A stretch of DNA of 64,000 bases. Origin: Dichotomocladium elegans (lineage: Eukaryota > Mucoromycota > Mucoromycetes > Mucorales > Lichtheimiaceae). The position numbers and the translations under genes are program-made. The stretch spans positions 1,054,001 through 1,118,000 of the forward strand of contig JAIXMN010000006.1 of the NCBI GenBank assembly GCA_025716815.1. The letters run 5' to 3'. The notes under the pieces were generated by a model. It had not been told where the DNA came from and searched no databases. It saw only the letters and a program-made list of their open reading frames with translations. Positions 1 through 64,000 of the stretch are shown piece by piece; positions within the stretch are counted from its first letter, which is position 1; every line of letters begins with the position of its first letter.

Positions 1-1205
1 GATGAAAGGGCTTATAGGGTGAATTTACACCTCGCATCGATCGATTGAAATCTTTACGCACGGAGAAAATGACAAAACTTTATGTCGACTTGCATTGTAT
101 TCGAATCTTTGTGGATTGACCACTTGCACCCGTACTTATAATCATTTTTTTGCCGAGGAGTCGCTGCTGTTGCTTTCGTCTACTCCGAATCCCATTGTGC
201 CCCTGTCATTGCTTCTGACGTTTGCCTGTCGTTGCCCCTGGCGCACCACTATCCTCTCCGCCATGGTTATGGCCATGTGCTAATCAGGGTACGCGTGGTG
301 TGATCCGGGGCGGGGGGGGGTGTTAAGTCAAGAGGCAAAAGGGGAGGGGTGCGTTAATTACTAGCGAACTCCTTTTATCTCTTGATACGATCATTGCGTA
401 TGCGACATCCTACTCTTGCTTTCCATGACCTTTGCTCCGGGTACGATCGATCAATCTAGCACGAGCGACGGATATCAGGCATTATTTTAAGTCCAATGTC
501 GGATAAGATGCACGAAAAGATGGGAACTTTGTGTATATACATAAAAAATCGTTCGATTCCATTCAAATTCGACACGTATACGCATTTATGATTGCAGCGC
601 ACATGGATCATACGCCTGACTATCGCAACATGCATTGTATATAATGTAGGACAGTGGACAGATTCTCGCAAACACATTCTAAAACGACTCTTCATTGACA
701 CTAACGCATGGCTTCTTAAAAATGGTTTTATATAGGTTTCTTTTCACACTATATCATTGCGCTGAACAACATGTAGTCCTATCTGCTTTGCTGCGACGGT
801 TAAGCCCGAGGCATTCCCAAACATCATCGCATATGCTATACGTATGTAGTTGCGCTTCAATGCCGTTTTCTGCATTCAAATGACTGTACGTATCCTTTCC
901 GCTCATGTCAGGCTTACCCATGCAGAACAGCTTCTGGTTTGGGAACAAACAGATGGAAAAGAATATATTTTCTCGACAACAACAGTCTGCATAGGTTCAG
1001 GAGCATTCGTGCTCTGTCAAATACATGATACTGTCTATTGTAGTATATATGTAATGAAACCAACCGCGCGTGTCAGAATGTTGAACATGTATGGATGGAT
1101 GGAAAAGGGGCTGCTTTCTTGTGTGTGTGTGACACCTTTCTCGCGTGTGTGCCAGCATTTTTCTAAACTTGTCATCATAATCCAAGAGGCTTCTAGCCCG
1201 AAACA
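1..1205. other. No supported gene
   Basis: Only short overlapping open frames without recognisable domains or start context are present. The region is AT-rich, with a G run near 308-319 and a GT microsatellite near 1121-1132. It lies downstream of the minus-strand regulator and is probably intergenic. Confidence 0.5.
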
Positions 1206-1207
1206 CA

Positions 1208-1242
1208 ACTTCTATTTTTGTGATCCTGCGGCTTCAGAGCTG
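1208..1242 (-). repeat. Terminal fragment of the Fanzor-family transposon
   Basis: Read on the minus strand, these 35 bases match the left subterminal region of the elements at 41.6, 50.7 and 63.2 kb (core CAGCTCTGAAG-CGCAGGATC) with about three substitutions in the first 33 positions. Only this piece is present; the outer TIR tip has gone. It overlaps the last codons and stop codon of the adjacent regulator gene. Confidence 0.75.
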
Positions 1243-3270
1243 AAAAATGGCGTATAACATGAAGTAGGGGATGCGTCCGATGAGTCGGCAGGGGTTGTTG
1301 CCATGGTGAGTGCTGGGGAAGGCAGGTACGGCTGAGTGGCTACGGCAGGTGAATTGAGCGGAGACATGGCCAATGACGTATCCCAGGGAGTGAACATATC
1401 TGGATTGACGCCTGGCGATTGTAAGAGTCTAGCCAAATCCACCGGTGACATGGGCATGGATTGATACGGAACAAGGGTCGATATCCCCTCGATACTATCT
1501 TGCTGCCTGCTCCCAACGCCTGGCTGCTGTTTCTGCCCTTGCTCCTGCCGTTGGTTTTGATCTTCGGTTATCATCGATACCTCGAAGCCCATGTTGTATA
1601 GAAGCCCTGCTGGCTGAACCAATTCTGTTTTGAGAAGATGTTCCATCTCAGACTGCGAAAGGAGTGTGGGATTCGCGGCGATCATGATCTGCAAACTCTT
1701 GTCAAGATATGTCTGATTTTTTTCACAGAGACAGTGGTTGACGGCATGGGTAAGGGCAGTGCCAAATGTGTTATAAAGAAACTTCTCCTCGGTCTGTTCT
1801 GCGATTGCGAGCATGGTACGCATGGCCATGGGGTCGTTGTGGTGGGTAAGAATGATCGCATGGTAGAATATATGGATGATCCGTGTCATCGAAAATACAG
1901 TGGTGCCAATTTCAAGATAGCTCGGCAGTTCAGTCAGCCATTTGGTCAGACTGTGTCTGTCGGCAGGGTCTTTATAGACAATGTGGGCAAGCCTGATCAT
2001 CTCAGCAAAGGCTGTGATTTGAAGCAGAGATGTCGTCGCTGACTCCGAGTCATCGTCACACCCGCTGCTGCTTATTGCCCTCGATATGTTTATTCCTTTC
2101 TTTTGATGACAGTTTTCGATTGCCAATAATTGGTCATCTTCGAGTCGAGGCTCTCTGTGGCTCGTTGGTGGAATCGCCATTGGAATGCGCTCGTTAGTAG
2201 CAATAAAGAGCCACTGATCCATTACATAGATCACCCAGGCCACTCGGTTGTAGAGCTCCTCTTCAACCAGACTAGCAGGTCGATCGAACTTCAGAAGCAC
2301 GAGTTTTTGTCGTAGCTCTCGGCATAAATTCATCTCGCCTAATAAAAATGAGCACCAACACATTATGACAAGCGCCTGTATCACAATGCAAAGAAAATAG
2401 CGTGAGACTTCGTAATGCAAGAGAAAAGAGGGAAGCAATCAGATGCACACACACACACATGCACGCACCTGAGCAGTGGATAGACAAACACGCAAAGATA
2501 CAGGTATTGAAAGTAAATTGATGGCCTTGTCAAATAAGAACTTGCAGATTTGATGACGATGATAGCAAGCGCCCAGAGCATACACGGCATATTCGAGTGG
2601 TAGGTCTATAGTTTCTGTGCAGTGATTAACGGTAAATTGATAGAGAAAGTGGTGTTTCGACAGGATAGGAAACAGAGCATTGAAATAGCGAAAGACAGAA
2701 TGAACCCATGTCAACTTCTGGTGATGATCGGGTTGGTCGATAAAGTTTACATTTTCGTCGAGTAGAGGAAAATCTGTGCAAGAACTGCCCTAGAGATCGA
2801 GGGGAACATGCGGACAAAAGATCTTATCAGTGTTCTGATCATTTTCAGATGGTAAAATAAAAAGAAAAACATACAAGACGGTAATCTCGTGGAGCATCCG
2901 CAATAGTACGAAACACTAGATTGGATTTTTTCTGATCAAGTACCGGTATAGTGGCAGGGCTGTTCATCTTCTCAGAAGCCGATACAGATATCGATTGAGA
3001 TAAAGAGACTTGATGATGTTGATGCTGCTGTTGCTGCTGATTTAAGAGTAAAATGCGATGTGCCCGGTTATTGATAATTTCTACATGTCGCTTGATAGGC
3101 CCTCGCTTCTTGATCTCCGTTGAATAGTGGCACACGATGCCCATCATATTGCACCGATCGCATGTTGGCTGGTTACCATCGCACTTGACTTTCTTTTTGC
3201 GACAGATAGTGCACGCCAAGGTAACCTTGGAGCGCTTATCCTGTGAAAGACGGTTTTGCGTGTGTGCCAT
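1212..3270 (-). CDS. Zn2Cys6 fungal transcription factor, 3 exons
   Basis: Predicted GAL4-type zinc-cluster regulator of about 626 residues. Inferred exons on the minus strand are 3270-2875, 2789-2469 and 2375-1212; both introns have GT-AG ends and the joins keep frame. The DNA-binding domain is near residues 17-44, with the six-cysteine pattern CTICRKKKVKCDG...CDRCNMMGIVC, followed by a basic stretch and a Gln/His-rich linker. The second and third exons carry the helical fungal-specific regulatory region (for example LYNRVAWVIYVMDQWLF). The C-terminal part is rich in Pro, Ser and Gln, as in activation domains. The family binds CGG-containing DNA and activates target genes in the nucleus; the targets here are unknown. 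The last nine residues and the TAG stop are encoded by a transposon-end fragment. The domain call is strong, the exact splice sites less so. Confidence 0.88.
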
Positions 3271-4703
3271 GGTATAAAGTGCTTGGGCAATAGAATACGG
3301 AAGAAGAAGATAAAAAGGTTGAAAGAAGCAGATAGAAAGAGCGAGAAAAATTAAAGCGCGGTTCCGCGGAGGGAATCAGCAAAAAAACAAAAGCTTCCCT
3401 TTTTGTCAACTAAGAAGAAGGAGAAACATGATTTTTTCCTGGATATCTGCATTCGCACTCTCCCCACCGAGGGAGAAGCGTTTATGAGAGCTTTCAGCGC
3501 ACATTTATCATTGCTGGCATTGACTGACCTCTCCCTGATGCCAGCATTTCTTGATTTAAAGCATCTGATGCCGCCAGGAAATAAACCTGGAAGTTGTAGC
3601 CATAAGTGAGAAAGAATATGTACGTGCATAGTGGGTGAACTCTTCGTTCTCATGATACGCGAGAAGGACACAGCTTCTGCGTAGTATTGTAGATTTCTTT
3701 GTCTATACTTTCTTTTCATACGGCTTGTTGATGTTGGCAAACAAACAGATAGATTTCTTGGTTTTCTGTCTTCATATCGCCGGGAGAGCATGTTAGAAAG
3801 GGTCACGCGGTATCTCTTGCTCCTGACCTTCTCTAACTCGATAATTTTGCAGAATTCTAAAAAAAGGAAAAGACAACGTTTGGGCGTGAGAGTAAACGAG
3901 GCGCAACGATGAGAACACAACGAATTAGTCCCGGCCTTACAACAAATACTGTTCGACTTGGTCTTTAACAGTGACTATGAATGACAGTTCCCGACTTTTG
4001 TTGGGATATTCATTATTGTACCACCCTCTTCTGAATCTGCACCTCCGGGCATGTGTACTGTATTTATCGGCCAGCGCGTACGCACTTTCCACACATAGAT
4101 TTCCTAACATAATGAGCACCGTGACACACGCATATAGAGAATGGTGAAGCAAAGAGAAACAGGCAAAACGGTTTGGAGATGATAAATAATGCAACGACAG
4201 TAGTACAATTCGGCTTTGGCCGAAGATCCGATGACTGATAAGGAAATGCTTTTCCTTGTTTCCTTTTGCTTCCGGCTCTCGATACTTTGCAACAACAACG
4301 CGTATAGGATGGCTAAGGGCTCTATGTAACTGCGGCATTCCTTACCTAGTCCTCAGTTACAATTCCTTGCGAGACCGTTTATTATTAATACATGTATCTT
4401 CTTTTGATGCGTTACGGGTGGACAATTACATAGCAACGATATTGAATTTCAGCGTTTTACAATTAATTCACCTGCCTTCATCAATAGCTCCACGTCCCCA
4501 TGGGATGAGTCTATGGAGACTGGGCGAGAGAGAAATGGATAAGGACATGCTTCTCCGCCTTTTCGCGTTGCTAGGTGCGTAGCAGTACAACACGTGGGAG
4601 GAATGGGCGGGCCGCCTGGGCTTTTATTGCCGTAACTCCGCAACAAAAGAATTACAGCAGTAGGGGTCTCTTCGTTGCTCTTTAGGATTCCGTATCTTTC
4701 GCT
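3271..4703. other. Intergenic, divergent promoter region
   Basis: This lies between the minus-strand regulator and the plus-strand cystinosin gene, so it probably holds both promoters. The open frames here have no recognisable domain or convincing composition. I see no RNA gene. Confidence 0.4.
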
Positions 4704-6116
4704 ATGCCGTTGAATATTGCGGAAGACGTAGATGGACCATGGCACACGATTTCGAACATTATTGGATGGGTAACAGCAATGCGACATTTGCCTCTAAGGC
4801 GACCCATAAAATGACTTTTTGCTCATCGCGGAAGATCTCAGGTCTATTTTCTTGCATGGTCCATTAGCTTTTATCCACAGGTCATTCTCAACTGGCGCCG
4901 CAAAAGGTTCGGCTAGCAAAAGATAGCTCGAACTGAATATCTCACTGAAAATGTGGACTGCAGCGTCCAGGGCTTATCGATGGACTTTTTATATTACAAT
5001 GTATTTGGTTTCTTCTGCTATTCGGTACGAATTACTCTGGCATCGTATGTGTGTAAGCATGTTTTCGCGCTGATAAAAATCATCAATCAATTCCAAAAAG
5101 GTCTTCAACCTCGCCTTCTTTTTCAGCAAGGAAATTCAGCAAGAATGTAAGTTGCTGCATGTTCTTTGCTAAGGTCATGAAAATTGAGAAGGTTGCAACA
5201 GACCGCGACCGAAATAAGGATCAAGACAACCTCGTGCGAGCAAATGATGTATTCTTCGCCGTCCACGCATTTTGTATCTCCTCAGTCACTCTATTCCAGA
5301 CCCGCATCTATACCGCAAGTGCAAACTCGCAGAAAGAAAGAAAGAAAGAACTCGGAAACCAGCTTTCTTACTTTGGTTGATATACAGAAAGATGAAAGCC
5401 AGAGAGCATCATACCCTGCAAAGATTCTACTTGGGGCAAGCTCTGCGGGTGCATTTCTGTCTGTGATTGCTATAGAATCAGGATTTGGAAAGTGGATCGA
5501 TTTGCTGTACTATTTAAGCTACATCAAATTGGGCATCAGTATCATCAAATATCTCCCACAGGTACATCAACAGGAGCTCCAAGCGCAAGGAAAGTTGCGA
5601 CTCACAGGAACTTCCTTTCATGAAAATATATATGTAAAGGCGGTGCTCAACTTTAAACGGAAGTCGACGGTTGGATGGAGCATCCATAACATCCTTCTGG
5701 TAACTATGCAAGGACTTTGACTTGCCTTGCTTACAATGTGAAAATATAGGACTTTACCGGCGGCGTGTTGTCAGTTGCCCAGTTGCTCTTGGATGCGTCC
5801 CTGAGCGGTGACTGGAGTGGCGTTTCTGGAGTAAGCATCACTCATCCTAAGCTATATAAAAAGCTCATGTCACTCCTTCTTTGTGGTGTAGGATCCTGTG
5901 AAATTGTAAGCGATATATTGAAATCCAAGAGAAGCAGTCTACTCAGTCCCCTTTAGTGGTCTAGGCTTTGTATCCATTGCATTCGACCTGTTGTTCATGA
6001 CCCAGCATTACATTCTTTACCGGGATCGGACAGACTACTACCTCAATTCAGTAGATGAGGAAAGACGAAGGTTGATTGCTGAAGGACGAGTACCAAGAGA
6101 AGAAGAGTCTGCCTAA
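4704..6116 (+). CDS. Cystinosin-like PQ-loop transporter, 10 exons
   Basis: Homologue of cystinosin (human CTNS, yeast Ers1), the proton-coupled cystine exporter of lysosomes or vacuoles. Inferred exons are 4704-4769, 4842-4906, 4964-5024, 5101-5146, 5202-5314, 5388-5561, 5640-5699, 5750-5830, 5892-5905 and 5957-6116, joining in frame to 279 residues. It starts [13 protein letters not shown]. The first PQ-loop ([14 protein letters not shown]) is near residue 35 and the second ([19 protein letters not shown]) near residue 175. The family segments [24 protein letters not shown] and DPVKFGLG are all found, with seven hydrophobic segments expected. The lumenal glycosylated N-terminal extension of animal CTNS is absent, as is usual in fungi. 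The intron 5315-5387 appears to use a GCAAGT donor. Every exon was needed to rebuild the family alignment, so the gene looks intact. Confidence 0.92.
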
Positions 6117-6639
6117 TAACGTACTATTTCTATTGTCTCTCCAGCGCGTAATAAAACTTTGTTGCTCGTTGTGCAGGAAGATACTGATGCCTGTATGAAG
6201 CTGTAAACGCGGTATAACGCTTCTCATCGAACCTCACTGAGATGGAAACTCTGCGATGGCCTTTGACAAGCACCAGTCATACATTGAGAAAGCGCCTTGA
6301 TTCAGCGCATTATGGCAGAGTTAGCCTTACGTATCACACCTGGTGCATTTTCCGTATGTATGAGAGGAGCAGATAATAACCTGTGCTTCTAGCGGCAAAC
6401 TTTCTTTCGCAGATCCTGAACTACACAGTCCAGGCAGCAATAGGTTTATAAATGTGGTTTGGTAGCATAGCTAGAGCCAGCTGATGAAGGTGTCACCGAC
6501 TAGGAACCATGGAGGTTGCTCCTAAAGTAGAGTGCTTTGAATTTCGCAAGGGAGGAAAACAAAATGTCGCACAAAATTTATCAACGTCGCATAAAAAATT
6601 AAATTTGTCGCATGGATAAGGCCGAGACAAACCCGTTAG

Positions 6640-6720
6640 TCAACAGAAAATATCTAGCCCTTTCTTACTCTTCAACTTACCCCGAAGGTAGCTAAGTGTA
6701 CCATTGCGGTAACAATTGCG
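6640..6720 (-). ncRNA. Remnant of the putative omega-RNA right end (E1)
   Basis: Minus-strand sequence keeps a short hairpin with a UUCG-type loop (TACC TTCGG GGTA, 6678-6690), a weaker four-pair stem around TTACCG (6703-6716), and the CTGTT-GACT-AACGG hairpin near 6643. These correspond in order to hairpins in the copies at 45.3 and 52.95 kb. Expression is unknown. Confidence 0.4.
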
Positions 6721-6779
6721 GAAGAGGGACGACGACGAACCAACGACGACACCACTTGCAGAAGCAATGGAGGAAGCAA

Positions 6780-6880
6780 ACAAAGACAAAAGCAGCTCGA
6801 CGAAGCCATGGTGGGAGACCTGCGTGTGTGCGGCCAAACCACGGTTCCACCCAAAGCCCATATCCTCACCTCGAAGCATT
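6780..6880 (-). pseudogene. Fanzor C-terminal remnant (RuvC-III region)
   Basis: On the minus strand, around 6830-6849, codons give WNRGLAA, matching WNRDLAA of the intact Fanzor at 43.1-45.3 kb; the catalytic Asp is replaced by Gly. It sits between transposase remnant and right end, in the same order as in the copy at 50.7-53.2 kb. Short and degenerate, so the call rests on position as much as on similarity. Confidence 0.5.
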
Positions 6881-6954
6881 GAGTTAGGCTGATATCGTTA
6901 TCTACAGAGGATCCGGAATGTAAGAAGACTACTGAAGAAAACAAGTCGGCGTTG

Positions 6955-7510
6955 TAGAATAACTTATTGCCTTTTACTTTGCTCTTGACAACTGACCAGA
7001 CTGCTCGGTTGGATTGAGTTCAGGCGAGTAAGGTAGGAGATAAGGACATTGATACCCTGAGCATTATGCATAGGTGCATTATCCATTACCAAATAATGGC
7101 CCCTCATACGTCCGTACTTATCCATCTCGTCCATCGTAGCCTTAAGGAAGCTGAAACAATGTCCAATTACTGCTCCTCTGCTCGCAACTTCAGATTGACC
7201 TGTCCTCTTTCTTGATTGGGGGCTGTGGGAGTCTCAAGCTACATTTAATGATGCCTGACGCTGAGCTTGTTCCCAAGGTTATGATTGTTTTTGCTCTTGC
7301 CTTTGGCATTGTGACCACTCCAGAAGTCCCTTTCTTGGACCATGCCATTCTGCGGTTCATAATAATATGAAATCCAGACTCGACAAGGAAAACGCAGTTT
7401 TTCTAAAGTCAATGTCGGTCCTGTCCCATCTGCGCACCCAGTCAAGGTATCCTTGGATCTTCACAGCACTATTCCTGACTACAGGCTGGAACCGTGCCAT
7501 TTTCAATGGA
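6955..7510 (-). pseudogene. Tc1/mariner-type transposase, C-terminal half, broken
   Basis: Minus-strand frames give NCVF..ESGFHI, WSKKGT, SASGIIKCSLRLPQPPIKK and YLLPYSPELNP, the DDE-domain landmarks shared with the copy at 51.3-52.6 kb. Frames are interrupted by stops and shifts. The transposase would cut and paste the element at TA dinucleotides. The N-terminal helix-turn-helix half is missing because the copy is truncated at 7523. Confidence 0.85.
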
Positions 7511-7523
7511 AAGTTGCATTCAT

Positions 7524-10500
7524 TGCGTGTATTCCTCTATACCATATGTCGTTCTGAAGAAGAGCATACTGCACAAGATGACGCCTCTGAATATACGGCT
7601 GAAGGTAGTGAGCCGGTGGATTATATTGCTCGGCAAACATTGCTGCTGTAAATGAAGACGTTGCGCCTGTTTTCTTTCCGGACTGTCGAAAATGTGCCTG
7701 CGAATACTGCGCATGCTAAGATGTGATATCTGAATGTATCACTGACTGGAGTTTGTCCATCCCAAGCTTTTCTTTGTACCGCTCTCATGGGAAGATTCGC
7801 TTGTCCCTTTCCCCCTCCCCCGTTCCGCCATCGAGCCACAAGTGACAAACAGTGATTCAGCGTCCCAGGACTTCTGTACCGACGTTCATGCGTACAATAA
7901 CGTGTTTGCATTGCCTCAAGTCACACAAACTATAATCGGGTTTTGGTCAACGGTACCAACAGCGAGTCAACATTCCGTATGTAAATGGCACTTGGCACAA
8001 AGAACCATGCTGCTTTCTGGTTTTAATAAATATTTCATGGGTGGGTAGGGGAAAGATGGAGAGAACCCCATCTGGTATCCTTAGCGTGGTTACACATGAA
8101 GCTGCTACCCCGTCTGTTGAAAGCGTCGTACGCAGATGGGACGGCTGCGCCGCATAACTTTGTCATTCCCGCTTATGCGCATTGCCTTCTTCAGATAATC
8201 TCCCTTAATCCAGCTTCACTATGTCCATTGTACCCTCATGATGGTCATGGATGGTGTAGGAGTAATGTGTCAATAATGAGATGATCGTAGTATATATCCA
8301 TGAAACGTGTTCCCATCATTACGGTCGACTTTACCAGCAGTCCGTAGTCGACAGCTATGCATGAATCAAAAATTCTCGCCTCCATTCCCTCGCCACACAT
8401 CAAGAGGGTTGACTTTCGGAAATATACAGTGGTGTCCCACGATGTCGTCCATCTACACCAAGTTGGTCGGGCCGTTCTCTTACCTTCGTCGTTCCGCCCG
8501 CGAACCAATTGTATGAAGCAGATGGCAAAAGCCTGCATTGCCATTGTTCACCACAGGGGGGATCTTCCACGCTGATTTATCGCATTTACTCGCAACCGCA
8601 AAGGACCCGGGGCTGTTGCCGAACTTCTTGGACAAAAAGGCCTATGATTGACCGGATATTTGTTCACAGGTCTTTCAAGTGACCCCAAGATCGTTGGTTC
8701 GAGTCGAAGGGTATAGAATCCATATTTTTCAAAGGCCTTCTGTCAACTTTTTCTATATTCCTATATGCACGTGTCTAGTAGAGACTGACGGGAGATTCCC
8801 AGCAGACAGGCTGTTGGTGATGAAGCAGAGAGGCTCATCAGCCGATGAACAAACAATCACATTGGAAAAGTAGACATGAAACAGGAGAGTTCCCGCCTAC
8901 TCGAAATGGGCTTTTCTGTGTAACCATTCGTATTTTTTATCACATGCCATCTTCGTGGGCCCCGACCACGGGGCAGCTAGTCAAAAAATGGTTTTCTCTA
9001 CAGACTGCATTGCTCTTTGGCTGCATACCTTTTTTTTGAAAGGGTTTAGAAACGGCGTGAGAAACGGCGTTAGGAGCACTAGGGGGCTTTGCGGACTAGG
9101 CAGTGTTTACTTTTTGCTTCTGTATCGAGGCTAAAGTAGTGAAGACGTCATGCAGCTCGCCATTGGTTTATATTTTCACCAATGGGAAAATTGAACAGTT
9201 TCGTATAAAATCTCGTCTCGCCCCCTCAACTCATGTTCCCTTTGGTCCCTGGCATGGGGGCCTAGAACCCTGCCCGTCGCTACTCGGAAGACGTTAAGTC
9301 CCGGTTGGTCTTCGAGATAGACCCGTCCGCGAGGGTCGTACCGCGTTGCGGGCACTTGCGCCGGCTAGCCCAACCGGACTTGGGTCGTTACGATGGAATG
9401 TGTTGATGCTCCGGCCTCTCAACTGCCACCGTAACGCGCTTGTGTCGGCAGGTAAAATACTCCTTGGCCTAGAGTTGCAGACAGTGGGTGATCACAGAGA
9501 TGACTTGTCATTTCACTGATCTCTCCAGTCCTGTGGCTCTCTGGGAAGGTATGTCCAGGTGATCGAAGATGGGGAGAGACATTTAGACTGGAATGACTAA
9601 CATGGAAACTTGATGAACCAAGGTCATGTCCGTGTGGTGAGTAGGCCGCCACGTACCCTGTTTCTACGGGCAGGTCTTGTAAGAGCCGGGCAAAGGCCGC
9701 AGCCTTCTTTGTCATCCACCTCGATTGAAAAGCCCTGGGGTGGACGCTTCCGAGGCTTTAAAGAAGTGAATCGCACTTTCCCCAGAGTGCCAAGCAGGGG
9801 TGTCTGGATTTGGTTGTGTGTTTCGCCAATTCAGATCCACAAATGCGTGGCTTCCCGCTTTTTTTTGAATAGGTGCTTGCGATCAGCAGCGACAGCAGTA
9901 ATCCGGATAGCCTGATCGACCGATTTTCCCTGCTACACTTGGCAAGTAGAAATGCTGTTATATGTGTATTGACTTGGTCTCGCTGTTAACATCAGTTTGT
10001 TCTGTCCAAATCTTAGTCGAGGCTATCTTCCATGGAACCTGGAGCCGTCCTGTCGATCCCACTGGATCGAGCGTAGCTCTGCTTTGTCCATCCATGGAAT
10101 CCAAGCATGGTTTTAGGTAAACGATCAACGCAGCATCAAAAATTGCATATATAACTTATCTTCATTCCGCAGGATATAGGCGATTTGGCAAAGTGGCAGC
10201 CGTTGACCTCGTTTGGCACATATAAGACGTGCTTGTAAAATACTAAGGTATGGGCAGTATTGTTAAACTTGCCTAGCAAGAAGTAGCCGACAAGACCAGT
10301 TAACTAACGCTTATTAAAAGACACACTGCGCTTATCCGTAATGGAGGACCTGGATCGATTCATATGTCATCTGCAAGGGATCCAGGTCGGTAAACCGATG
10401 AATCACTTTGCATAGATGTCAACGCTAATACACCCGCACTCTTAGCAATTAGTAAGATGCCAGTATGGAAGCGGAGGATTTCCTCCATCGTCTTATAGCC

Positions 10501-10749
10501 ATCCTTCCCCAGAAGTAGATGGAAATGTCATATAGAATACGGGCATCGCAATTTCGCCTGTCAAAGTAGACCTTCTCTGTGTGGTCTTTTCTAAATACAC
10601 TATGTATACGCATATCTCTCCATATGTGCACGTATCTAATAGAGGCTGACAGTGTTGTTTGCTGGGTATTTAACTAACAGTTCCTGCTGGGAGTATGGGG
10701 AGAGAACGCCCAACGGGCAGACTACCGGGGATGGCGCGAGGCGAAGCGA
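7524..10749. repeat. Large direct repeat, copy 1 (~3.2 kb)
   Basis: The same sequence recurs in the same orientation at 14375-17539 with about 97-98% identity by eye. Copy 1 has about 61 extra bases near 7800-7860, flanked by GATTC repeats, which copy 2 seems to have lost by microhomology deletion. I found no intact coding frame, terminal repeats or target duplication, so I cannot assign a transposon class. It could be a non-autonomous element or a segmental duplication. Confidence 0.9.
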
Positions 10750-11431
10750 AAAGCTATTGGACGAGGCGACCTTAACAGCCAGGATTCCAATGGCTTGTAA
10801 TCAGATTCTTATTGACGATCTCCGTGGATTATGTAAATATTCTACTTGCGAAGTTTGATGATTGCTTGAATAGAAGGCCAATATAATTAATTCCGGAAAA
10901 AGTGTACCAAAACGCTCAACAACAACCCTCCCAGCCTAGGCGTTCTCCAGCCGGTTGTACAATCGTCTCATCGCATGCTTATCATTTCGTATGGTTCTCC
11001 TGGGCGCACAGATATATATACAGTACTCTTGGCGTGCGGTGATCATCTTTTCATGCTTGCGCAAATTTGTGATTTGGACCCAATTGACCATATTTATTTG
11101 AGAGAAAGCTGCGATGATCGCTGCAGTACATACTTTTCTCTGTCTAAAGCAGACAGTATTAGCCCAGAAAGAAGATGATACTAAGCTATTCTAGTATACG
11201 TATGGGCGAAGGATTTTGGGGTGCTCAACCAATAATGCCCTACGCTACCAAGGCTAAAGACCGATTATGATTGCTTCTCAGGAGTCTACTGATCCTGCGG
11301 CGTTTGCCAATTGCAACCACGTGATCAAGACCAGATAAAGGTTACAAGCTCACGGCTCAGCGCTTTTATTTTTTCACCTTGCAGCGCCCCGTCTCTCTTT
11401 CCTCTTGTTTTAGCACCTGGCGAAATTCTTA
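10750..11431. other. Spacer between repeat copy 1 and CDC50
   Basis: No gene is recognised. The stretch probably contains the promoter and 5' leader of the CDC50 gene; pyrimidine-rich sequence precedes its start near 11380-11410. Confidence 0.4.
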
Positions 11432-12996
11432 ATGTCCGATTCTGGAGAGAATGATACAAAGAAGTCAAAAAGGCCTACCGGTACCGTTAGCAAGCTCAGT
11501 CGTCAATGTTATGCGAGCTAAAAAAGGTGTCATATCAATCCCTCTTTTAGATGGCGCGTTTCGACAACAACGACTTCCTGCTTGGCAGCCCGTACTGACC
11601 CCTCGCACGGCTCTCCCGACGTTTTTTGTCATCGGCATCCTCTTCATGCCCATTGGTGGTCTTTTGTATTGGTCCAATAACAAAGTACGATCTCTCTGCC
11701 TTGTTTCCACTTTTTTTTTACAACAGCTCGATTCCAACTGAACACCTTTCCTTTCCTTCTCCCCAACCGATATGCATAGATTGTCGAAATCAAAATTGAC
11801 TATACACATTGCAAACGCTACGCAGATCCGGTCTACTTGGCACCACAACAATACTCGGTGCTGGCACCAAAAGAGATCTCGGCTTTAATGGAACCGCCGG
11901 CATATCACTATGAAAATAGTAGTTCATTCCTGAATGCGGATTGGCAGAATCCAAACGGCCTTATCATCCCCCAGTGCATCATAGACTTCACCGTACCGGA
12001 GGACATGCAGCCGCCTGTCTTCATGTACTACCGTCTCACCAGCTTTTACCAAAACCATCGACAATACATCAGCAGTTTTGATACCGATCAACTTCTCGGA
12101 AAAGCCGTCGCATCGCCCAGCGGGAACTGTGGTCCGATACGAACAACGGACGCTGGCACACCTATATACCCGTGCGGCATGATCGCAAATTCTATGTTTA
12201 ACGGTAAGAGGCTTTTGTGTACGTGCGTGTTGGTGCGAAGATTGCTTTAACCGCTGCGGCGCGGTCGGTATATCGCAGATACCAGGTCGAACCTCATGTC
12301 CGTTAATGCCGTCTCGCCTTCAACATATGAGCTAAATACGACGGGCATCTCTTGGCCGACTGATAAGGACAAGTACGGTGCAACTCAGTACTCGCCCTCG
12401 AGTGTGGTCCCTCCGCCCTACTGGGCTTTGCGATATCCTAACGGAACATACACTGACCAGTATCCTCCTCCGGACCTGTCAAAGGACGAATCCTTCATGG
12501 TATGGATGCGCGTGGCTGCATTGCCTGACTTCCGTAAGATATGGGGCCGCAACGATGCCCAGGTTCTCGAAGCTGGACGGTGGCGCATCATGATCGATAT
12601 GAGTATGTATTTCTTCCCTTCAGAAGATGTTGATGGAAAATTTATCGATACGCATGCTGTAGATTTTGATACAACCCTCTACGGTGGCACGAAATGGTTG
12701 GTCTTGTCGACAACCTCACCTCTGGGTGGTCGTAATCCTTACCTTGGCATTACCTATATGGCCATTGGCGGTATCTGCCTCCTTCTCGGCCTTATATTCA
12801 CGATTAAACAATGCCTCAAGCCCCGGTATATATTGAACACTCTGTCAAATCTTGATGTCCGACCCTTGCTGACTTCTGCTGCTTTCGCTATATAAATAGA
12901 TCACTAGGGGACCCGAATTACTTATCTTGGAATCAGCCAGGCAGAGGCTTACCCCAACGCAAGAAGCCGGTTATCAAAAGCCTTCATCAGGATTAA
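11432..12996 (+). CDS. CDC50/LEM3-family flippase subunit
   Basis: Beta subunit of P4-ATPase phospholipid flippases, needed for their ER exit and activity in Golgi, endosome and plasma membranes. The start [16 protein letters not shown] joins through an intron to [19 protein letters not shown], the typical cytosolic motif before the first membrane segment (about residues 40-62, [20 protein letters not shown]). A long lumenal domain with conserved Cys ([14 protein letters not shown]) and N-glycosylation sites (NTT, NGT) follows. The second membrane segment is near [21 protein letters not shown] last intron from about 12824 to 12899 joins LKPR to [12 protein letters not shown], the family's C-terminal signature, and the stop is at 12994-12996. 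There are at least five exons. It sits alone between two large direct repeats. Confidence 0.92.
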
Positions 12997-13130
12997 TCGA
13001 TGCTAGACAATATCAATTGCGTGAACATATCGTATCTATTTTTATGTGCCAGATCGATGCAGTTGGTTCTTAAGGAACATTAGCAAACTAAACGTATCCA
13101 TATCATTATTATTTTTCCATCCGGTACATC

Positions 13131-14274
13131 CTAGGTCGAGTCCGCCTCAGGGTATCCACATGCACACCAGATGAGCAGAATGGCATTCATATCCTTCGTA
13201 TCCCCGGTGAACTTCCTCGGATGGGGATAACATACATACTCGCAGTCAGGGATCAATTCTATACAATCCCAATGAGTGAACCACTCGTACTTTTCACTCT
13301 TTATGAAACGGTATAGTTTGTTGAGGAGGGCCTCTTCGGTATAGTAGTCGCCCCTGAGCGTATCATCATCCCACGCCGGAAGTATAGAGCAGTTTATAGA
13401 ATTGCGTGCATAAATCGTTGTAAATATTACGTGCCTCGGGGCTTACGTCGTCAATGAGATTCCGGTCCGGATCCATAGCCATCTCGTACGCATCCAGTTC
13501 GTCGACAGACAATGTACCGAGGAGGCGGCACCCGTCCATGCACCGGGTTTCAAGGAATGCCTCCTTCATCGCATCTTCACATAACTTTGCCCGACGAGCA
13601 AAGTCGATGGCCCTCTCGGGAGTGTCGTATTTCGTTAGATCCATCATCATATATCTGAAGCAATCGCGTAACTTCTCGAATTCCCTGATTAGATCATCCA
13701 GTTGCTCTTCGGGACATTCTCGAATGGCTAGAAAAAGCCTGTGATACTTATGCAGATGTTCTCTCAGATCGGTGGGAAGCATAATCATGGTTTCCAGAGA
13801 CATTTTTCCTATCTTGTCGTTGTCCAGTTTCTCCCATTGTTTGGTCTTGACGTAGTATTCCATGAGAAGTATATCGTAGTCCCAACTCAGATCGTGACCA
13901 ATGTTCTCCAACCCCCATGTCCACCCGAGTTTTAGGGCCATGATGTATCCGCCGGTGGAAAAGATAGAATCCATCGACCACACCCTGCCAATCTCCTCGA
14001 CGAGCATACGGTCCATCCTTGTCACGCCTTTGACGATGGCACATTCAGCAGGAATGTGCGGGACAAGAGCCGAGAGGGTAACTGGATCACGCACCCCACG
14101 GTCCAAAAAGTTGTCCATGACCCTCCCCGGACCACCGAACTCAATCAACTCTTCTCGAGAGAGCGGAAAGCCAAGAATGGCCACCGGAAGGATATCCTCG
14201 TCAGCGACTAGGGAGGCAATCTTATTCAGGAGCTCTAACGGTAGCCTGTGCATACTTTCCGTCGCCCGTGACAA
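13131..14274 (-). pseudogene. F-box-like protein with a frameshift
   Basis: A single open frame from 14274 to 13366 encodes 302 residues starting MSRATESMHRLPLELLNKIAS. The LPLELLNKIASLV stretch near residue 10 resembles an F-box start, the Skp1-binding module of SCF ubiquitin ligases; the rest matches nothing I recognise. Just past its stop, the +1-shifted frame stays open for about 80 more codons to a stop at 13131, with similar composition (WDDDTLRGDYYTEEALLNKL). This suggests a recent one-base indel, a sequencing error or an unseen intron. The gene has no internal introns, is richer in GC than its flanks, and lies directly next to repeat copy 2. It may be a lineage-specific or transferred family member. 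Confidence 0.55.
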
Positions 14275-14374
14275 ACATCAAGTTTTATTACAATATATAC
14301 TGTATTTTCCGTGACTTCGGATGAAGTCGTAGGTTTTGCGGAACGTAGGATGGTTACTCAGGTATTCAATGGAA

Positions 14375-17300
14375 TGCGTGTATTCCTCTATACCATATGT
14401 CGTTCTGAAGAAGAGCATACTGCACAAGATGATGCCTCTGAATATACGGCTGAAGGTAGTGAGCCGGTGGATTATATTGCTCGGCAAATATTGCTGCTGT
14501 AAATGAAGACGTTGCGCCTGTTTTCTTTCCGGACTGTCGAAAATGTGCCTGCGAATACTGCGCATGCTAAGATGTGATATCTGAATGTATTACTGACTGG
14601 AGCTTGTCCATCCGAAGCTTTTCTTTGTACTGCTCTCACGGGAAGATTCAGCGTCCTAGGAGTTCTGTACCACCGTTCATGCGTACAATAACGTGTTGCA
14701 TTGCCTCAATTCACACAAATTATAATCGGATTTTGGTCAACGGTACCAACAGCGAGTCAACATTCCGTATGTAAATGGCACTTGGCACAAAGAACCATGC
14801 TGCTTTCTGGTTTCAATAAATATTTCATGGGTGGGTAGGGGAAAGATGGAGAGAACCCCATCTGGTATCCTTAGCGTGGTTACACATGAAGCTGCTACCC
14901 CGTCTGTTGAAAGCGTCGTACGCAGATGAGACAGCTGCGCCGCATAACTTTGTCATTCCCGCTTATGCGCATTGCCTTCTTCAGATAATCTCCCTTAATT
15001 CAGCTTCACTATGTCCATTGTACCCTCATGATGGTCATGGATGGTGTAGGAGTAATGTGTCAATAATGAGATGATCGTAGTATATACCCATGAAACGTGT
15101 TCCCATCATTACGGTCGACTTTACCAGCAATCCGTAGTCGACAGCTATGCATGAATCGAAAATTCTCGCCTCCATTTCCTTGCCACACATCAAGAGGGTT
15201 GACTTTCGGAAATATACAGTGGTGTCCCACGATGTCGTCCATCCACACCAAGTTGGTCGGGCCGTTCTCTTACCTTCGTCGTTCCACCCGCGAACCACTT
15301 GTATGAAGCAGATGCCCAAAGCCCGCCTTGCCATTGTTCACCACAGGGGGGATCTTCCACGCTGATTTATCGCATTTACTCGCAATCGGAAAGGCCCCGG
15401 GGCTGTTGCCGAACTTCTTGGACAAAAAGGCCTATGATTGACCAGATATTTGTTCGCAGGTCTTTCAAGTGACCCCAAGATCGTTGGTTCGAGTCGAAGG
15501 GTATAGAATTCATATTTTTCAAAGGCCTTCTGTCAACTTTTTCTATATTCCTATATGCACGTGTCTAGTAGAGACTGACGGGAGATTCCCGGCAGACAGG
15601 CTGTTGGTGATGAAGCAGAGAGGCTCATCAGCCGATGAACAAACAATCACATTGGAAAAGTAGACATGAAACAGGAGAGTTCCCGCCTGCTCGAAATGGG
15701 CTTTTCTGTGTAACCATTCGTATTTTTTATCACATGCCATCTTCGTGGGCCCCGACCACGGGGCAGCTAGTCAAAAACGGTTTTCTCTACAGCCTGCATT
15801 GCTCTTTGGCTGCATACCTTTTTTTTTGAAAGGGTTTAGAAACGGCGTGAGAAGCGGCGTTAGGAGCACTAGGGGGCTTTGCGGACTAGGCAGTGTTTAC
15901 TTTTTGCTTCTGTATCGAGGCTAAAGTAGTGAAGACGTCATGGAGCTCGCCATTGGTTTATATTTTCACCAATGGGAAAATTGAACAGTTTCGTATAAAA
16001 TCTCGTCTCGCCCCCTCAACTCATGTTCCCTTTGGTCCCTGGCATGGGGGCCTAGAACCCTGCCCGTCGCTACTCGGAAGACGTTAAGTCCCGGTTGGTC
16101 TTCGAGATAGACCCGTCCGCGAGGGTCGTACCGCGTTGCGGGCACTTGCGCCGGCTAGCCCAACCGGACTTGGGTCGTTACGATGGAATGTGTTGATGCT
16201 CCGGCCTCTCAACTGCCACCGTAACGCGCTTGTGTCGGCAGGTAAAATACTCCTTGGCCTAGAGTTGCAGACAGTGGGTTATCACAGAGATGACTTGTCA
16301 TTTCATTGATCTCTCCAGTCCTGTGGCTCTCTGGGAAGGTATGTCCAGGTGATTGAAGATGGGGAGAGACATTTAGACTGGAATGACTAACATGGAAACT
16401 TGATGAACCAAGGTCATGTCCGTGTGGTGAGTAGGCCGCCACGTACCCTGTTTCTACGGGCAGGTCTTGTAAGAGCCGGGCAAAGGCCGCAGCCTTCTTT
16501 GTCATCCAACTCGATTGAAAAGCCCTGGGGTGGACGCTTCCGAGGCTTTAAAGAAGTGAATCGCACTTTCCCCAGAGTGCCAAGCAGGGGTGTCTGGATT
16601 TGGTTGTGTGTTTCGCCAATTCAGATCCACAAATGCGTGGCTTCCCGCTTTTTTTTTGAATAGGTGCTTGCGATCAGCAGCGACAGCAGTAATCCGGATA
16701 GCCTGATCGCCCGATTTTCCCTGCTACACTTGGCAAGTAGAAATGCTGTTATATGTGTATTGACTTGGTCTCGCTGTTAACATCAGTTTGTTCTGCCCAA
16801 ATCTTAGTCGAGGCTATCTTCCATGGAACCTGGAGCCGTCCTGTCGATCCCACTGGATCGAGCGTAGCTCTGCTTTGTCCATCCATGGAATCCAAGCATG
16901 GTTTTAGGTAAACGATCAAAGCAGCATCATAAATTGCATATATAACTTATCTTCATTCCGCAGGATATAGGCGATTTGGCAAAGTGGCAGCCGTTGATCT
17001 CGTTTGGCACATATAAGACGTGCTTGTAAAACACTAGGTATGGGCAATATTGTTAAACTTGCCTAGCAAGAAGTAGCCGACAAGACCAGTAAACTAACGC
17101 TTATTAAAAGACACAGTGTGCTTATCCGTAATGGAGGACCTGGATCGATTCATATGTCATCTGCAAGGGATCCAGGTCGGTAAACCGATGAACCACTTTG
17201 CATAGATGTCGACGCTAATACACCCGCACTCTTAGTAATTAGTAAGATGCCAGTATGGAAGCGGAGGATTTCCTCCATCGTCCTATAGCCATCCTTCCCC

Positions 17301-17539
17301 AGAAGTAGATGGCAATGTCATATAGAATACGGGCATCGCAATTTCGCCTGTCAAAGTAGACCTTCTCTGTGTGGTCTTTTCTAAATATACTATGTATACG
17401 CATATCTCTCCATATGTGCACGTATCTAATAGAGGCTGACAGTGTTGTTTGCTGGGTATTTAACTAACAATTCCTACTGGGAGTCTGAGGAGAGAACGCC
17501 CAACGGGCAGGCTGCCGGCGATGGCCCGACGCGAAGCGA
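14375..17539. repeat. Large direct repeat, copy 2 (~3.2 kb)
   Basis: Second copy of the sequence at 7524-10749, same orientation. Boundaries are sharp: TGCGTGTATTCC on the left and GCGAAGCGA on the right in both copies. The left neighbour differs (transposon remnant in copy 1, unique sequence near the F-box-like gene in copy 2). Scattered point differences show the copies are recent but not identical. Confidence 0.9.
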
Positions 17540-17553
17540 GGCAGGTGCCTGCT

Positions 17554-17560
17554 TATAAAG
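17554..17560 (+). promoter_or_regulatory. Possible TATA box of ATG27
   Basis: TATAAAG lies about 140 bases upstream of the ATG27 start and only 15 bases beyond the end of repeat copy 2. The position fits a core promoter, but there is no other support. Confidence 0.3.
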
Positions 17561-17694
17561 GTATTCGCTCGGGTCTCTGACATCACAGGCGAAAAGGAAT
17601 GAAAAGCAGCGGGCGTGCTTTGAAGAGTAGATCAGTGCGCGATAACTCACTCCGCCACCGTTTTTTTCTCTTTACTTCTTTCTTTGCATTCATC

Positions 17695-19049
17695 ATGAGA
17701 ATTCAACTCGGCCTATTTTTGGCCGTTGGTGCAGCTGCTACGGGAGTCCTCGGTGCCCAAGATTACTGTAATTCCAACTTCCGCATTCCTAACGCTGATT
17801 ATAATGTGGATCTTTCCAAGCTCAATAAGTAGGGTTTCTCCGTGATCTCTCGCTTCATAGCTCATCTTTTTTTTTTCTGTTGGTCTTGTCTAAAGGGCAT
17901 TTACCATTGTCCAGGATCAGCAGGGTTCACCAGCGATTATATCTACGCGGGTGAATATCAACATTTGCGACCGTCTGCAACGCCCTGAAAATACAGAAGA
18001 AAGAGATTTTTGTAAGGATGGCTCGGTAAGTCTGTCTTTCTACTGAGTGGTCCTAAGAAAGATAGCTAACGCCACATTAGTATATCTGTCACCGCACCGT
18101 GGCTGTTAAGGATGAAAAGGAAATAGTCCTTACGGTCAAGGACATTGCAGGTGATTACCAAGATGATAAGCTAAGCCCTCAATTCAAGGCCCTCAATCCC
18201 GATCAGGACTTATCTCAAAGTACGTTTGTGAGGCTAACAGTGAAGTGAGGATGATTTGCTCATTTTCCGGAATGTTTGCGTTGCAGGCGGAGCTCAGTTC
18301 TCGTTGGTTTTGAATGGCGGCAAAGTGAACAATCAGGCCCAGTCGGCTCAGTTGACTCTCGAATGTGATACGTCGCAGTCGCGCAATGTAAGTATCAGCA
18401 AAGGAAGGTAATTTGCATGCGTCCATCTCATATATGGATATCCCTATGCGACTTATCAGGAAGATGCGCCTGCGCCAACGCTAGTCTCGTACCAGAACAA
18501 TGTCATGTCACTCACTTGGAAGACAGTGCATGCTTGCGCGTTAGTATCAATGGGCAGATAAAGAAGGGCAAAAGACTTTCTGGGCGAACTGAAATCGTAT
18601 GCATAAAAATCTTCTAGATTCAAGCCATCCGAACAACCACCTCCCTCTTCGCCTCCAGATGAGAATAAGGGAGAAGAGAAGAAGGGCATGTCCGGGATTT
18701 CTGTCTTCTTCACTCTGTAAGTCGTTCTATTTGCAGTGGCAAACGGACTCGTGTTGCTCATACATAGTGTTGTCATCTACCCAGTGTCTTTGTCTTGCTT
18801 GGTATTTACTTTGTGGGCGGTGCGATCTACAACTTCAAGATGTATAACGCGCGTGGCCTCGACCTTATACCCCATCGTGGTAAGAAAATGCAAGAGGACT
18901 TAAGATTTTTGTACTAGGGAGACTTATGGGTGAATACGAATCTAGATTTCTGGCTCGATCTCCCGTATTTGATCAAGGACTTGATATCGCACGTGGTTGA
19001 TACAATCATGTCTCACAGACGCGGAGGAGGAGGATATGTTTCCGTCTAA
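17695..19049 (+). CDS. ATG27: Autophagy protein Atg27, multi-exon
   Basis: Type I membrane protein of the Atg9-vesicle trafficking route between Golgi, endosomes and vacuole. The chosen start (17695) gives a clear signal peptide, MRIQLGLFLAVGAAATGVLG; an upstream in-frame ATG at 17599 would bury it. A lumenal mannose-6-phosphate-receptor homology domain follows over several exons, with Cys residues typical of the fold (NICDRLQRP, FCKDGS, YICHRTVAVK, LECDTS). A Pro/Ser/Glu-rich linker precedes one membrane segment (VFVLLGIYFVGGAIYNF), then the cytosolic tail conserved in Atg27 (YNARGLDLIPHRDFW...LPYLIKDLISHV) and a C-terminal YVSV. Introns are short GT-AG, for example after 17828. The gene looks intact. 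Confidence 0.9.
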
Positions 19050-20235
19050 GAAACAGCGTTTCTTTTCTTCCTTTCTTCCATTAGACCTCACATACACTCC
19101 TATTGTATATTGAAGCACTGAAAGTAATGCGTTATTTTTCTTTGTGTGTTGATAAGGCTCGAAATACCATCTCTATTATTGGTATCATCCGGCAAGTCAT
19201 TTCGAAAGAGCTTATATCATTTCCAATCACGCCACCAGTGCGTAGTGTTTGCGTTTCAATAGATCTAATGTATGTGTGTAATAAACCGAGACGCTTGCTG
19301 TGCAACGATGAGCATATGGGTGAAACGAGAATGTTTGTTGTCTCATCAAGCATATGCTACGAATGGCTCCCGCCTGACGTTATCAGTGGAGGATAGCCTT
19401 TGCCTGTAGGGTGTGGCCATTTCAGCTTGAAGGAACAAGAGTTCCATCGATGTCCAAATGGCAACAACTGGGATTTTCTTTCGTTACTTGCTATCTTGCG
19501 TGTGTTTCATAGTTGCTGAAAGGAGAAGATGATGATCTGATATACGTGGATTCCACATACGGACATAGGCCTTGATGATGCAAAAGGACTGCTTATGTAT
19601 ACGCCGCTTGTTGCCAATGGTGGACTACTGCTATGGTATAAATGGGTCACTATTGGCGTGAAAGATCCATCTCCACTTGTGATGACCCGACACCCTGACC
19701 CGGCGATTGTTTCTATCAAAACGGCATCCATAACGGCGTTGTTACTGCAACGAAAACCGCCCTCGCTGTTGACAATGGTGCGTGATACGTAGTCTTATAC
19801 AAAGAAGATATTAGTGATTTCATATCCCCGCGTACAAAATCGGGTTCGGAATCAGCGGAGGAATGGGTGCATGATGATCAGGAATGACCAACTCCAATTG
19901 GATCTCTGTGTAACCAAAATTATCAGACTCGATCTTTGAATGGGCTTATCGAATACTGCAAGCAGTTTCTGGCGTTGGAGGCTATTACTCTCCCTGGCCA
20001 GGCGCAACGTATCGAGATACATGCTAGGGAGTTACATCTCTCCATGAAATGTTCGACTCGTGTACAGTACTCTGCTCTAGGCGCGCGCAGACGTGTAATA
20101 GATATATATATCGCAGTCTGATTTTGCGATCGTTTGGTGTCCGACCTAAACCCCATCGCCGTTCAAGCTCGGCCCTCCCCCCACCCACTTCTTTTTTATT
20201 TTTCCTTTCTTTTGTTTCGCTCCAGTCCCATTGAC
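19050..20235. other. Intergenic, nothing recognised
   Basis: Open frames overlap on both strands without domain signals. The last ~80 bases are pyrimidine-rich and probably form the 5' leader of the kinase gene. Confidence 0.4.
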
Positions 20236-21870
20236 ATGCACAAGCTTGCGAGTGTTCCCTTTCTGCGGATACCACATTGGCCGTGGCGCCAGCTTCCTGC
20301 GTCTCCATCGGCCAGCCGGCCGTTCATGCTACGCCAAGCTCGCGCCATTCAGACGACCGGCACCCGATCACGGCGCGATGGACTGCCGCGTGCGGCCTCG
20401 CTGGATTCCGTGCAGTCCGATTCGCCGTACCATTTTTATCAGACCAAGATCCTTGAGGAGTACGTGCGGCGGCCTGCGAACGCAGCGACATTGCGCCAAT
20501 ACATTTTCTTTGGGCGGCAAATGACCGACGAGCGGCTCATCAAGGCGGCCAACTGGGTGCGGGAAGAGCTTCTGACACGGCTCGCGCATCGTATTCGCGA
20601 TTTCCAGCAGTTGCCTTTCTTGGTCGGCACAAACCCGCACATTGAATTCGTATATAGGCTGTACTGGGGTGCGTTCGAGCGCCTGCGGAATCACCCGCCC
20701 ATCAAGGAATTAGAAGACAATGATCGCTTTTGCGATCTCCTTCGCGACCTGCTCGAGGACGGACAGTTGGCCGTGCCCAGACTGGCCCTGGCCGTCACAG
20801 AGTGCGCGGCCCATTTTGAAGGCAATCCCGAACTCGACCGCTTCGTGAACCGGGTGCTCCGATCGCGCATCTCGCGGAGGATGCTCGCCGAGCAGCATAC
20901 CGCACTCACATGCGCACATGAGCAAGGCTGGGACATGCTCGGTGAGGGGAACGACGGGTATGTCGGTATCATCTTTTCCCGCTGCACAGCAAGGGATTTG
21001 GTGGCCAGAGCCGCAAAACTGGCCGACAGCCAGATACGGGAAGTGTACGGTGGGGGAAGAGATAAGGGCTGGCATCCACCCGTGGTAGAGGTCGAGGTCA
21101 CCCGCGATGAGGGCCAAAAGGGCCCCACTACCCCGTCCCCGTCCCGAAGACGTGATGATATCATGTTTGTCTATGTGAGCACGGACAGATGGGCAGGGAA
21201 GAAGAAGTTTTGCTTACGAAGTTGCTAGGTACCCGAGCAACTCGAGTATATTCTTTTTGAGTTGCTGAGTAATGCTCTGCGCTTCACCATGTCCAAGCAC
21301 GAGCAAGTTCCATATCCACCCATTCAACTGACCGTAAGCGCAGATGAGACCGATGTGTATTTTCGAGTTTCGGATCAGGGCGGTGGCATTCCGCCAAACA
21401 AATTCGCTCAGCTGTGGTCGTACCAAGGCCGTGTTCCGTCCGGCGATTTTGACAACCTGAACAAGGTGGTCGCCATGCCGAGCAGCGTCAGCGAGAGGGC
21501 TAGTCAGGCCGCTGATCTGGGCAAAACGCATCTCGGGTTGGGATTGCCCATGAGCCGGATCTATGCCGAGTATTGGGGTGGTGAACTGCAGGTGATGACT
21601 CTAGAGGGCTATGGCACGGACGCTTATGTGCGGATACCCCGGCTTGGCACCAGTGCAGAAAATCTCGGACTTGAGGGCCATCCCTTAGGCAGTAGTACTA
21701 CCCCAAGCGACAGATGGCTCCAGCCGGGGCAGCGGCAGTGGGGCAATGCAGCCACGAAAAAAATGTCAGGTGGCAATAACACCTTCCATCCGTCACTTAT
21801 ACCAAACACACAGTCCAATTCGACGCAAGGTAGCGATGGGTGGATGGAAAGCCGGATGCTGCAGAGTTGA
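20236..21870 (+). CDS. Mitochondrial PDH/BCKDH kinase, 2 exons
   Basis: Member of the mitochondrial protein kinase family that phosphorylates and inactivates the E1-alpha of pyruvate (or branched-chain 2-oxoacid) dehydrogenase (yeast Pkp1/Pkp2). Exons 20236-21174 and 21229-21870 give 526 residues. The start at 20236 yields an Arg-rich, acid-free presequence (MHKLASVPFLRIPHWPWRQ). The alpha-helical N domain follows (YHFYQTKILEEYVRRPA, FLVGTNPHIEFVY). The GHKL ATP-binding domain has an N-box (ELLSNALRFT), G1 (SDQGGGIP) and G2 (GLGLPMSRIYAEYWGG). The splice joins MFVY to VPEQLEYILFELLSNA. The tail after the GHKL domain is Ser/Gln-rich and probably disordered. I cannot tell from motifs which E1 it prefers. 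Confidence 0.92.
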
Positions 21871-21930
21871 TTAGAATAATAGCAATAGTAATAAAACCAA
21901 CTGTGTGTATGGTACGTTTTTTTTTATTCT

Positions 21931-22247
21931 TTATGCCTTGACAGCGTACTTTCGAAGAGGGAAGTGTGCGAGTTTCTTCTGCTCCTTGACGGTCTTGAGC
22001 TTGCGCTCGTGGGGGGTCAAGGCACGACGCATAGCACGGGTCTTCTTAACGCGGAGGTCCAAAGGAATGTACTTCTTCTTCTTGTAGAAGAGACGAAGTT
22101 GCTCACGCTGAGTCTGGTTAATGACAGTCAAGGTGCGAGCAATGTTCTTGCGGACAGCGCCACTATGGTGTACTTGTTGAGTTATTCGTGCTTCCTGTTT
22201 TCCCCCCCTCCATGAGGCTCCACCACTTCATTCCTGGAGAGACACAA

Positions 22248-22278
<31 letters not shown>

Positions 22279-22766
22279 AAATCGCAATCGCATCTTACAT
22301 TTGGTGGAGCTTTGAAGCCGAGCCACCAGCAACCTTCTGCACTCGGAGCGAAGCAAGTTCCTGCTTTTGCTCCTCGAGGACCTTCAAGAGCTCAGTCTTG
22401 TTTTTGTTGCGAAGTTCGTATGCCTTGACAGGAGCCTACTCCACACATTGCGTATTGCACACAGCCGAAACGCGCACACGCATCACATCAGAACCAACAT
22501 GTAACACGACACAGAGAGATATTGCGAAGAGCGGGTTAATAACCATGCATAGAGGTAAAAGCGGCCGCAATTCCCATTCATCCATCCATCCATCGATCCG
22601 TCCAATGCTCGTGTCATCGTAGTGTCGTTCCTTTCGCTTTCTGACTTTCAAGTATATAAAACAGTGGAATCGTTCGGTAAACGGCCGTATGGGGTCGTCG
22701 AATAATATAGCGAGGATGGATGGATGGATGGATGGATGGATGGATGGGATGGATTTAGCTCACCAT
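21931..22766 (-). CDS. RPL35: 60S ribosomal protein L35 (uL29), 3 exons
   Basis: Cytosolic large-subunit protein near the peptide exit tunnel, contacting SRP and nascent chains. The minus-strand protein is [20 protein letters not shown]..., then [20 protein letters not shown] and ending PLRKYAVKA, the near-invariant eL35 C-terminus. The first exon appears to be the ATG alone (22766-22764) followed by a GTGAGC donor. The second starts at GCTCCTGTCAAGG near 22438 and ends before GTAAGATG near 22297; the third runs from about 22165 to the stop at 21931-21933. The first intron is unusually long (~320 nt) and contains a GGAT microsatellite. Such an ATG-only exon is common in ribosomal protein genes. 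The 3' end converges with the kinase gene only ~60 bases away. Confidence 0.92.
22243..22277. repeat. CA/TA dinucleotide microsatellite
   Basis: A run of CA repeats passes directly into TA repeats within the second intron of RPL35 (minus strand). Confidence 0.9.
22714..22751. repeat. GGAT tetranucleotide microsatellite
   Basis: About nine tandem GGAT units lie inside the first intron of RPL35, just downstream of its ATG-only exon. A shorter, related CCAT run lies at 22578-22596. Confidence 0.95.
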
Positions 22767-24082
22767 TGGAGGGTTTCAGAGAAAAGGGCGTTCCATGGTT
22801 AGCAAATAGGGGGCTCTGGGAGACATCCCACCCGTTCAGGCATCTCCTCTCCCCGGCCCATGGCCCACCCATCCCCGCGGGGGGGCCGCCCAACCGTTTC
22901 CCACGTCTTTTAGCTATGCAGGACGGAGGTTGAATGACGTGAGGCTGTGATCAGGTGACTTGGGTGGCGGAATCACCTTTTTTATTTCAGCATTTGCCGC
23001 GGTGACACACATTCATAAGACAGGACCATTGGGGCGGAGGGGTGGGAATAAAATAACAAAAAATGGCCTACAAAAGGAAAATAAAGACACCTTTTTAAAA
23101 ATATATCCTTTTTCCCTTTTCGGCTGCCCACATATACACACACACACAACACCATGCTCTCTCCTTTTTGAAGAAGCGACTGCAAAAAGCAACTAGCATT
23201 CCCAGAAACCGCTTGCCCTCGTTTTGAGGAAGTGAAAAGGTCATCAAATTTCAATATATTGAATGTAACAATGCACACATACACTGCTTCATTAAACAGA
23301 AGCCAAGAATCGTTAGACTTATCTCGTCTAGCAAAAAAAAAAATGGCGACGGGCCAAATAAGGGGGGCGGCCCTGGTAATACAAACGGCTTCGACTCTTG
23401 ATTCCAAAAAGATCCTATCACCATCGATCAGATACTCCCCCACACACACAGATAGATAGACAGCAAGAAAGGGAAGGGGAGGTGCCCTGTCTTTGTCATT
23501 AATTTCATCATTATACTATTATTATTGTGTATTTATCGCCGTCTCAAAAATACCCAAAGCAAAAAAAAAATTCGGCCTTCCCTTTCCGCTGTTATCTTCA
23601 TGGTTTCAGTTTGTTTAAAAAAATACCCCCCCAAGAAACGCGTACATACTCCAATGGATTGCGTATACACTTAGCCACGGTCCCAACCAGGACATTTTTT
23701 GGTCCTTCCACACGTGTAGCCCATTCATGTTGCCTATGCTCGATGCGGAGCCTAAATATATCTTCCCTTTTGAAAGTTTGGGTAAGTCCCTTTTCATGCG
23801 CGTCACTTTCTTTTTTAGTTAGCATACCCTATCGATGGATGGGCGGCCTAATAAACGCGTAGTCGCGGCTGATACACGGTTGATGAACATATCTCGAGTG
23901 AGAGATATGTCCAGGTGACAATGATGGGGATCCGAATCATGGCGAGAAAGCCGTAACATCTGTCAAAAATTCCCAAGTTGATTATGGTAAAAAAAAAAAA
24001 AAGGATCTTCCTTGTTATCATAAAAAATATGTCTTGTACGACACAAAAGAAAAGTCTGTCGCACAATATCAGAAACTTTCAA
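22767..24082. other. Intergenic, nothing recognised
   Basis: This lies between two divergently transcribed genes (RPL35 and the GPI protein) and probably contains both promoters. It has several A-tracts and GT/CA runs. No convincing coding frame or RNA gene is visible. Confidence 0.4.
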
Positions 24083-24093
24083 TATATAAAAGG
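24083..24093 (+). promoter_or_regulatory. TATA box of the GPI-anchored protein gene
   Basis: TATATAAAAGG stands about 90 bases before the start codon of the surface protein and is followed by a pyrimidine-rich leader. Sequence and spacing fit a strong TATA promoter. Confidence 0.6.
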
Positions 24094-24174
24094 CACCCAT
24101 CCCGCCCGCGTTTACCTACTTCAGAGTCCTTTTACTCTTTTCCATTCTCTCTGTCTCTCTCTGTGCCCTAAGCA

Positions 24175-25114
24175 ATGAAGTTCACTGCCACCGTCGCCGC
24201 CCTCTTCGCGTTTGCTGCCTCTGTCTCTGCTCAGGGCATCTCTGTTATTAACCCTATCGCGGGTGTACGTTTGGCTTCTTGCTCTGCTCTCTATCTTTCC
24301 AAAAAGACAATAGGAAAAAAAATAAACTTACCTCGTCGAATGCTATAGGCTCAATGGAAGGCCGGTACCACCCAGACCATCACTTGGTAAGACAAGGAAA
24401 CCCTCCAACTGGCAAACAAAACAAAAACAAGTGTGCCTGTTACTCACGGTCTAGCCTTAACTCTTCAGGACTGTCACCAATGCGACGAGCATCAGCAGCA
24501 TCGTCTTGCGTCAGGGCGATGCCAGCAACCTGGATACGGTCTACACCATTACCTCGCAGCAGATCCCCGCCACAGCCCTGCAGTACCAGTGGGCCATTGA
24601 TGCCACCACGCCTCCTGGCAATGACTGTAAGTTGGGGGGGGTTGCGGTGTGTTGGTGGTTGGAGTTGGAAGGGACAGATAAGCAGGCGCCATATGTGTGA
24701 GAGAGACATTGACTCATCTTATTTTATCTCTTCCCCACTTCCTTACCCCCACTGAAAAACAAAAAACAAAAACAAAAAAAAGACTCCGTTGCTGTCAACA
24801 CCGACTTAGGCCAACAGTACTCGCCCTTCTTCGCTATCACGCCTGCGGACGCGGGCTCCAGCTCGGCTGCTCCTAGCGCCTCGGGCTCTGCAGGCCCCGT
24901 CTCGTCCTCTGCAGGTCCTGCCTCGGCCAGCGCCCCTGTCTCGTCTGCTCAACCCTCGGCCCGTGCCTCGTCCTCGGCCAAGAGCCCCAGCAGCTCCACC
25001 AAGGCCTCGGCTTCGGCCTCCGCCACACCCTCTCAGGAAGGTGCTGCTACCAGCGTCAAGGTCAACCTTGCCCTCGGTGTTGCTGCCGCAGGTGCTGTGG
25101 TTGCTCTTTTCTAA
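24175..25114 (+). CDS. Ser/Ala-rich GPI-anchored surface protein
   Basis: Small secreted cell-surface protein of the fungal Kre9/Knh1-like N-terminal domain type. The signal peptide is MKFTATVAALFAFAASVSAQ. After it come GISVINPIAG, then over introns AQWKAGTTQTITW, TVTNATSISSIVLRQGDAS and PATALQYQWAIDATTPPGNDY, the Ig-like pattern (hydrophobic-Trp...ITW...V.L) of this domain family. The C-terminal third is almost wholly Ser, Ala and Pro, a likely O-mannosylated stalk, and it ends in a hydrophobic tail (VNLALGVAAAGAVVALF) typical of a GPI-attachment signal. Introns are small, about 24268-24349 and 24389-24467, with a third from about 24628 to 24781. The wall role is inferred from the family; no enzyme motif is seen. 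Confidence 0.8.
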
Positions 25115-26690
25115 ACTTTCTCTCCACCGCTCACCTTTCCGTTCCTCCTCTTCTAACTCCCACCAACCAACCAAAAAAAGGGCTACACCATTTGCCATAA
25201 ACAGAGAAGGTTTTTTTTTATAAAAAAAAAAAAAAGAGAGAGAGAGAGAAAAAGAAATCGAGCCTTCCCAATCTTTCCCCCCCCGAGCACCCGCTTTGCA
25301 CATCAACGCTTCAAACATACGTTTTGTTCGTAATCCTCCTCGCACCACCCATATCTAATACATTATTTCGCTTGTTACAATAAATAAATAAATAAATCAG
25401 AGTCATCGTGTATTTTTAATATGAATATGGATACCGTCTGTGTTGCGTTGTGCGAATCCTATCTGTACACAGGCACGGTTTGTAATCAGGAATAGGCCGC
25501 TTTCTCCTTTTTTTTTTTCTCGGCGGGTCTGAATCGTACAGATTTTCCAAATGAGCAGGAAAACATGAGGAAGATAAGGAAAACGGTAGATGAGCGATGC
25601 CATGTCATTGGAGTCTTTTGACGTGTGCGCATATCTTGGAACTGAAATGACGGTTACCATCGTTTCAGGAAATCCCACGGGGCGGGGAGGGGAAACAGGA
25701 TGATAATCGGAGAGCAAATGTCCTGCGACAGACGGGAGTGGTGGAAAATATCCGTATTGGAGGCGACCCAACGTAGACGCAACCTGTGCGCCAGCGGAGC
25801 GGTATTGAAGAAAAGGGGCTGGTAACTTTGGAGGGGTGTGCCGTCAGACGAATGCCCACAAGCAGACCAATTGGTGTGGACGCGGGCAAGGGCCGGCTTC
25901 TCTCTGAGACCTTTCGCGGGAGGGAGGGTGAACGCGCGCTTCCTGAGTTCGAGTGCAGCTGGACGTGATGTGTGTCCGGACTATTGACTGGTCCAGCGTT
26001 GTCTTTGGGATCTCGGGAGTTGAAGACAACCCTTTAACCTCAATGCTGATACTTGCAATACACGCCCATTGGAGTTCCATGTGGCGTGAAAGCAACATCA
26101 GTAACGCTTGCATCAGCGCATATCTTGTGTCAGCGGTGAATAAGGTTTGGGCGTCCGTAGGCTCCATGGAGTGGTCCAAAACAGCATAGCCAGAGTCCAG
26201 GAACCAATCTGTTGAAGGGTTCCAGTGAAAATACCACAGCCGAGGACTTTGCCCACAAGTAGCTGAGGTTCTGGAGACGCCCCTCCCCCTTGTTCGAGAT
26301 TTTGACGCGAGTTCAGGAAGGGAGAAAGTCCGTGAGCCGGGGTTTAACGACATCGGCAGAGGGTCCAAGTGTGGCGATGCCCCAATACCCGGGTCCCGTT
26401 GGGGAACAACGACGCACCGGTATTGCAGACGCTGTTGAATGTGGCATTTGTCTGCAGTGACAATCCCAGCCAAGGTTCAGTGGCCTTCATGATGCGGGGC
26501 ACAAGAGGTGATGCGGTGGATTTCGGGCGGGAAACTCAAGTTGGGATTTCCTTCAGGGTTTCTTGGCATTGGCTGACGTCGAGAAGAGTGGAAGGGTTGA
26601 GTGTACTACGAGACGATCACCAGGCACAAGAGTGCACAACAGATCACTGGAGGGGGTCTGATCGGATGCAGAAAGACTAGAGGGTCGTGT
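25115..26690. other. 3' flank and unrecognised sequence
   Basis: This begins with the A-rich 3' region of the GPI-protein gene (A-tract and GA run at 25200-25255; AAATAAATAAATAAAT near 25380-25397). A minus-strand frame from 26473 to 25844 is open for 209 codons but shows no domain I know. It may be the decayed 3' part of the neighbouring hAT remnant. Confidence 0.35.
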
Positions 26691-28314
26691 CAATAGCGAA
26701 GTGAGATTCGTTTGAACAATTTGTGCCCAAGATAGAGGCTTTGCATGAATCGGGAAGAGCCATGTTCTTTGCTCAGTTTTTGCCCGGCAGTTGATTATAC
26801 CTGCTGTTCACAGTGGGCGTTGGGGAGGGGCTCATTAGGGATCCAAAAGACTCCATTTGAACTTGATATTATCAGAGGGGTGGACAAAGAGGTCGGGCGA
26901 TGGCAAAATCGTCATTTTCACCAGGAAGCGCGCTATTATCTGCATCTGTGAGATTACTGCAGGCAACTTCTTCCACCAAAAGCGCGGTCCCAAGTGATCT
27001 GCAATTCATTAATGTCCATGATCCAAGTCATGCTGCCAGAAGCCTTTCCAAGGTGGTCAGTCGCATGCTTCACATTGGTAATATAGAAATATTCTTTGAG
27101 TTGAAGCAGGCTATGCAGACCTCCCCCTGTAATATACTTTTGCTGAGCAGATGCAACTCGTGAAAGTGCGCATACATGTGGTGTCCACATAGCTGCTCAG
27201 CAGGTCAACATTTGGTTATTCCCTGAGTATGCCTCCCTGTCGCTGTTATCAGCACCCAAACCACTTGCTGTATGATTGAGTCCTTTGAACTGCTTGAAGG
27301 GGCTGAGATATGTAGCCAGTATCATGAGCAACTGCTCCCATTGGAACCAGTGGCGCTCTATCTTGTTCATAAAGTAATCGCGGGCATCTGGACCAAGGTA
27401 CCCTATTATTGGATTTTTGTCGATCCTAAAAGTCTGGAACGATCATTTGGAATTAACTGAAAATATCGGATCGACGGGCCGTGGTCTCGTTGTTGAAGGA
27501 CTAGACTGGTTGCAAATGGTCCAGAGATGATGGTGAGGATGTCGATGTGATTCCAAAGTGCATCATCAACAAGTGACTTTAGATTGGGTGTTCAATCTCA
27601 CAGGTACTCGAGAAAATAGTCGCCTAACAATAATGGGAGTGTAAGTGTTTTGTATAGCACTACAAGTCTTGTATACATCACACAATACCGTTATCGGTTC
27701 TTTCGACTTTAAGAGACCTTTTGCTGCGTCATAACAGCTATTCCACCTCGTCGCTCCTGGTTGTCGTAAGCCGACGACACGCCCGAATGTCTGTTGCTGG
27801 TATTCCCCCAGGGTTGGCTGTTAAGTATGGCAAGCGACTAAAGGTTTCAAAGTAAATTTGGTGCCTTCTCGGGAGCGCCTCTGAGCTCAAGAAATGCTTT
27901 CAGTATCTGGGATACAAACGTCCAGTTGGCGAGCAAAGCACGGGCAGCCGCACGATCTGTTTGTATCTTTTGCAGAGGATACGGCAGGGCGGAAGCGTAC
28001 GCACTGTGGCAGAATCGGCCACCGCAGCAATCATATTGATGCCATGCTTTTCATTGTTTTTGTCTGGATTGAAGATGATATCTGTCAGCTTCTCGATAAC
28101 GGCCACTGTCCTTGACCGCTCATTGGATACATCCATCGCATCCCAAATGTCGCTAGCTTCACTAGTGACAAGGACAACCCCGAAAATAAGTTCCTTTGAG
28201 ACATTTCCATCCATCGCAACTCAGAGACACACACCGCTCAAAACCGGAATCGCTTCACATTCCACGGACAACTTTATGGGCGGCATTTTCGGCCAACACG
28301 GTTGAGGACAGTGG
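26690..28314 (-). pseudogene. Decayed hAT-family transposase
   Basis: Minus-strand translation in broken frames gives the RNase H-like core order of hAT transposases: DIWDAMDVSNERS, then INMIAAVADSATVR (usually VTDSA), a Cys/His patch (VRLP.LC.PTG), then LRQPGATRWNSCYDAAKGLL near 27700-27780 (the hAT TRWNS motif), and further on WFQWEQLLMILATYLSPF near 27290-27350. Several stops and frameshifts separate these blocks, so the gene is dead. I could not find flanking 8-bp target duplications or TIRs, so the element ends are unplaced. Confidence 0.75.
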
Positions 28315-30111
28315 TGGAAATGTGGGCTCTTGAAGGATATACATTTGGTAGGCTCCCGAGGAGGAAATGGGCATACTTTACGAAGGCATACATGCAACTA
28401 CTATAACATTGACATCGTACGGGGACCAATGGCCTGCGTAAAGTCTCTGGCTTTGGTAACTGCCAATTCATTGGAATGGCAAAGCAGTAGAAACGGTAGC
28501 CATCAACAATTTCTCATAAAAAATTGTTTACCCAATCTTTGGTGCGCTTTGTTCCATAGGCCGTCGTATATACTGGCTATTTGTTGACCCTGGGCTCCGG
28601 ATATTCCTGGACCAGACGATGCCGTGCTCCTGTAGCCAGCATTAAGCGATGATGGTGATCATGCAAGAACGGCTCTGCCCTTGATGTCCCGCATTGCAAC
28701 CTCATGCAATATATCTCGTCTCAGACCATCATCGATATTTTCACAAGCCTAGTAATTATTAGTATGACAGTCAACCATATCAGAAATGAGAAACCATAGA
28801 AGCAAACTACCCTAATATGCGCTACATAGTCATCCTTTCCTGGAAATCATATGTTGGAGATTGACATCCTCCCTATCATCGATATCTCTATGTTCACGAT
28901 CGCGCGCATCAACGCAAAGCTGGCACAAGGCACTTTTGTTTTTTTGTAAAATTTCTGTGCTCCCGTCAGGGATTCATGTTGTTCGTTAACTATGTTTCAA
29001 AATATTAAGAATGTTTTCCGGTCGACTTGATGGACTTTTGAGTGTTTCTTGTGGTTTCTTCGCGAGAGAACGTCCCGGGAATGGCATTATGGAAAAGTAG
29101 TGAGAAAATACGACAAAACAGAAACCAATAATGCCTTAGTGGTTTTTTGCGCTTAGCACTTGTTGAGCCGAGGAAGCCGTAAATACGATATGAAGTGACC
29201 AATAAAGCACTTTATGGGCGTCGATCAACTGTTTGAGTGCTTGCAAGAGTAGTCTATGGAATCATGACAAGAACCGTGACCTCTCAACCCTTATTCCATC
29301 AGCCACCAACAAAGATATCCCGCAACAATTTTCTACGGTGCTATTGGGTATTTTGCGACATTCCAAACGTGGGCAAAGGTGCTTAAATCAAGATTGCGAA
29401 TCCACTACCTCTATTCTTTTAAATTTTCGTACATGGGATAAAATAATGAATGCAAAATCTATTTTTGTAACCTTGCGACTTCTGAACGGGTAAGACGCGA
29501 CTTCATTTTGGAAAACGGTGTATGCAGGGTTTCTATGAATCAAAAAAAGGTGGATGGGGGAGGGAGAATCTCTTGGTCATGACCGAGAAAAACGGGTATA
29601 ATGAGGTGGATTTTTAAATGCTGAATCAATTCAAAGGTACACTAAGGGGAAAAAAAGTCATTTCCTATCCTCGTACCATAATCGTGCTCGCATGTACTGT
29701 ATGTTTTTGGGACTACTTACAAGATGCCAGCATCTTTTGCAATTTGCTGTTGTGATGTCGGTGTTTCTGCGGAGGAAACGAGTCCCGCCGATTGGTCTAT
29801 AGCAACCGTGCGACATTAATCAGATTGTGCCATGTCGATCGGTAAGACAAAGTCCTTTACCTTGGGTAGGACGTTAGGATATATCGGACGACAAGAGGCT
29901 GCGTTATGTCGGCACTTCTCATGGCAAATCAGCGCACAGGCTATTTTGCAAGAATATCAGTGAGCCCCAGTGTCAAATGCGTCAGTTCATCTTCCCCTCT
30001 TTACCTTCACAATAGACCGCATGTCGTTTTACTGTGACAAGGCACACTTTGCATGTAACAGCTGCAGAAAAGGGAAAGTGGATTAACTCGGATGTGCGCA
30101 AAAAAAAAAAG
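28315..30111. other. Gene-poor stretch
   Basis: No supported gene. Low-coding-potential sequence with many stops on both strands. The first part may include the decayed 5' (BED-finger) end of the hAT element, but I see no clear zinc-finger motif. Confidence 0.4.
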
Positions 30112-33058
30112 CTAAATGGTTCTACCTTTTCCAAAGGATGTCTTCACGAATTGATGCTCTATGATCTGCTTCCGGCGGATATTGTTTGCCGGAACACGTT
30201 GAAGGTCCATCATCGGATTGGTCCGCATATAGCCCAGAATCATTGCAATATCATCGTCCTCCACCATAGAGATGCCGCTCGCGGACGTGACGTCGTCTGC
30301 TTCCTCTTCTGAATCAGACAACCGATCATCGGCGCAGGTCGCCTCAGGATTAAGCCATGCATGCTGCATCAGTTCCCGGGCTGAGGGCCGATCTGAAGGG
30401 TCTTTTTGAAAACATCCATAGAGGAAGTCCTCAAGTGGCTGCGAATAACACGTGAATAAGCATTGCTCTCCCTACTGATGTCCTTCTCCTCGTCTCGTCC
30501 ATACCTTGGATATATCCTTGGGAAGGGGCGGGTGATCGTCCTCGACGATGTGATAGAGAGCTGACATGGCGATCATACCGAAATAAGGTGGTTTTCCGGT
30601 GAGCAATTCAATGATTGTGCAACCCAGCGACCATATGTCCGATTTCGTCGAAGCCCCTTTGAGCTCAATGACTTCGGGGGCCATCCAATAAGGTGTCCCT
30701 GCAGGTGTCCCCATGTCGTCCTGTTGGATCCGGAGGTTCAAGGAGACGCCAAAATCGGTCAGTTTGACATCACCATTCTTCGTTGAAAGAATATTTGCAG
30801 CCTTGAGGTCACAGTGCGCGACCTAAATTAGATATTGATGAAGGAAGTTTAGCATCCGTATTCGACATAGGAGTAGTTGTCATTGAATAGGGCCTACCTC
30901 ATGTTCATGTAGATACGCCAACCCTGCGAGAATCTTCTGGGTGTAAGACGCAACAAGCTTTTCGGGTAGGCTTCCAAACGCCTTCATTGTCGAGAAAAGC
31001 GAACCGTTCTCCACATATCTGTTTTTTTTTTCGCAGCCGACAAACATGAGTCTGATGCAGGAATATGTTCTGTGGGTAACTTTTGCACATACTCTAGGAC
31101 GATGTTCAGGTAATCATCATCGCGCACTGAGCCAAGATAACGTACAATGTTTGGATTGTCCATATCCTTGAGAAGCTCCACCTCTTTCTATAACAAAAAA
31201 GAAAATGAGATGGCTATATCCTCATGGCGATGATCACACTTGCCATGATTTCCTGATTCACGTCAAGGTTTTCAATTCGAATGCGTTTGATAGCAACAAT
31301 CTCACCGGTGTGAACATTCAGCGCCCTATATATCTCTTCGTCAGCTCCCATGTCTGATATGCGGCCGGAAAAATAGTATTACCTGTGAACAGCACCGAAC
31401 TGACCCTTGCCAATGCAATTGCCAAGTTGCTATACGAACAGCGTGAGAACTGTAGTAAAAACAAAAAGAGGAGGTGGTAATTCACTTACAAAGAACGTTT
31501 CCGTCCCGCTGTGTTCATCGACCATGACAACTTTTGTATTTTGTTTCTGCTTTCCATCGTCGGCTGTTGAAGAAGAAAACATGATTTCTGCGAGGTCATC
31601 TGTACTCTTTGATTCCAAATGGTGGCGCAAAGTAGGCGGAGGGTTATGAACGGTATCCTTATCCGCGTAGGAGGGCGTAGGAGTCGAGTGGGAAGATGTA
31701 GGAATGGGCTTGACATGGAGATAAGGAATGTTTACGCTACTGTTATGGCATTCCATGTGCAAGTCGACGATTGATGGCGGATGCATGCTGTTGCTGCTAC
31801 AGCTGCTGGTGGTAGTCGCTGTAGATGTTGACGGAATTCCGTTGGTTGGCTCTTTATTTTGCGACATACACCTGTTGTCAATGCCGATGCTGTCATCGTC
31901 TGCATCGCTTGAAGAAGAGGAGGAGGAGGAGTCGAATGAAGACATTGCAGTCCCAGGGCGTTCATCCTCCTCACGTATGGTCATGGTGCTATAGCCGCTG
32001 TCAGCAGTGAGATTCTGTCCGAGTGTCTTTGCGCGATACGTCCTGCGTAATGCCTCGATTTTTTCTGCGATTCGGCTCGTTTCTTCGACCGACTTCCCGA
32101 CCTTCATTGGGCCCTCTGCGTTCTGCGGCTGCCGAAAGATGGTTTGAACGTGGCGGCGACGCTGTCGATGGCCGTCACTTTTGTAAGAACCCTCCCGCAT
32201 CGAATTATTTGCGCCGTTTATTGATTTGCCGCTGCCAGCAGCAGCAGCGGCGGCGGCACGCCCGCCTTCCTTGAAAAGGCGGGAAATGGATGTTCGTCGG
32301 GCAGATCGCTTTCCGAAATTGGAGTTCTCAAGTTCCGCTAATGAGCTCGTGGGATCGGAAGCCGGCTTCGTTCCCATGTGTCGTTTTGCGAGTGCAAGAA
32401 GTGTATTGACAACCTAGCAATGAATTTGGAAAGTGAGAACATAGAAGAAAGCAAAGGGCTACGGTCGATCCCTTACTGCTCCCATGTTTCTGGCCTCGTA
32501 CAAATCAGTCGTCTGGAATAGATCGAAAGAAGCCACACCGAGCTGTTGATGCGTAAGAAGACGACGGAAAACAATGAGTTTATATATACACATGTACAGC
32601 TTATAAGGTTTACCTCGCGTGCCCCTTGCAGGAAAAGAGTGATGTTCGCCATCTACGGAAAAATCGGAGGAAATCAGAGCCCACCCCCTATTTATTTTTG
32701 AAACACGTCTTCTGCATAAACCCACAGGTTCCATTCTTACCTTGACAAGTGAACTAGGGTGGGTTCCGATATGTGAAATCGTTCCTGGCTTGAGCGTGTT
32801 GATCAGACTAAAGATGCAGAAAAAAGGGCGTATCAGTATGCTTTGACCTAGTGGTCCCTGGATTTGTAGAATAAAAACATACTTGCACAAAAGAACGCCG
32901 TCTTGCAAGGTTGACAGCCAACGATCTTTGTCGAGCTGAATTTTCATCGACATTTCCAAGAATTCTCTCGCGGCGTCAGAATCGCATTGCTGGGGCAGTT
33001 GCTGAGCCAGTTGGTTGCGATTGAAGTCTGTGGCAAGCGGCATGGCGTATGAGACCAA
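30112..33058 (-). CDS. Calponin-homology domain plus SepH/Cdc7-type STE kinase
   Basis: One multi-exon minus-strand gene joining two modules. The N-terminal ~120 residues form a single transgelin-type CH domain, rebuilt over five exons ([51 protein letters not shown]). A long Ser/Ala-rich linker follows (32377-31490; acidic DDDDS and poly-Ser runs). The kinase then has its G-loop ([18 protein letters not shown]), [12 protein letters not shown], catalytic loop HCDLKAAN (HRD changed to HCD), DFGVSLNLR and [21 protein letters not shown]. This last block and KPPYFGM...[10 protein letters not shown] match the Cdc7/SepH septation-initiation (MAP3K-epsilon-like) branch. The tail ends at 30112. Either of two ATGs, at 33058 or 33043, could start it. 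The CH domain would suggest actin or signalling-scaffold binding, with a likely role in septation or polarity; this is inference. Confidence 0.82.
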
Positions 33059-35299
33059 TCACGGAGGCCGAATGGAGGAGGAGGAAGAAGAGAGGGGAGC
33101 TGGGAAGCGTGAAAGGAAGCGGCAAGCGTCTTAGGGGTATAAAGAGTAGGGATGCAAAAAGTGCAAGAAGAGTGAAAGAGAAGAGAGAAGAACGATAAAT
33201 AAATAGAGTTGCACGATGGCCAAAATACCTGTGCGCGCCAAGAGGGGGATTTCATATCGTAGTCTTCAGAACGGACGGTCTATCAAACTTTTTCTTGAAG
33301 ATCAATTCGCGTGTGTACCACCACCCAGTCATTTAGAGAGCACATGTTTTGCTTTCCAAATTCCCCACTTCTCCATACAAAGAGCATGGAGTCCACTCGT
33401 CTCTTTCCCGCGTCCTCTTCCGACCGCCTAGCCTTGCATTCGTCAGCTCCATAATGATCGATGACGCGGTTTTCTCAAGTCCGATTTTTGTTCTCTGCCC
33501 GTGGGGTAGGCAATGTTGCCTAGAGTAGCCCTTCTTGTGAAACGTGCTATGATCTACATTGTGCATAAAGCCCCGGGTTGTGGGACACTGCATTTTGGCT
33601 ATCGACTTTGTGGAAGAGAAGCAGATCACTTGACTCATCACTGTATGCACAGTGGAACGAAACGCCGTTACATCTGCAGCAGGGACCCCGCCGGAACAAA
33701 TGAATTTATTATTACTACCTCACCCGCGCGTCCGCGATAAACTCAGCTTAACATGTTTCCACCATCGTGATGATCTCAGACCGTTTGAAGGGCATATAAA
33801 TGGTACTTCACCATCGAAGACATCTCCTATTCAGTCTTATCGCATCCTCTTCAACGGTCTTCCGTCGACCCAATCCCACCCCCCATCCTCATCGCCCGAC
33901 TTCTCTCTCTCTCACAAAGCGGTTCTCTTCATGGAACCCTCGGGTGAATGCGTTTCCTTCCCATCTATTTCCATTTTAAAACCATTTCCGGCAAGTTTAA
34001 TTAATATTTCCTTCATCCCATCGTTTCACGCACCTAACAAATATGATGGTTTTGCCGATAAATCCGATTCATGGAGAGCCTATCCCACACGAAAGCAATT
34101 CTGTTTACATTTGGAGTGACAGAAACCTGCCATCAGCCACATAATGCATTTGCCTCATCTAGAATCGATCGTTCTGCTCGACGCAACGATCATGATCCTA
34201 AGGACCATTGTATTTATAGACCGAAAAACGGCCCGGGATCCTGATTGCCCACACTGTAGTTGCGCGTGGGTATATGTTTATACATGCACCGATCCACACA
34301 CCCATCGCAACCTGCTTTAGTCGACTTTTTAGCGTATGTAGATCCTCTCCACAACCAGTGAGATCACTTTTTCTCTGATGTATTCTTTTGATTGGACAAT
34401 CCTTTATCAAGTAAAACCTGGGCATTTTCGAGACCTTTACTTATACTGAGCTATAAAGGGAACTTGGCAAAACGAAATGATTGATCGCGATAGCCGAGCG
34501 GCCAGTATCTCCATGTCGCACAACATCGCGTCAATTGTACATTACACAAAACTACCATCAGATATGTATTGCCCGAGCATAGCGCACTAAAGATAGCGGT
34601 CCCCGAGCCGAATCTCCGTTTTTCTATGCTCTTTTTTGGTTTTGAGCAAGCAGAATTATGGGAGTACCGATTCATTCGTTTTGTCTTTTGTTGACTATGT
34701 AACCGCTGTGTGCACGCGCCCTGTTTCCTCTGCGGTCGAGGTCTCGCGTCTAATGTACATTGTGTATACTGCTGCTCTGGGCATATCATGCAAGGCGATA
34801 CATGCGACGGTTGTTGCTAAACAAAAAGTACACCTCCCCCTCCCCACCTTGCGGTCCGTATCACTGCTCGTTTATGTCTGTCCAGTAACACCAAACGCGG
34901 GGATGATCCTTTCTCTACGTCTCATGGCACCCATGGCTCGGACGGTTACCATGAATACAGTAGGTAGCAAGCGGAGATACATTGGCCCGTCATGTACAAT
35001 AAAAGCTCACATTCTGCACCTTCGCTCATCTTACCTAGGCTCTGATTCCCAGATAGCAATATGAGAATTTGAGCATCAAAACTTATGAGCGATGTACCCA
35101 TTCTTGTGCCTCGTGCATGCCGCAGCACATTGAGCAATTGTTCCTCCCCTTTTTTTTTGTTTGGGTGCCTATGTGTGTGTGTATCACCCCAAAAAGTCTT
35201 TGACCGATCCAAAGTCCCTAAAATTTTTGACTTGCCCCTGCCCGCAGCATTCAGTCTTCCCCATTTTGTTTCGATCCGTTTTTCTACCAAAAAAGAGAA
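33059..35299. other. Intergenic, divergent promoter region
   Basis: About 2.2 kb between the minus-strand kinase and plus-strand GCN20. No gene is recognised; a frame at 33652-34119 is open for 155 codons but has no domain. A pyrimidine-rich leader precedes the GCN20 start. Confidence 0.4.
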
Positions 35300-37887
35300 A
35301 TGGCGACCGCACTCATTCGCAAAGCAGTTCCGGATGCTGATGATGCGATTGTAGAATACATTGACGGATACCTCCAAGAAAATGATTTCGACGACGAGAG
35401 CGAAGACGCCATCGCTGACTTTGTGAAGCCTATTCTCCTTGATGTCGGTGGCGACGAAAAGAGCATCGACGCACTTTGCGCTGAACTCAACACAATGTTC
35501 GGAGGCGCGAACGCGGCTCCGGCACAGGCAACCAACACACGACGCAAGCTCGATCAGGTGATTACGATCGGCAATGACTCCGGTCTGTCAGCCACGGCCC
35601 GTCTGGGCTCGGGCCCGAATGTCGAGCTTGATCATCTTTCGGGCAAGCGCGTGCAATCCCAGGTGGATCAGAGCAAGCTTCGCAAGGCAGAAGCGAAAAT
35701 TGCAGCCAAGATGGCCAAACGACAACAAAAGACAAATATGCGGATCGAATACGAGGCTTCAAAACTTCTCGACGAGCAGAAGGCGCTGCAGGAAGAGTAC
35801 AAGCTCTACAACCCTATTTTGGACTACACCTCAACAAAGAGCAAGAGCAAGGACATCAAGGTCGACAATTTCGATATCTCCTTCGCCGGTCGCCGTATCT
35901 TGACGGACGCCAGCCTCACCCTCGCTTTTGGGCGTCGCTATGGTGTCGTGGGCAAGAACGGTATCGGCAAATCGACCCTGCTCAGAGCCATTGCACGTCG
36001 TGAGATCAATGTCCCCACCCATATTTCGGTTCTCTATGTCGAGCAAGAGGTAAGTTTCGTATCATTTGCGCGCATATTTGCTAGGTTGGAAAGCTGATGA
36101 TGATGAGGGGGGGCTATTATTAGGTGATGGGTGACGATACCCCAGCTATTGAGATGGTCTTGCGAGCAGACGTGTGGCGTGAGCATCTGCTTGAAAAGGA
36201 GCGCGATCTGTCCGAGCGTATCAATGGGATCGAGGCTGAGTTGGCTGCATCAGATCTTTCGGAGGACGAGAAGAACATATTGAACACGCAAAAGGATAAC
36301 CTGAGCACCGAGCTGAAGGAAGTGTTTGGAAAGTTGGAAGAGATCGAGAGCGACAAGGCAGAAGCACGGTTTGTACCCCTTCACTGGACATTGCTTTCCT
36401 GTATGGTCTGTACTCATTTTCCTATGGCTTATTCTATCCCCCAGGGCTGGTGCCATTCTCTCGGGTCTCGGCTTTGCCACCGCAGATCAGAAGCGCGCGA
36501 CGCGCGAATTCTCTGGTGGTTGGCGAATGCGTATTTCTCTCGCTCGTGCGCTTTTCTGCAAGCCTGACGTGCTTATGCTTGATGAACCGGATAACATGTT
36601 GGATGCAAGTTTTTTGTATACTTACCGGAACAAACAGGGGCGGGAAGCGTTGAACTAACTTCTCTGGTCGCAATAGATCCCTGCCATCATTTGGCTAGAA
36701 CATTATCTTCAAGGATGGACGAACACGTTGCTCGTGGTTTCTCACGACAGAGGTAAGCGCAATTTTAGATGATGCATTAGAGAGGGATGGACGTGCCCAC
36801 CAAACTCGGTTTAGAATTCTTGGACGAGGTTGCTACGGATATCTTGTACATGCATTCCGAAAAACTGGACTATTACAAGGGCAATTTCAGTGTCTTCAAT
36901 GCCACGAAAGAGGAGCGGTACAAAGCTCAAGTGCGCGAATACGAGTCGCAGCTGGAGTACCGCAAGCATTTGCAAGATTTTATTGATCGATGGCGGTACA
37001 ATGCCAAGCGTGCACCGCAGGCACAGTCGCGTATCAAGATCCTCGAGAAATTGCCAGTGTTGGAGCCGCCAACAAATGAGAAGGAGGTGACATTCAGCTT
37101 CTCTAATCCAGATTCGATTTCACCTCCTATCCTTCAGATGAACAACTGCAAATTTGGATATGATCCCAAGAAGATCATTATCCAACACATCAATCTCGAT
37201 GTGCGTCTCGAGTCACGTATAGCTGTGGTGGGCCCGAACGGTGCTGGTAAATCTACGCTTCTGAAGCTTCTGACGGAGCAGGTCGTTCCGTTGTCGGGCG
37301 AGGTGCACCGCAACGGCCGTCTCCGCATTGCCTACTTTACGCAGCATCACATTGATCAGCTGGACCTGACAAAGAGCGCTGTTGCGTTCATGGCCGATGC
37401 ATTCCCTGGCAAGAGCGAAGAAGAATATCGACGCCATCTGGGTGCGTTTGGTATCACGGGTATGGTCGGTCTGCAGGTGATGAAGACGCTTTCTGGTGGT
37501 CAAAAATCACGTGTTGCATTTGCATGTCTGAGTTTGCAAAACCCCCATATTCTGGTTCTGGACGAGGTACGAAAGGGCTAGCCATTTTTTGATTTTGATA
37601 TGCTAATGAACACCGACTAGCCTACGAACCATTTGGATATGGAGTCGATCGATGCGCTCCAGGGAGCCCTGGAACGCTTCACGGGTGGAGTGATCACTGT
37701 TTCTCACGACGAGCGATTTATTCAGAGCGTGTGCAATGAGATCTGGATCTGCGAGGGAGGAACACTCCATAAGTTCGCAGGCACGATCAAGGACTACAAG
37801 GTATGGGAGAGGGGGGGGAAATAGTGGTATCGGGCCTTCTCCGTTTAACATTGTTTATAGAAATTGGTCAGCCCGAAGGATCTTTAG
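35300..37887 (+). CDS. GCN20: ABCF ATPase Gcn20 (ABCF3-like), 7 exons
   Basis: Soluble twin-ABC ATPase that, with Gcn1, lets uncharged tRNA activate the eIF2-alpha kinase Gcn2. Exons 35300-36049, 36124-36368, 36445-36604, 36677-36752, 36815-37566, 37621-37800 and 37861-37887 join in frame to 729 residues. The N-terminal domain binds Gcn1 in the family. NBD1 has Walker [10 protein letters not shown] (near residue 218), signature FSGGWRMR and Walker [15 protein letters not shown]2 has GPNGAGKST (near 550), LSGGQKSRV and LVLDEPTNHLD. Between them is the ABCF linker ([16 protein letters not shown]). Oddities: NBD1 reads DEPDN where DEPTN or DEPSN is usual, and intron 36605-36676 has a GCAAGT donor. 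A LINE is inserted ~230 bases downstream. Confidence 0.95.
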
Positions 37888-38101
37888 AGATGTACCTACA
37901 TGATATCGCTCAACCTAATGAAAATAATGACCTGTTTACTTGTTCTCCCCTCCGTAATTTTCGGTTTTTGAGTACATCCCATCATAGAGAATCCAGGGAG
38001 GCAGGCGAGGATTGGGAGTACAGGCAAAGGGTGATGGCGGTTAAGGTTTATTTGGTAACCCGCCATATATAGTATTCAAGGTTTTGCGTATAAATGAAAA
38101 C

Positions 38102-38114
38102 GTAGCGACATCAT
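38102..38114. repeat. LINE target-site duplication, left copy
   Basis: GTAGCGACATCAT here recurs exactly at 47058-47070. The pair brackets the LINE. Confidence 0.85.
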
Positions 38115-38268
38115 TTTGGAGTTTTAATTGTTTATAGTGGTGGCAGCTTCCTCAAACCCCAAGCAAGGAAGGAGTCGAACCTTCTACCCACACAAAAAGC
38201 TAGAGAATAGGTCGCGATGACTTAATCCCTAGAGATAGGCCTAGAGAGCAGTAGCTCAGTCAGCATAA

Positions 38269-41200
38269 CTAGGGAAGTGGAAGAAGTAGCAGAGACTTCA
38301 ACCGTGCGAGGATCTCTCTCGAGAGAGAAAGCAAGGGCCAACTGTGCCACCAGTGGTCTAGCCCCTCTAACACAACTGGACAAGTCCAGAAGAGGTGTTC
38401 AAGTGTTTCTTCAGCACGGCCACATAAACAGGCACGCTGTTCAGGAAGAAGTGATTGAAGGCGGTGCGCCGTCAAGGAGGAGCCTCTTGAAGTTCCCAAA
38501 TGAAAAGGCGCACTGAATTGGCTATTGGAAGACGCCAAACCACACACCATGGATGCACAAAAGCACGTGGATGGTGAGGAGCGAGGTTTTGCGGTAGGTT
38601 AGGGTAACTTGGGAGCAAGGCCAAGTTACTTTGAACCATAGGACGGTATGCCATATAAGGGGAAGTAACACTTCCCCAATCTAAAGGTTTGCCGTTGACA
38701 ATCGAAACGGCTGTGGCCACCGAAGTGGAACGGCAAGGCCAGAATAGAGATTGCCTCGTTTGCAATGAAACATCGCGTGTTAAAACACGGATGAACATCG
38801 TTTTTGTGGGCGCAGAACACTTTGCGAAGGCGTCTGGGCGCCAGTTCCCCTCAGGGAAAATAATCTCAGACCAGTAAACTGGTAAGGAGGCAATGATCCC
38901 TAGTCGTATGGTGGACCAGACCCGGCTAGGGCCAAATGCAGTAAGATGGGTATACCACAGAGGGTAATCCCAGTTCAAAGCTACCAAGGTGAACTTGCTA
39001 AATTGGGGACCTGCACTAGAAACCCAATCAACATGTGTACGGATCCAGAATTGTGGCCAGCAATTTTGCATGGAGCGTAGTCCTGTGGCTGTCTGCAGCC
39101 ACAGATCCACCAGATAATTCTGGATGGAGGCCCAAGGGATGCCCTTTCCCTTACTAACCTGAAGTTTCCAAAGATACATAAATATCTGAACCCAGCGAAC
39201 ATCCAGGTTAAGGCGAAACGATCGCATTTCACGAAGACGAATGGCCCTGATCATGATAGAAAGACGGTGGAAACCCAGACCACCCTCTTGGATAGGCAAT
39301 CCAAGAATATCTTGTGCCGCTTTGCTACGTCCGTCATTCCAGATTAGCTTGGCTAAAAGGGATTCGATCGAATGCAGCTTGCTGGAGCTGATATAAAGAT
39401 ATCGAGCTAAAAAGAGAGCCTTGGGGAGCACCAAGGTTCTGAGAGCCATGATTCTGCCTTTCACAGATAGTGTAGAAAGGTGGAGCGCCTTTGTAGATGC
39501 AACAAGTTTTCTCAGGGTGGGTGCCCAGGTAGATTCAAAATCTAACTCGCAGCCAACAGGGACACCTATTCGCCATCTAGGTGTACGTTGACCAGCAGGT
39601 TCTGGAAGCTCAGATGGTTTAAGTCCGACATCGCCGGTTGAGAGGACTTCTGTTTTGGCTGTATTGAAGCGGGCACCACTGGCCTGGCAATACAAGTCCA
39701 GTGTTGCAGAGAGAGGGACTGGAAAGCTGCCCAAGAGGGCATGCAAATCACAGTGTCACCAGCAAACATAGTATACTTCATCTTGGGTGCAGTAGGCAAA
39801 GTTAGCCTAATGGTGGCATTATCTTCAAGCAAGGCCTGGAGGCATGCCATCACACAGATGAAAAGAACACAGGAAAGAGGGTCTCCCTATCGAACACCTC
39901 TTTTAACCTGAAATTTGGCACAGGCTTGGCCATTCACAAGAAAAGTCGACTGGGCCTTACGATATAGACCACGGAGAGAGCGCAAAACTCCCTTGGGAAT
40001 CCCAAACACTTTAAGCGTGCGACACAGAAAGCCGTGATTTACGCGATCATAGCTTTTACTTGGTCCAAAAACAGGCAGATGCCTGGACTATCTGTTGCCT
40101 TCAGATAGTGTAATGTCATCTGGACATCACGGATACTAGTTCCAATGTCGTGTCCAGGCAAGAAAGCTGTCTGGCTAGGACGAATTCGGTCAAGAATAGC
40201 AGGTGCTAAGCGAAGTGCAAGCAGTTTGCTGTAGATCTCATAGTCCCACATTAAGTAGCGAAATAGGACGATAATTTTGCAACAGGGTTGGGTCTCCTTT
40301 CTTGAAGAGTAGGAGCGCCATACTTTCTAGGAAGCTTGGGGGTGGGCAGGACCCAGCCAGGAGTTTGTTGTAGACCTCAGTCAACAACGGAATTACCTGG
40401 TCGGCGGTAGCTTTATAGAATTCAATCCCTAGACCGTCAGGTCCAGGTGCTTTACCATTTTTGAGGGAGAAGATGCTACGATGCACCTCTTCCTCGGTAA
40501 TCGGTTTGTCTAAGTGAGTCAAGGAGTTTCGGGGACCCCCGCAGACGTAGGTCATGATCTAGAGCAGAGAGAACCATCGAACTCGCCCTAGGGTCAGTAG
40601 GTTCAGTTTTGTACAGAGAACTGTAAAACGATTGAACCAAGGTGGGTATTGAGGAAGTTTCCATGGAATCGTATGACTGGGAAAGATCAGATGATGCACG
40701 TAACGCCTCTATTATAGTGGGAGGAGGGGATTTGTGCACCTTATTCAAGGTATAAGGATTAAATTGATCTCCCAACCGTCGCCATCTGTCAAAATTCGTC
40801 AATCGAGCAGCATTACCTAAGGAGTCATAGGCCGAGGCCAATTCCTCCAAGGTAGCTGCTGTATCAAGGCCTTTTGCCTTAGCCTTGTTGCATCTATTGA
40901 GCAAGGTTTTGATGCGAGTGTTGAGCCTACACGCTCGTTTTCTTTGGGCCACTTCAAGTGTGGAACGCAAACCTGGCAGGTATATACGGTCTATCCTGCT
41001 TTGGTGATTATGGCTGCTGCTCACATAGGTAAAACCAGGATCGCGATTGCGTCGCAACCTAAGCCATGCATCTTGGCCATATGTCACCTCAAGTAAGGAA
41101 ACAAGTTCCTTAGCTCCAGGTTCTGATGAAAGAGTGGTTTGTGTTGAGCGATCACGAGGATCCAGAACACACTTAAAATCCCCTACTACTATCACAGAGG

Positions 41201-41630
41201 GATCGTCCAGTGTTTTCAAACATTGGGTGATGGTCGTAAAATAAGCTCGCTTAAGCGAGTTTTGGTTCGGTGCACGGGTCAGGAGCAACCGAAATTCAAT
41301 ATTATTAAGTATTTTCAAGAGGAGGGCTGTCGAAGGTAAACCTTCTAGGGGCACCACCTCAAAAGAAAACTGTTCACACAACGCTTTTTGGACAAGTAGG
41401 CCAAGCTCCTTAGAGTTGGAACCTGGCATGGCCAAACAATAACCTTGCCATTGGTGGTTACAGTGGTTAAAGGCTGACCACTGAATACCATCCAGATGGC
41501 TTTCACAAAGGAGCACAAAAGGCAGGCGATGTGTCGCCAATATAGGTAGCAGAGTCCGTAACTTGGCTCGGCTTGCTGAGTGCGAGAGACCTCGCATGTT
41601 CAGAAAACAGACATGACTTTTGGAAGACAT
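38269..41630 (-). pseudogene. LINE ORF2: endonuclease and reverse transcriptase, broken
   Basis: Begins at MSSKSHVCFLNMRGL (ATG 41630-41628). An APE-type endonuclease comes first (LLCESHLDG, VVGDFKCVLDPRDR, SRIDRIYL). The reverse transcriptase follows, with KNGKAPGPDGLGIEFYK, NYRPISLLN and SQTAFLPGHDI. The usual FADD catalytic box appears as FAGDTVIC, losing an Asp. A C-terminal knuckle CLCGRAEETLEHLFWTC is near 38400. Frame changes occur near 40550, 40240 and 40050-39850. On the minus strand the frame is open into the neighbouring transposon end, but that N-terminal part is not LINE sequence. Confidence 0.9.
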
Positions 41631-41642
41631 AAAAAATTGATG

Positions 41643-41644
41643 TA
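41643..41644. repeat. TA target duplication, left side of E2
   Basis: The TA at 41643-41644 pairs with TA at 45544-45545 and flanks TACACTC...AAAGTA. The duplicated TA is the target of Tc1/mariner-type integration. Confidence 0.75.
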
Positions 41645-41837
41645 TACACTCTTTTTCAAAATCAAAGTCGCACCGTGCCAGTTCTGAAGTCGCAGGATCG
41701 CAAAAATACAAATCGCAATTTTGTCCGGAAATCTTTACGCGTGATGACAAAGCAAATGTCGCATACATACACGGAAAGATGTCGCAAATCCATCTCATCC
41801 TTATGACTCTTTCTCTTTATAAACTTTTACATTCTGA

Positions 41838-42290
41838 AATGAGCAATCTATTATTTTACAACGATGGTCAAGGTCATGTGGTTGATGAGTGTGGCTGACC
41901 TGAATCTACGGACTATGTCATTGATGAGGAAATGTACTCACTTCAATCCGTTTGTTCTTACACTGAGTATCTGCGTAGCATATCGTGCAAAGATAACTCT
42001 GAGTTTACTGCCGCGCACATACCCAAACGAAAGGATCCAGACATTCGGATGAAAGAAGCGGGGTCAAGCGCAGTAACATAGCATACACTGATTAAGGCGA
42101 GGTCAGATTTTTCAAACGGATGTTCGAGAAGATCTTGAGTGCATCAGCTGCAGCAAAACTGCTAGGAATCCATGTTCGTTCAGCACAGCGATGGGCATTA
42201 CAGTAAGAAAAGAACCCTGACAGCATTTTAAGGAACGTAGAAGCAGAGGGCCGATCGTGTATTCTCAATGAAGACCATTAGAAAGTTACA
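41838..42290 (+). pseudogene. Truncated Tc1/mariner-type transposase (E2)
   Basis: Corresponds to the N-terminal part of the transposase in the copies at 51.3 and 63.3 kb, including the DNA-binding region (LLGIHVRSAQRWAL). It has stops and ends near 42290; the DDE catalytic region is absent. Confidence 0.8.
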
Positions 42291-42759
42291 ATACATTTAT
42301 TGCTCTAGAATCCAATTGTCGCTTAAAATAGCCGTACTCAAAAGAATCCTATATCGAAAAGAGTAAGTTTATTGGAAAGAACAAAGAACTATCGGAGTGT
42401 GCTTGTCTCTTTGTCAATGAGCCTTTCAGCTAGGAGAGTGTAGCTCCGAAGCTGGTTATCAAACAGAATAATGAAGTAATGGCTTTCAGGAGACCACTAT
42501 GAAATTTAATGTTTTCATTGTAATATTCAGAGAAATTATTCATAATGTACCTACACTTCCTGAACGTATGGATAAGGATGACAGCAGTGTCGTGTTTCGC
42601 AGTGTTGTAAGAGACTGAGAGAGTACGAAAAGAAGTACAATCTTCCTACACTACACAAGTGCCGGATATGTATCGGATTATTCTTGAGATGGTCTCTTGG
42701 AATTACTTGTTGGAATTGTTTGGGATTTCATTGTTGATTTCAGACCGCCCTCACGTCGA

Positions 42760-42846
42760 TACAGTGGCCGCCCGTTATAGTGATACCCTCCTTCCAGGAA
42801 ATCGCATCACTATAATGAATTATCACTATAACGAGCGGCCACTGTA
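42760..42846. mobile_element. Small pogo-like MITE
   Basis: An 83-bp element (42762-42844) with ~24-bp inverted ends starting CAGTGGCCGC and ending GCGGCCACTG, differing at one position, flanked by TA on both sides. CAGTGG ends and TA duplication fit pogo/Tc1-type non-autonomous elements. It lies upstream of the Fanzor start, nested inside E2. Confidence 0.8.
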
Positions 42847-43089
42847 AAACCTCATTAAAGAACCCAGTGGGAGAAGGAAAAACACTGTGGAGATGGATCA
42901 TTGCTGACACTATTAATAGTGATGCTCAAGCAAACTGGCCCTTTCCATTATCCACATACAAAACAAGAGCCCATACAGCCTACAGAAAATAACACAGCAC
43001 CACATTTAAGGTTGAAAGGTAATACGGCCGCTTTCATACTCGGCTCTGCGATACTAAGAAATAATATACCCTAGGTCTTCACCCACCAA

Positions 43090-45263
43090 ATGGCCCAACC
43101 CCACCGCCCCGTCATTCCCGAAGGCATGCGCACTGGCCGTATAATTGGGGTGAAATCGTCCATGCGGGGCATCGGCTGGCGACAGCAGTACCGTGAAGGT
43201 CTGTATCAGTTGGTTGACCTTGTCCATAGCACCACAGCGCAGGCGTACGCGTTCGCCAAATATATTTTCATCAACGAGACAGCGCGCGATCCAACTTTTA
43301 ACATCCAGGAAAACATCACGGAGAAGTTCTTTTCAGAAGTTTGGCTCTCCATGGTTAACAAAGCCGAACGCCGCACCCAAGGTGAAACTGCCCGCATCCG
43401 AGAACTGATTAATCGCCACAAGGATGAGTACCTTCGGATATCCGGATACGACAGACCTGCGTTCCCTTATTCCCAGCAATGTTCTTCTTACAAAGGCACC
43501 AAGATTTATACTGCTTACGTGAATAATGTCCACATGCGGTTCGGGCAACACCTTCGGGGTGTCATCAATGTCATCCTGAATCTTCGTCAGCGAAAAGCCG
43601 ACCGCAAGCGGGAGTTAATCGCACAGGGCCTAAGCCCCGATCAAGTACGCCAGGACCTTTATGAAACCGTCACCCGGCATGCCATAGGATTCAAGCTAGC
43701 AATTCCCCGTCGAGGTGTTTTGAGGGAAGACATTAATGCCGAACCTGGATTTCTTCGGGAAGCATACGATATCCTACAGCCTGTCTTAAACGCTTACCCC
43801 CGAAACCACCAATTCCAACACCAGAGTATCTATTACGACGCCAAGGCCAATCCTGTTAAGCATTTCAACGCCTTCTTCCAGCTTGCACGTGTTTGTCAAC
43901 AGAACGGAATACGCGGATTCAACTGTTTTCCACTTCGTCGCTCGTGGTCACCATGCTATATGGAGATCGATACGAAAATCCTTTGCTACCATATCCTGGG
44001 CTGCAAAATGGAATCCCACACAAGCAATATGGAGTACTGGAGACGGGTTGTAAACCTGAAATCAAGAGCTTTCAAACCCCAAGAATCCGAGCTGCTTCAA
44101 TTCCGTGGGACTATTCACACTGATGGCGTTGGTGTTACTGTGTTCAACAAGACAAATGGCCTTCAATCGGGTTTCGGACAGAGATTTGGCATCCAGAGCG
44201 AAGATATCGAGTACGTCACCCCACAGATAGTCCGGAACGAAGACTATAGAGAACAATGGGTCACCATTGATCCTGGCAGAAGGGACCTGTTGTATTGCGT
44301 TCATGAGAACTCGTCACCCGACAACCACCAGACCTTCCGATATACAAAGCATCTTCAAGATCATACACGGAAGACCAAACGGTACCCCAGACTCCGAGAA
44401 CGACTCAAGTTAGAGCGACCCGAGGTCGCGTTGGCTGAGCAGAATCTATCTCAATTTCAAAGTCATACGCTTTCCGTGCCCAACTACGACGGATACCTCG
44501 CCGCCAAGAACCGGGTCTCTGTAGTTCTCAAGTCTTTCTACGCGACAACCACTACGAACCACCCGAACCCGCAATTTCTTTTTCGAAAACTTCGCCTATC
44601 AGCGTTTTACAAGAAGCAGCAAGCAGATGAAAAGCTTCTCGACTCTTTGAATGCGAAGTTTGGCAGTAGGTCCATTTTCGTGATGGGAAATTGGTCTGCG
44701 CCGCATACCAGATATCACAAGCCTATCCGTGGTGTCGGCTTCCGGCGGCTGTTGAAGAAGAACAATTGCAATATTTATTTGATCGACGAGTACAAGACAA
44801 GCAGGTGCTGCCCTGTATGTAGCAATGAAAGCCTTGCTACCTTTAAAATGGTTCCTAATCCACGCCTATATCGACGACCCGACAATCCGCTCACGATCTG
44901 CCATGGCCTGCTACGGTATGAAGGACGGGCATGTTGTGTTATCTTTCCAAAAGATTTTAATATTTCGATGTTTTCAATAGATGCACAAATCAAAACTGTA
45001 CAGCAGGCATGGCAGAGGGTATTCGTCAACCAAGGTTATGGAACCGGGATCTGGCGGCGGCTCTCAACATGCATCATATCCTCCGGGGTCTTCTGGAAGA
45101 TGGTATCATCCCAGCAAGGTTTCAGAGAAGAAGTGCTGCACAAGCGTCCGCAGCTGGTGGAAGGCCACACTCACCTGAACCAGAGCAGCGCAGCGTGAGA
45201 CCGCGACGGGCAAGGCCAGGAAGGCCACGAGGTGCACGCTCTAGCGGGTCGAGACGACCGTAA
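43090..45263 (+). CDS. Fanzor RNA-guided nuclease (eukaryotic TnpB), 2 exons
   Basis: Homologue of TnpB/Fanzor, programmable DNA nucleases guided by an omega-RNA made from the transposon right end. Exons 43090-44915 and 44981-45263 give 702 residues; the 65-nt GT-AG intron is required to reach the last catalytic block. RuvC-I is TIDPGRRDLLYCV (Asp ~394). RuvC-II is YLIDEYKTSRCCPVC (Glu ~567). The Zn ribbon pairs CPVC with CTNQNC, created across the splice. RuvC-III is LWNRDLAAALNM (Asp ~632). The N-terminal ~390 residues would be the WED/REC-like part. The C-terminal ~45 residues are Arg/Pro/Gly-rich and could act as a nuclear or RNA-binding tail. With no stop or frameshift and all three acids kept, it could be active. 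The transposon carrier favours Fanzor1 over viral-type Fanzor2. Confidence 0.93.
44916..44980 (+). other. Fanzor intron inside the Zn ribbon
   Basis: GTATGA donor and TTTTCAATAG acceptor. Splicing converts CTACG|A into Leu-Arg and restores CTNQNC and the RuvC-III block; unspliced reading runs on in a wrong frame to 45198. The copy at 50.7-53.2 kb has a GTATGA...TTATAG intron at the same codon position (about 52701-52739). Confidence 0.85.
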
Positions 45264-45430
45264 GCCCGACCTAGAATTTTCCGTGTCAGTTATCGCTGAC
45301 GCACCCAGGATAACCACGGCCCTTCGGGGCAAGCCCCCTTCCTTTGGAAGGACGGTGTGTTGTAAGTTAACGGGATTGGAGAGGGCATAGTGTTTTCTGC
45401 TGACTAACAGGGTTTAATCCATGGATGCGA
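45264..45430 (+). ncRNA. Putative omega-RNA / structured right end of E2
   Basis: Directly after the Fanzor stop lie four hairpins: GTGTCAG-TTATCG-CTGACGC (45283-45302, with one T-G pair), GCCC-TTCG-GGGC (45319-45330), CCTTCC-TTT-GGAAGG (45337-45351), and CTGCT-GACT-AACAG (45397-45410, one mismatch). Order and loops recur in the copy at 52.95 kb, and more weakly at 6.65-6.72 kb. In TnpB and Fanzor systems the guide RNA scaffold comes from this position, reaching to the transposon end at 45543 with the guide read from the flanking DNA. Transcription and exact ends are inferred. Confidence 0.6.
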
Positions 45431-45543
45431 AATCTTTTTACCTATTGATACGACAAATTTATATAATTCTATGCGACATTTTTCTTGTATTTTGCACGAC
45501 ATTATTTATCTTGTTTACGACATTTATTTTTGAAAATAAAGTA
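45425..45543 (+). repeat. Right terminal region with GTCG-type subterminal repeats
   Basis: Contains TGCGAAATC, TACGACAAAT, TGCGACATT, CACGACATT and TACGACATT before the TIR. The same array, almost base for base, is found at 53070-53194. Mirror-image GTCGCA motifs occur in the left end (41669-41790). These are likely transposase-binding sites. Confidence 0.75.
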
Positions 45544-45627
45544 TATTGATTACTTTACAAAAAATAAAAAATACAGCAAAAAATAATTTAAATTTCTTCT
45601 AAATGACTAGGGCGCCAGAGGAAGCCC

Positions 45628-46725
45628 TTACTGAGAAGAATGCAGCTCAGTCTTAGCTGCATCCTCTTGGTCCGTGTTTGATGGGTTGGTGGACGGGGGC
45701 GAACAACGCTCTTTCTTGGCCTTCTTTTCCTTGGCCCGCGCCAAAACACCTCTAGATGACGAGGTGCCCGCTGAACGGGCACGTTTCTTCTTGGCCGAAT
45801 CGATGACGGCGGCCACTTCTTCACTTCCACTGGAATCATCCAGGACGAATCCTCCGAAGACAAGGGGAAGTCGGTTTCCATAGGCGCTGAATCGGTCGCC
45901 AACTCAAGGTCGCTTACGCCACTAGTAAGGGCGTCCAGATCGTCGACGGGCGGGAGTCCAAACAGTTTTTGAGGGCACTTTTGAATGACCTTGGCGACGA
46001 CAACGGAAACAAGCATCCCTAGGTAGGGTGCGGCACTTTGACATACCCCAATCAGCAACAATGGTGACAGAGGATGGGAGGTCCTTTAACCCCTCACGGA
46101 GTTTGATGTTCACGTCCCACTTGTCCGATCGGATTCCTGTTACAACAATAACATTGGAAACCGAAACGACATCCCCATAGGCCTTCAAAGATCGCACAAG
46201 ATGCGTCTTATCACAGCCAAGGAGGCAATTAGTCAGGCGAAACTTGCGACCCCCACGACGACAGGGATCCCACCTATCTTCAAAGACAAGTGAGAAGCCA
46301 TCCACTAGGAATGGCTCGCGAAGAATCGCTACTTTGACGCCTCGAGAGGCAAGGCAAAGCCTAAGAAAAGACGGCTGCAATTTGTAGTCCGTAACTGATT
46401 GCGGGCAACCCGAAGGCCGAGCACGCACTAACTTCAACACCCTGAATAATTGCGACTGGGTGAGAGGGCGAGTTAACTTTGCTTCCACCGCATGGTGTTT
46501 GCGCAGAAAAGTCGCCGTTAGGTTTTGCGAATGACCTGCTTCAGCAACTTTAGCATAATTAGAGCGAACTTCAGCAGGAGGATCCGCCTGGGGACTTAAT
46601 GGTTTAGACACAGAAGTGTCAACCGCCATCGCGTCCGCATTGTTGTGCGATTGTGTTTTTTGAAAAGATACACCTCCTTTACCTGATTTTTTTGTGTGTT
46701 TGGGTCGGCGGTTAGTTCGATTCAA
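45628..46725 (-). pseudogene. LINE ORF1, gag-like, frameshifted
   Basis: Starts MNRTNRRPKHTKKSGKG at 46725 and has a long basic, Ser/Ala-rich N-terminus, then an RNA-binding-like middle (SQLFRVLKLVRARP, VDGFSLVFEDRWDP). A CCHC knuckle begins CFRCRRQGHSK near 45995 but its last Cys (KCPQKLFG) is in another frame. A second shift near 45830 is needed to reach the Lys-rich tail (AKKKRARSAG) and the stop at 45628. ORF1 proteins bind LINE RNA. It was once contiguous with ORF2; E2 now lies between them. Confidence 0.8.
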
Positions 46726-47057
46726 AGTGGGGCCGCACCCACAAAGAATCTAGTCTGTGAGACAGCACAGAGACTATGCCATTTGTTAGGGGGGGAAGCG
46801 CCCCCGAGCAGTGGCATGCCTAAAAAGGCCTGCTCGTTCCCTTCCAAAAATTCAGCCGCCTTCTAAACAAAGGCGCGATAATGCATCAGGCTCGTGCAGT
46901 GGCAGTATAATGGCTGGGCGCACCAATACCAGTTCTTACCACACACACTACCAACATATTTGAGTTGGCTTGGTAGGCCAAAGGCAAATAATAGCCACAA
47001 CCCCTTGGGGAAGTGTTACGCCCGTGAACCACGTCGAGGTTTTTGCCCACTCATGGG
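46726..47057 (-). other. LINE 5' untranslated region
   Basis: Non-coding sequence between the 5' target duplication and ORF1 start, with G/C-rich inverted patches. No promoter motif could be assigned. Confidence 0.5.
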
Positions 47058-47070
47058 GTAGCGACATCAT
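47058..47070. repeat. LINE target-site duplication, right copy
   Basis: Exact match of GTAGCGACATCAT at 38102-38114. Confidence 0.85.
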
Positions 47071-47560
47071 CTTCCCCCACCCCGCTTTGCTTTTAGAATG
47101 ACCTTTCGGGTTGCTGGATGCATCATTGTTCTCTTCGCGCCCAATGCGGTAGAAAACCGTTTTACATGGAGACTATTTACCTTTTTACTGCAATGCGCTG
47201 TATCGGGGGGCTTTGGAGGGGTTAGGGACCTTCTACTGTAAATATGGGCATAGAGACACACACACTCTCTTGGTAGGCAAAACGGTCTCAGCCTTTTTTT
47301 GTCTTCACTAGACGGGGGAATGTTGGGGGACGGGCTTGCGTGACTTTGCTTCGTATTCGAGCACGAGAGATGGGGGGAGGGTTGGGAAGAGGTGATTGAA
47401 ATTAAAGCAGAGAAAAAAAAAAATACTGTGACTTACTCTCCAAACCCAACCCCCCCCCTTCCCCTAAACTCAGTATCCTTCACCGTCCAACCCCCAAACC
47501 CGCCCCGAATTTGCAACACGAAAGCGTGCTTTTGTTTTCAATCTAATTTTTCTTGTCAAC
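47071..47560. other. Promoter region of MRPL32
   Basis: No gene is recognised. A C-rich/A-rich leader (47414-47510) precedes the bL32 start. Confidence 0.4.
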
Positions 47561-47860
47561 ATGGCTCTTGCTCGACTTGCACAGCAATTCGCACTCCCGG
47601 CATTAGCGCAGCAGCCTGCCATGGGCGCACTGGCGATCGGCAGCACGTTTAAGCTTCCCATTTGGCTTGAGCCTTTCCTGTGGGCCGCTCCCAAAAAGAA
47701 GACATCCCATTCAAAGAAACGGATGCGTGCATCCAACAAGGGCTTGCAGAACAAGGAAAACGTCACCCAGTGTCCCGCATGCGGCAACAACAAGCTCCTG
47801 CATCACCTGTGCAGTCATTGCTACGGCAACATTAAGCAGCAATCGAAAACGGCAGCTTAA
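47561..47860 (+). CDS. MRPL32: Mitochondrial ribosomal protein bL32m
   Basis: 99-residue single-exon protein. An N-terminal targeting segment (MALARLAQQFALPALAQQP) is followed by the conserved bL32 core APKKKTSHSKKRMRASNKG and a four-Cys zinc site (CPACG...LLHHLCSHCY). In yeast the presequence is cut by the m-AAA protease before assembly into the large mitochondrial subunit; the same is likely here. The length is typical for a fungal bL32m. Before the LINE insertion, GCN20 would have been its upstream neighbour. Confidence 0.95.
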   Translation: MALARLAQQFALPALAQQPAMGALAIGSTFKLPIWLEPFLWAAPKKKTSHSKKRMRASNKGLQNKENVTQCPACGNNKLLHHLCSHCYGNIKQQSKTAA

Positions 47861-48112
47861 TTTTTTTTTTTTATTTTCCCAATACCTTTCTCGTTGCTTA
47901 CTTCTTTCGCTCGCATTGGACAAACGCACCTCAGCTCTCTCACGGGGACACACAATACACAATCCTTGTATTTTTATCTTGAAAGAAATCCCTCCACCCC
48001 ACCCCCCGTTTTCCTCTCAGTTCACCATTACCGATTCTTCCTAGACACACATACATCCATACATACGTACATACAGTGGTACTTTCATTAAAAAAAAAGT
48101 TTTAAGTCATCG

Positions 48113-50175
48113 CTATACTAGCGCGTCCGATCGAGCCAGGAAGCGGGCCCTATAATGAGGGGGAAGAACCGTGACGCCGCAGTCTCGCATGGCATCAAGA
48201 TCGGGGAGAAGGGGTGTGCCTTGGGCATCCAGGCAAGGTTCCACCGTGCATCGCGCAAAAATGCGGACTAGGATATTAAACATTTGGACCTCGGCCTAAA
48301 GAAAGGAGAAGGAGGGGGGGAGGATGGAGAGACGGCAATGGTCTGGATTCAATAACATGTACTCATGTTGGAAAATTAAAACTCACGAGATGGATTCCCG
48401 GGCAGACACGCCTGCCAAAGCCAAAGAGAAAATGGTCGCGCTCTTCAAGTTTCCCGTTAGCCGCAGCCATCATTGTCTTTTGATTGTCCAGGAACCTCTC
48501 TGGAAGGAACTTCTCCGGCTCAGGATAGATATCGGGGTTCATGTGAATCGGTAGGATGATGGGAAAGATCCACGCGCCTTTGTCGAATACATAGCCGCAT
48601 GCCTGCACTGTTTTTGATAAACACATGGGTGGGTTCTTCGCGTTCCCATATGTGTGTGTATCACTCACCTTGTTCTTGAAGTTTGTGGAAGAAGACCCAG
48701 TGGCCAAGCGGCCTGTATCGCATGCACTCTTTTTGAACAGCAATGAGATAAGGGAACTGGTCGCGCTCGCCGAACTCTGGATATCGCTTATTTTGAAGCA
48801 GGAAGGCGTCGATTTCCGCAGCTATTCTCCTGCGGGCGTCCGGATAATGGAGAAGAATGCAGAGGATCCAAAGGAGGGTTCCTGCCGTGGTGTCTGTCCC
48901 ACCGGTGGTCAGGTCATCTATGGGGTTCAAAAAGACGGATGCATCAACCCTCGCTCCTTGTTTTTTTTTTCCTTCCTTCCTTCCTTAAAAATGGTCACTC
49001 ACTCGATGCGATCATGATATCCACGTCTTCCAGCCCGTACTCGTCCTTCTTCTCCATCAGCCGCTTGACCAGGCAGTCCTTGTCCGAGTCAGTGGCAATC
49101 TTGATGAGCCTGGAAAAGATCGGGTCGCGCTTTTTCTTGATGAAATCGCGAAACATCTTCTCGCGTCCCAGCAGCTTATCGACAAACCCGAGCGAGGGAA
49201 GATAGCCACCAATGTCATTATGAGGGCCTCCGAGCACGAGACCCTCTTCGAGAAAGTCATCGATGGCAACAAAGAGGGGGTCTCTCTCAGAAGCAACGCG
49301 CGTGCCGAAGATGGTGTTGAGTACATAATTGAGCGAGGTGAGCTTCAATCGTCTCTCTGGGTCAAAGCCCTCTGCACCTCGCTCGATCAAGTCGTCCACC
49401 AAGGCATCAGCCTCCGAGAGAAGAATATGGCCGAATTCGTTGACACTTTTCGGCGAGAGGATCGACAGTGCTGTCGATACCCAAATGTAGAAGCAAGTCA
49501 AACGGAGATCGCTTCCTCCCCCAACCCTCCAATCCCCCCCCGGTCCGTTCTTTATTTATTTACTTACCAGCGCTTCTCAAGTTCTTCCATTTCCTGTTGG
49601 CATCGGAAAGCACAATGCCGCTGAAAGGTTCCAACCGTGTAATGGACAGCCGAGAAGAAGAGGGAGGGGGGATGGAAAACGATGGTGCAATGTTAGGCGA
49701 CTCTGTATAAAATCACATGCCTTATCGTAAACAAAGGAAACATACCGTTTGCCCAGCGCATAGTGATGAGAAGCAAAGTTAGTGAATGGCCGATCAGAAG
49801 CAATAGCCCCGCGACGCACCAAGAGCTCATAAAGGATTTTTGGATCGCTAATTAGAATCCATTCCTGTACGCCCATGTTCGCTCGAAGCACTGGGCCAGT
49901 GGACTTGTGCCACTCCATGATCTTCAGGACAGGTAACTTGCCAAGGGAAAGCAAATGGCCTGGGCATAGAAAGGTCAGCTTTCTTTATCCTTTGTCGGTT
50001 GTGTCTAGACTTCACCAAAGTATGGTAGCCATCCTGGAGCAGTAGGGATGTTGCCGTGACATGCTTTTTTTCGAGACGAGGCGGTAGTGGTGTAAAGGAG
50101 CAATCCTGCGGTCGTCGCTGTAGCTGCTGTGATGATGAGCGGCAAGTGATCACGCGTCCAGCCGGGCAAGTCCAT
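48113..50175 (-). CDS. Cytochrome P450 monooxygenase, ~7 exons
   Basis: Membrane-anchored haem-thiolate monooxygenase. The start at 50175 gives MDLPGWTRDHLPLIITAATA, leading into an ER-anchor helix, then the Pro-rich hinge (IPTAPGWLPYFGHLLSLGK). Inferred exons begin at 50175, 49959, about 49620, 49465, 48918, 48615 and about 48300, all with GT-AG joins. Landmarks are in order: C-helix WKNLRSA, I-helix GGTDTTAGT (oxygen activation), K-helix KECMRYRP (ExxR), PERF meander (FLPERFLD) and haem loop FGFGRRVCPG with the Cys ligand. The full length of about 510 residues is typical. Redox partner would be NADPH-P450 reductase; the substrate is not predictable. No biosynthetic cluster surrounds it. Confidence 0.92.
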
Positions 50176-50775
50176 GTGAAAGGATTTTGTAAAAGAAAAG
50201 AAAAAGGCAGGTAGACACGTCCTTTTAAGCTCAAGATGCGGATGGGTAATGCTTCCGCTATGAGTCAAACAAGCCCAGGATATTCCCCCCCCGGGGGAGA
50301 GAGAGGTGGGGGAGAGGAAAGCGGGTCTGTGCATCCATGTCGTCACTCTTTTGCTTTGTCAAGGAACGAATGGTTGGGAAGGGGCAAGGCTGCTACTCGA
50401 TGCCCAAGCATTGTCATTTCCCAATGGCCTTATATTCGTGTGAAGCAAACCTGTCTATCTGCCTATGGACGTAGCTCATTCGAGTGATCTATGCTTCTTC
50501 ACCGCCACGAGCCTTTGGGAGGGAGAGGTGAGGCAAGAACCTGCGAGCTGGTTTATCATCTTTCCTATTTTGGATGGTGAACAATGTCAGGTGCAAGTTG
50601 AACTGTCATTGGTTACAAGCGTAATAATGATGGACAAATAAGCTGTGTGTATGTGTGTGCGTGTATCTATTATACACTCTTTTTCAAAATCAAAAGTCGC
50701 ACTCTGCCAGCTCTGAAGTCGCAGGATCGCAAAAATACAAATCGCATTTTGCCCACGCGTGGTGACAAATCGAAT

Positions 50776-51251
50776 TGTCGTAGTCATATTAGCCGGGTAT
50801 TCCAACTACCGACCAACTTCCGTTTTGGGACTATTCCTGACGTAATGTTCGGCCTACTTCTTCTTTTGATACCTCGCCCGACATGGATCATTACATACGA
50901 AGATTACTTCTTTAGACACATCGTCCGGACAGAGGACGATATATTTTATGTATATTTTTAGTATTAGAAAACAATATAAATAAGGGGAAACTTATCTAAC
51001 AATAAAGAGGAACGAACCGTTTCCCTGGTCTACTCTCTTCGTGGTTATCCTTCGTGGTCTATACTCTCTTCGTGGCTATCCTTCGTGGTCTATACTCTCT
51101 TCGTGGCTATCCTTCGTGGTCTATACTCTCTTCGTGGTTATCCTTCGTGGTCTATACTCTCTTCGTGATTATCTTTTGTGGACTCTATCCTATCTGTGGT
51201 TACTCTTCGTGGTCGTCGTCTTTCCGTATTCAAGTAAAAACAAAGACGACA
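50776..51251 (+). mobile_element. Solo LTR inserted in E3
   Basis: 476 bp starting TGTCGT and ending ACGACA, flanked by GAAT on both sides (50772-50775, 51252-51255). The empty site is seen in the copy at 63180 (AAATCGAATGTCACAC). It has a TATAAATA box (50975-50982) and an AATAAA signal (about 51000-51005), as expected of an LTR. No internal retrotransposon region remains. Strand follows the promoter signals. Confidence 0.75.
51030..51200. repeat. ~31-bp tandem repeat within the solo LTR
   Basis: Units of the type CTCTTCGTGG-TATCCTTCGTGGTCTATA repeat four to five times, with decay toward the right. Because the unit lacks early stops in two frames, it produces long spurious frames. Confidence 0.9.
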
Positions 51252-51327
51252 GAATATCACACACATACACGGAAAGATGTCGCACAAAGAAAAAGCTTTC
51301 TCTTTTATACATTTTTCCATTCTGGAA

Positions 51328-52560
51328 ATGGGCAACCTAATTTTCTACCAAGATGGCCAAAGTCATGTCGTTGATGAGCGTGGCTGTCTTGAACCTATGG
51401 ACTATGCCATTGATGAGGAAATGTACTCACTTCAATCCGTTTGTTCTCACACTAAATATCTGCGTAGCATATTGTGCAAAGATAACCCTGAGCTTACTCC
51501 TACACACATTCCCCAGCGAAAGGATACAGACATTCGGATGAAAGAAGCTGGGATCAAGCGCAGTTACATAGCATAAACTGACCAAGGCAAGGTCAGATTT
51601 TTCAAACGGATATTTGAGAAGATCTTGAGTGCGTCAGCTGCTAGGTCTCCATATTCGTTCAGCCCAGCGATGGGCATTACAGTACAAGAAGGGCCCTGAC
51701 AGCATCTTAAGAAACCTAACACGGGGGGGGACCGTTCGCGTATTATCAATGAAGAGCATAAGCGCACTGTTTTAGAATGCGTTGATGAAGACCCATCCAT
51801 TGTTCTAGAGTAGCTGCTCCAACGATTTGAGGGTCTCAAAGCATCTAAACGACGCTCCATCGATGTATGAAAAGGTATGCAACTTGTCATTAAAAATGGT
51901 TCGGTTTCAGCCTATAGACAGGAATAATGCTGCGAAGATCCAAGAGCGCCTTGACTGAGTATGCAGATGGGATAGGACCGACATCGACTTCAAAAACTGC
52001 GTTTTTTCTTTGATGAGTCTGGATTCCATATTAATATGAAATGCAGCATGGTGTGGTCCAAGAAAGGGACCCCTGCAGTGGTTACAATACCACAGACAAC
52101 CGCAATCGTGGGAGCAATCTCAGCATCAGGCATCATTCAATGTAGCTTGAGACTCCCGCAGCCACCAATCAAGAAAAGAAGAGGGCAGGTCAATCTGAAG
52201 TTGCGAGCACAGGAACTGCAACTGAACATCATCTCAGCTTCCTTAAGGCAACAATGGACGAGATGGATAAGTATGAACATATGAAGGGCCATTAGTTGGT
52301 AATGGATAATGCACCTATCCATACGACTCAGGATATTTCTGAATACATCGAGTCTCGGGGATATCGATATGCTTATCTTCTACCATACTCGCCTGAACTC
52401 AATTCTATTGAGCAGTTTTGGTCAGCGGTCAAGGGCAAAGTTAAATGCATAGGTTCTTGGAAGGCGAGACGTTGATAACACAGATCAGCGAGGCATCTAA
52501 CAGCTTAAAGCTGAGCGATATCGAAGGTTTCGTTTCTCATTCTCATATGTGCTTAGTTAA
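51328..52560 (+). pseudogene. Tc1/mariner-type transposase, nearly full length, broken
   Basis: Broken frames give the N-terminal region (MGNLIFYQDGQ..VDERG), a helix-turn-helix segment (equivalent of LLGLHIRSAQRWAL), then FDESGFHINMKCSMVWSKKG near 52010 (first catalytic Asp), MDNAPIHT near 52300 (second) and YLLPYSPELNSIEQFW near 52380-52425 (Glu, the third acid). Several stops and shifts interrupt it, so it is inactive. It is the best copy in the window for the family's transposase. Confidence 0.88.
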
Positions 52561-52632
52561 ATGGCGCTGTATCTACTGCAGCATTGTTTATCACAAAGAA
52601 ATTTCTTCTGCTCCTCCTTGATTTCCTATAAA

Positions 52633-52830
52633 TAATGGACAGCCGAGAAATCTCCTTTCTCCATCAACTTCATCCCGACCCTCTCTTCCATGGTCTTATC
52701 CGGTATGATTATTGCAACTAACATCCACTGTCCTTTATAGATTAACCAATCGTACCCGTGCTTGATGAGCCATGGAAGAGAGGAGTTCCTGAACACCCTT
52801 CCGCTCCTTCCGCTCTTTTTCGCTGCCATC
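52633..52830 (+). pseudogene. Fanzor 3' remnant with conserved intron
   Basis: The sequence DPLFHGLIR, then GTATGA...TTATAG, then LTNRTRA lines up with NPLTICHGLLR, the GTATGA...CAATAG intron and CTNQNCTAG of the intact Fanzor. A stop follows, and the RuvC-III block is lost. The location between transposase and right end matches E1 and E2. Confidence 0.7.
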
Positions 52831-52929
52831 ACAGGCCCCATTTCGCTCCTTCCCTCCGCCGCCGCCGCCGCCGCCGCCGCCATTCCCTCGTTTGGCGCCC
52901 TGGCAGCAGCCGCCTGTCCCTTCTGGTGT

Positions 52930-53065
52930 GCTGGCTCTCTCCTCCTGTCTCTCCGTCCCGGTTATCGCCGGGACTACCCAGGATAACTCCTGGGTCCTTG
53001 GGGGCCCTTGAGTGTAAGTTAAAGCGTATGGAGGAGCATTGTTTTTCTGTTGACTAACAGGTTTA
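52930..53065 (+). ncRNA. Putative omega-RNA right end of E3
   Basis: Hairpins GTCCCGG-TTATCG-CCGGGAC (52955-52974), ACCCAGG-ATAACT-CCTGGGT (52976-52995) and CTGTT-GACT-AACAG (53047-53060), all with perfect stems. The first keeps the loop of its E2 equivalent while the stem sequence differs on both sides. Confidence 0.55.
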
Positions 53066-53376
53066 AATCCATGGATGCGAAATCTTTTTGCCTATTGATA
53101 CGACAAATTTATATAATTCAATGCGACATTTTTTTTGTATTTTGCACGACATTGTTTAATCTTGTTTACGACATTTATTTTTGAAAATAAAGTATGTTCA
53201 ACATGTTCGATTTCGAAAAAGATCAGTTGTACAGTGATGTTGCGGATACAAAAGTTTGCGTGTGTGTGTGTATATAAACATTTACAGAGATCGGAGAACG
53301 GAGAGAGGAGAAGGGTTGGAAAAGGGGAGGGGAACGGTTCGGGAAGAAGAGGGCAGAGCGAGGAAGGATTCTTGTT

Positions 53377-54870
53377 TCATCGCACGCGTTGGGTGGTTTC
53401 GCTGCGGCTGCCGAATCTGTCTTCTGAATCAGACTCATCGTGTAAACTCGATAAGCCGACCGCGTCTTCAAGGCCGACATCGCGCAAGAGACTTTGCTCG
53501 TCCTCGTTTTGTCCGTAAACGGGCGTGGCGCCAGCGCCACGTGCAATTGAATCAAGTAAATACACGCCCGTGAAGATGACGACAAAGCCGGACATGAGTG
53601 AGATCACATAGACGGGGCTGTCCACGTTAAATCCCTGGAACAAGATGGTCGAGGCGGTGATGGTTGCCGTGGTGAAGCACACAAAGTAGATGGGATTCAC
53701 GCTATTTACCCACCACCATCATAAAAAAAACACGTGGAGATAATAATGAGTTTTTTTTTCTCGCGCTTTCTTCCCACACATACGTACACATTTGTAGAAA
53801 ATTGCTCGAGGGCCTTGTTGAAGTAGTTCATCTGGGTCACGATGCAGACAACAACGACGATCCCGAAAGCATACGTCGAGGGATGCGTGAATTGGTTATT
53901 CCCCGCAAAGGTCAGCTTCATCGCTATTCCGAAAGCCTTGATGGCCATGACGGACACGGATCCGACCAGCGAGCAGATGGACACGTAAACAAAGGGATTC
54001 CTTTTGCCGTACTTTGGCACAACAGCATAGATCATGATCAGACTGATCACAACCACCACACCGCAATACATCATGAAACCTAAGCACGGACATCAATAAA
54101 CCTTAACGCACGCGCTTCGATCCCTCTCTCTCTCTCCTCCCCCCTTCTTCTTCCTTCTTACCAGGCTGCATAGCGTAAAATAAAAGCTCATCGATGGATG
54201 TAACATTCTTGTCCTCCGGAGCGTGCAACACGACAATGACCGCACCAACAACCGACAACAGACAGCCCACTCTGCCAATCGGTCCGAGGGTCTCCTTGAG
54301 AAACCACGATGCAAAAATAGCACTACAGCACGCATTTATATTCGAGAACGAGAATTGACCGGATGAGTAAGGCTCTCTGAACGGGACCCAGAACGCCAGG
54401 ATGCAAACATACCCGAGGATCACACTTAATGCACCCAGTGGAGTGACCAGGATCGCAGGTGCAAACGAGTAAGCAGAAAAGTTCAAAACTTCGCCAGCAG
54501 CCACTGTTTTGCCACACCCCCCCCAATGGGTGTCAGCATAAAAAGGTTTCCTCCTGCCCCCCTCCCCCTCTCTTTATTCTTTTTTTTTTGCTCCTAATGC
54601 CAAAACACCTACTCGTTCCCATCCCGGCCCACCAAGTCCAGTTCCGGAGATAATGATGCTTTCCATCAACGGCTGAAGCTCCTATGGCAGCGGATTTGCT
54701 TTAATCTCAAATACAAAAGACAGGAATCCTCGCAATGTACCGTGGTGTCGCTGGGCATTCATTAACCCTTTTTTGGTGATGATAAACGAAAGGCCAATAA
54801 AGACGCTTGAACTCATGGCGAGGATGAGGCCAATGTATTTATCCTGAATCATGGTTTGCAGCTGTAACAA
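53377..54870 (-). CDS. NIPA-family Mg2+ transporter, multi-exon
   Basis: Nine-helix transporter of the NIPA/DUF803 family (EmrE/DMT superfold), which carries Mg2+ and related cations in plasma and endosomal membranes. It starts MLQLQTMIQDKYIGLILAMS at 54870; the second Met (MIQDK) is an alternative. Family blocks are in order: SSVFIGLSFIITKKGL, WWAGMGTMAAGEVLNFSAY, ILVTPLGALSVIL, ASWFLKETLGPIGRVGC, ISIDELLF-like SIDELLFYAMQPG, NPFVYVSICSLVGSVSVM, NYFNKALEQFSTN and NPIYFVCFTTATITAS. The C-terminal cytosolic tail is acidic and Ser-rich and ends at 53377. Introns include about 54608-54504 and one near 53780-53700. It looks intact. E3 ends only ~180 bases from its 3' end. Confidence 0.93.
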
Positions 54871-55061
54871 GAGAGAAAGGACTGTATATGGGGAGAGGGT
54901 GAAAGGGTATTTTTTTTCCTTCCCGAGAGGTGGGGGATAATAAAGAGAAAGAAGAAAGGAAGGCTTATTTTGGGAGAGAGGATCACGACGGAGACGACGT
55001 TTATTCGCAGGATTTAGGTTGCTATTAATAGAATAGATCCACAGTAGCCCTCTTTTATTAT

Positions 55062-58000
55062 TTACGTATACAACTCCTCAGTAAAGTCGCTGATGAGTGG
55101 GATCGACCCCGAGTCGAGTTCTTCGTCCTTCAGGAAGTCGAGAGGGAACTCGACAAGATGGCCACGCACTCTGCTGAGGTTGTCCTGGATCGTCTCCACA
55201 GACATATCAGGGTCGTGGACGTGGCAGATGTCGATCGCGTTGGCGTCAGGATAAAACTCCTTGTATTGATCCCAAGTGGTGACTATTTCATTCTACCGGT
55301 CAGATTCTCTGTGATATAGTACTAAACCGTGCGTGCCGGGAGGAGGCATAAATGTAAACAAACCATTATCGTCAGGAACACAGTGGAAGACCTCGCGGAA
55401 GGCCTCGGTGTTTGTTCGCGCCGTGTCCTTCAAAAGAGCAATTGTCTCCTCAGACAGGGGATCCATCACCAAGTTATCCTCGTCCGACCCTGTGAAGTCA
55501 ATATTGGGAACAGGCAAGGGCATCATGTTCTCATTCACGTCGTCGAGCGCACGCTCTTCGCCAAGAAGGCCGAGATGTTCTTTCCAGAGCTGGCGGCGGA
55601 GTGTGGCGGCGAATCGACCGGCCTCATACTTAATTGAGAAAAAAAAAGGTTAATTAATGGTAAATTATTACCATTTATTTATAAGCAGCTACTTGCCTCT
55701 CTGCCATTCATCAGGGACGGGATCATGTCCTGGTCCTCCACGAGCAAGGCAATCTCAGAGTCTCGGTCACCACACTGGGATCGGTCGTTCAGATTAGCAG
55801 AACCCATGATCACCAGACGGTCTACATTGCGTTTCAGCACTAAGTCCCACATAGAGAGTTCTACCACACTTACCGTCCACAATCATAAGTTTGGCATGAA
55901 TATAGAGCTCTTCGGAGACAAAGTCGGCATTCTTGAGTTCCTCCTCTCCGTATTCGGACACAGCCGCATAGTCGACCTCGTCCTCAACCGTCTGGTTGTA
56001 GCCATCAACGCGGATGAGATGTTCCTCGATCTTGCGACGACGCAGAACGTCGTGGCTTCTCAGACTGAAGAAACTGATGTAGTCGCTCGCCTCAATACCA
56101 CAATCAGTAAGCTTCTCAATAATACTCTTGCCACCACGGCAGATGGACATATACTGATAATTCATGACCATCCTACGGGTCGATAGCAGCTGAGTTTGTA
56201 ATGAAACATATGTTCACAGGGTTTATGTATGTACTGTACCTCGCTGTAGCTGCAGCGTCTGTGCTCAAGTCGGCAGGGAAGGCGGGCATCAGTGGCATCA
56301 GGACGATCACTCGGAAGGGCTCGCATTCTTCGTGGGCACGGACGATACGCTTCACGATGGCTTCGCCGATCAAATTCTTGAGCACATAATCCTCGTCGGC
56401 CTCTGTCGAAGTGACTGTAACAATATGAAATTTCGGTGGTGTAAGTTCAGACGGACCAAAGGGTATGCTGTTATGCGAATAGGATACAAAGACGTACTGA
56501 AGAACTGGTTTTCAATATAGACAAAGTGCTCGGCCGAGAGGATGGAGCTGATGTAAGCGTTCTGGATGGATTGCTCCTTCTCGTTGAGACCCAGACTCCA
56601 GTCGCTTGCGCTTCGGAGCACCTGGGCGCGGCACGTGCCTGTCACGCCTCGTGTGCCGTGCATAAAGCGATAGACCTGATGCGCAGGTACTTCATCTTCA
56701 CCCGGAATTTCGAAGCGCTGGTGATGGCCGAAGCCGCCAAGGGCGGGTTTGAGGAAAAGATAGCGTTCGTCGTCCATGTACTTTTCGTGCTTAACGTAAT
56801 TCCATCGCTCGCAAAAGTGCCGGCCAACATCCAACACCGGACCACCGAGCTATTGTTTGCCCATGTTCCAAGCCCCCCCTTTAGTTAGCATAACTCCAAC
56901 GCGTCTTGTTACACGCATTAACTGAATGTTACGTACCATACAAAGCGAGATATCGTGCCAAGGCATACGAGGAACGGTCGTCTTGTCAATCAAACGCAGG
57001 TCATGCTCTTGAACTATTCATCGCCAGCATCACGGTAACTTGCAAGTCAGCTTTTTTTTTCTCGGCTATACGTGCAGTCGTATGTAACCCTTATTACCAT
57101 TCTCAAAGTCACGAACACGAGCATCATTGTAGTCCTGGCCTAAATCCCCATCCCACCCCGCGCACAGCGGTCTGTTAACCATGGACTTCATTTTCATCTT
57201 TTCGGGGCTCACCTGGGAAAATCTCGAAGCCAGTGCCATCATGGAAGTCAGTCAAGCGATGGCTGTTGGTATCCCATCGACTAAATCAAACATACCGAAC
57301 CAACCCAGTCAATGACCAAACTTTAGGACGCAGGGATGGTAACGCTTCTCTTACCCGTAACAAAGATCGAGACCGCCCAAGAACGCAATCCGGTTGTCAA
57401 CAACGACATACTTGTCGTGATGGGACCAGAAAGCGTCAGTTCCATTCAAGCTAAAGTCGGGTGATCGTTGAACTGGGTTGACGAACGATTTCGTTAGTCG
57501 ATCAGTTGGCCAAGTGGAGGAAATCGGGTCGCTTACCGACAATATTTTCGTGAAGTTCTGAAAGGTGCTCTTTGGTATGCTTGCTGTTAATCGTTAAGGC
57601 AAGCTCGACTTCCTAATATTGGACTACGGCGTCAGAAATGGTTTGGAGGCCCATAAAGAAATTATTCCTACCTTGTAAACGATAATAAAGATCTTGACAC
57701 CCTCTTCAGCCTTTCTCTTCAACAAGTAATCGAGTCTATACTCGGGATATTGTGCAGGCGGGCGTCGAAGATGCTAATCGACATTTACAGGAGCGGGTGG
57801 AAAAGGGTGAGATTTGGATCCCGTCGTCTTGAAAACCATGACAAGTACTTACCAGCTCAGGAGACTATCCGCAAATGAATTCGTGCAAGGAGCGTGAGAT
57901 GCACCACCCCATGATTGTTTTAAGTACATTCCGTTTGATAATGAAACTCTCCACGCTCGCCGCGCTCCCGCACCCAACCCCAGTCGTTACACACTTACCA

Positions 58001-58304
58001 GCCACCAGTCCTCGATGAAAATGACGGACCGAGCGTTCTCAATAGCCTCGGAGACGGCCCTAATTTATTTTGGCAGGAAAAAAAATGAGAAGGCATGTGC
58101 ATAGCAACAAAAGCCATGGATAAGGGTAGTTTTACGTTACCAGAAATAGTCGTGACCATCGATAAAGTACTTGACCTGAGCACCGTGGCGGACAGGTGCA
58201 AACGAACCGTGCCGGTGCGTGGTTTCGGTAATCTCCTCCTCGCGTTTCTCCTCCTCCTCGTTGCCCTCGAACAGATCGGTGATAAGATTGACAAAAAAGG
58301 ACAT
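55062..58304 (-). CDS. Phospholipase D with two HKD motifs, many exons
   Basis: Hydrolyses phosphatidylcholine to phosphatidic acid and choline. The minus-strand start is [19 protein letters not shown] (58304). HKD1 is [17 protein letters not shown] near 57410-57440; HKD2 is [10 protein letters not shown] near 55880, followed across an intron by [19 protein letters not shown], the PLD1/Spo14-type signature. Other family blocks are [28 protein letters not shown] and the C-terminal [13 protein letters not shown] before the stop at 55062. The long N-terminal PX and PH domains of Spo14/PLD1 are missing: the catalytic region begins within ~60 residues of the start. This resembles the shorter C2-less, PX-less fungal PLDs. 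At least ten short introns are present; exact joins were not all checked. Confidence 0.87.
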
Positions 58305-59362
58305 TTTTTTTTGTTTACTGAAGCTGCGAAGAAGAAAAAGAAGAAAGAAAAGTGCTTGCGCGCGGGTGGGCGGGATGACGGGTGGGGAAGGAATTACCTT
58401 TCGGTTACCTTTTCTTAAATCACGAAGCCCCGCTTGCACAGGGTGTAACCCTACTGTGTGACACGCACCAATTTCGAGCCGCATACGTAGAGCAAAGACG
58501 GGCGGTTATGATAGAGAACATGCCCCACGTTAGTTTGGGTAAACTTCCCTCCGCTCGCATAGAGGATCGACTGACCTCTTCAACAATCTTGGAAACGCCC
58601 CTGCTCGATCTTATCTCAACTACTAGGCCTGGAAAGTGGTGTGCGTTACAGGCCCTGTGTTCCTCGGACGTCGTACAGCATTTTTGGCTTATTAGTCGAT
58701 AGCCCGAGAGGACGCGGCTAACTTTGAGGATATCCATCGCTCACAGATGCACAACCGAACCTGCCTCGAGCTCTGCAGAACGATGTCTGATGGCACGTCA
58801 TTGAGAGTATTATTGCCCTGCCAATCCAGGAACCACGGTCAAAGTGTGCTATTAGGTTCCAACATGAGGGTTCTGCAAGCACTTTGTAGAGCTCGGTTCA
58901 GCAAATTGTATCTACCACCGCTAAATATAGTCTGCGAGAGAAAGGGCGCGCTGCAGTAAAAAGAAAAGGCTACATGGATGCAAAAACAGGAATAGCGGGC
59001 TTTGATGGTTCCATCGCGGCGGGGAACGGGGAACAAAAGTTCGGTTCTCCCTTTTTCGAGCTGGGCGAACGTCGAAGGGTGAAAGAACAAAGGAGAGACG
59101 GTGTATCGCATTGTCCATCTTCATCGTCGTCCTGCTGCTCTAGTGTACCGCAAAGAGGGAAAGCAGAACTTGCCGCGTTGTGTGTGGAAGGAAAGAGAAG
59201 GACGTTTTCCATATCGGCCAATCAGAGGACACATAAGCAGTACACGCCATATCTTGACATAGTTGCGAAAATAACTTGCAAAGCATGGTTGGCCCCAACG
59301 TTCCGTATACTAGAGATTACTTGTTCTTCTTCTTTCTCTTCCTGAAAGTTTCTTTATCTCAA
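58305..59362. other. Intergenic, nothing recognised
   Basis: Lies between divergent genes (PLD minus, rhodanese plus) and should contain both promoters. Open frames at 58974-59345 show no domain. Confidence 0.4.
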
Positions 59363-59904
59363 ATGATCAACGCAACCACTCTTGGCAAATCATCCGTCAA
59401 CGACCTGACCACAACCGCGCTGCACCGCCTGCTGTGCGAAGAACGGCGGCAAGGCAACTCCTCACTAAGACTGATCGACGTTCGTGAAGAGCATGAAATC
59501 GAAGCTAGTGGCAGAATTGCAGGCTCGCACCACATTCCATTCAGCATCTATGAGAACGATCGCGAGACGTTTGTGGCTGCCTTTCAAGCGCTGACCGAGA
59601 AGCATAATAGGGTAAATTCATGCCACGGAACCTATGGGCACAGGATGAACCTTGCTGAACCTTTATAAACATCGGATAGGTCATTGTATACTGCCGATCT
59701 GGAAGGAGAAGCCGGATAGTTGGCGAGCATATGGTCAACCAAGAGGGATATGAGGACGTCTATGATATGCTCGGCGGTCTTCTGGCATGGGAGGCTGATA
59801 GATTGCCCATAGAGAGCAAGAACACTAGCAGCAGTAGCAGTTATAGCCATCTTCGGTGGGCACCTGCGATGTTCGCGAGGGACACTGGCATTGTTGCTGA
59901 ATAG
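59363..59904 (+). CDS. Single-domain rhodanese-like protein, 2 exons
   Basis: Sulfurtransferase-fold protein. Exons 59363-59611 and 59680-59904 give about 157 residues. The rhodanese fold shows LRLIDVREEHEIEASGRIAGSHHIPF and the active-site loop YCRSGRRSR, whose Cys carries the persulfide, then GYEDVYDMLGGLLAWE. CRSGxR loops are typical of GlpE/PspE-type thiosulfate sulfurtransferases. The C-terminal ~45 residues are Ser-rich. An in-frame upstream ATG at 59276 would add 29 residues with a Phe-rich hydrophobic stretch, so a membrane or organelle signal cannot be excluded; I prefer 59363. Confidence 0.88.
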
Positions 59905-60431
59905 ACAAAAAACACGGGACCTTTCTTCCACCTCTCTCTATCTAATTCCTTCCTCATCCCTCTGTACCGATAACATGAATAAACATTACGCCATATAGCT
60001 TGCATCAGTCAAAAAGGGCCATCGCTGACACCATCATTTTCCATTGGCTGCGGCTTGGAGCATCATCCATCGGAGCTCTTCACATATCCCTGCGACCTCT
60101 TCATCAATGCTCAAAGCCCAGCCAAGCGACCCTATCATTGGCTTAAAAAAAAACCTGCTGCAAAAAAGGAAAAAAAAATCCCCGTCGTACTTTTTTGACG
60201 GGAATCCTGCATTGACCGTTTGAAGTCGCTTTGGGGGAACGGGGATTCGCATTATCATCAAGGCGGGAAAGGTTTGTTGTGGTGGGTCCTTTTTTTTTTT
60301 ATCTCTCATGCGGTGGGTGACGTCGATGATTGGTCGAGAGTCAAAAAGTCCGTGATTCCTATGTCTTTTTGCCACAAAAACATAGCGCATACCCACGGAG
60401 TCTTTTTTTTTATTCTCCTTTCGCGTACATC

Positions 60432-61064
60432 ATGTTTGCCCTTCGTCGTGCTGCTATTGCTGCTGCTCCTCTTGCTGCTCGCGCTTCAACTAGACCCTTC
60501 TCAGTCTTGGGCGCTCGTTTCTGTAATTATATACGCGATGATTCTACATCCGACACCTGCGACGCGATGCAACGAACAAGACCTAACTCAAAGTGTATAT
60601 GCGTCTCTCTCTTTGTCTTTTTTTTTTTTTTCATTAGCTGGCGCTGTCACTTCTGAAGACATGGAGAAGAGCATCGGTCCTGGTGCTGCTCCTGGCCAGG
60701 TGCCCACTGACCTTGAGCAAGCCACTGGCCTTGAACGTTTGGAATTGCTGTCGAAGCTGGAGGGCAAAGAGTTCTTCGATATGGAGCCTTTGAACATGAC
60801 CCACCTCGGCACGGTCAAAAATCCGATCATTGTCAAGTCTCACGATCCCATTCGTTTTGTCGGTTGCACTGGTAAACCAAGGATGCAAAAAGTAACTCTA
60901 TAGGATGAACCTCATCATCCGCTTTTTCCTTAGGCTATCCGGCCGAATCGCACGACCCCATCTGGCTCTCATTGGATAAGTCCCACGAACACGATCGTTG
61001 CCCCGAATGCGGTTCAGTCTATAAGATGGACTTTGTTGGTTCAGAGAATGAGCATCACCACTAA
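60432..61064 (+). CDS. COX4: Cytochrome c oxidase subunit COX4 (mammalian COX5B)
   Basis: Nuclear-encoded, zinc-binding matrix-side subunit of complex IV. Exons 60432-60516, 60638-60871 and 60934-61064 join in frame to about 149 residues. The N-terminus (MFALRRAAIAAAPLAARAST) is a standard mitochondrial presequence. The mature part has TDLEQATGLERLELLSKLEG, DPIRFVGCTGYPAESHDPIW and HDRCPECGSVYKMDFVG, giving the Cys/Cys-Cys zinc site of the family (CTG..., CPEC). Length is typical. The first intron ends in a long T-run before the acceptor. Confidence 0.95.
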
Positions 61065-61627
61065 AGAAAGACGACGGTTCATGCTCGATATGTGTGGCCT
61101 GCGTAATTTATGACCTGCTATTATCAAGAGAAAAAGAGGTGCTGAAACATCGTATGATATGTCTCTGCTGTACTGTTGCACAAGGAAAGGTGGAGAGGGA
61201 GAGAGAGAGAGAAAAGACGAAGGAGATCTGTGGAGGAGAGAACAGAAGCGGCTGTTTTGTTGTATCGCCGAAAGGGTTAGAATACAAGATGTGTTGTGGG
61301 GATGTGTGTATCTGATGGCATTGAAATCGCGGTTGTCAAGCATGAATGGAGTGGATACTCTTTCCCCGACAGCCACTAAACATCGCGCGGACGTGTGCGG
61401 CCTTTGGGCGGACATCTGCGCTCCCATCCCTACGATAATCGCCTTGTAAGAACCCTACTGCGAAGTGGCCAACAAGCCGACATTGGGCCTGTTAGGTCCT
61501 ATTGTGGCAGTGCAACAAGGCTAATCTTTTAGTCCATATGACAGCTGTTATTCATGCAAAATGATTTATTTATTTATTTCGTTCGGATTCTTAAATTGAA
61601 CCTATCTCCTCCACTCGAGATAGGTAT
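61065..61627. other. Convergent intergenic region
   Basis: 3' regions of COX4 and the fasciclin gene. A GA-rich run (about 61190-61225) and ATTTATTTATTTATTT (61563-61578) are present; no gene is seen. Confidence 0.5.
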
Positions 61628-62917
61628 CTATGATGTTCCATGAAGCATGAGAAGCGCGGCAACCCCAAGGGAAACGATGGTATTTGGGATCCTGGTTTTT
61701 GAAGATGCGCTGGTCTGGTCGGACGACTGCGCGTTGATGATATCGGTCGATGCGGCGGCGGTGGCAGGGGTGGCTGCGGCTTGGGTGGCGCCCGTGCGGC
61801 CGCCTTTTCCGCCCTCTCCGTCCGCGGGCGGACTTTTGTCGCGGTCGGCCGGAAGGACGCGGTCAACAAGATGAATGACGCCCTCGGATGTGATCACGTC
61901 CGAGCGCACGATGCGGGCCACGTCGGATGGCTGTTTGCCGACGACGAGCAGTTCGCCGGTGGAGGGTGAGCGTTCGAAATGAAGATATGAATCGCGGCGC
62001 ATGGTTAGCAATGAGACGTTTTGCGCAGCTCCGTCGGGATGGAAGAGCGCATCGAGGCGGTAGACTCCCTCGATGACCTGATATTTCAGACTGTGGACGA
62101 GCGCGCCGTAGGGCATGGTGGACGAGTTGGTGGCGGCCTCCCAAGCCTGATTGATCGGTGCCAGCACCGTCTTGTTCGGCCCAGAAACGACCGTTGTGAG
62201 ATTTAAGGACCTCATCAACGATGCATATGTCTCGAGGTCGTGGATGTGCTCAATGGATTCTAAGGTTGTCAAGGGTGGCGTCAGGAAATGGTCGATGAGG
62301 TGAACGAACCCTATTTTACCAATGCTATTAGCGAATGATGGGAGGGGCCGGATAAATTGATGTTTTACCGTTGCTGCATCGAATGGAACTCAGGATATTG
62401 GCGGTAGAGATGCCTGAGGATATCTGCACATTGGATTGATTCAGAGGGCTGGGTCCGACCACCAGCGGAAGATGGGCGGTGGACGAATCGTTGCTGTGGA
62501 GGTATTGGTGTGCGCGTAAAAGGGAATTGAAGTCGTGCTCCTGCAAAACGAGGTGACGCAAGAGCTGCGTTCGGGTTGTATTGGGGTTTGCAAAGTTAAG
62601 AATCGAATTGTTGACCGCCATGGCGATCGCCGATTCCGTCGGCAGAAAAAATGTGATGTTGGGCTGAGCAAGGGCGATCGCCAAAGTCCTTCCGGGATCG
62701 CTTAGCGATCCAGCTACAAGAGTCTGGTGCAAACGACTTGAGAGAACGCGCAGAGGGAGTAGCCAAATAAAAAAATTACCTTGCTGCCGGTCTGCGAGAC
62801 ATAGGCCCAGACAGAGGGAATTGATGTTCTGGTGTGGGTTGTCGTCTGCGGGCTCTGTTGGCTATAGACGGCTACTGTTGAGAAAAGCAAAAGGGAGACA
62901 AGCACCGACAGAATCAT
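61628..62917 (-). CDS. Two-domain fasciclin (FAS1) GPI-anchored protein
   Basis: Secreted adhesion-type surface protein. The start at 62917 gives the signal peptide MILSVLVSLLLFSTVAVYSQ; an in-frame ATG at 62956 would extend it. The first FAS1 domain (over an intron after SVWAYVSQTGSK) has ITFFLPTESAIAMAV, LLRHLVLQEHDF and, after a second intron, GFVHLIDHFLTPP. The second has TTVVSGPNKTVLAPINQAW, ALVHSLKYQVIEGVY and SEGVIHLVDRVLPAD. Both pairs are the H1/H2 motifs of FAS1. A Gly/Ala/Thr/Ser-rich stalk and a hydrophobic C-terminus (IPNTIVSLGVAALLMLHGTS) suggest a GPI anchor. FAS1 proteins mediate cell-cell or cell-matrix adhesion; the role here is inferred. Confidence 0.9.
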
Positions 62918-63177
62918 GGAAGGGCATCCCCGAAAGAAAAGAAAGGTGCCAGACAAGAAAGTTCAGAGACTCGATAAAATAAAGCTGTTGATGCTACACA
63001 GACTCCGAAACAAACCTCAGTTGCTCACCTTTGGGTGTATGTGTGTGCCGCTTGTCATGCAGGCATAGTGCATTTGTCTTCTTCCCAACCTAGCCGTTCA
63101 AGTGTCTCCAACGTAACATGTCTATCAACTGCCTGCTGCCCGAATGGATGATCTCCGTTACCCTGAAGAGAAACAAA
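62918..63177. other. Short promoter region before E4
   Basis: Upstream of the fasciclin gene, with no other feature visible. The transposon E4 begins ~260 bases from the fasciclin start and may sit in its promoter. Confidence 0.4.
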
Positions 63178-63179
63178 TA

Positions 63180-64000
63180 TACATTCTTTTTCAAAATCAA
63201 AGTCGCACTCTGCCAGTTCTGAAGTCGCAGGATTGCAAAAACACAAATCGAATGTCACACACATACACGGAAAGATGTCGCACAAAGAAAAAGCTTTCTC
63301 TTTTATACATTTTTCCATTCTGAAATGGACAACCTAATTTTCTACCAAGATGGCCAAGGTCATGTCGTTGATGAGCGTGGCTGTTTTGAACCTATGGACT
63401 ATGCCATTGATGAGGAAAATGTACTCACTTCAATCCGTTTGTTCTCACACTGAATATCTGCGTAGCATTTTGTGCAAAGATAACCCTGAGCTTACTCCCA
63501 CAAACATTCCCCAGCGAAAGGATACAGACATTCGGATGAAAGAAGCTGGGATCAAGCGCAGTTACACAGCATAAACTGACCAAGGCAAGGTCGGATTTTT
63601 CAAACGGATATTTGAGAAGATCTTGAGTGCGTCAGCTGCTAGGTCTCCATATTCGTTCAGCCCAGCGATGGGCATTACAGTACAAGAAGGGCCCTGACAG
63701 CATCTTTAAGAAACCTAACACGGGGGACCGTTCGCGTGTTCTCAATGAAGAGCATAAGCGCACTGTTTTAGAATGCGTTGATGAAGACCCATCCATTGCC
63801 CTAGAGTAGCTGCTCCAATGACTTGAGGGTCTCAGAGCATCTAAAACGACGCTCCATCGATTTATGAAAAGGTATGCAACTTGTCATAAAAAATGGTTCG
63901 GTTTCAGCCTATAGACAGGAATAATGCTGCGAAGATCCAAGAGCGTCTTGACTGAGTATGCAGATGGGATAGGACCGACAACGACTTCAAAAACTGCGTT
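63180..64000 (+). mobile_element. E4: TIR transposon, cut by the window end
   Basis: Begins TACATTCTTTTTCAAAATC after TA (63178-63179) and follows E3 closely without the solo LTR. It carries the transposase N-terminal and helix-turn-helix regions with stops and a frameshift near 63419. The catalytic part, any Fanzor and the right end lie outside the window. Confidence 0.88.
63327..64000 (+). pseudogene. Tc1/mariner-type transposase, N-terminal part (E4)
   Basis: Contains DNLIFYQDGQGHVVDERG, a shift near 63419, IPQRKDTDIRMKEAGIKRSY, then the helix-turn-helix LLGLHIRSAQRWALQYKKG near 63640-63700 and VLNEEHKRTVLECVDEDPSI. Stops interrupt it. The copy may be completed outside the window. Confidence 0.8.

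Follow-up and report, generated by a model that had tools for sequence, protein, structure and literature searches.

The Fanzor gene and its family

The window, by which we mean the whole stretch of 64,000 nucleotides that was analyzed, carries a gene for a predicted RNA-guided nuclease of the Fanzor1 type within a transposable element of about 3.9 kb, and it holds related elements elsewhere (Table 1). The gene runs from an ATG at 43090 to a stop codon at 45261-45263, and its spliced product is 702 amino acids long, with the three RuvC acids D394, E567 and D632 and a complete C4 zinc ribbon (C574, C577, C610 and C615). The first-pass annotation, a reading of the letters alone, had given the coordinates, the 65-nt intron and the three acids exactly to the base, as we confirmed by checking the frame and the splice-site pairs. 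It was also right that the zinc ribbon is complete after splicing and that no stop or frameshift interrupts the frame once the intron is removed.

Table 1. Features of the Fanzor-bearing element and of related elements in the window.
Feature	Position	Strand	Basis and remarks
Whole Fanzor-bearing element	41643..45541	+	Limits of the similarity shared by 30 loci; left end TATACACTC.., right end ..AAAG, then TA
Tc1/mariner transposase, decayed N-terminal part	41738..42320	+	tblastn pieces, 47-79% identity to the 475-aa frame of L050
Palindromic insert, CAGTGGCCGC..GCGGCCACTG	42761..42846	.	Sequence; pattern of gaps and overlaps against other loci
Fanzor1 exon 1	43090..44915	+	REC, WED, RuvC-I D394, E567, C574/C577
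Fanzor1 intron	44916..44980	+	GT..AG, 65 nt
Fanzor1 exon 2	44981..45263	+	C610/C615, RuvC-III D632, Arg-rich tail, stop
SL1-like hairpin, GUGUCAG-UUAUCG-CUGACGC	45283..45302	+	Candidate 5' stem of the omega RNA
UUCG hairpin, GCCC-UUCG-GGGC	45319..45330	+	Candidate SL2, weak: register not kept in subfamily B
Terminal palindrome UUUAUUUUUGAAAAUAAAG at the right end	45523..45541	+	TA next; the predicted guide would begin past the TA
T1, sister element	50671..53196	+	Like ends, decayed transposase, perfect SL1 at 52955-52974, no Fanzor detected
T2, transposase fragment with SL1-like module (6662-6732)	6636..7536	-	No Fanzor detected

Among eight listed GT..AG pairs that hold RuvC-III in frame, the pair bounding 44916-44980 is the only one that restores the second zinc knuckle, CTNQNC. 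The unspliced frame of the window copy is still open, by coincidence also for 702 amino acids, but it loses RuvC-III, and reading through the intron in the 17 other uninterrupted copies of the family runs into a stop at codon 634-636. In an alignment of 28 of 30 loci (L019 and L025 omitted) the position of the intron is identical, its lengths of 64, 65 or 69 nt represent all three phases, and the spliced frame is open through RuvC-III to the C terminus in 18 of the 28 copies, a share that is biased upwards, like the absence of exon indels, by the picking of copies as best hits. Because the lengths span three phases while the exons keep their frame in these 18, we take the intron to be real, and the aligned copies provide good comparative evidence for its splicing. 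The borders are GT-AG in 16 of the 18 uninterrupted copies, with an AT donor in L008 and a GC donor in L020, and a third subfamily has a 56-nt intron at the same codon.

A search of the genome with exon 1 yielded at least 81 matches, 69 of them with an identity of at least 80% and 12 in the range of 47-70%; like those of the transposase search below, these matches are pieces, several to a copy, and do not imply copy numbers. We distinguish group A, to which the window copy belongs, group B (L031 and its kin, 53-55% identity), group C (L033, 50%) and the P0030 type (L034, 47%). P0030, a database protein of Dichotomocladium elegans, matches C29:958630-960086 of the window's genome piecewise at 93-98%, and this genome is very probably that of the same species (Mucorales, Lichtheimiaceae). 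In exon 1 the best sibling copies share 96-97% identity with the window copy.

Identity as a Fanzor1 nuclease

On sequence, the gene is a Fanzor1 with the whole catalytic set, and nuclease activity is predicted. Searched against the PDB with phmmer, the protein matched PpFz1 (E 2.5e-123) and SpuFz1 (E 5.2e-52) and nothing else at E <= 0.01. All three of its acids are in register with those of SpuFz1 (PDB 8gkh; PMC10432273): D394, E567 and D632 align with D383, E541 and D606, named as the catalytic residues in PMC11423790, which lie at positions 777, 935 and 1000 of the construct chain, and the spacings of 158 and 65 are reproduced. A predicted structure of exon 1 alone (608 amino acids, without RuvC-III; pLDDT 78.8, pTM 0.76) matched the folds of PpFz1 (E 2.9e-39), SpuFz1 (E 5.0e-27, about 24% identity over the fold alignment) and GtFz1 (E 2.1e-15), and all seven PDB chains below E 0.001 were Fanzor1. 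The host of PpFz1, Parasitella parasitica, also belongs to the Mucorales. PpFz1 (PDB 9cf0-9cf3; PMC11423790) is the best match of the window protein in both sequence and fold, but is described there as carrying a cyclophilin-binding FRI insertion of about 100 amino acids in RuvC, which the window protein is without (chain residues 1002-1094 are unmatched).

These matches and the register of the acids bear out the first-pass call of a fungal Fanzor. That annotation had proposed a profile search and a structural superposition of the three acids. The phmmer search of the PDB matches Fanzor1 only, and the structural comparison covers the exon-1 fold; the register of the acids comes from the sequence alignment, RuvC-III lying outside the model.

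The protein also has the motif D-X(125,275)-[TS][TS]-X-X-C4 zinc finger-X(5,50)-RD that PMC3627910 gives for Fanzor1, in D394, T570 S571, C574 C577 C610 C615 and R631 D632. The TDG motif of the WED domain, a mark of Fanzor1 according to PMC10711439, is present as T344-D345-G346, with D345 invariant in a 25-row alignment; the RuvC-I DPG is D394-P395-G396, and the relocated glutamate of DE.KTS is found in D566-E567. The database holds 44 homologs, the best named ones from Syncephalis, Rhizopus and Mucor at 42-47% identity, and in an alignment that took in 24 of the 44, the proteins with a residue at the site conserve D394 in 20 of 22 cases and E567 in 22 of 23. A Pfam scan of the spliced protein returned no family at E <= 0.01; PF26935 is precomputed on most of the homologs, yet scanning the window protein, P0001 and P0004 against Pfam did not return it.

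The element, its ends and its host LINE

Similarity among the copies starts at about 41643 and stops at about 45541-45545. The right ends read AAAG|TA in 36 of 36 loci, and the left ends read TATA|CAC or TATA|TA in 26 of 28. The TA follows the terminal palindrome in all 36 loci found by searching L001-L041 with up to two edits, and the palindrome plus GTA occurs at 286 places in the genome with at most one mismatch, against 0 for the reversed pattern. The candidate terminal inverted repeat, about 30 nt and imperfect, has a local score of 33, which does not exceed that of every shuffle (200 shuffles gave a mean of 20 and a maximum of 36). If the element is taken to end in AAAGTA, 13 of the 36 copies would be without a TA duplication (the right flanks of L003, L005, L016, L017, L018, L023, L026-L030, L036 and L039); if it is taken to end in AAAG, it is the transposase-type left ends (CATA) that would be without one. 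A nested insertion, L032 inside a relative, fits more than one placement of the target-site duplication, and a genome search for an empty site with the joined flanks of the window copy matched only the window's own two halves. Within the right end, at 45440-45541, there are short repeats around CGACATT, whose number varies between copies.

The palindromic insert in the 5' part of the element, which we take to be a pogo-type MITE, has TA on both sides and is shorter than in the sister copies. An Rfam scan of 41500-45700 gave three matches, all below the gathering score, and both miRNA matches among them are this insert.

Upstream of the Fanzor gene lies the decayed start of a transposase. With the best-preserved version of this part as query, 187 matches were listed, those of the Fanzor copies included. 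L050 has an open transposase frame of 475 amino acids (DDE_3, E 1.8e-30) and L051 a nearly identical one, the stretches that hold them being 99.5% identical; a transposase of this kind is a possible partner of the Fanzor element in trans. The sister element T1 has a left end of the same type as the Fanzor element, a right end that is 88% identical over 187 nt, and a decayed transposase related to the DDE_3 frame of L050. Because the transposase-bearing T1 has the same type of ends, which we consider the decisive evidence, we classify the Fanzor element as a non-autonomous Tc1/mariner element with a decayed transposase. At C57:1658200-1666500 (L033 and L051), an open, spliced Fanzor frame of 722 amino acids from the third subfamily is convergent to the 475-amino-acid Tc1/mariner transposase frame. 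A further mariner relative, with a left end and transposase pieces, runs off the end of the window (63175-64000).

The Fanzor element has landed in a LINE, between its ORF1 (45588-46749, minus strand) and its ORF2 (approximately 38269-41645, minus strand), and the element is therefore flanked by dead frames on both sides. ORF2 matches Exo_endo_phos at E 3.1e-5, just under the curated cut-off, and its reverse transcriptase was recognized by eye. The LINE has five relatives at 52-57% identity, one with an open frame of 1162 amino acids (C78 of G000, 18396-19706).

A hairpin module past the stop codon

Between the gene and the right end of the transposon, 19 nt past the Fanzor stop, there is a hairpin of 7 bp with a UUAUCG loop, which we call SL1 as a candidate stem of the omega RNA. 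Groups A and B share the layout UUUUCC-[7 bp]-UUAUCG-[7 bp], with stems of GUGUCAG/CUGACGC in the window copy, GCGUCAG/CUGACGC in its siblings and GUGUCGG/CCGGCAC in B. Within A and B by themselves none of the seven pairs is broken, and two of the seven are changed on both sides. T1 has the stem GUCCCGG/CCGGGAC, and T2 has GCAAUUG/CAAUGGU with one mismatch. On ten rows (nine distinct) 98.4% of the cells are paired and five of the seven pairs are changed on both sides, in a set that leans towards structure because T1 and T2 were noticed through their hairpin; 500 shuffles never matched either the share of paired cells or the covariation score, and shifted structures fail. The comparison of A with B is free of that selection bias, and so is a genome-wide pattern with free positions. 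This pattern, TCCG-N5-GTTATCGC-N5-C, occurs exactly at 196 places in the genome, against one for its reverse, and 75 of the 100 places listed from these 196 pair at all five free positions. In 35 distinct hairpin sequences, 149 of 175 free cells are paired, compared with a mean of 112.4 and a maximum of 128 in 2000 shuffles.

At the level of folding, a minimum-energy structure of the 71-nt module forms SL1 in T1 and in B (L036), but not in the window copy or T2, and the 300-nt 3' stretch as one fold is no better than shuffles (z -0.14). SL1 was searched for in subfamily C (L033 and L051) and in L034, and was not found. The second hairpin is a weak candidate for SL2, since subfamily B does not maintain its pairing in register. 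Between SL1 and the right end, the sequence diverges as fast as the decayed 5' part of the element (0.0142 versus 0.0119 per site among L002-L017).

The module is not confined to Fanzor genes. SL1 lies 76-245 nt upstream of the right end in 44 of the 67 exact right ends on contigs C1-C39, and 21 of these are of the Fanzor A type. Neither T1 nor T2 has Fanzor similarity at E 1e-3 (tblastn, four Fanzor queries). A covariance model built from the SL1 rows picked out one more site in the window, 247-328 (plus strand, E 0.005), where neither Fanzor nor transposase was detected in the 1.7 kb upstream. We scored the neighbors of the 100 listed hairpins against 142 Fanzor and 141 transposase places. 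These lists come from truncated match lists and exclude some rows (second pieces of entered copies, and places on contigs that lie past the listed hairpins), which makes "no Fanzor listed" an upper bound. On this basis, a same-strand Fanzor lies within 4.5 kb of 29 of the 33 A-type hairpins (none listed for 4) and of two of the six B-type hairpins (none listed for 4). The 23 T-type hairpins have a Fanzor on the same strand once and on the opposite strand five times, with none listed for 17, and the 38 other hairpins once and three times, with none listed for 34.

Four of the 61 T-type and other places were read directly. L057 has a transposase, whose match stops about 100 nt before the hairpin module, then hairpin and right end, with no Fanzor in 2.8 kb; L058 has hairpin, right end and transposase scraps, again with no Fanzor in 2.8 kb. 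L056 has a transposase, a decayed Fanzor that runs the other way, and then SL1 and the right end, and it suggests that a guide module can be oriented away from the Fanzor gene. The fourth, L055 (C13:599576), was rejected as an SL1: it is without a right end, lies downstream of a frame of 554 amino acids resembling a GATA factor, and is probably a chance occurrence, the covariance model giving it E 8.3e-5 all the same.

A proposed retention cycle

We propose that the Fanzor1 gene is the cargo of a non-autonomous Tc1/mariner element in this mucoralean fungus, which would be mobilized by the transposase of relatives at other genomic sites. Transcription from the SL1 hairpin through the right end would yield the omega RNA, with the DNA adjoining the insertion as its guide. 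Fanzor and omega RNA would then cut the empty site, either the one left by excision or the one on the homologue, at a target motif ending in TA, and repair of the cut would copy the element back from the filled template. We infer this cycle of excision, guide RNA, cutting and re-copying, and we put the probability of the reading as a whole at about two in three. The anatomy fits a Fanzor1 RNA, in that SL1 past the stop is followed by the terminal palindrome, the TA and then unique flank. According to PMC10711439, the scaffold of Fanzor1 RNAs includes the TIR and the TSD and ends in a double-stranded stem, and in the three solved Fanzor1 RNAs SL1 has 7 bp (PMC11423790), a length that the window element has in common with PpFz1; unlike in PpFz1, SL1 of the window element sits about 260 nt from the right end. 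The target motif reported for SpuFz1, CATA, also ends in TA (PMC10432273). The proposed cycle may be compared with TnpB, which is reported to serve insertion sequences on plasmids as a gene drive (PMC11870625).

Several results speak against the cycle. SL1 is missing from the minimum-energy fold of the window's own module, the whole 3' stretch is no more stable than shuffles, divergence between SL1 and the right end is not slowed, the inverted repeat does not outscore all shuffles, the search for an empty site gave none, the placement of the target-site duplication is ambiguous, and just two of the six listed B-type hairpins have a Fanzor listed close by. The predicted guide in the right flank has a mismatch-free match in the genome only at its own place, with match totals of 31 + 29 against 32 + 34 for a control. 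Among the fetched flanks, from which matches to the window had been filtered out, we found no shared insertion sites beyond nesting in relatives and partial similarity, and no homing event is therefore visible.

The presence of the module on transposase-bearing relatives with no detectable Fanzor (T1, T2 and L057), and the fact that just 21 of the 44 right ends with SL1 are of the Fanzor A type, would be expected if hairpin and right end were a property common to these transposon ends and worked for the transposase, through binding or through the 3' end or stability of an RNA, with Fanzor as a passenger whose real RNA is encoded elsewhere. We hold this to be possible but the less likely explanation, as the seven pairs, the place past the stop and the terminal stem before TA are features of solved or sequenced Fanzor1 RNAs, and a DNA-level end would not obviously require compensatory changes around a constant loop.

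Selection on the family and probable decay of the window copy

Among the 18 uninterrupted copies, shared variants (those present in at least two copies) comprise 7 nonsynonymous and 19 synonymous changes (0.17 of the neutral ratio of 2.16), whereas singletons comprise 66 and 59 (0.52; Fisher p 0.018). The set of 30 aligned copies, which adds L025 and L038 to the 28, gives 29 nonsynonymous, 38 synonymous and 1 stop among shared variants (0.34 of a neutral 2.25) against 166, 101 and 5 among singletons (0.73; p 0.0057). Pairwise dN/dS is about 0.21 among the 17 uninterrupted copies other than the window copy, these pairs being non-independent, and among L002-L017, which were chosen as best hits, the exons diverge by 0.0063 per site and the decayed 5' part by 0.0119. 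The older, shared variants are depleted of amino-acid changes, and we therefore regard the family as constrained and the Fanzor protein as having mattered while the family spread. It is unlikely that the element is instead an inert passenger, with the frame conserved merely through the youth of its copies. Youth is compatible with the high identity of the best copies in exon 1 and with 10 of the 28 aligned copies being already broken, but the shared variants are far poorer in amino-acid changes than both the singletons and the neutral expectation.

The constraint seen in the family does not extend clearly to the window copy. Its terminal branch is 0.0196 (FastTree, 18 uninterrupted copies), similar to that of L020 (0.0195), and the other 16 range from 0.0005 to 0.0058. 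Its protein is seven amino acids shorter than those of the 17 other uninterrupted copies, a shortening that could have arisen by loss between direct repeats, which the comparison of copies showed, and it has 17 private amino-acid changes, 15 of them in exon 1. Near-invariant sites are hit by K353N (sibling residue in 23 of 23 homologs), G388E (20 of 23), R433P (19 of 21) and E544K (24 of 24). Four of the 15 exon-1 changes fall at sites that are at least 80% conserved, which is about the number expected from 152 such sites in 608 residues (counting positions with a residue in at least 15 homologs), and the private changes are thus spread regardless of conservation. The 30-copy set puts the private changes at 17 nonsynonymous against 4 synonymous; the 18-copy set has the same 17 but counts 11 synonymous ones, which is somewhat below neutral. 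There is no clear constraint on the window copy in these counts, the second of which leaves room for a weak one. Roughly 4% of neutral changes would be nonsense, so 21 private changes predict less than one stop, and the open frame is unsurprising.

The first-pass annotation had read the integrity of the frame amid dead elements as a sign of recent transposition or selection, and the complete catalytic site as marking a candidate for activity. The long branch, the deletion, the private changes and the open frame in 18 of 28 copies speak against the former, and given the branch and the private changes a complete site does not by itself support the latter. That the window copy is itself functional, kept by selection or by a recent jump, is very unlikely: its catalytic acids, zinc ribbon and splice sites are intact, no stop or frameshift is present and the 17-to-11 count is a little below neutral, but the 17-to-4 count, the four near-invariant sites, the lost residues and the long branch outweigh this. 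It is probably an older, drifting member of the family that has not yet met a stop, with at most reduced activity.

Relation to known elements and significance

The protein and its carriage on a transposase-less mariner element are already known in kind. PMC3627910 describes elements of the PUl-4 type which, like the one in the window, have Fanzor1 alone, mariner-type ends with TA, and the transposase elsewhere; the Mucorales Fanzor1 elements it describes are, unlike ours, MuDR-like with 9-bp duplications. The RNA hairpin and the Fanzor-less sisters are features of the window family, and none is described for those elements in the available part of that report. A Fanzor1 element of SfAV, as presented in PMC10711439, resembles our model in being non-autonomous, in carrying Fanzor1 only and in having an RNA that crosses the TIR and TSD into the flank, and differs in its viral host, its two copies and a transposon type given as unknown. 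What is new beyond these earlier observations is the hairpin module past the stop, which also occurs on transposase-bearing, Fanzor-less relatives. Among the titles and abstract beginnings listed from the open-licence literature, we found no report of a Fanzor from Dichotomocladium and none of Fanzor guide-RNA modules on Fanzor-less eukaryotic elements.

It may be that the hairpin is a guide-RNA module shared among elements and acting in trans. We tentatively raise, as a doubtful extension, that the guide RNA could be a transposon-end module uncoupled from the Fanzor gene, with about 200 copies serving in trans a Fanzor made by a minority of them; many of these modules would lie on Fanzor-less Tc1/mariner elements, and each would take its own flank as guide. 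Orphan omega RNAs occur in bacteria. If the extension were true, the trans modules would be their eukaryotic counterpart, and Fanzor would be a family-wide system of RNA-guided retention or drive for a whole clan of transposons.

The frame carries a signal of selection although the Fanzor element is unable to move itself, and its Fanzor-less sisters are ready-made candidates for trans-acting guide RNAs. With dozens of related copies in one genome, some interrupted and some open, some with the nuclease and some lacking it, and with similar ends and a recognizable RNA hairpin among them, the natural role of Fanzor in its transposon becomes testable.
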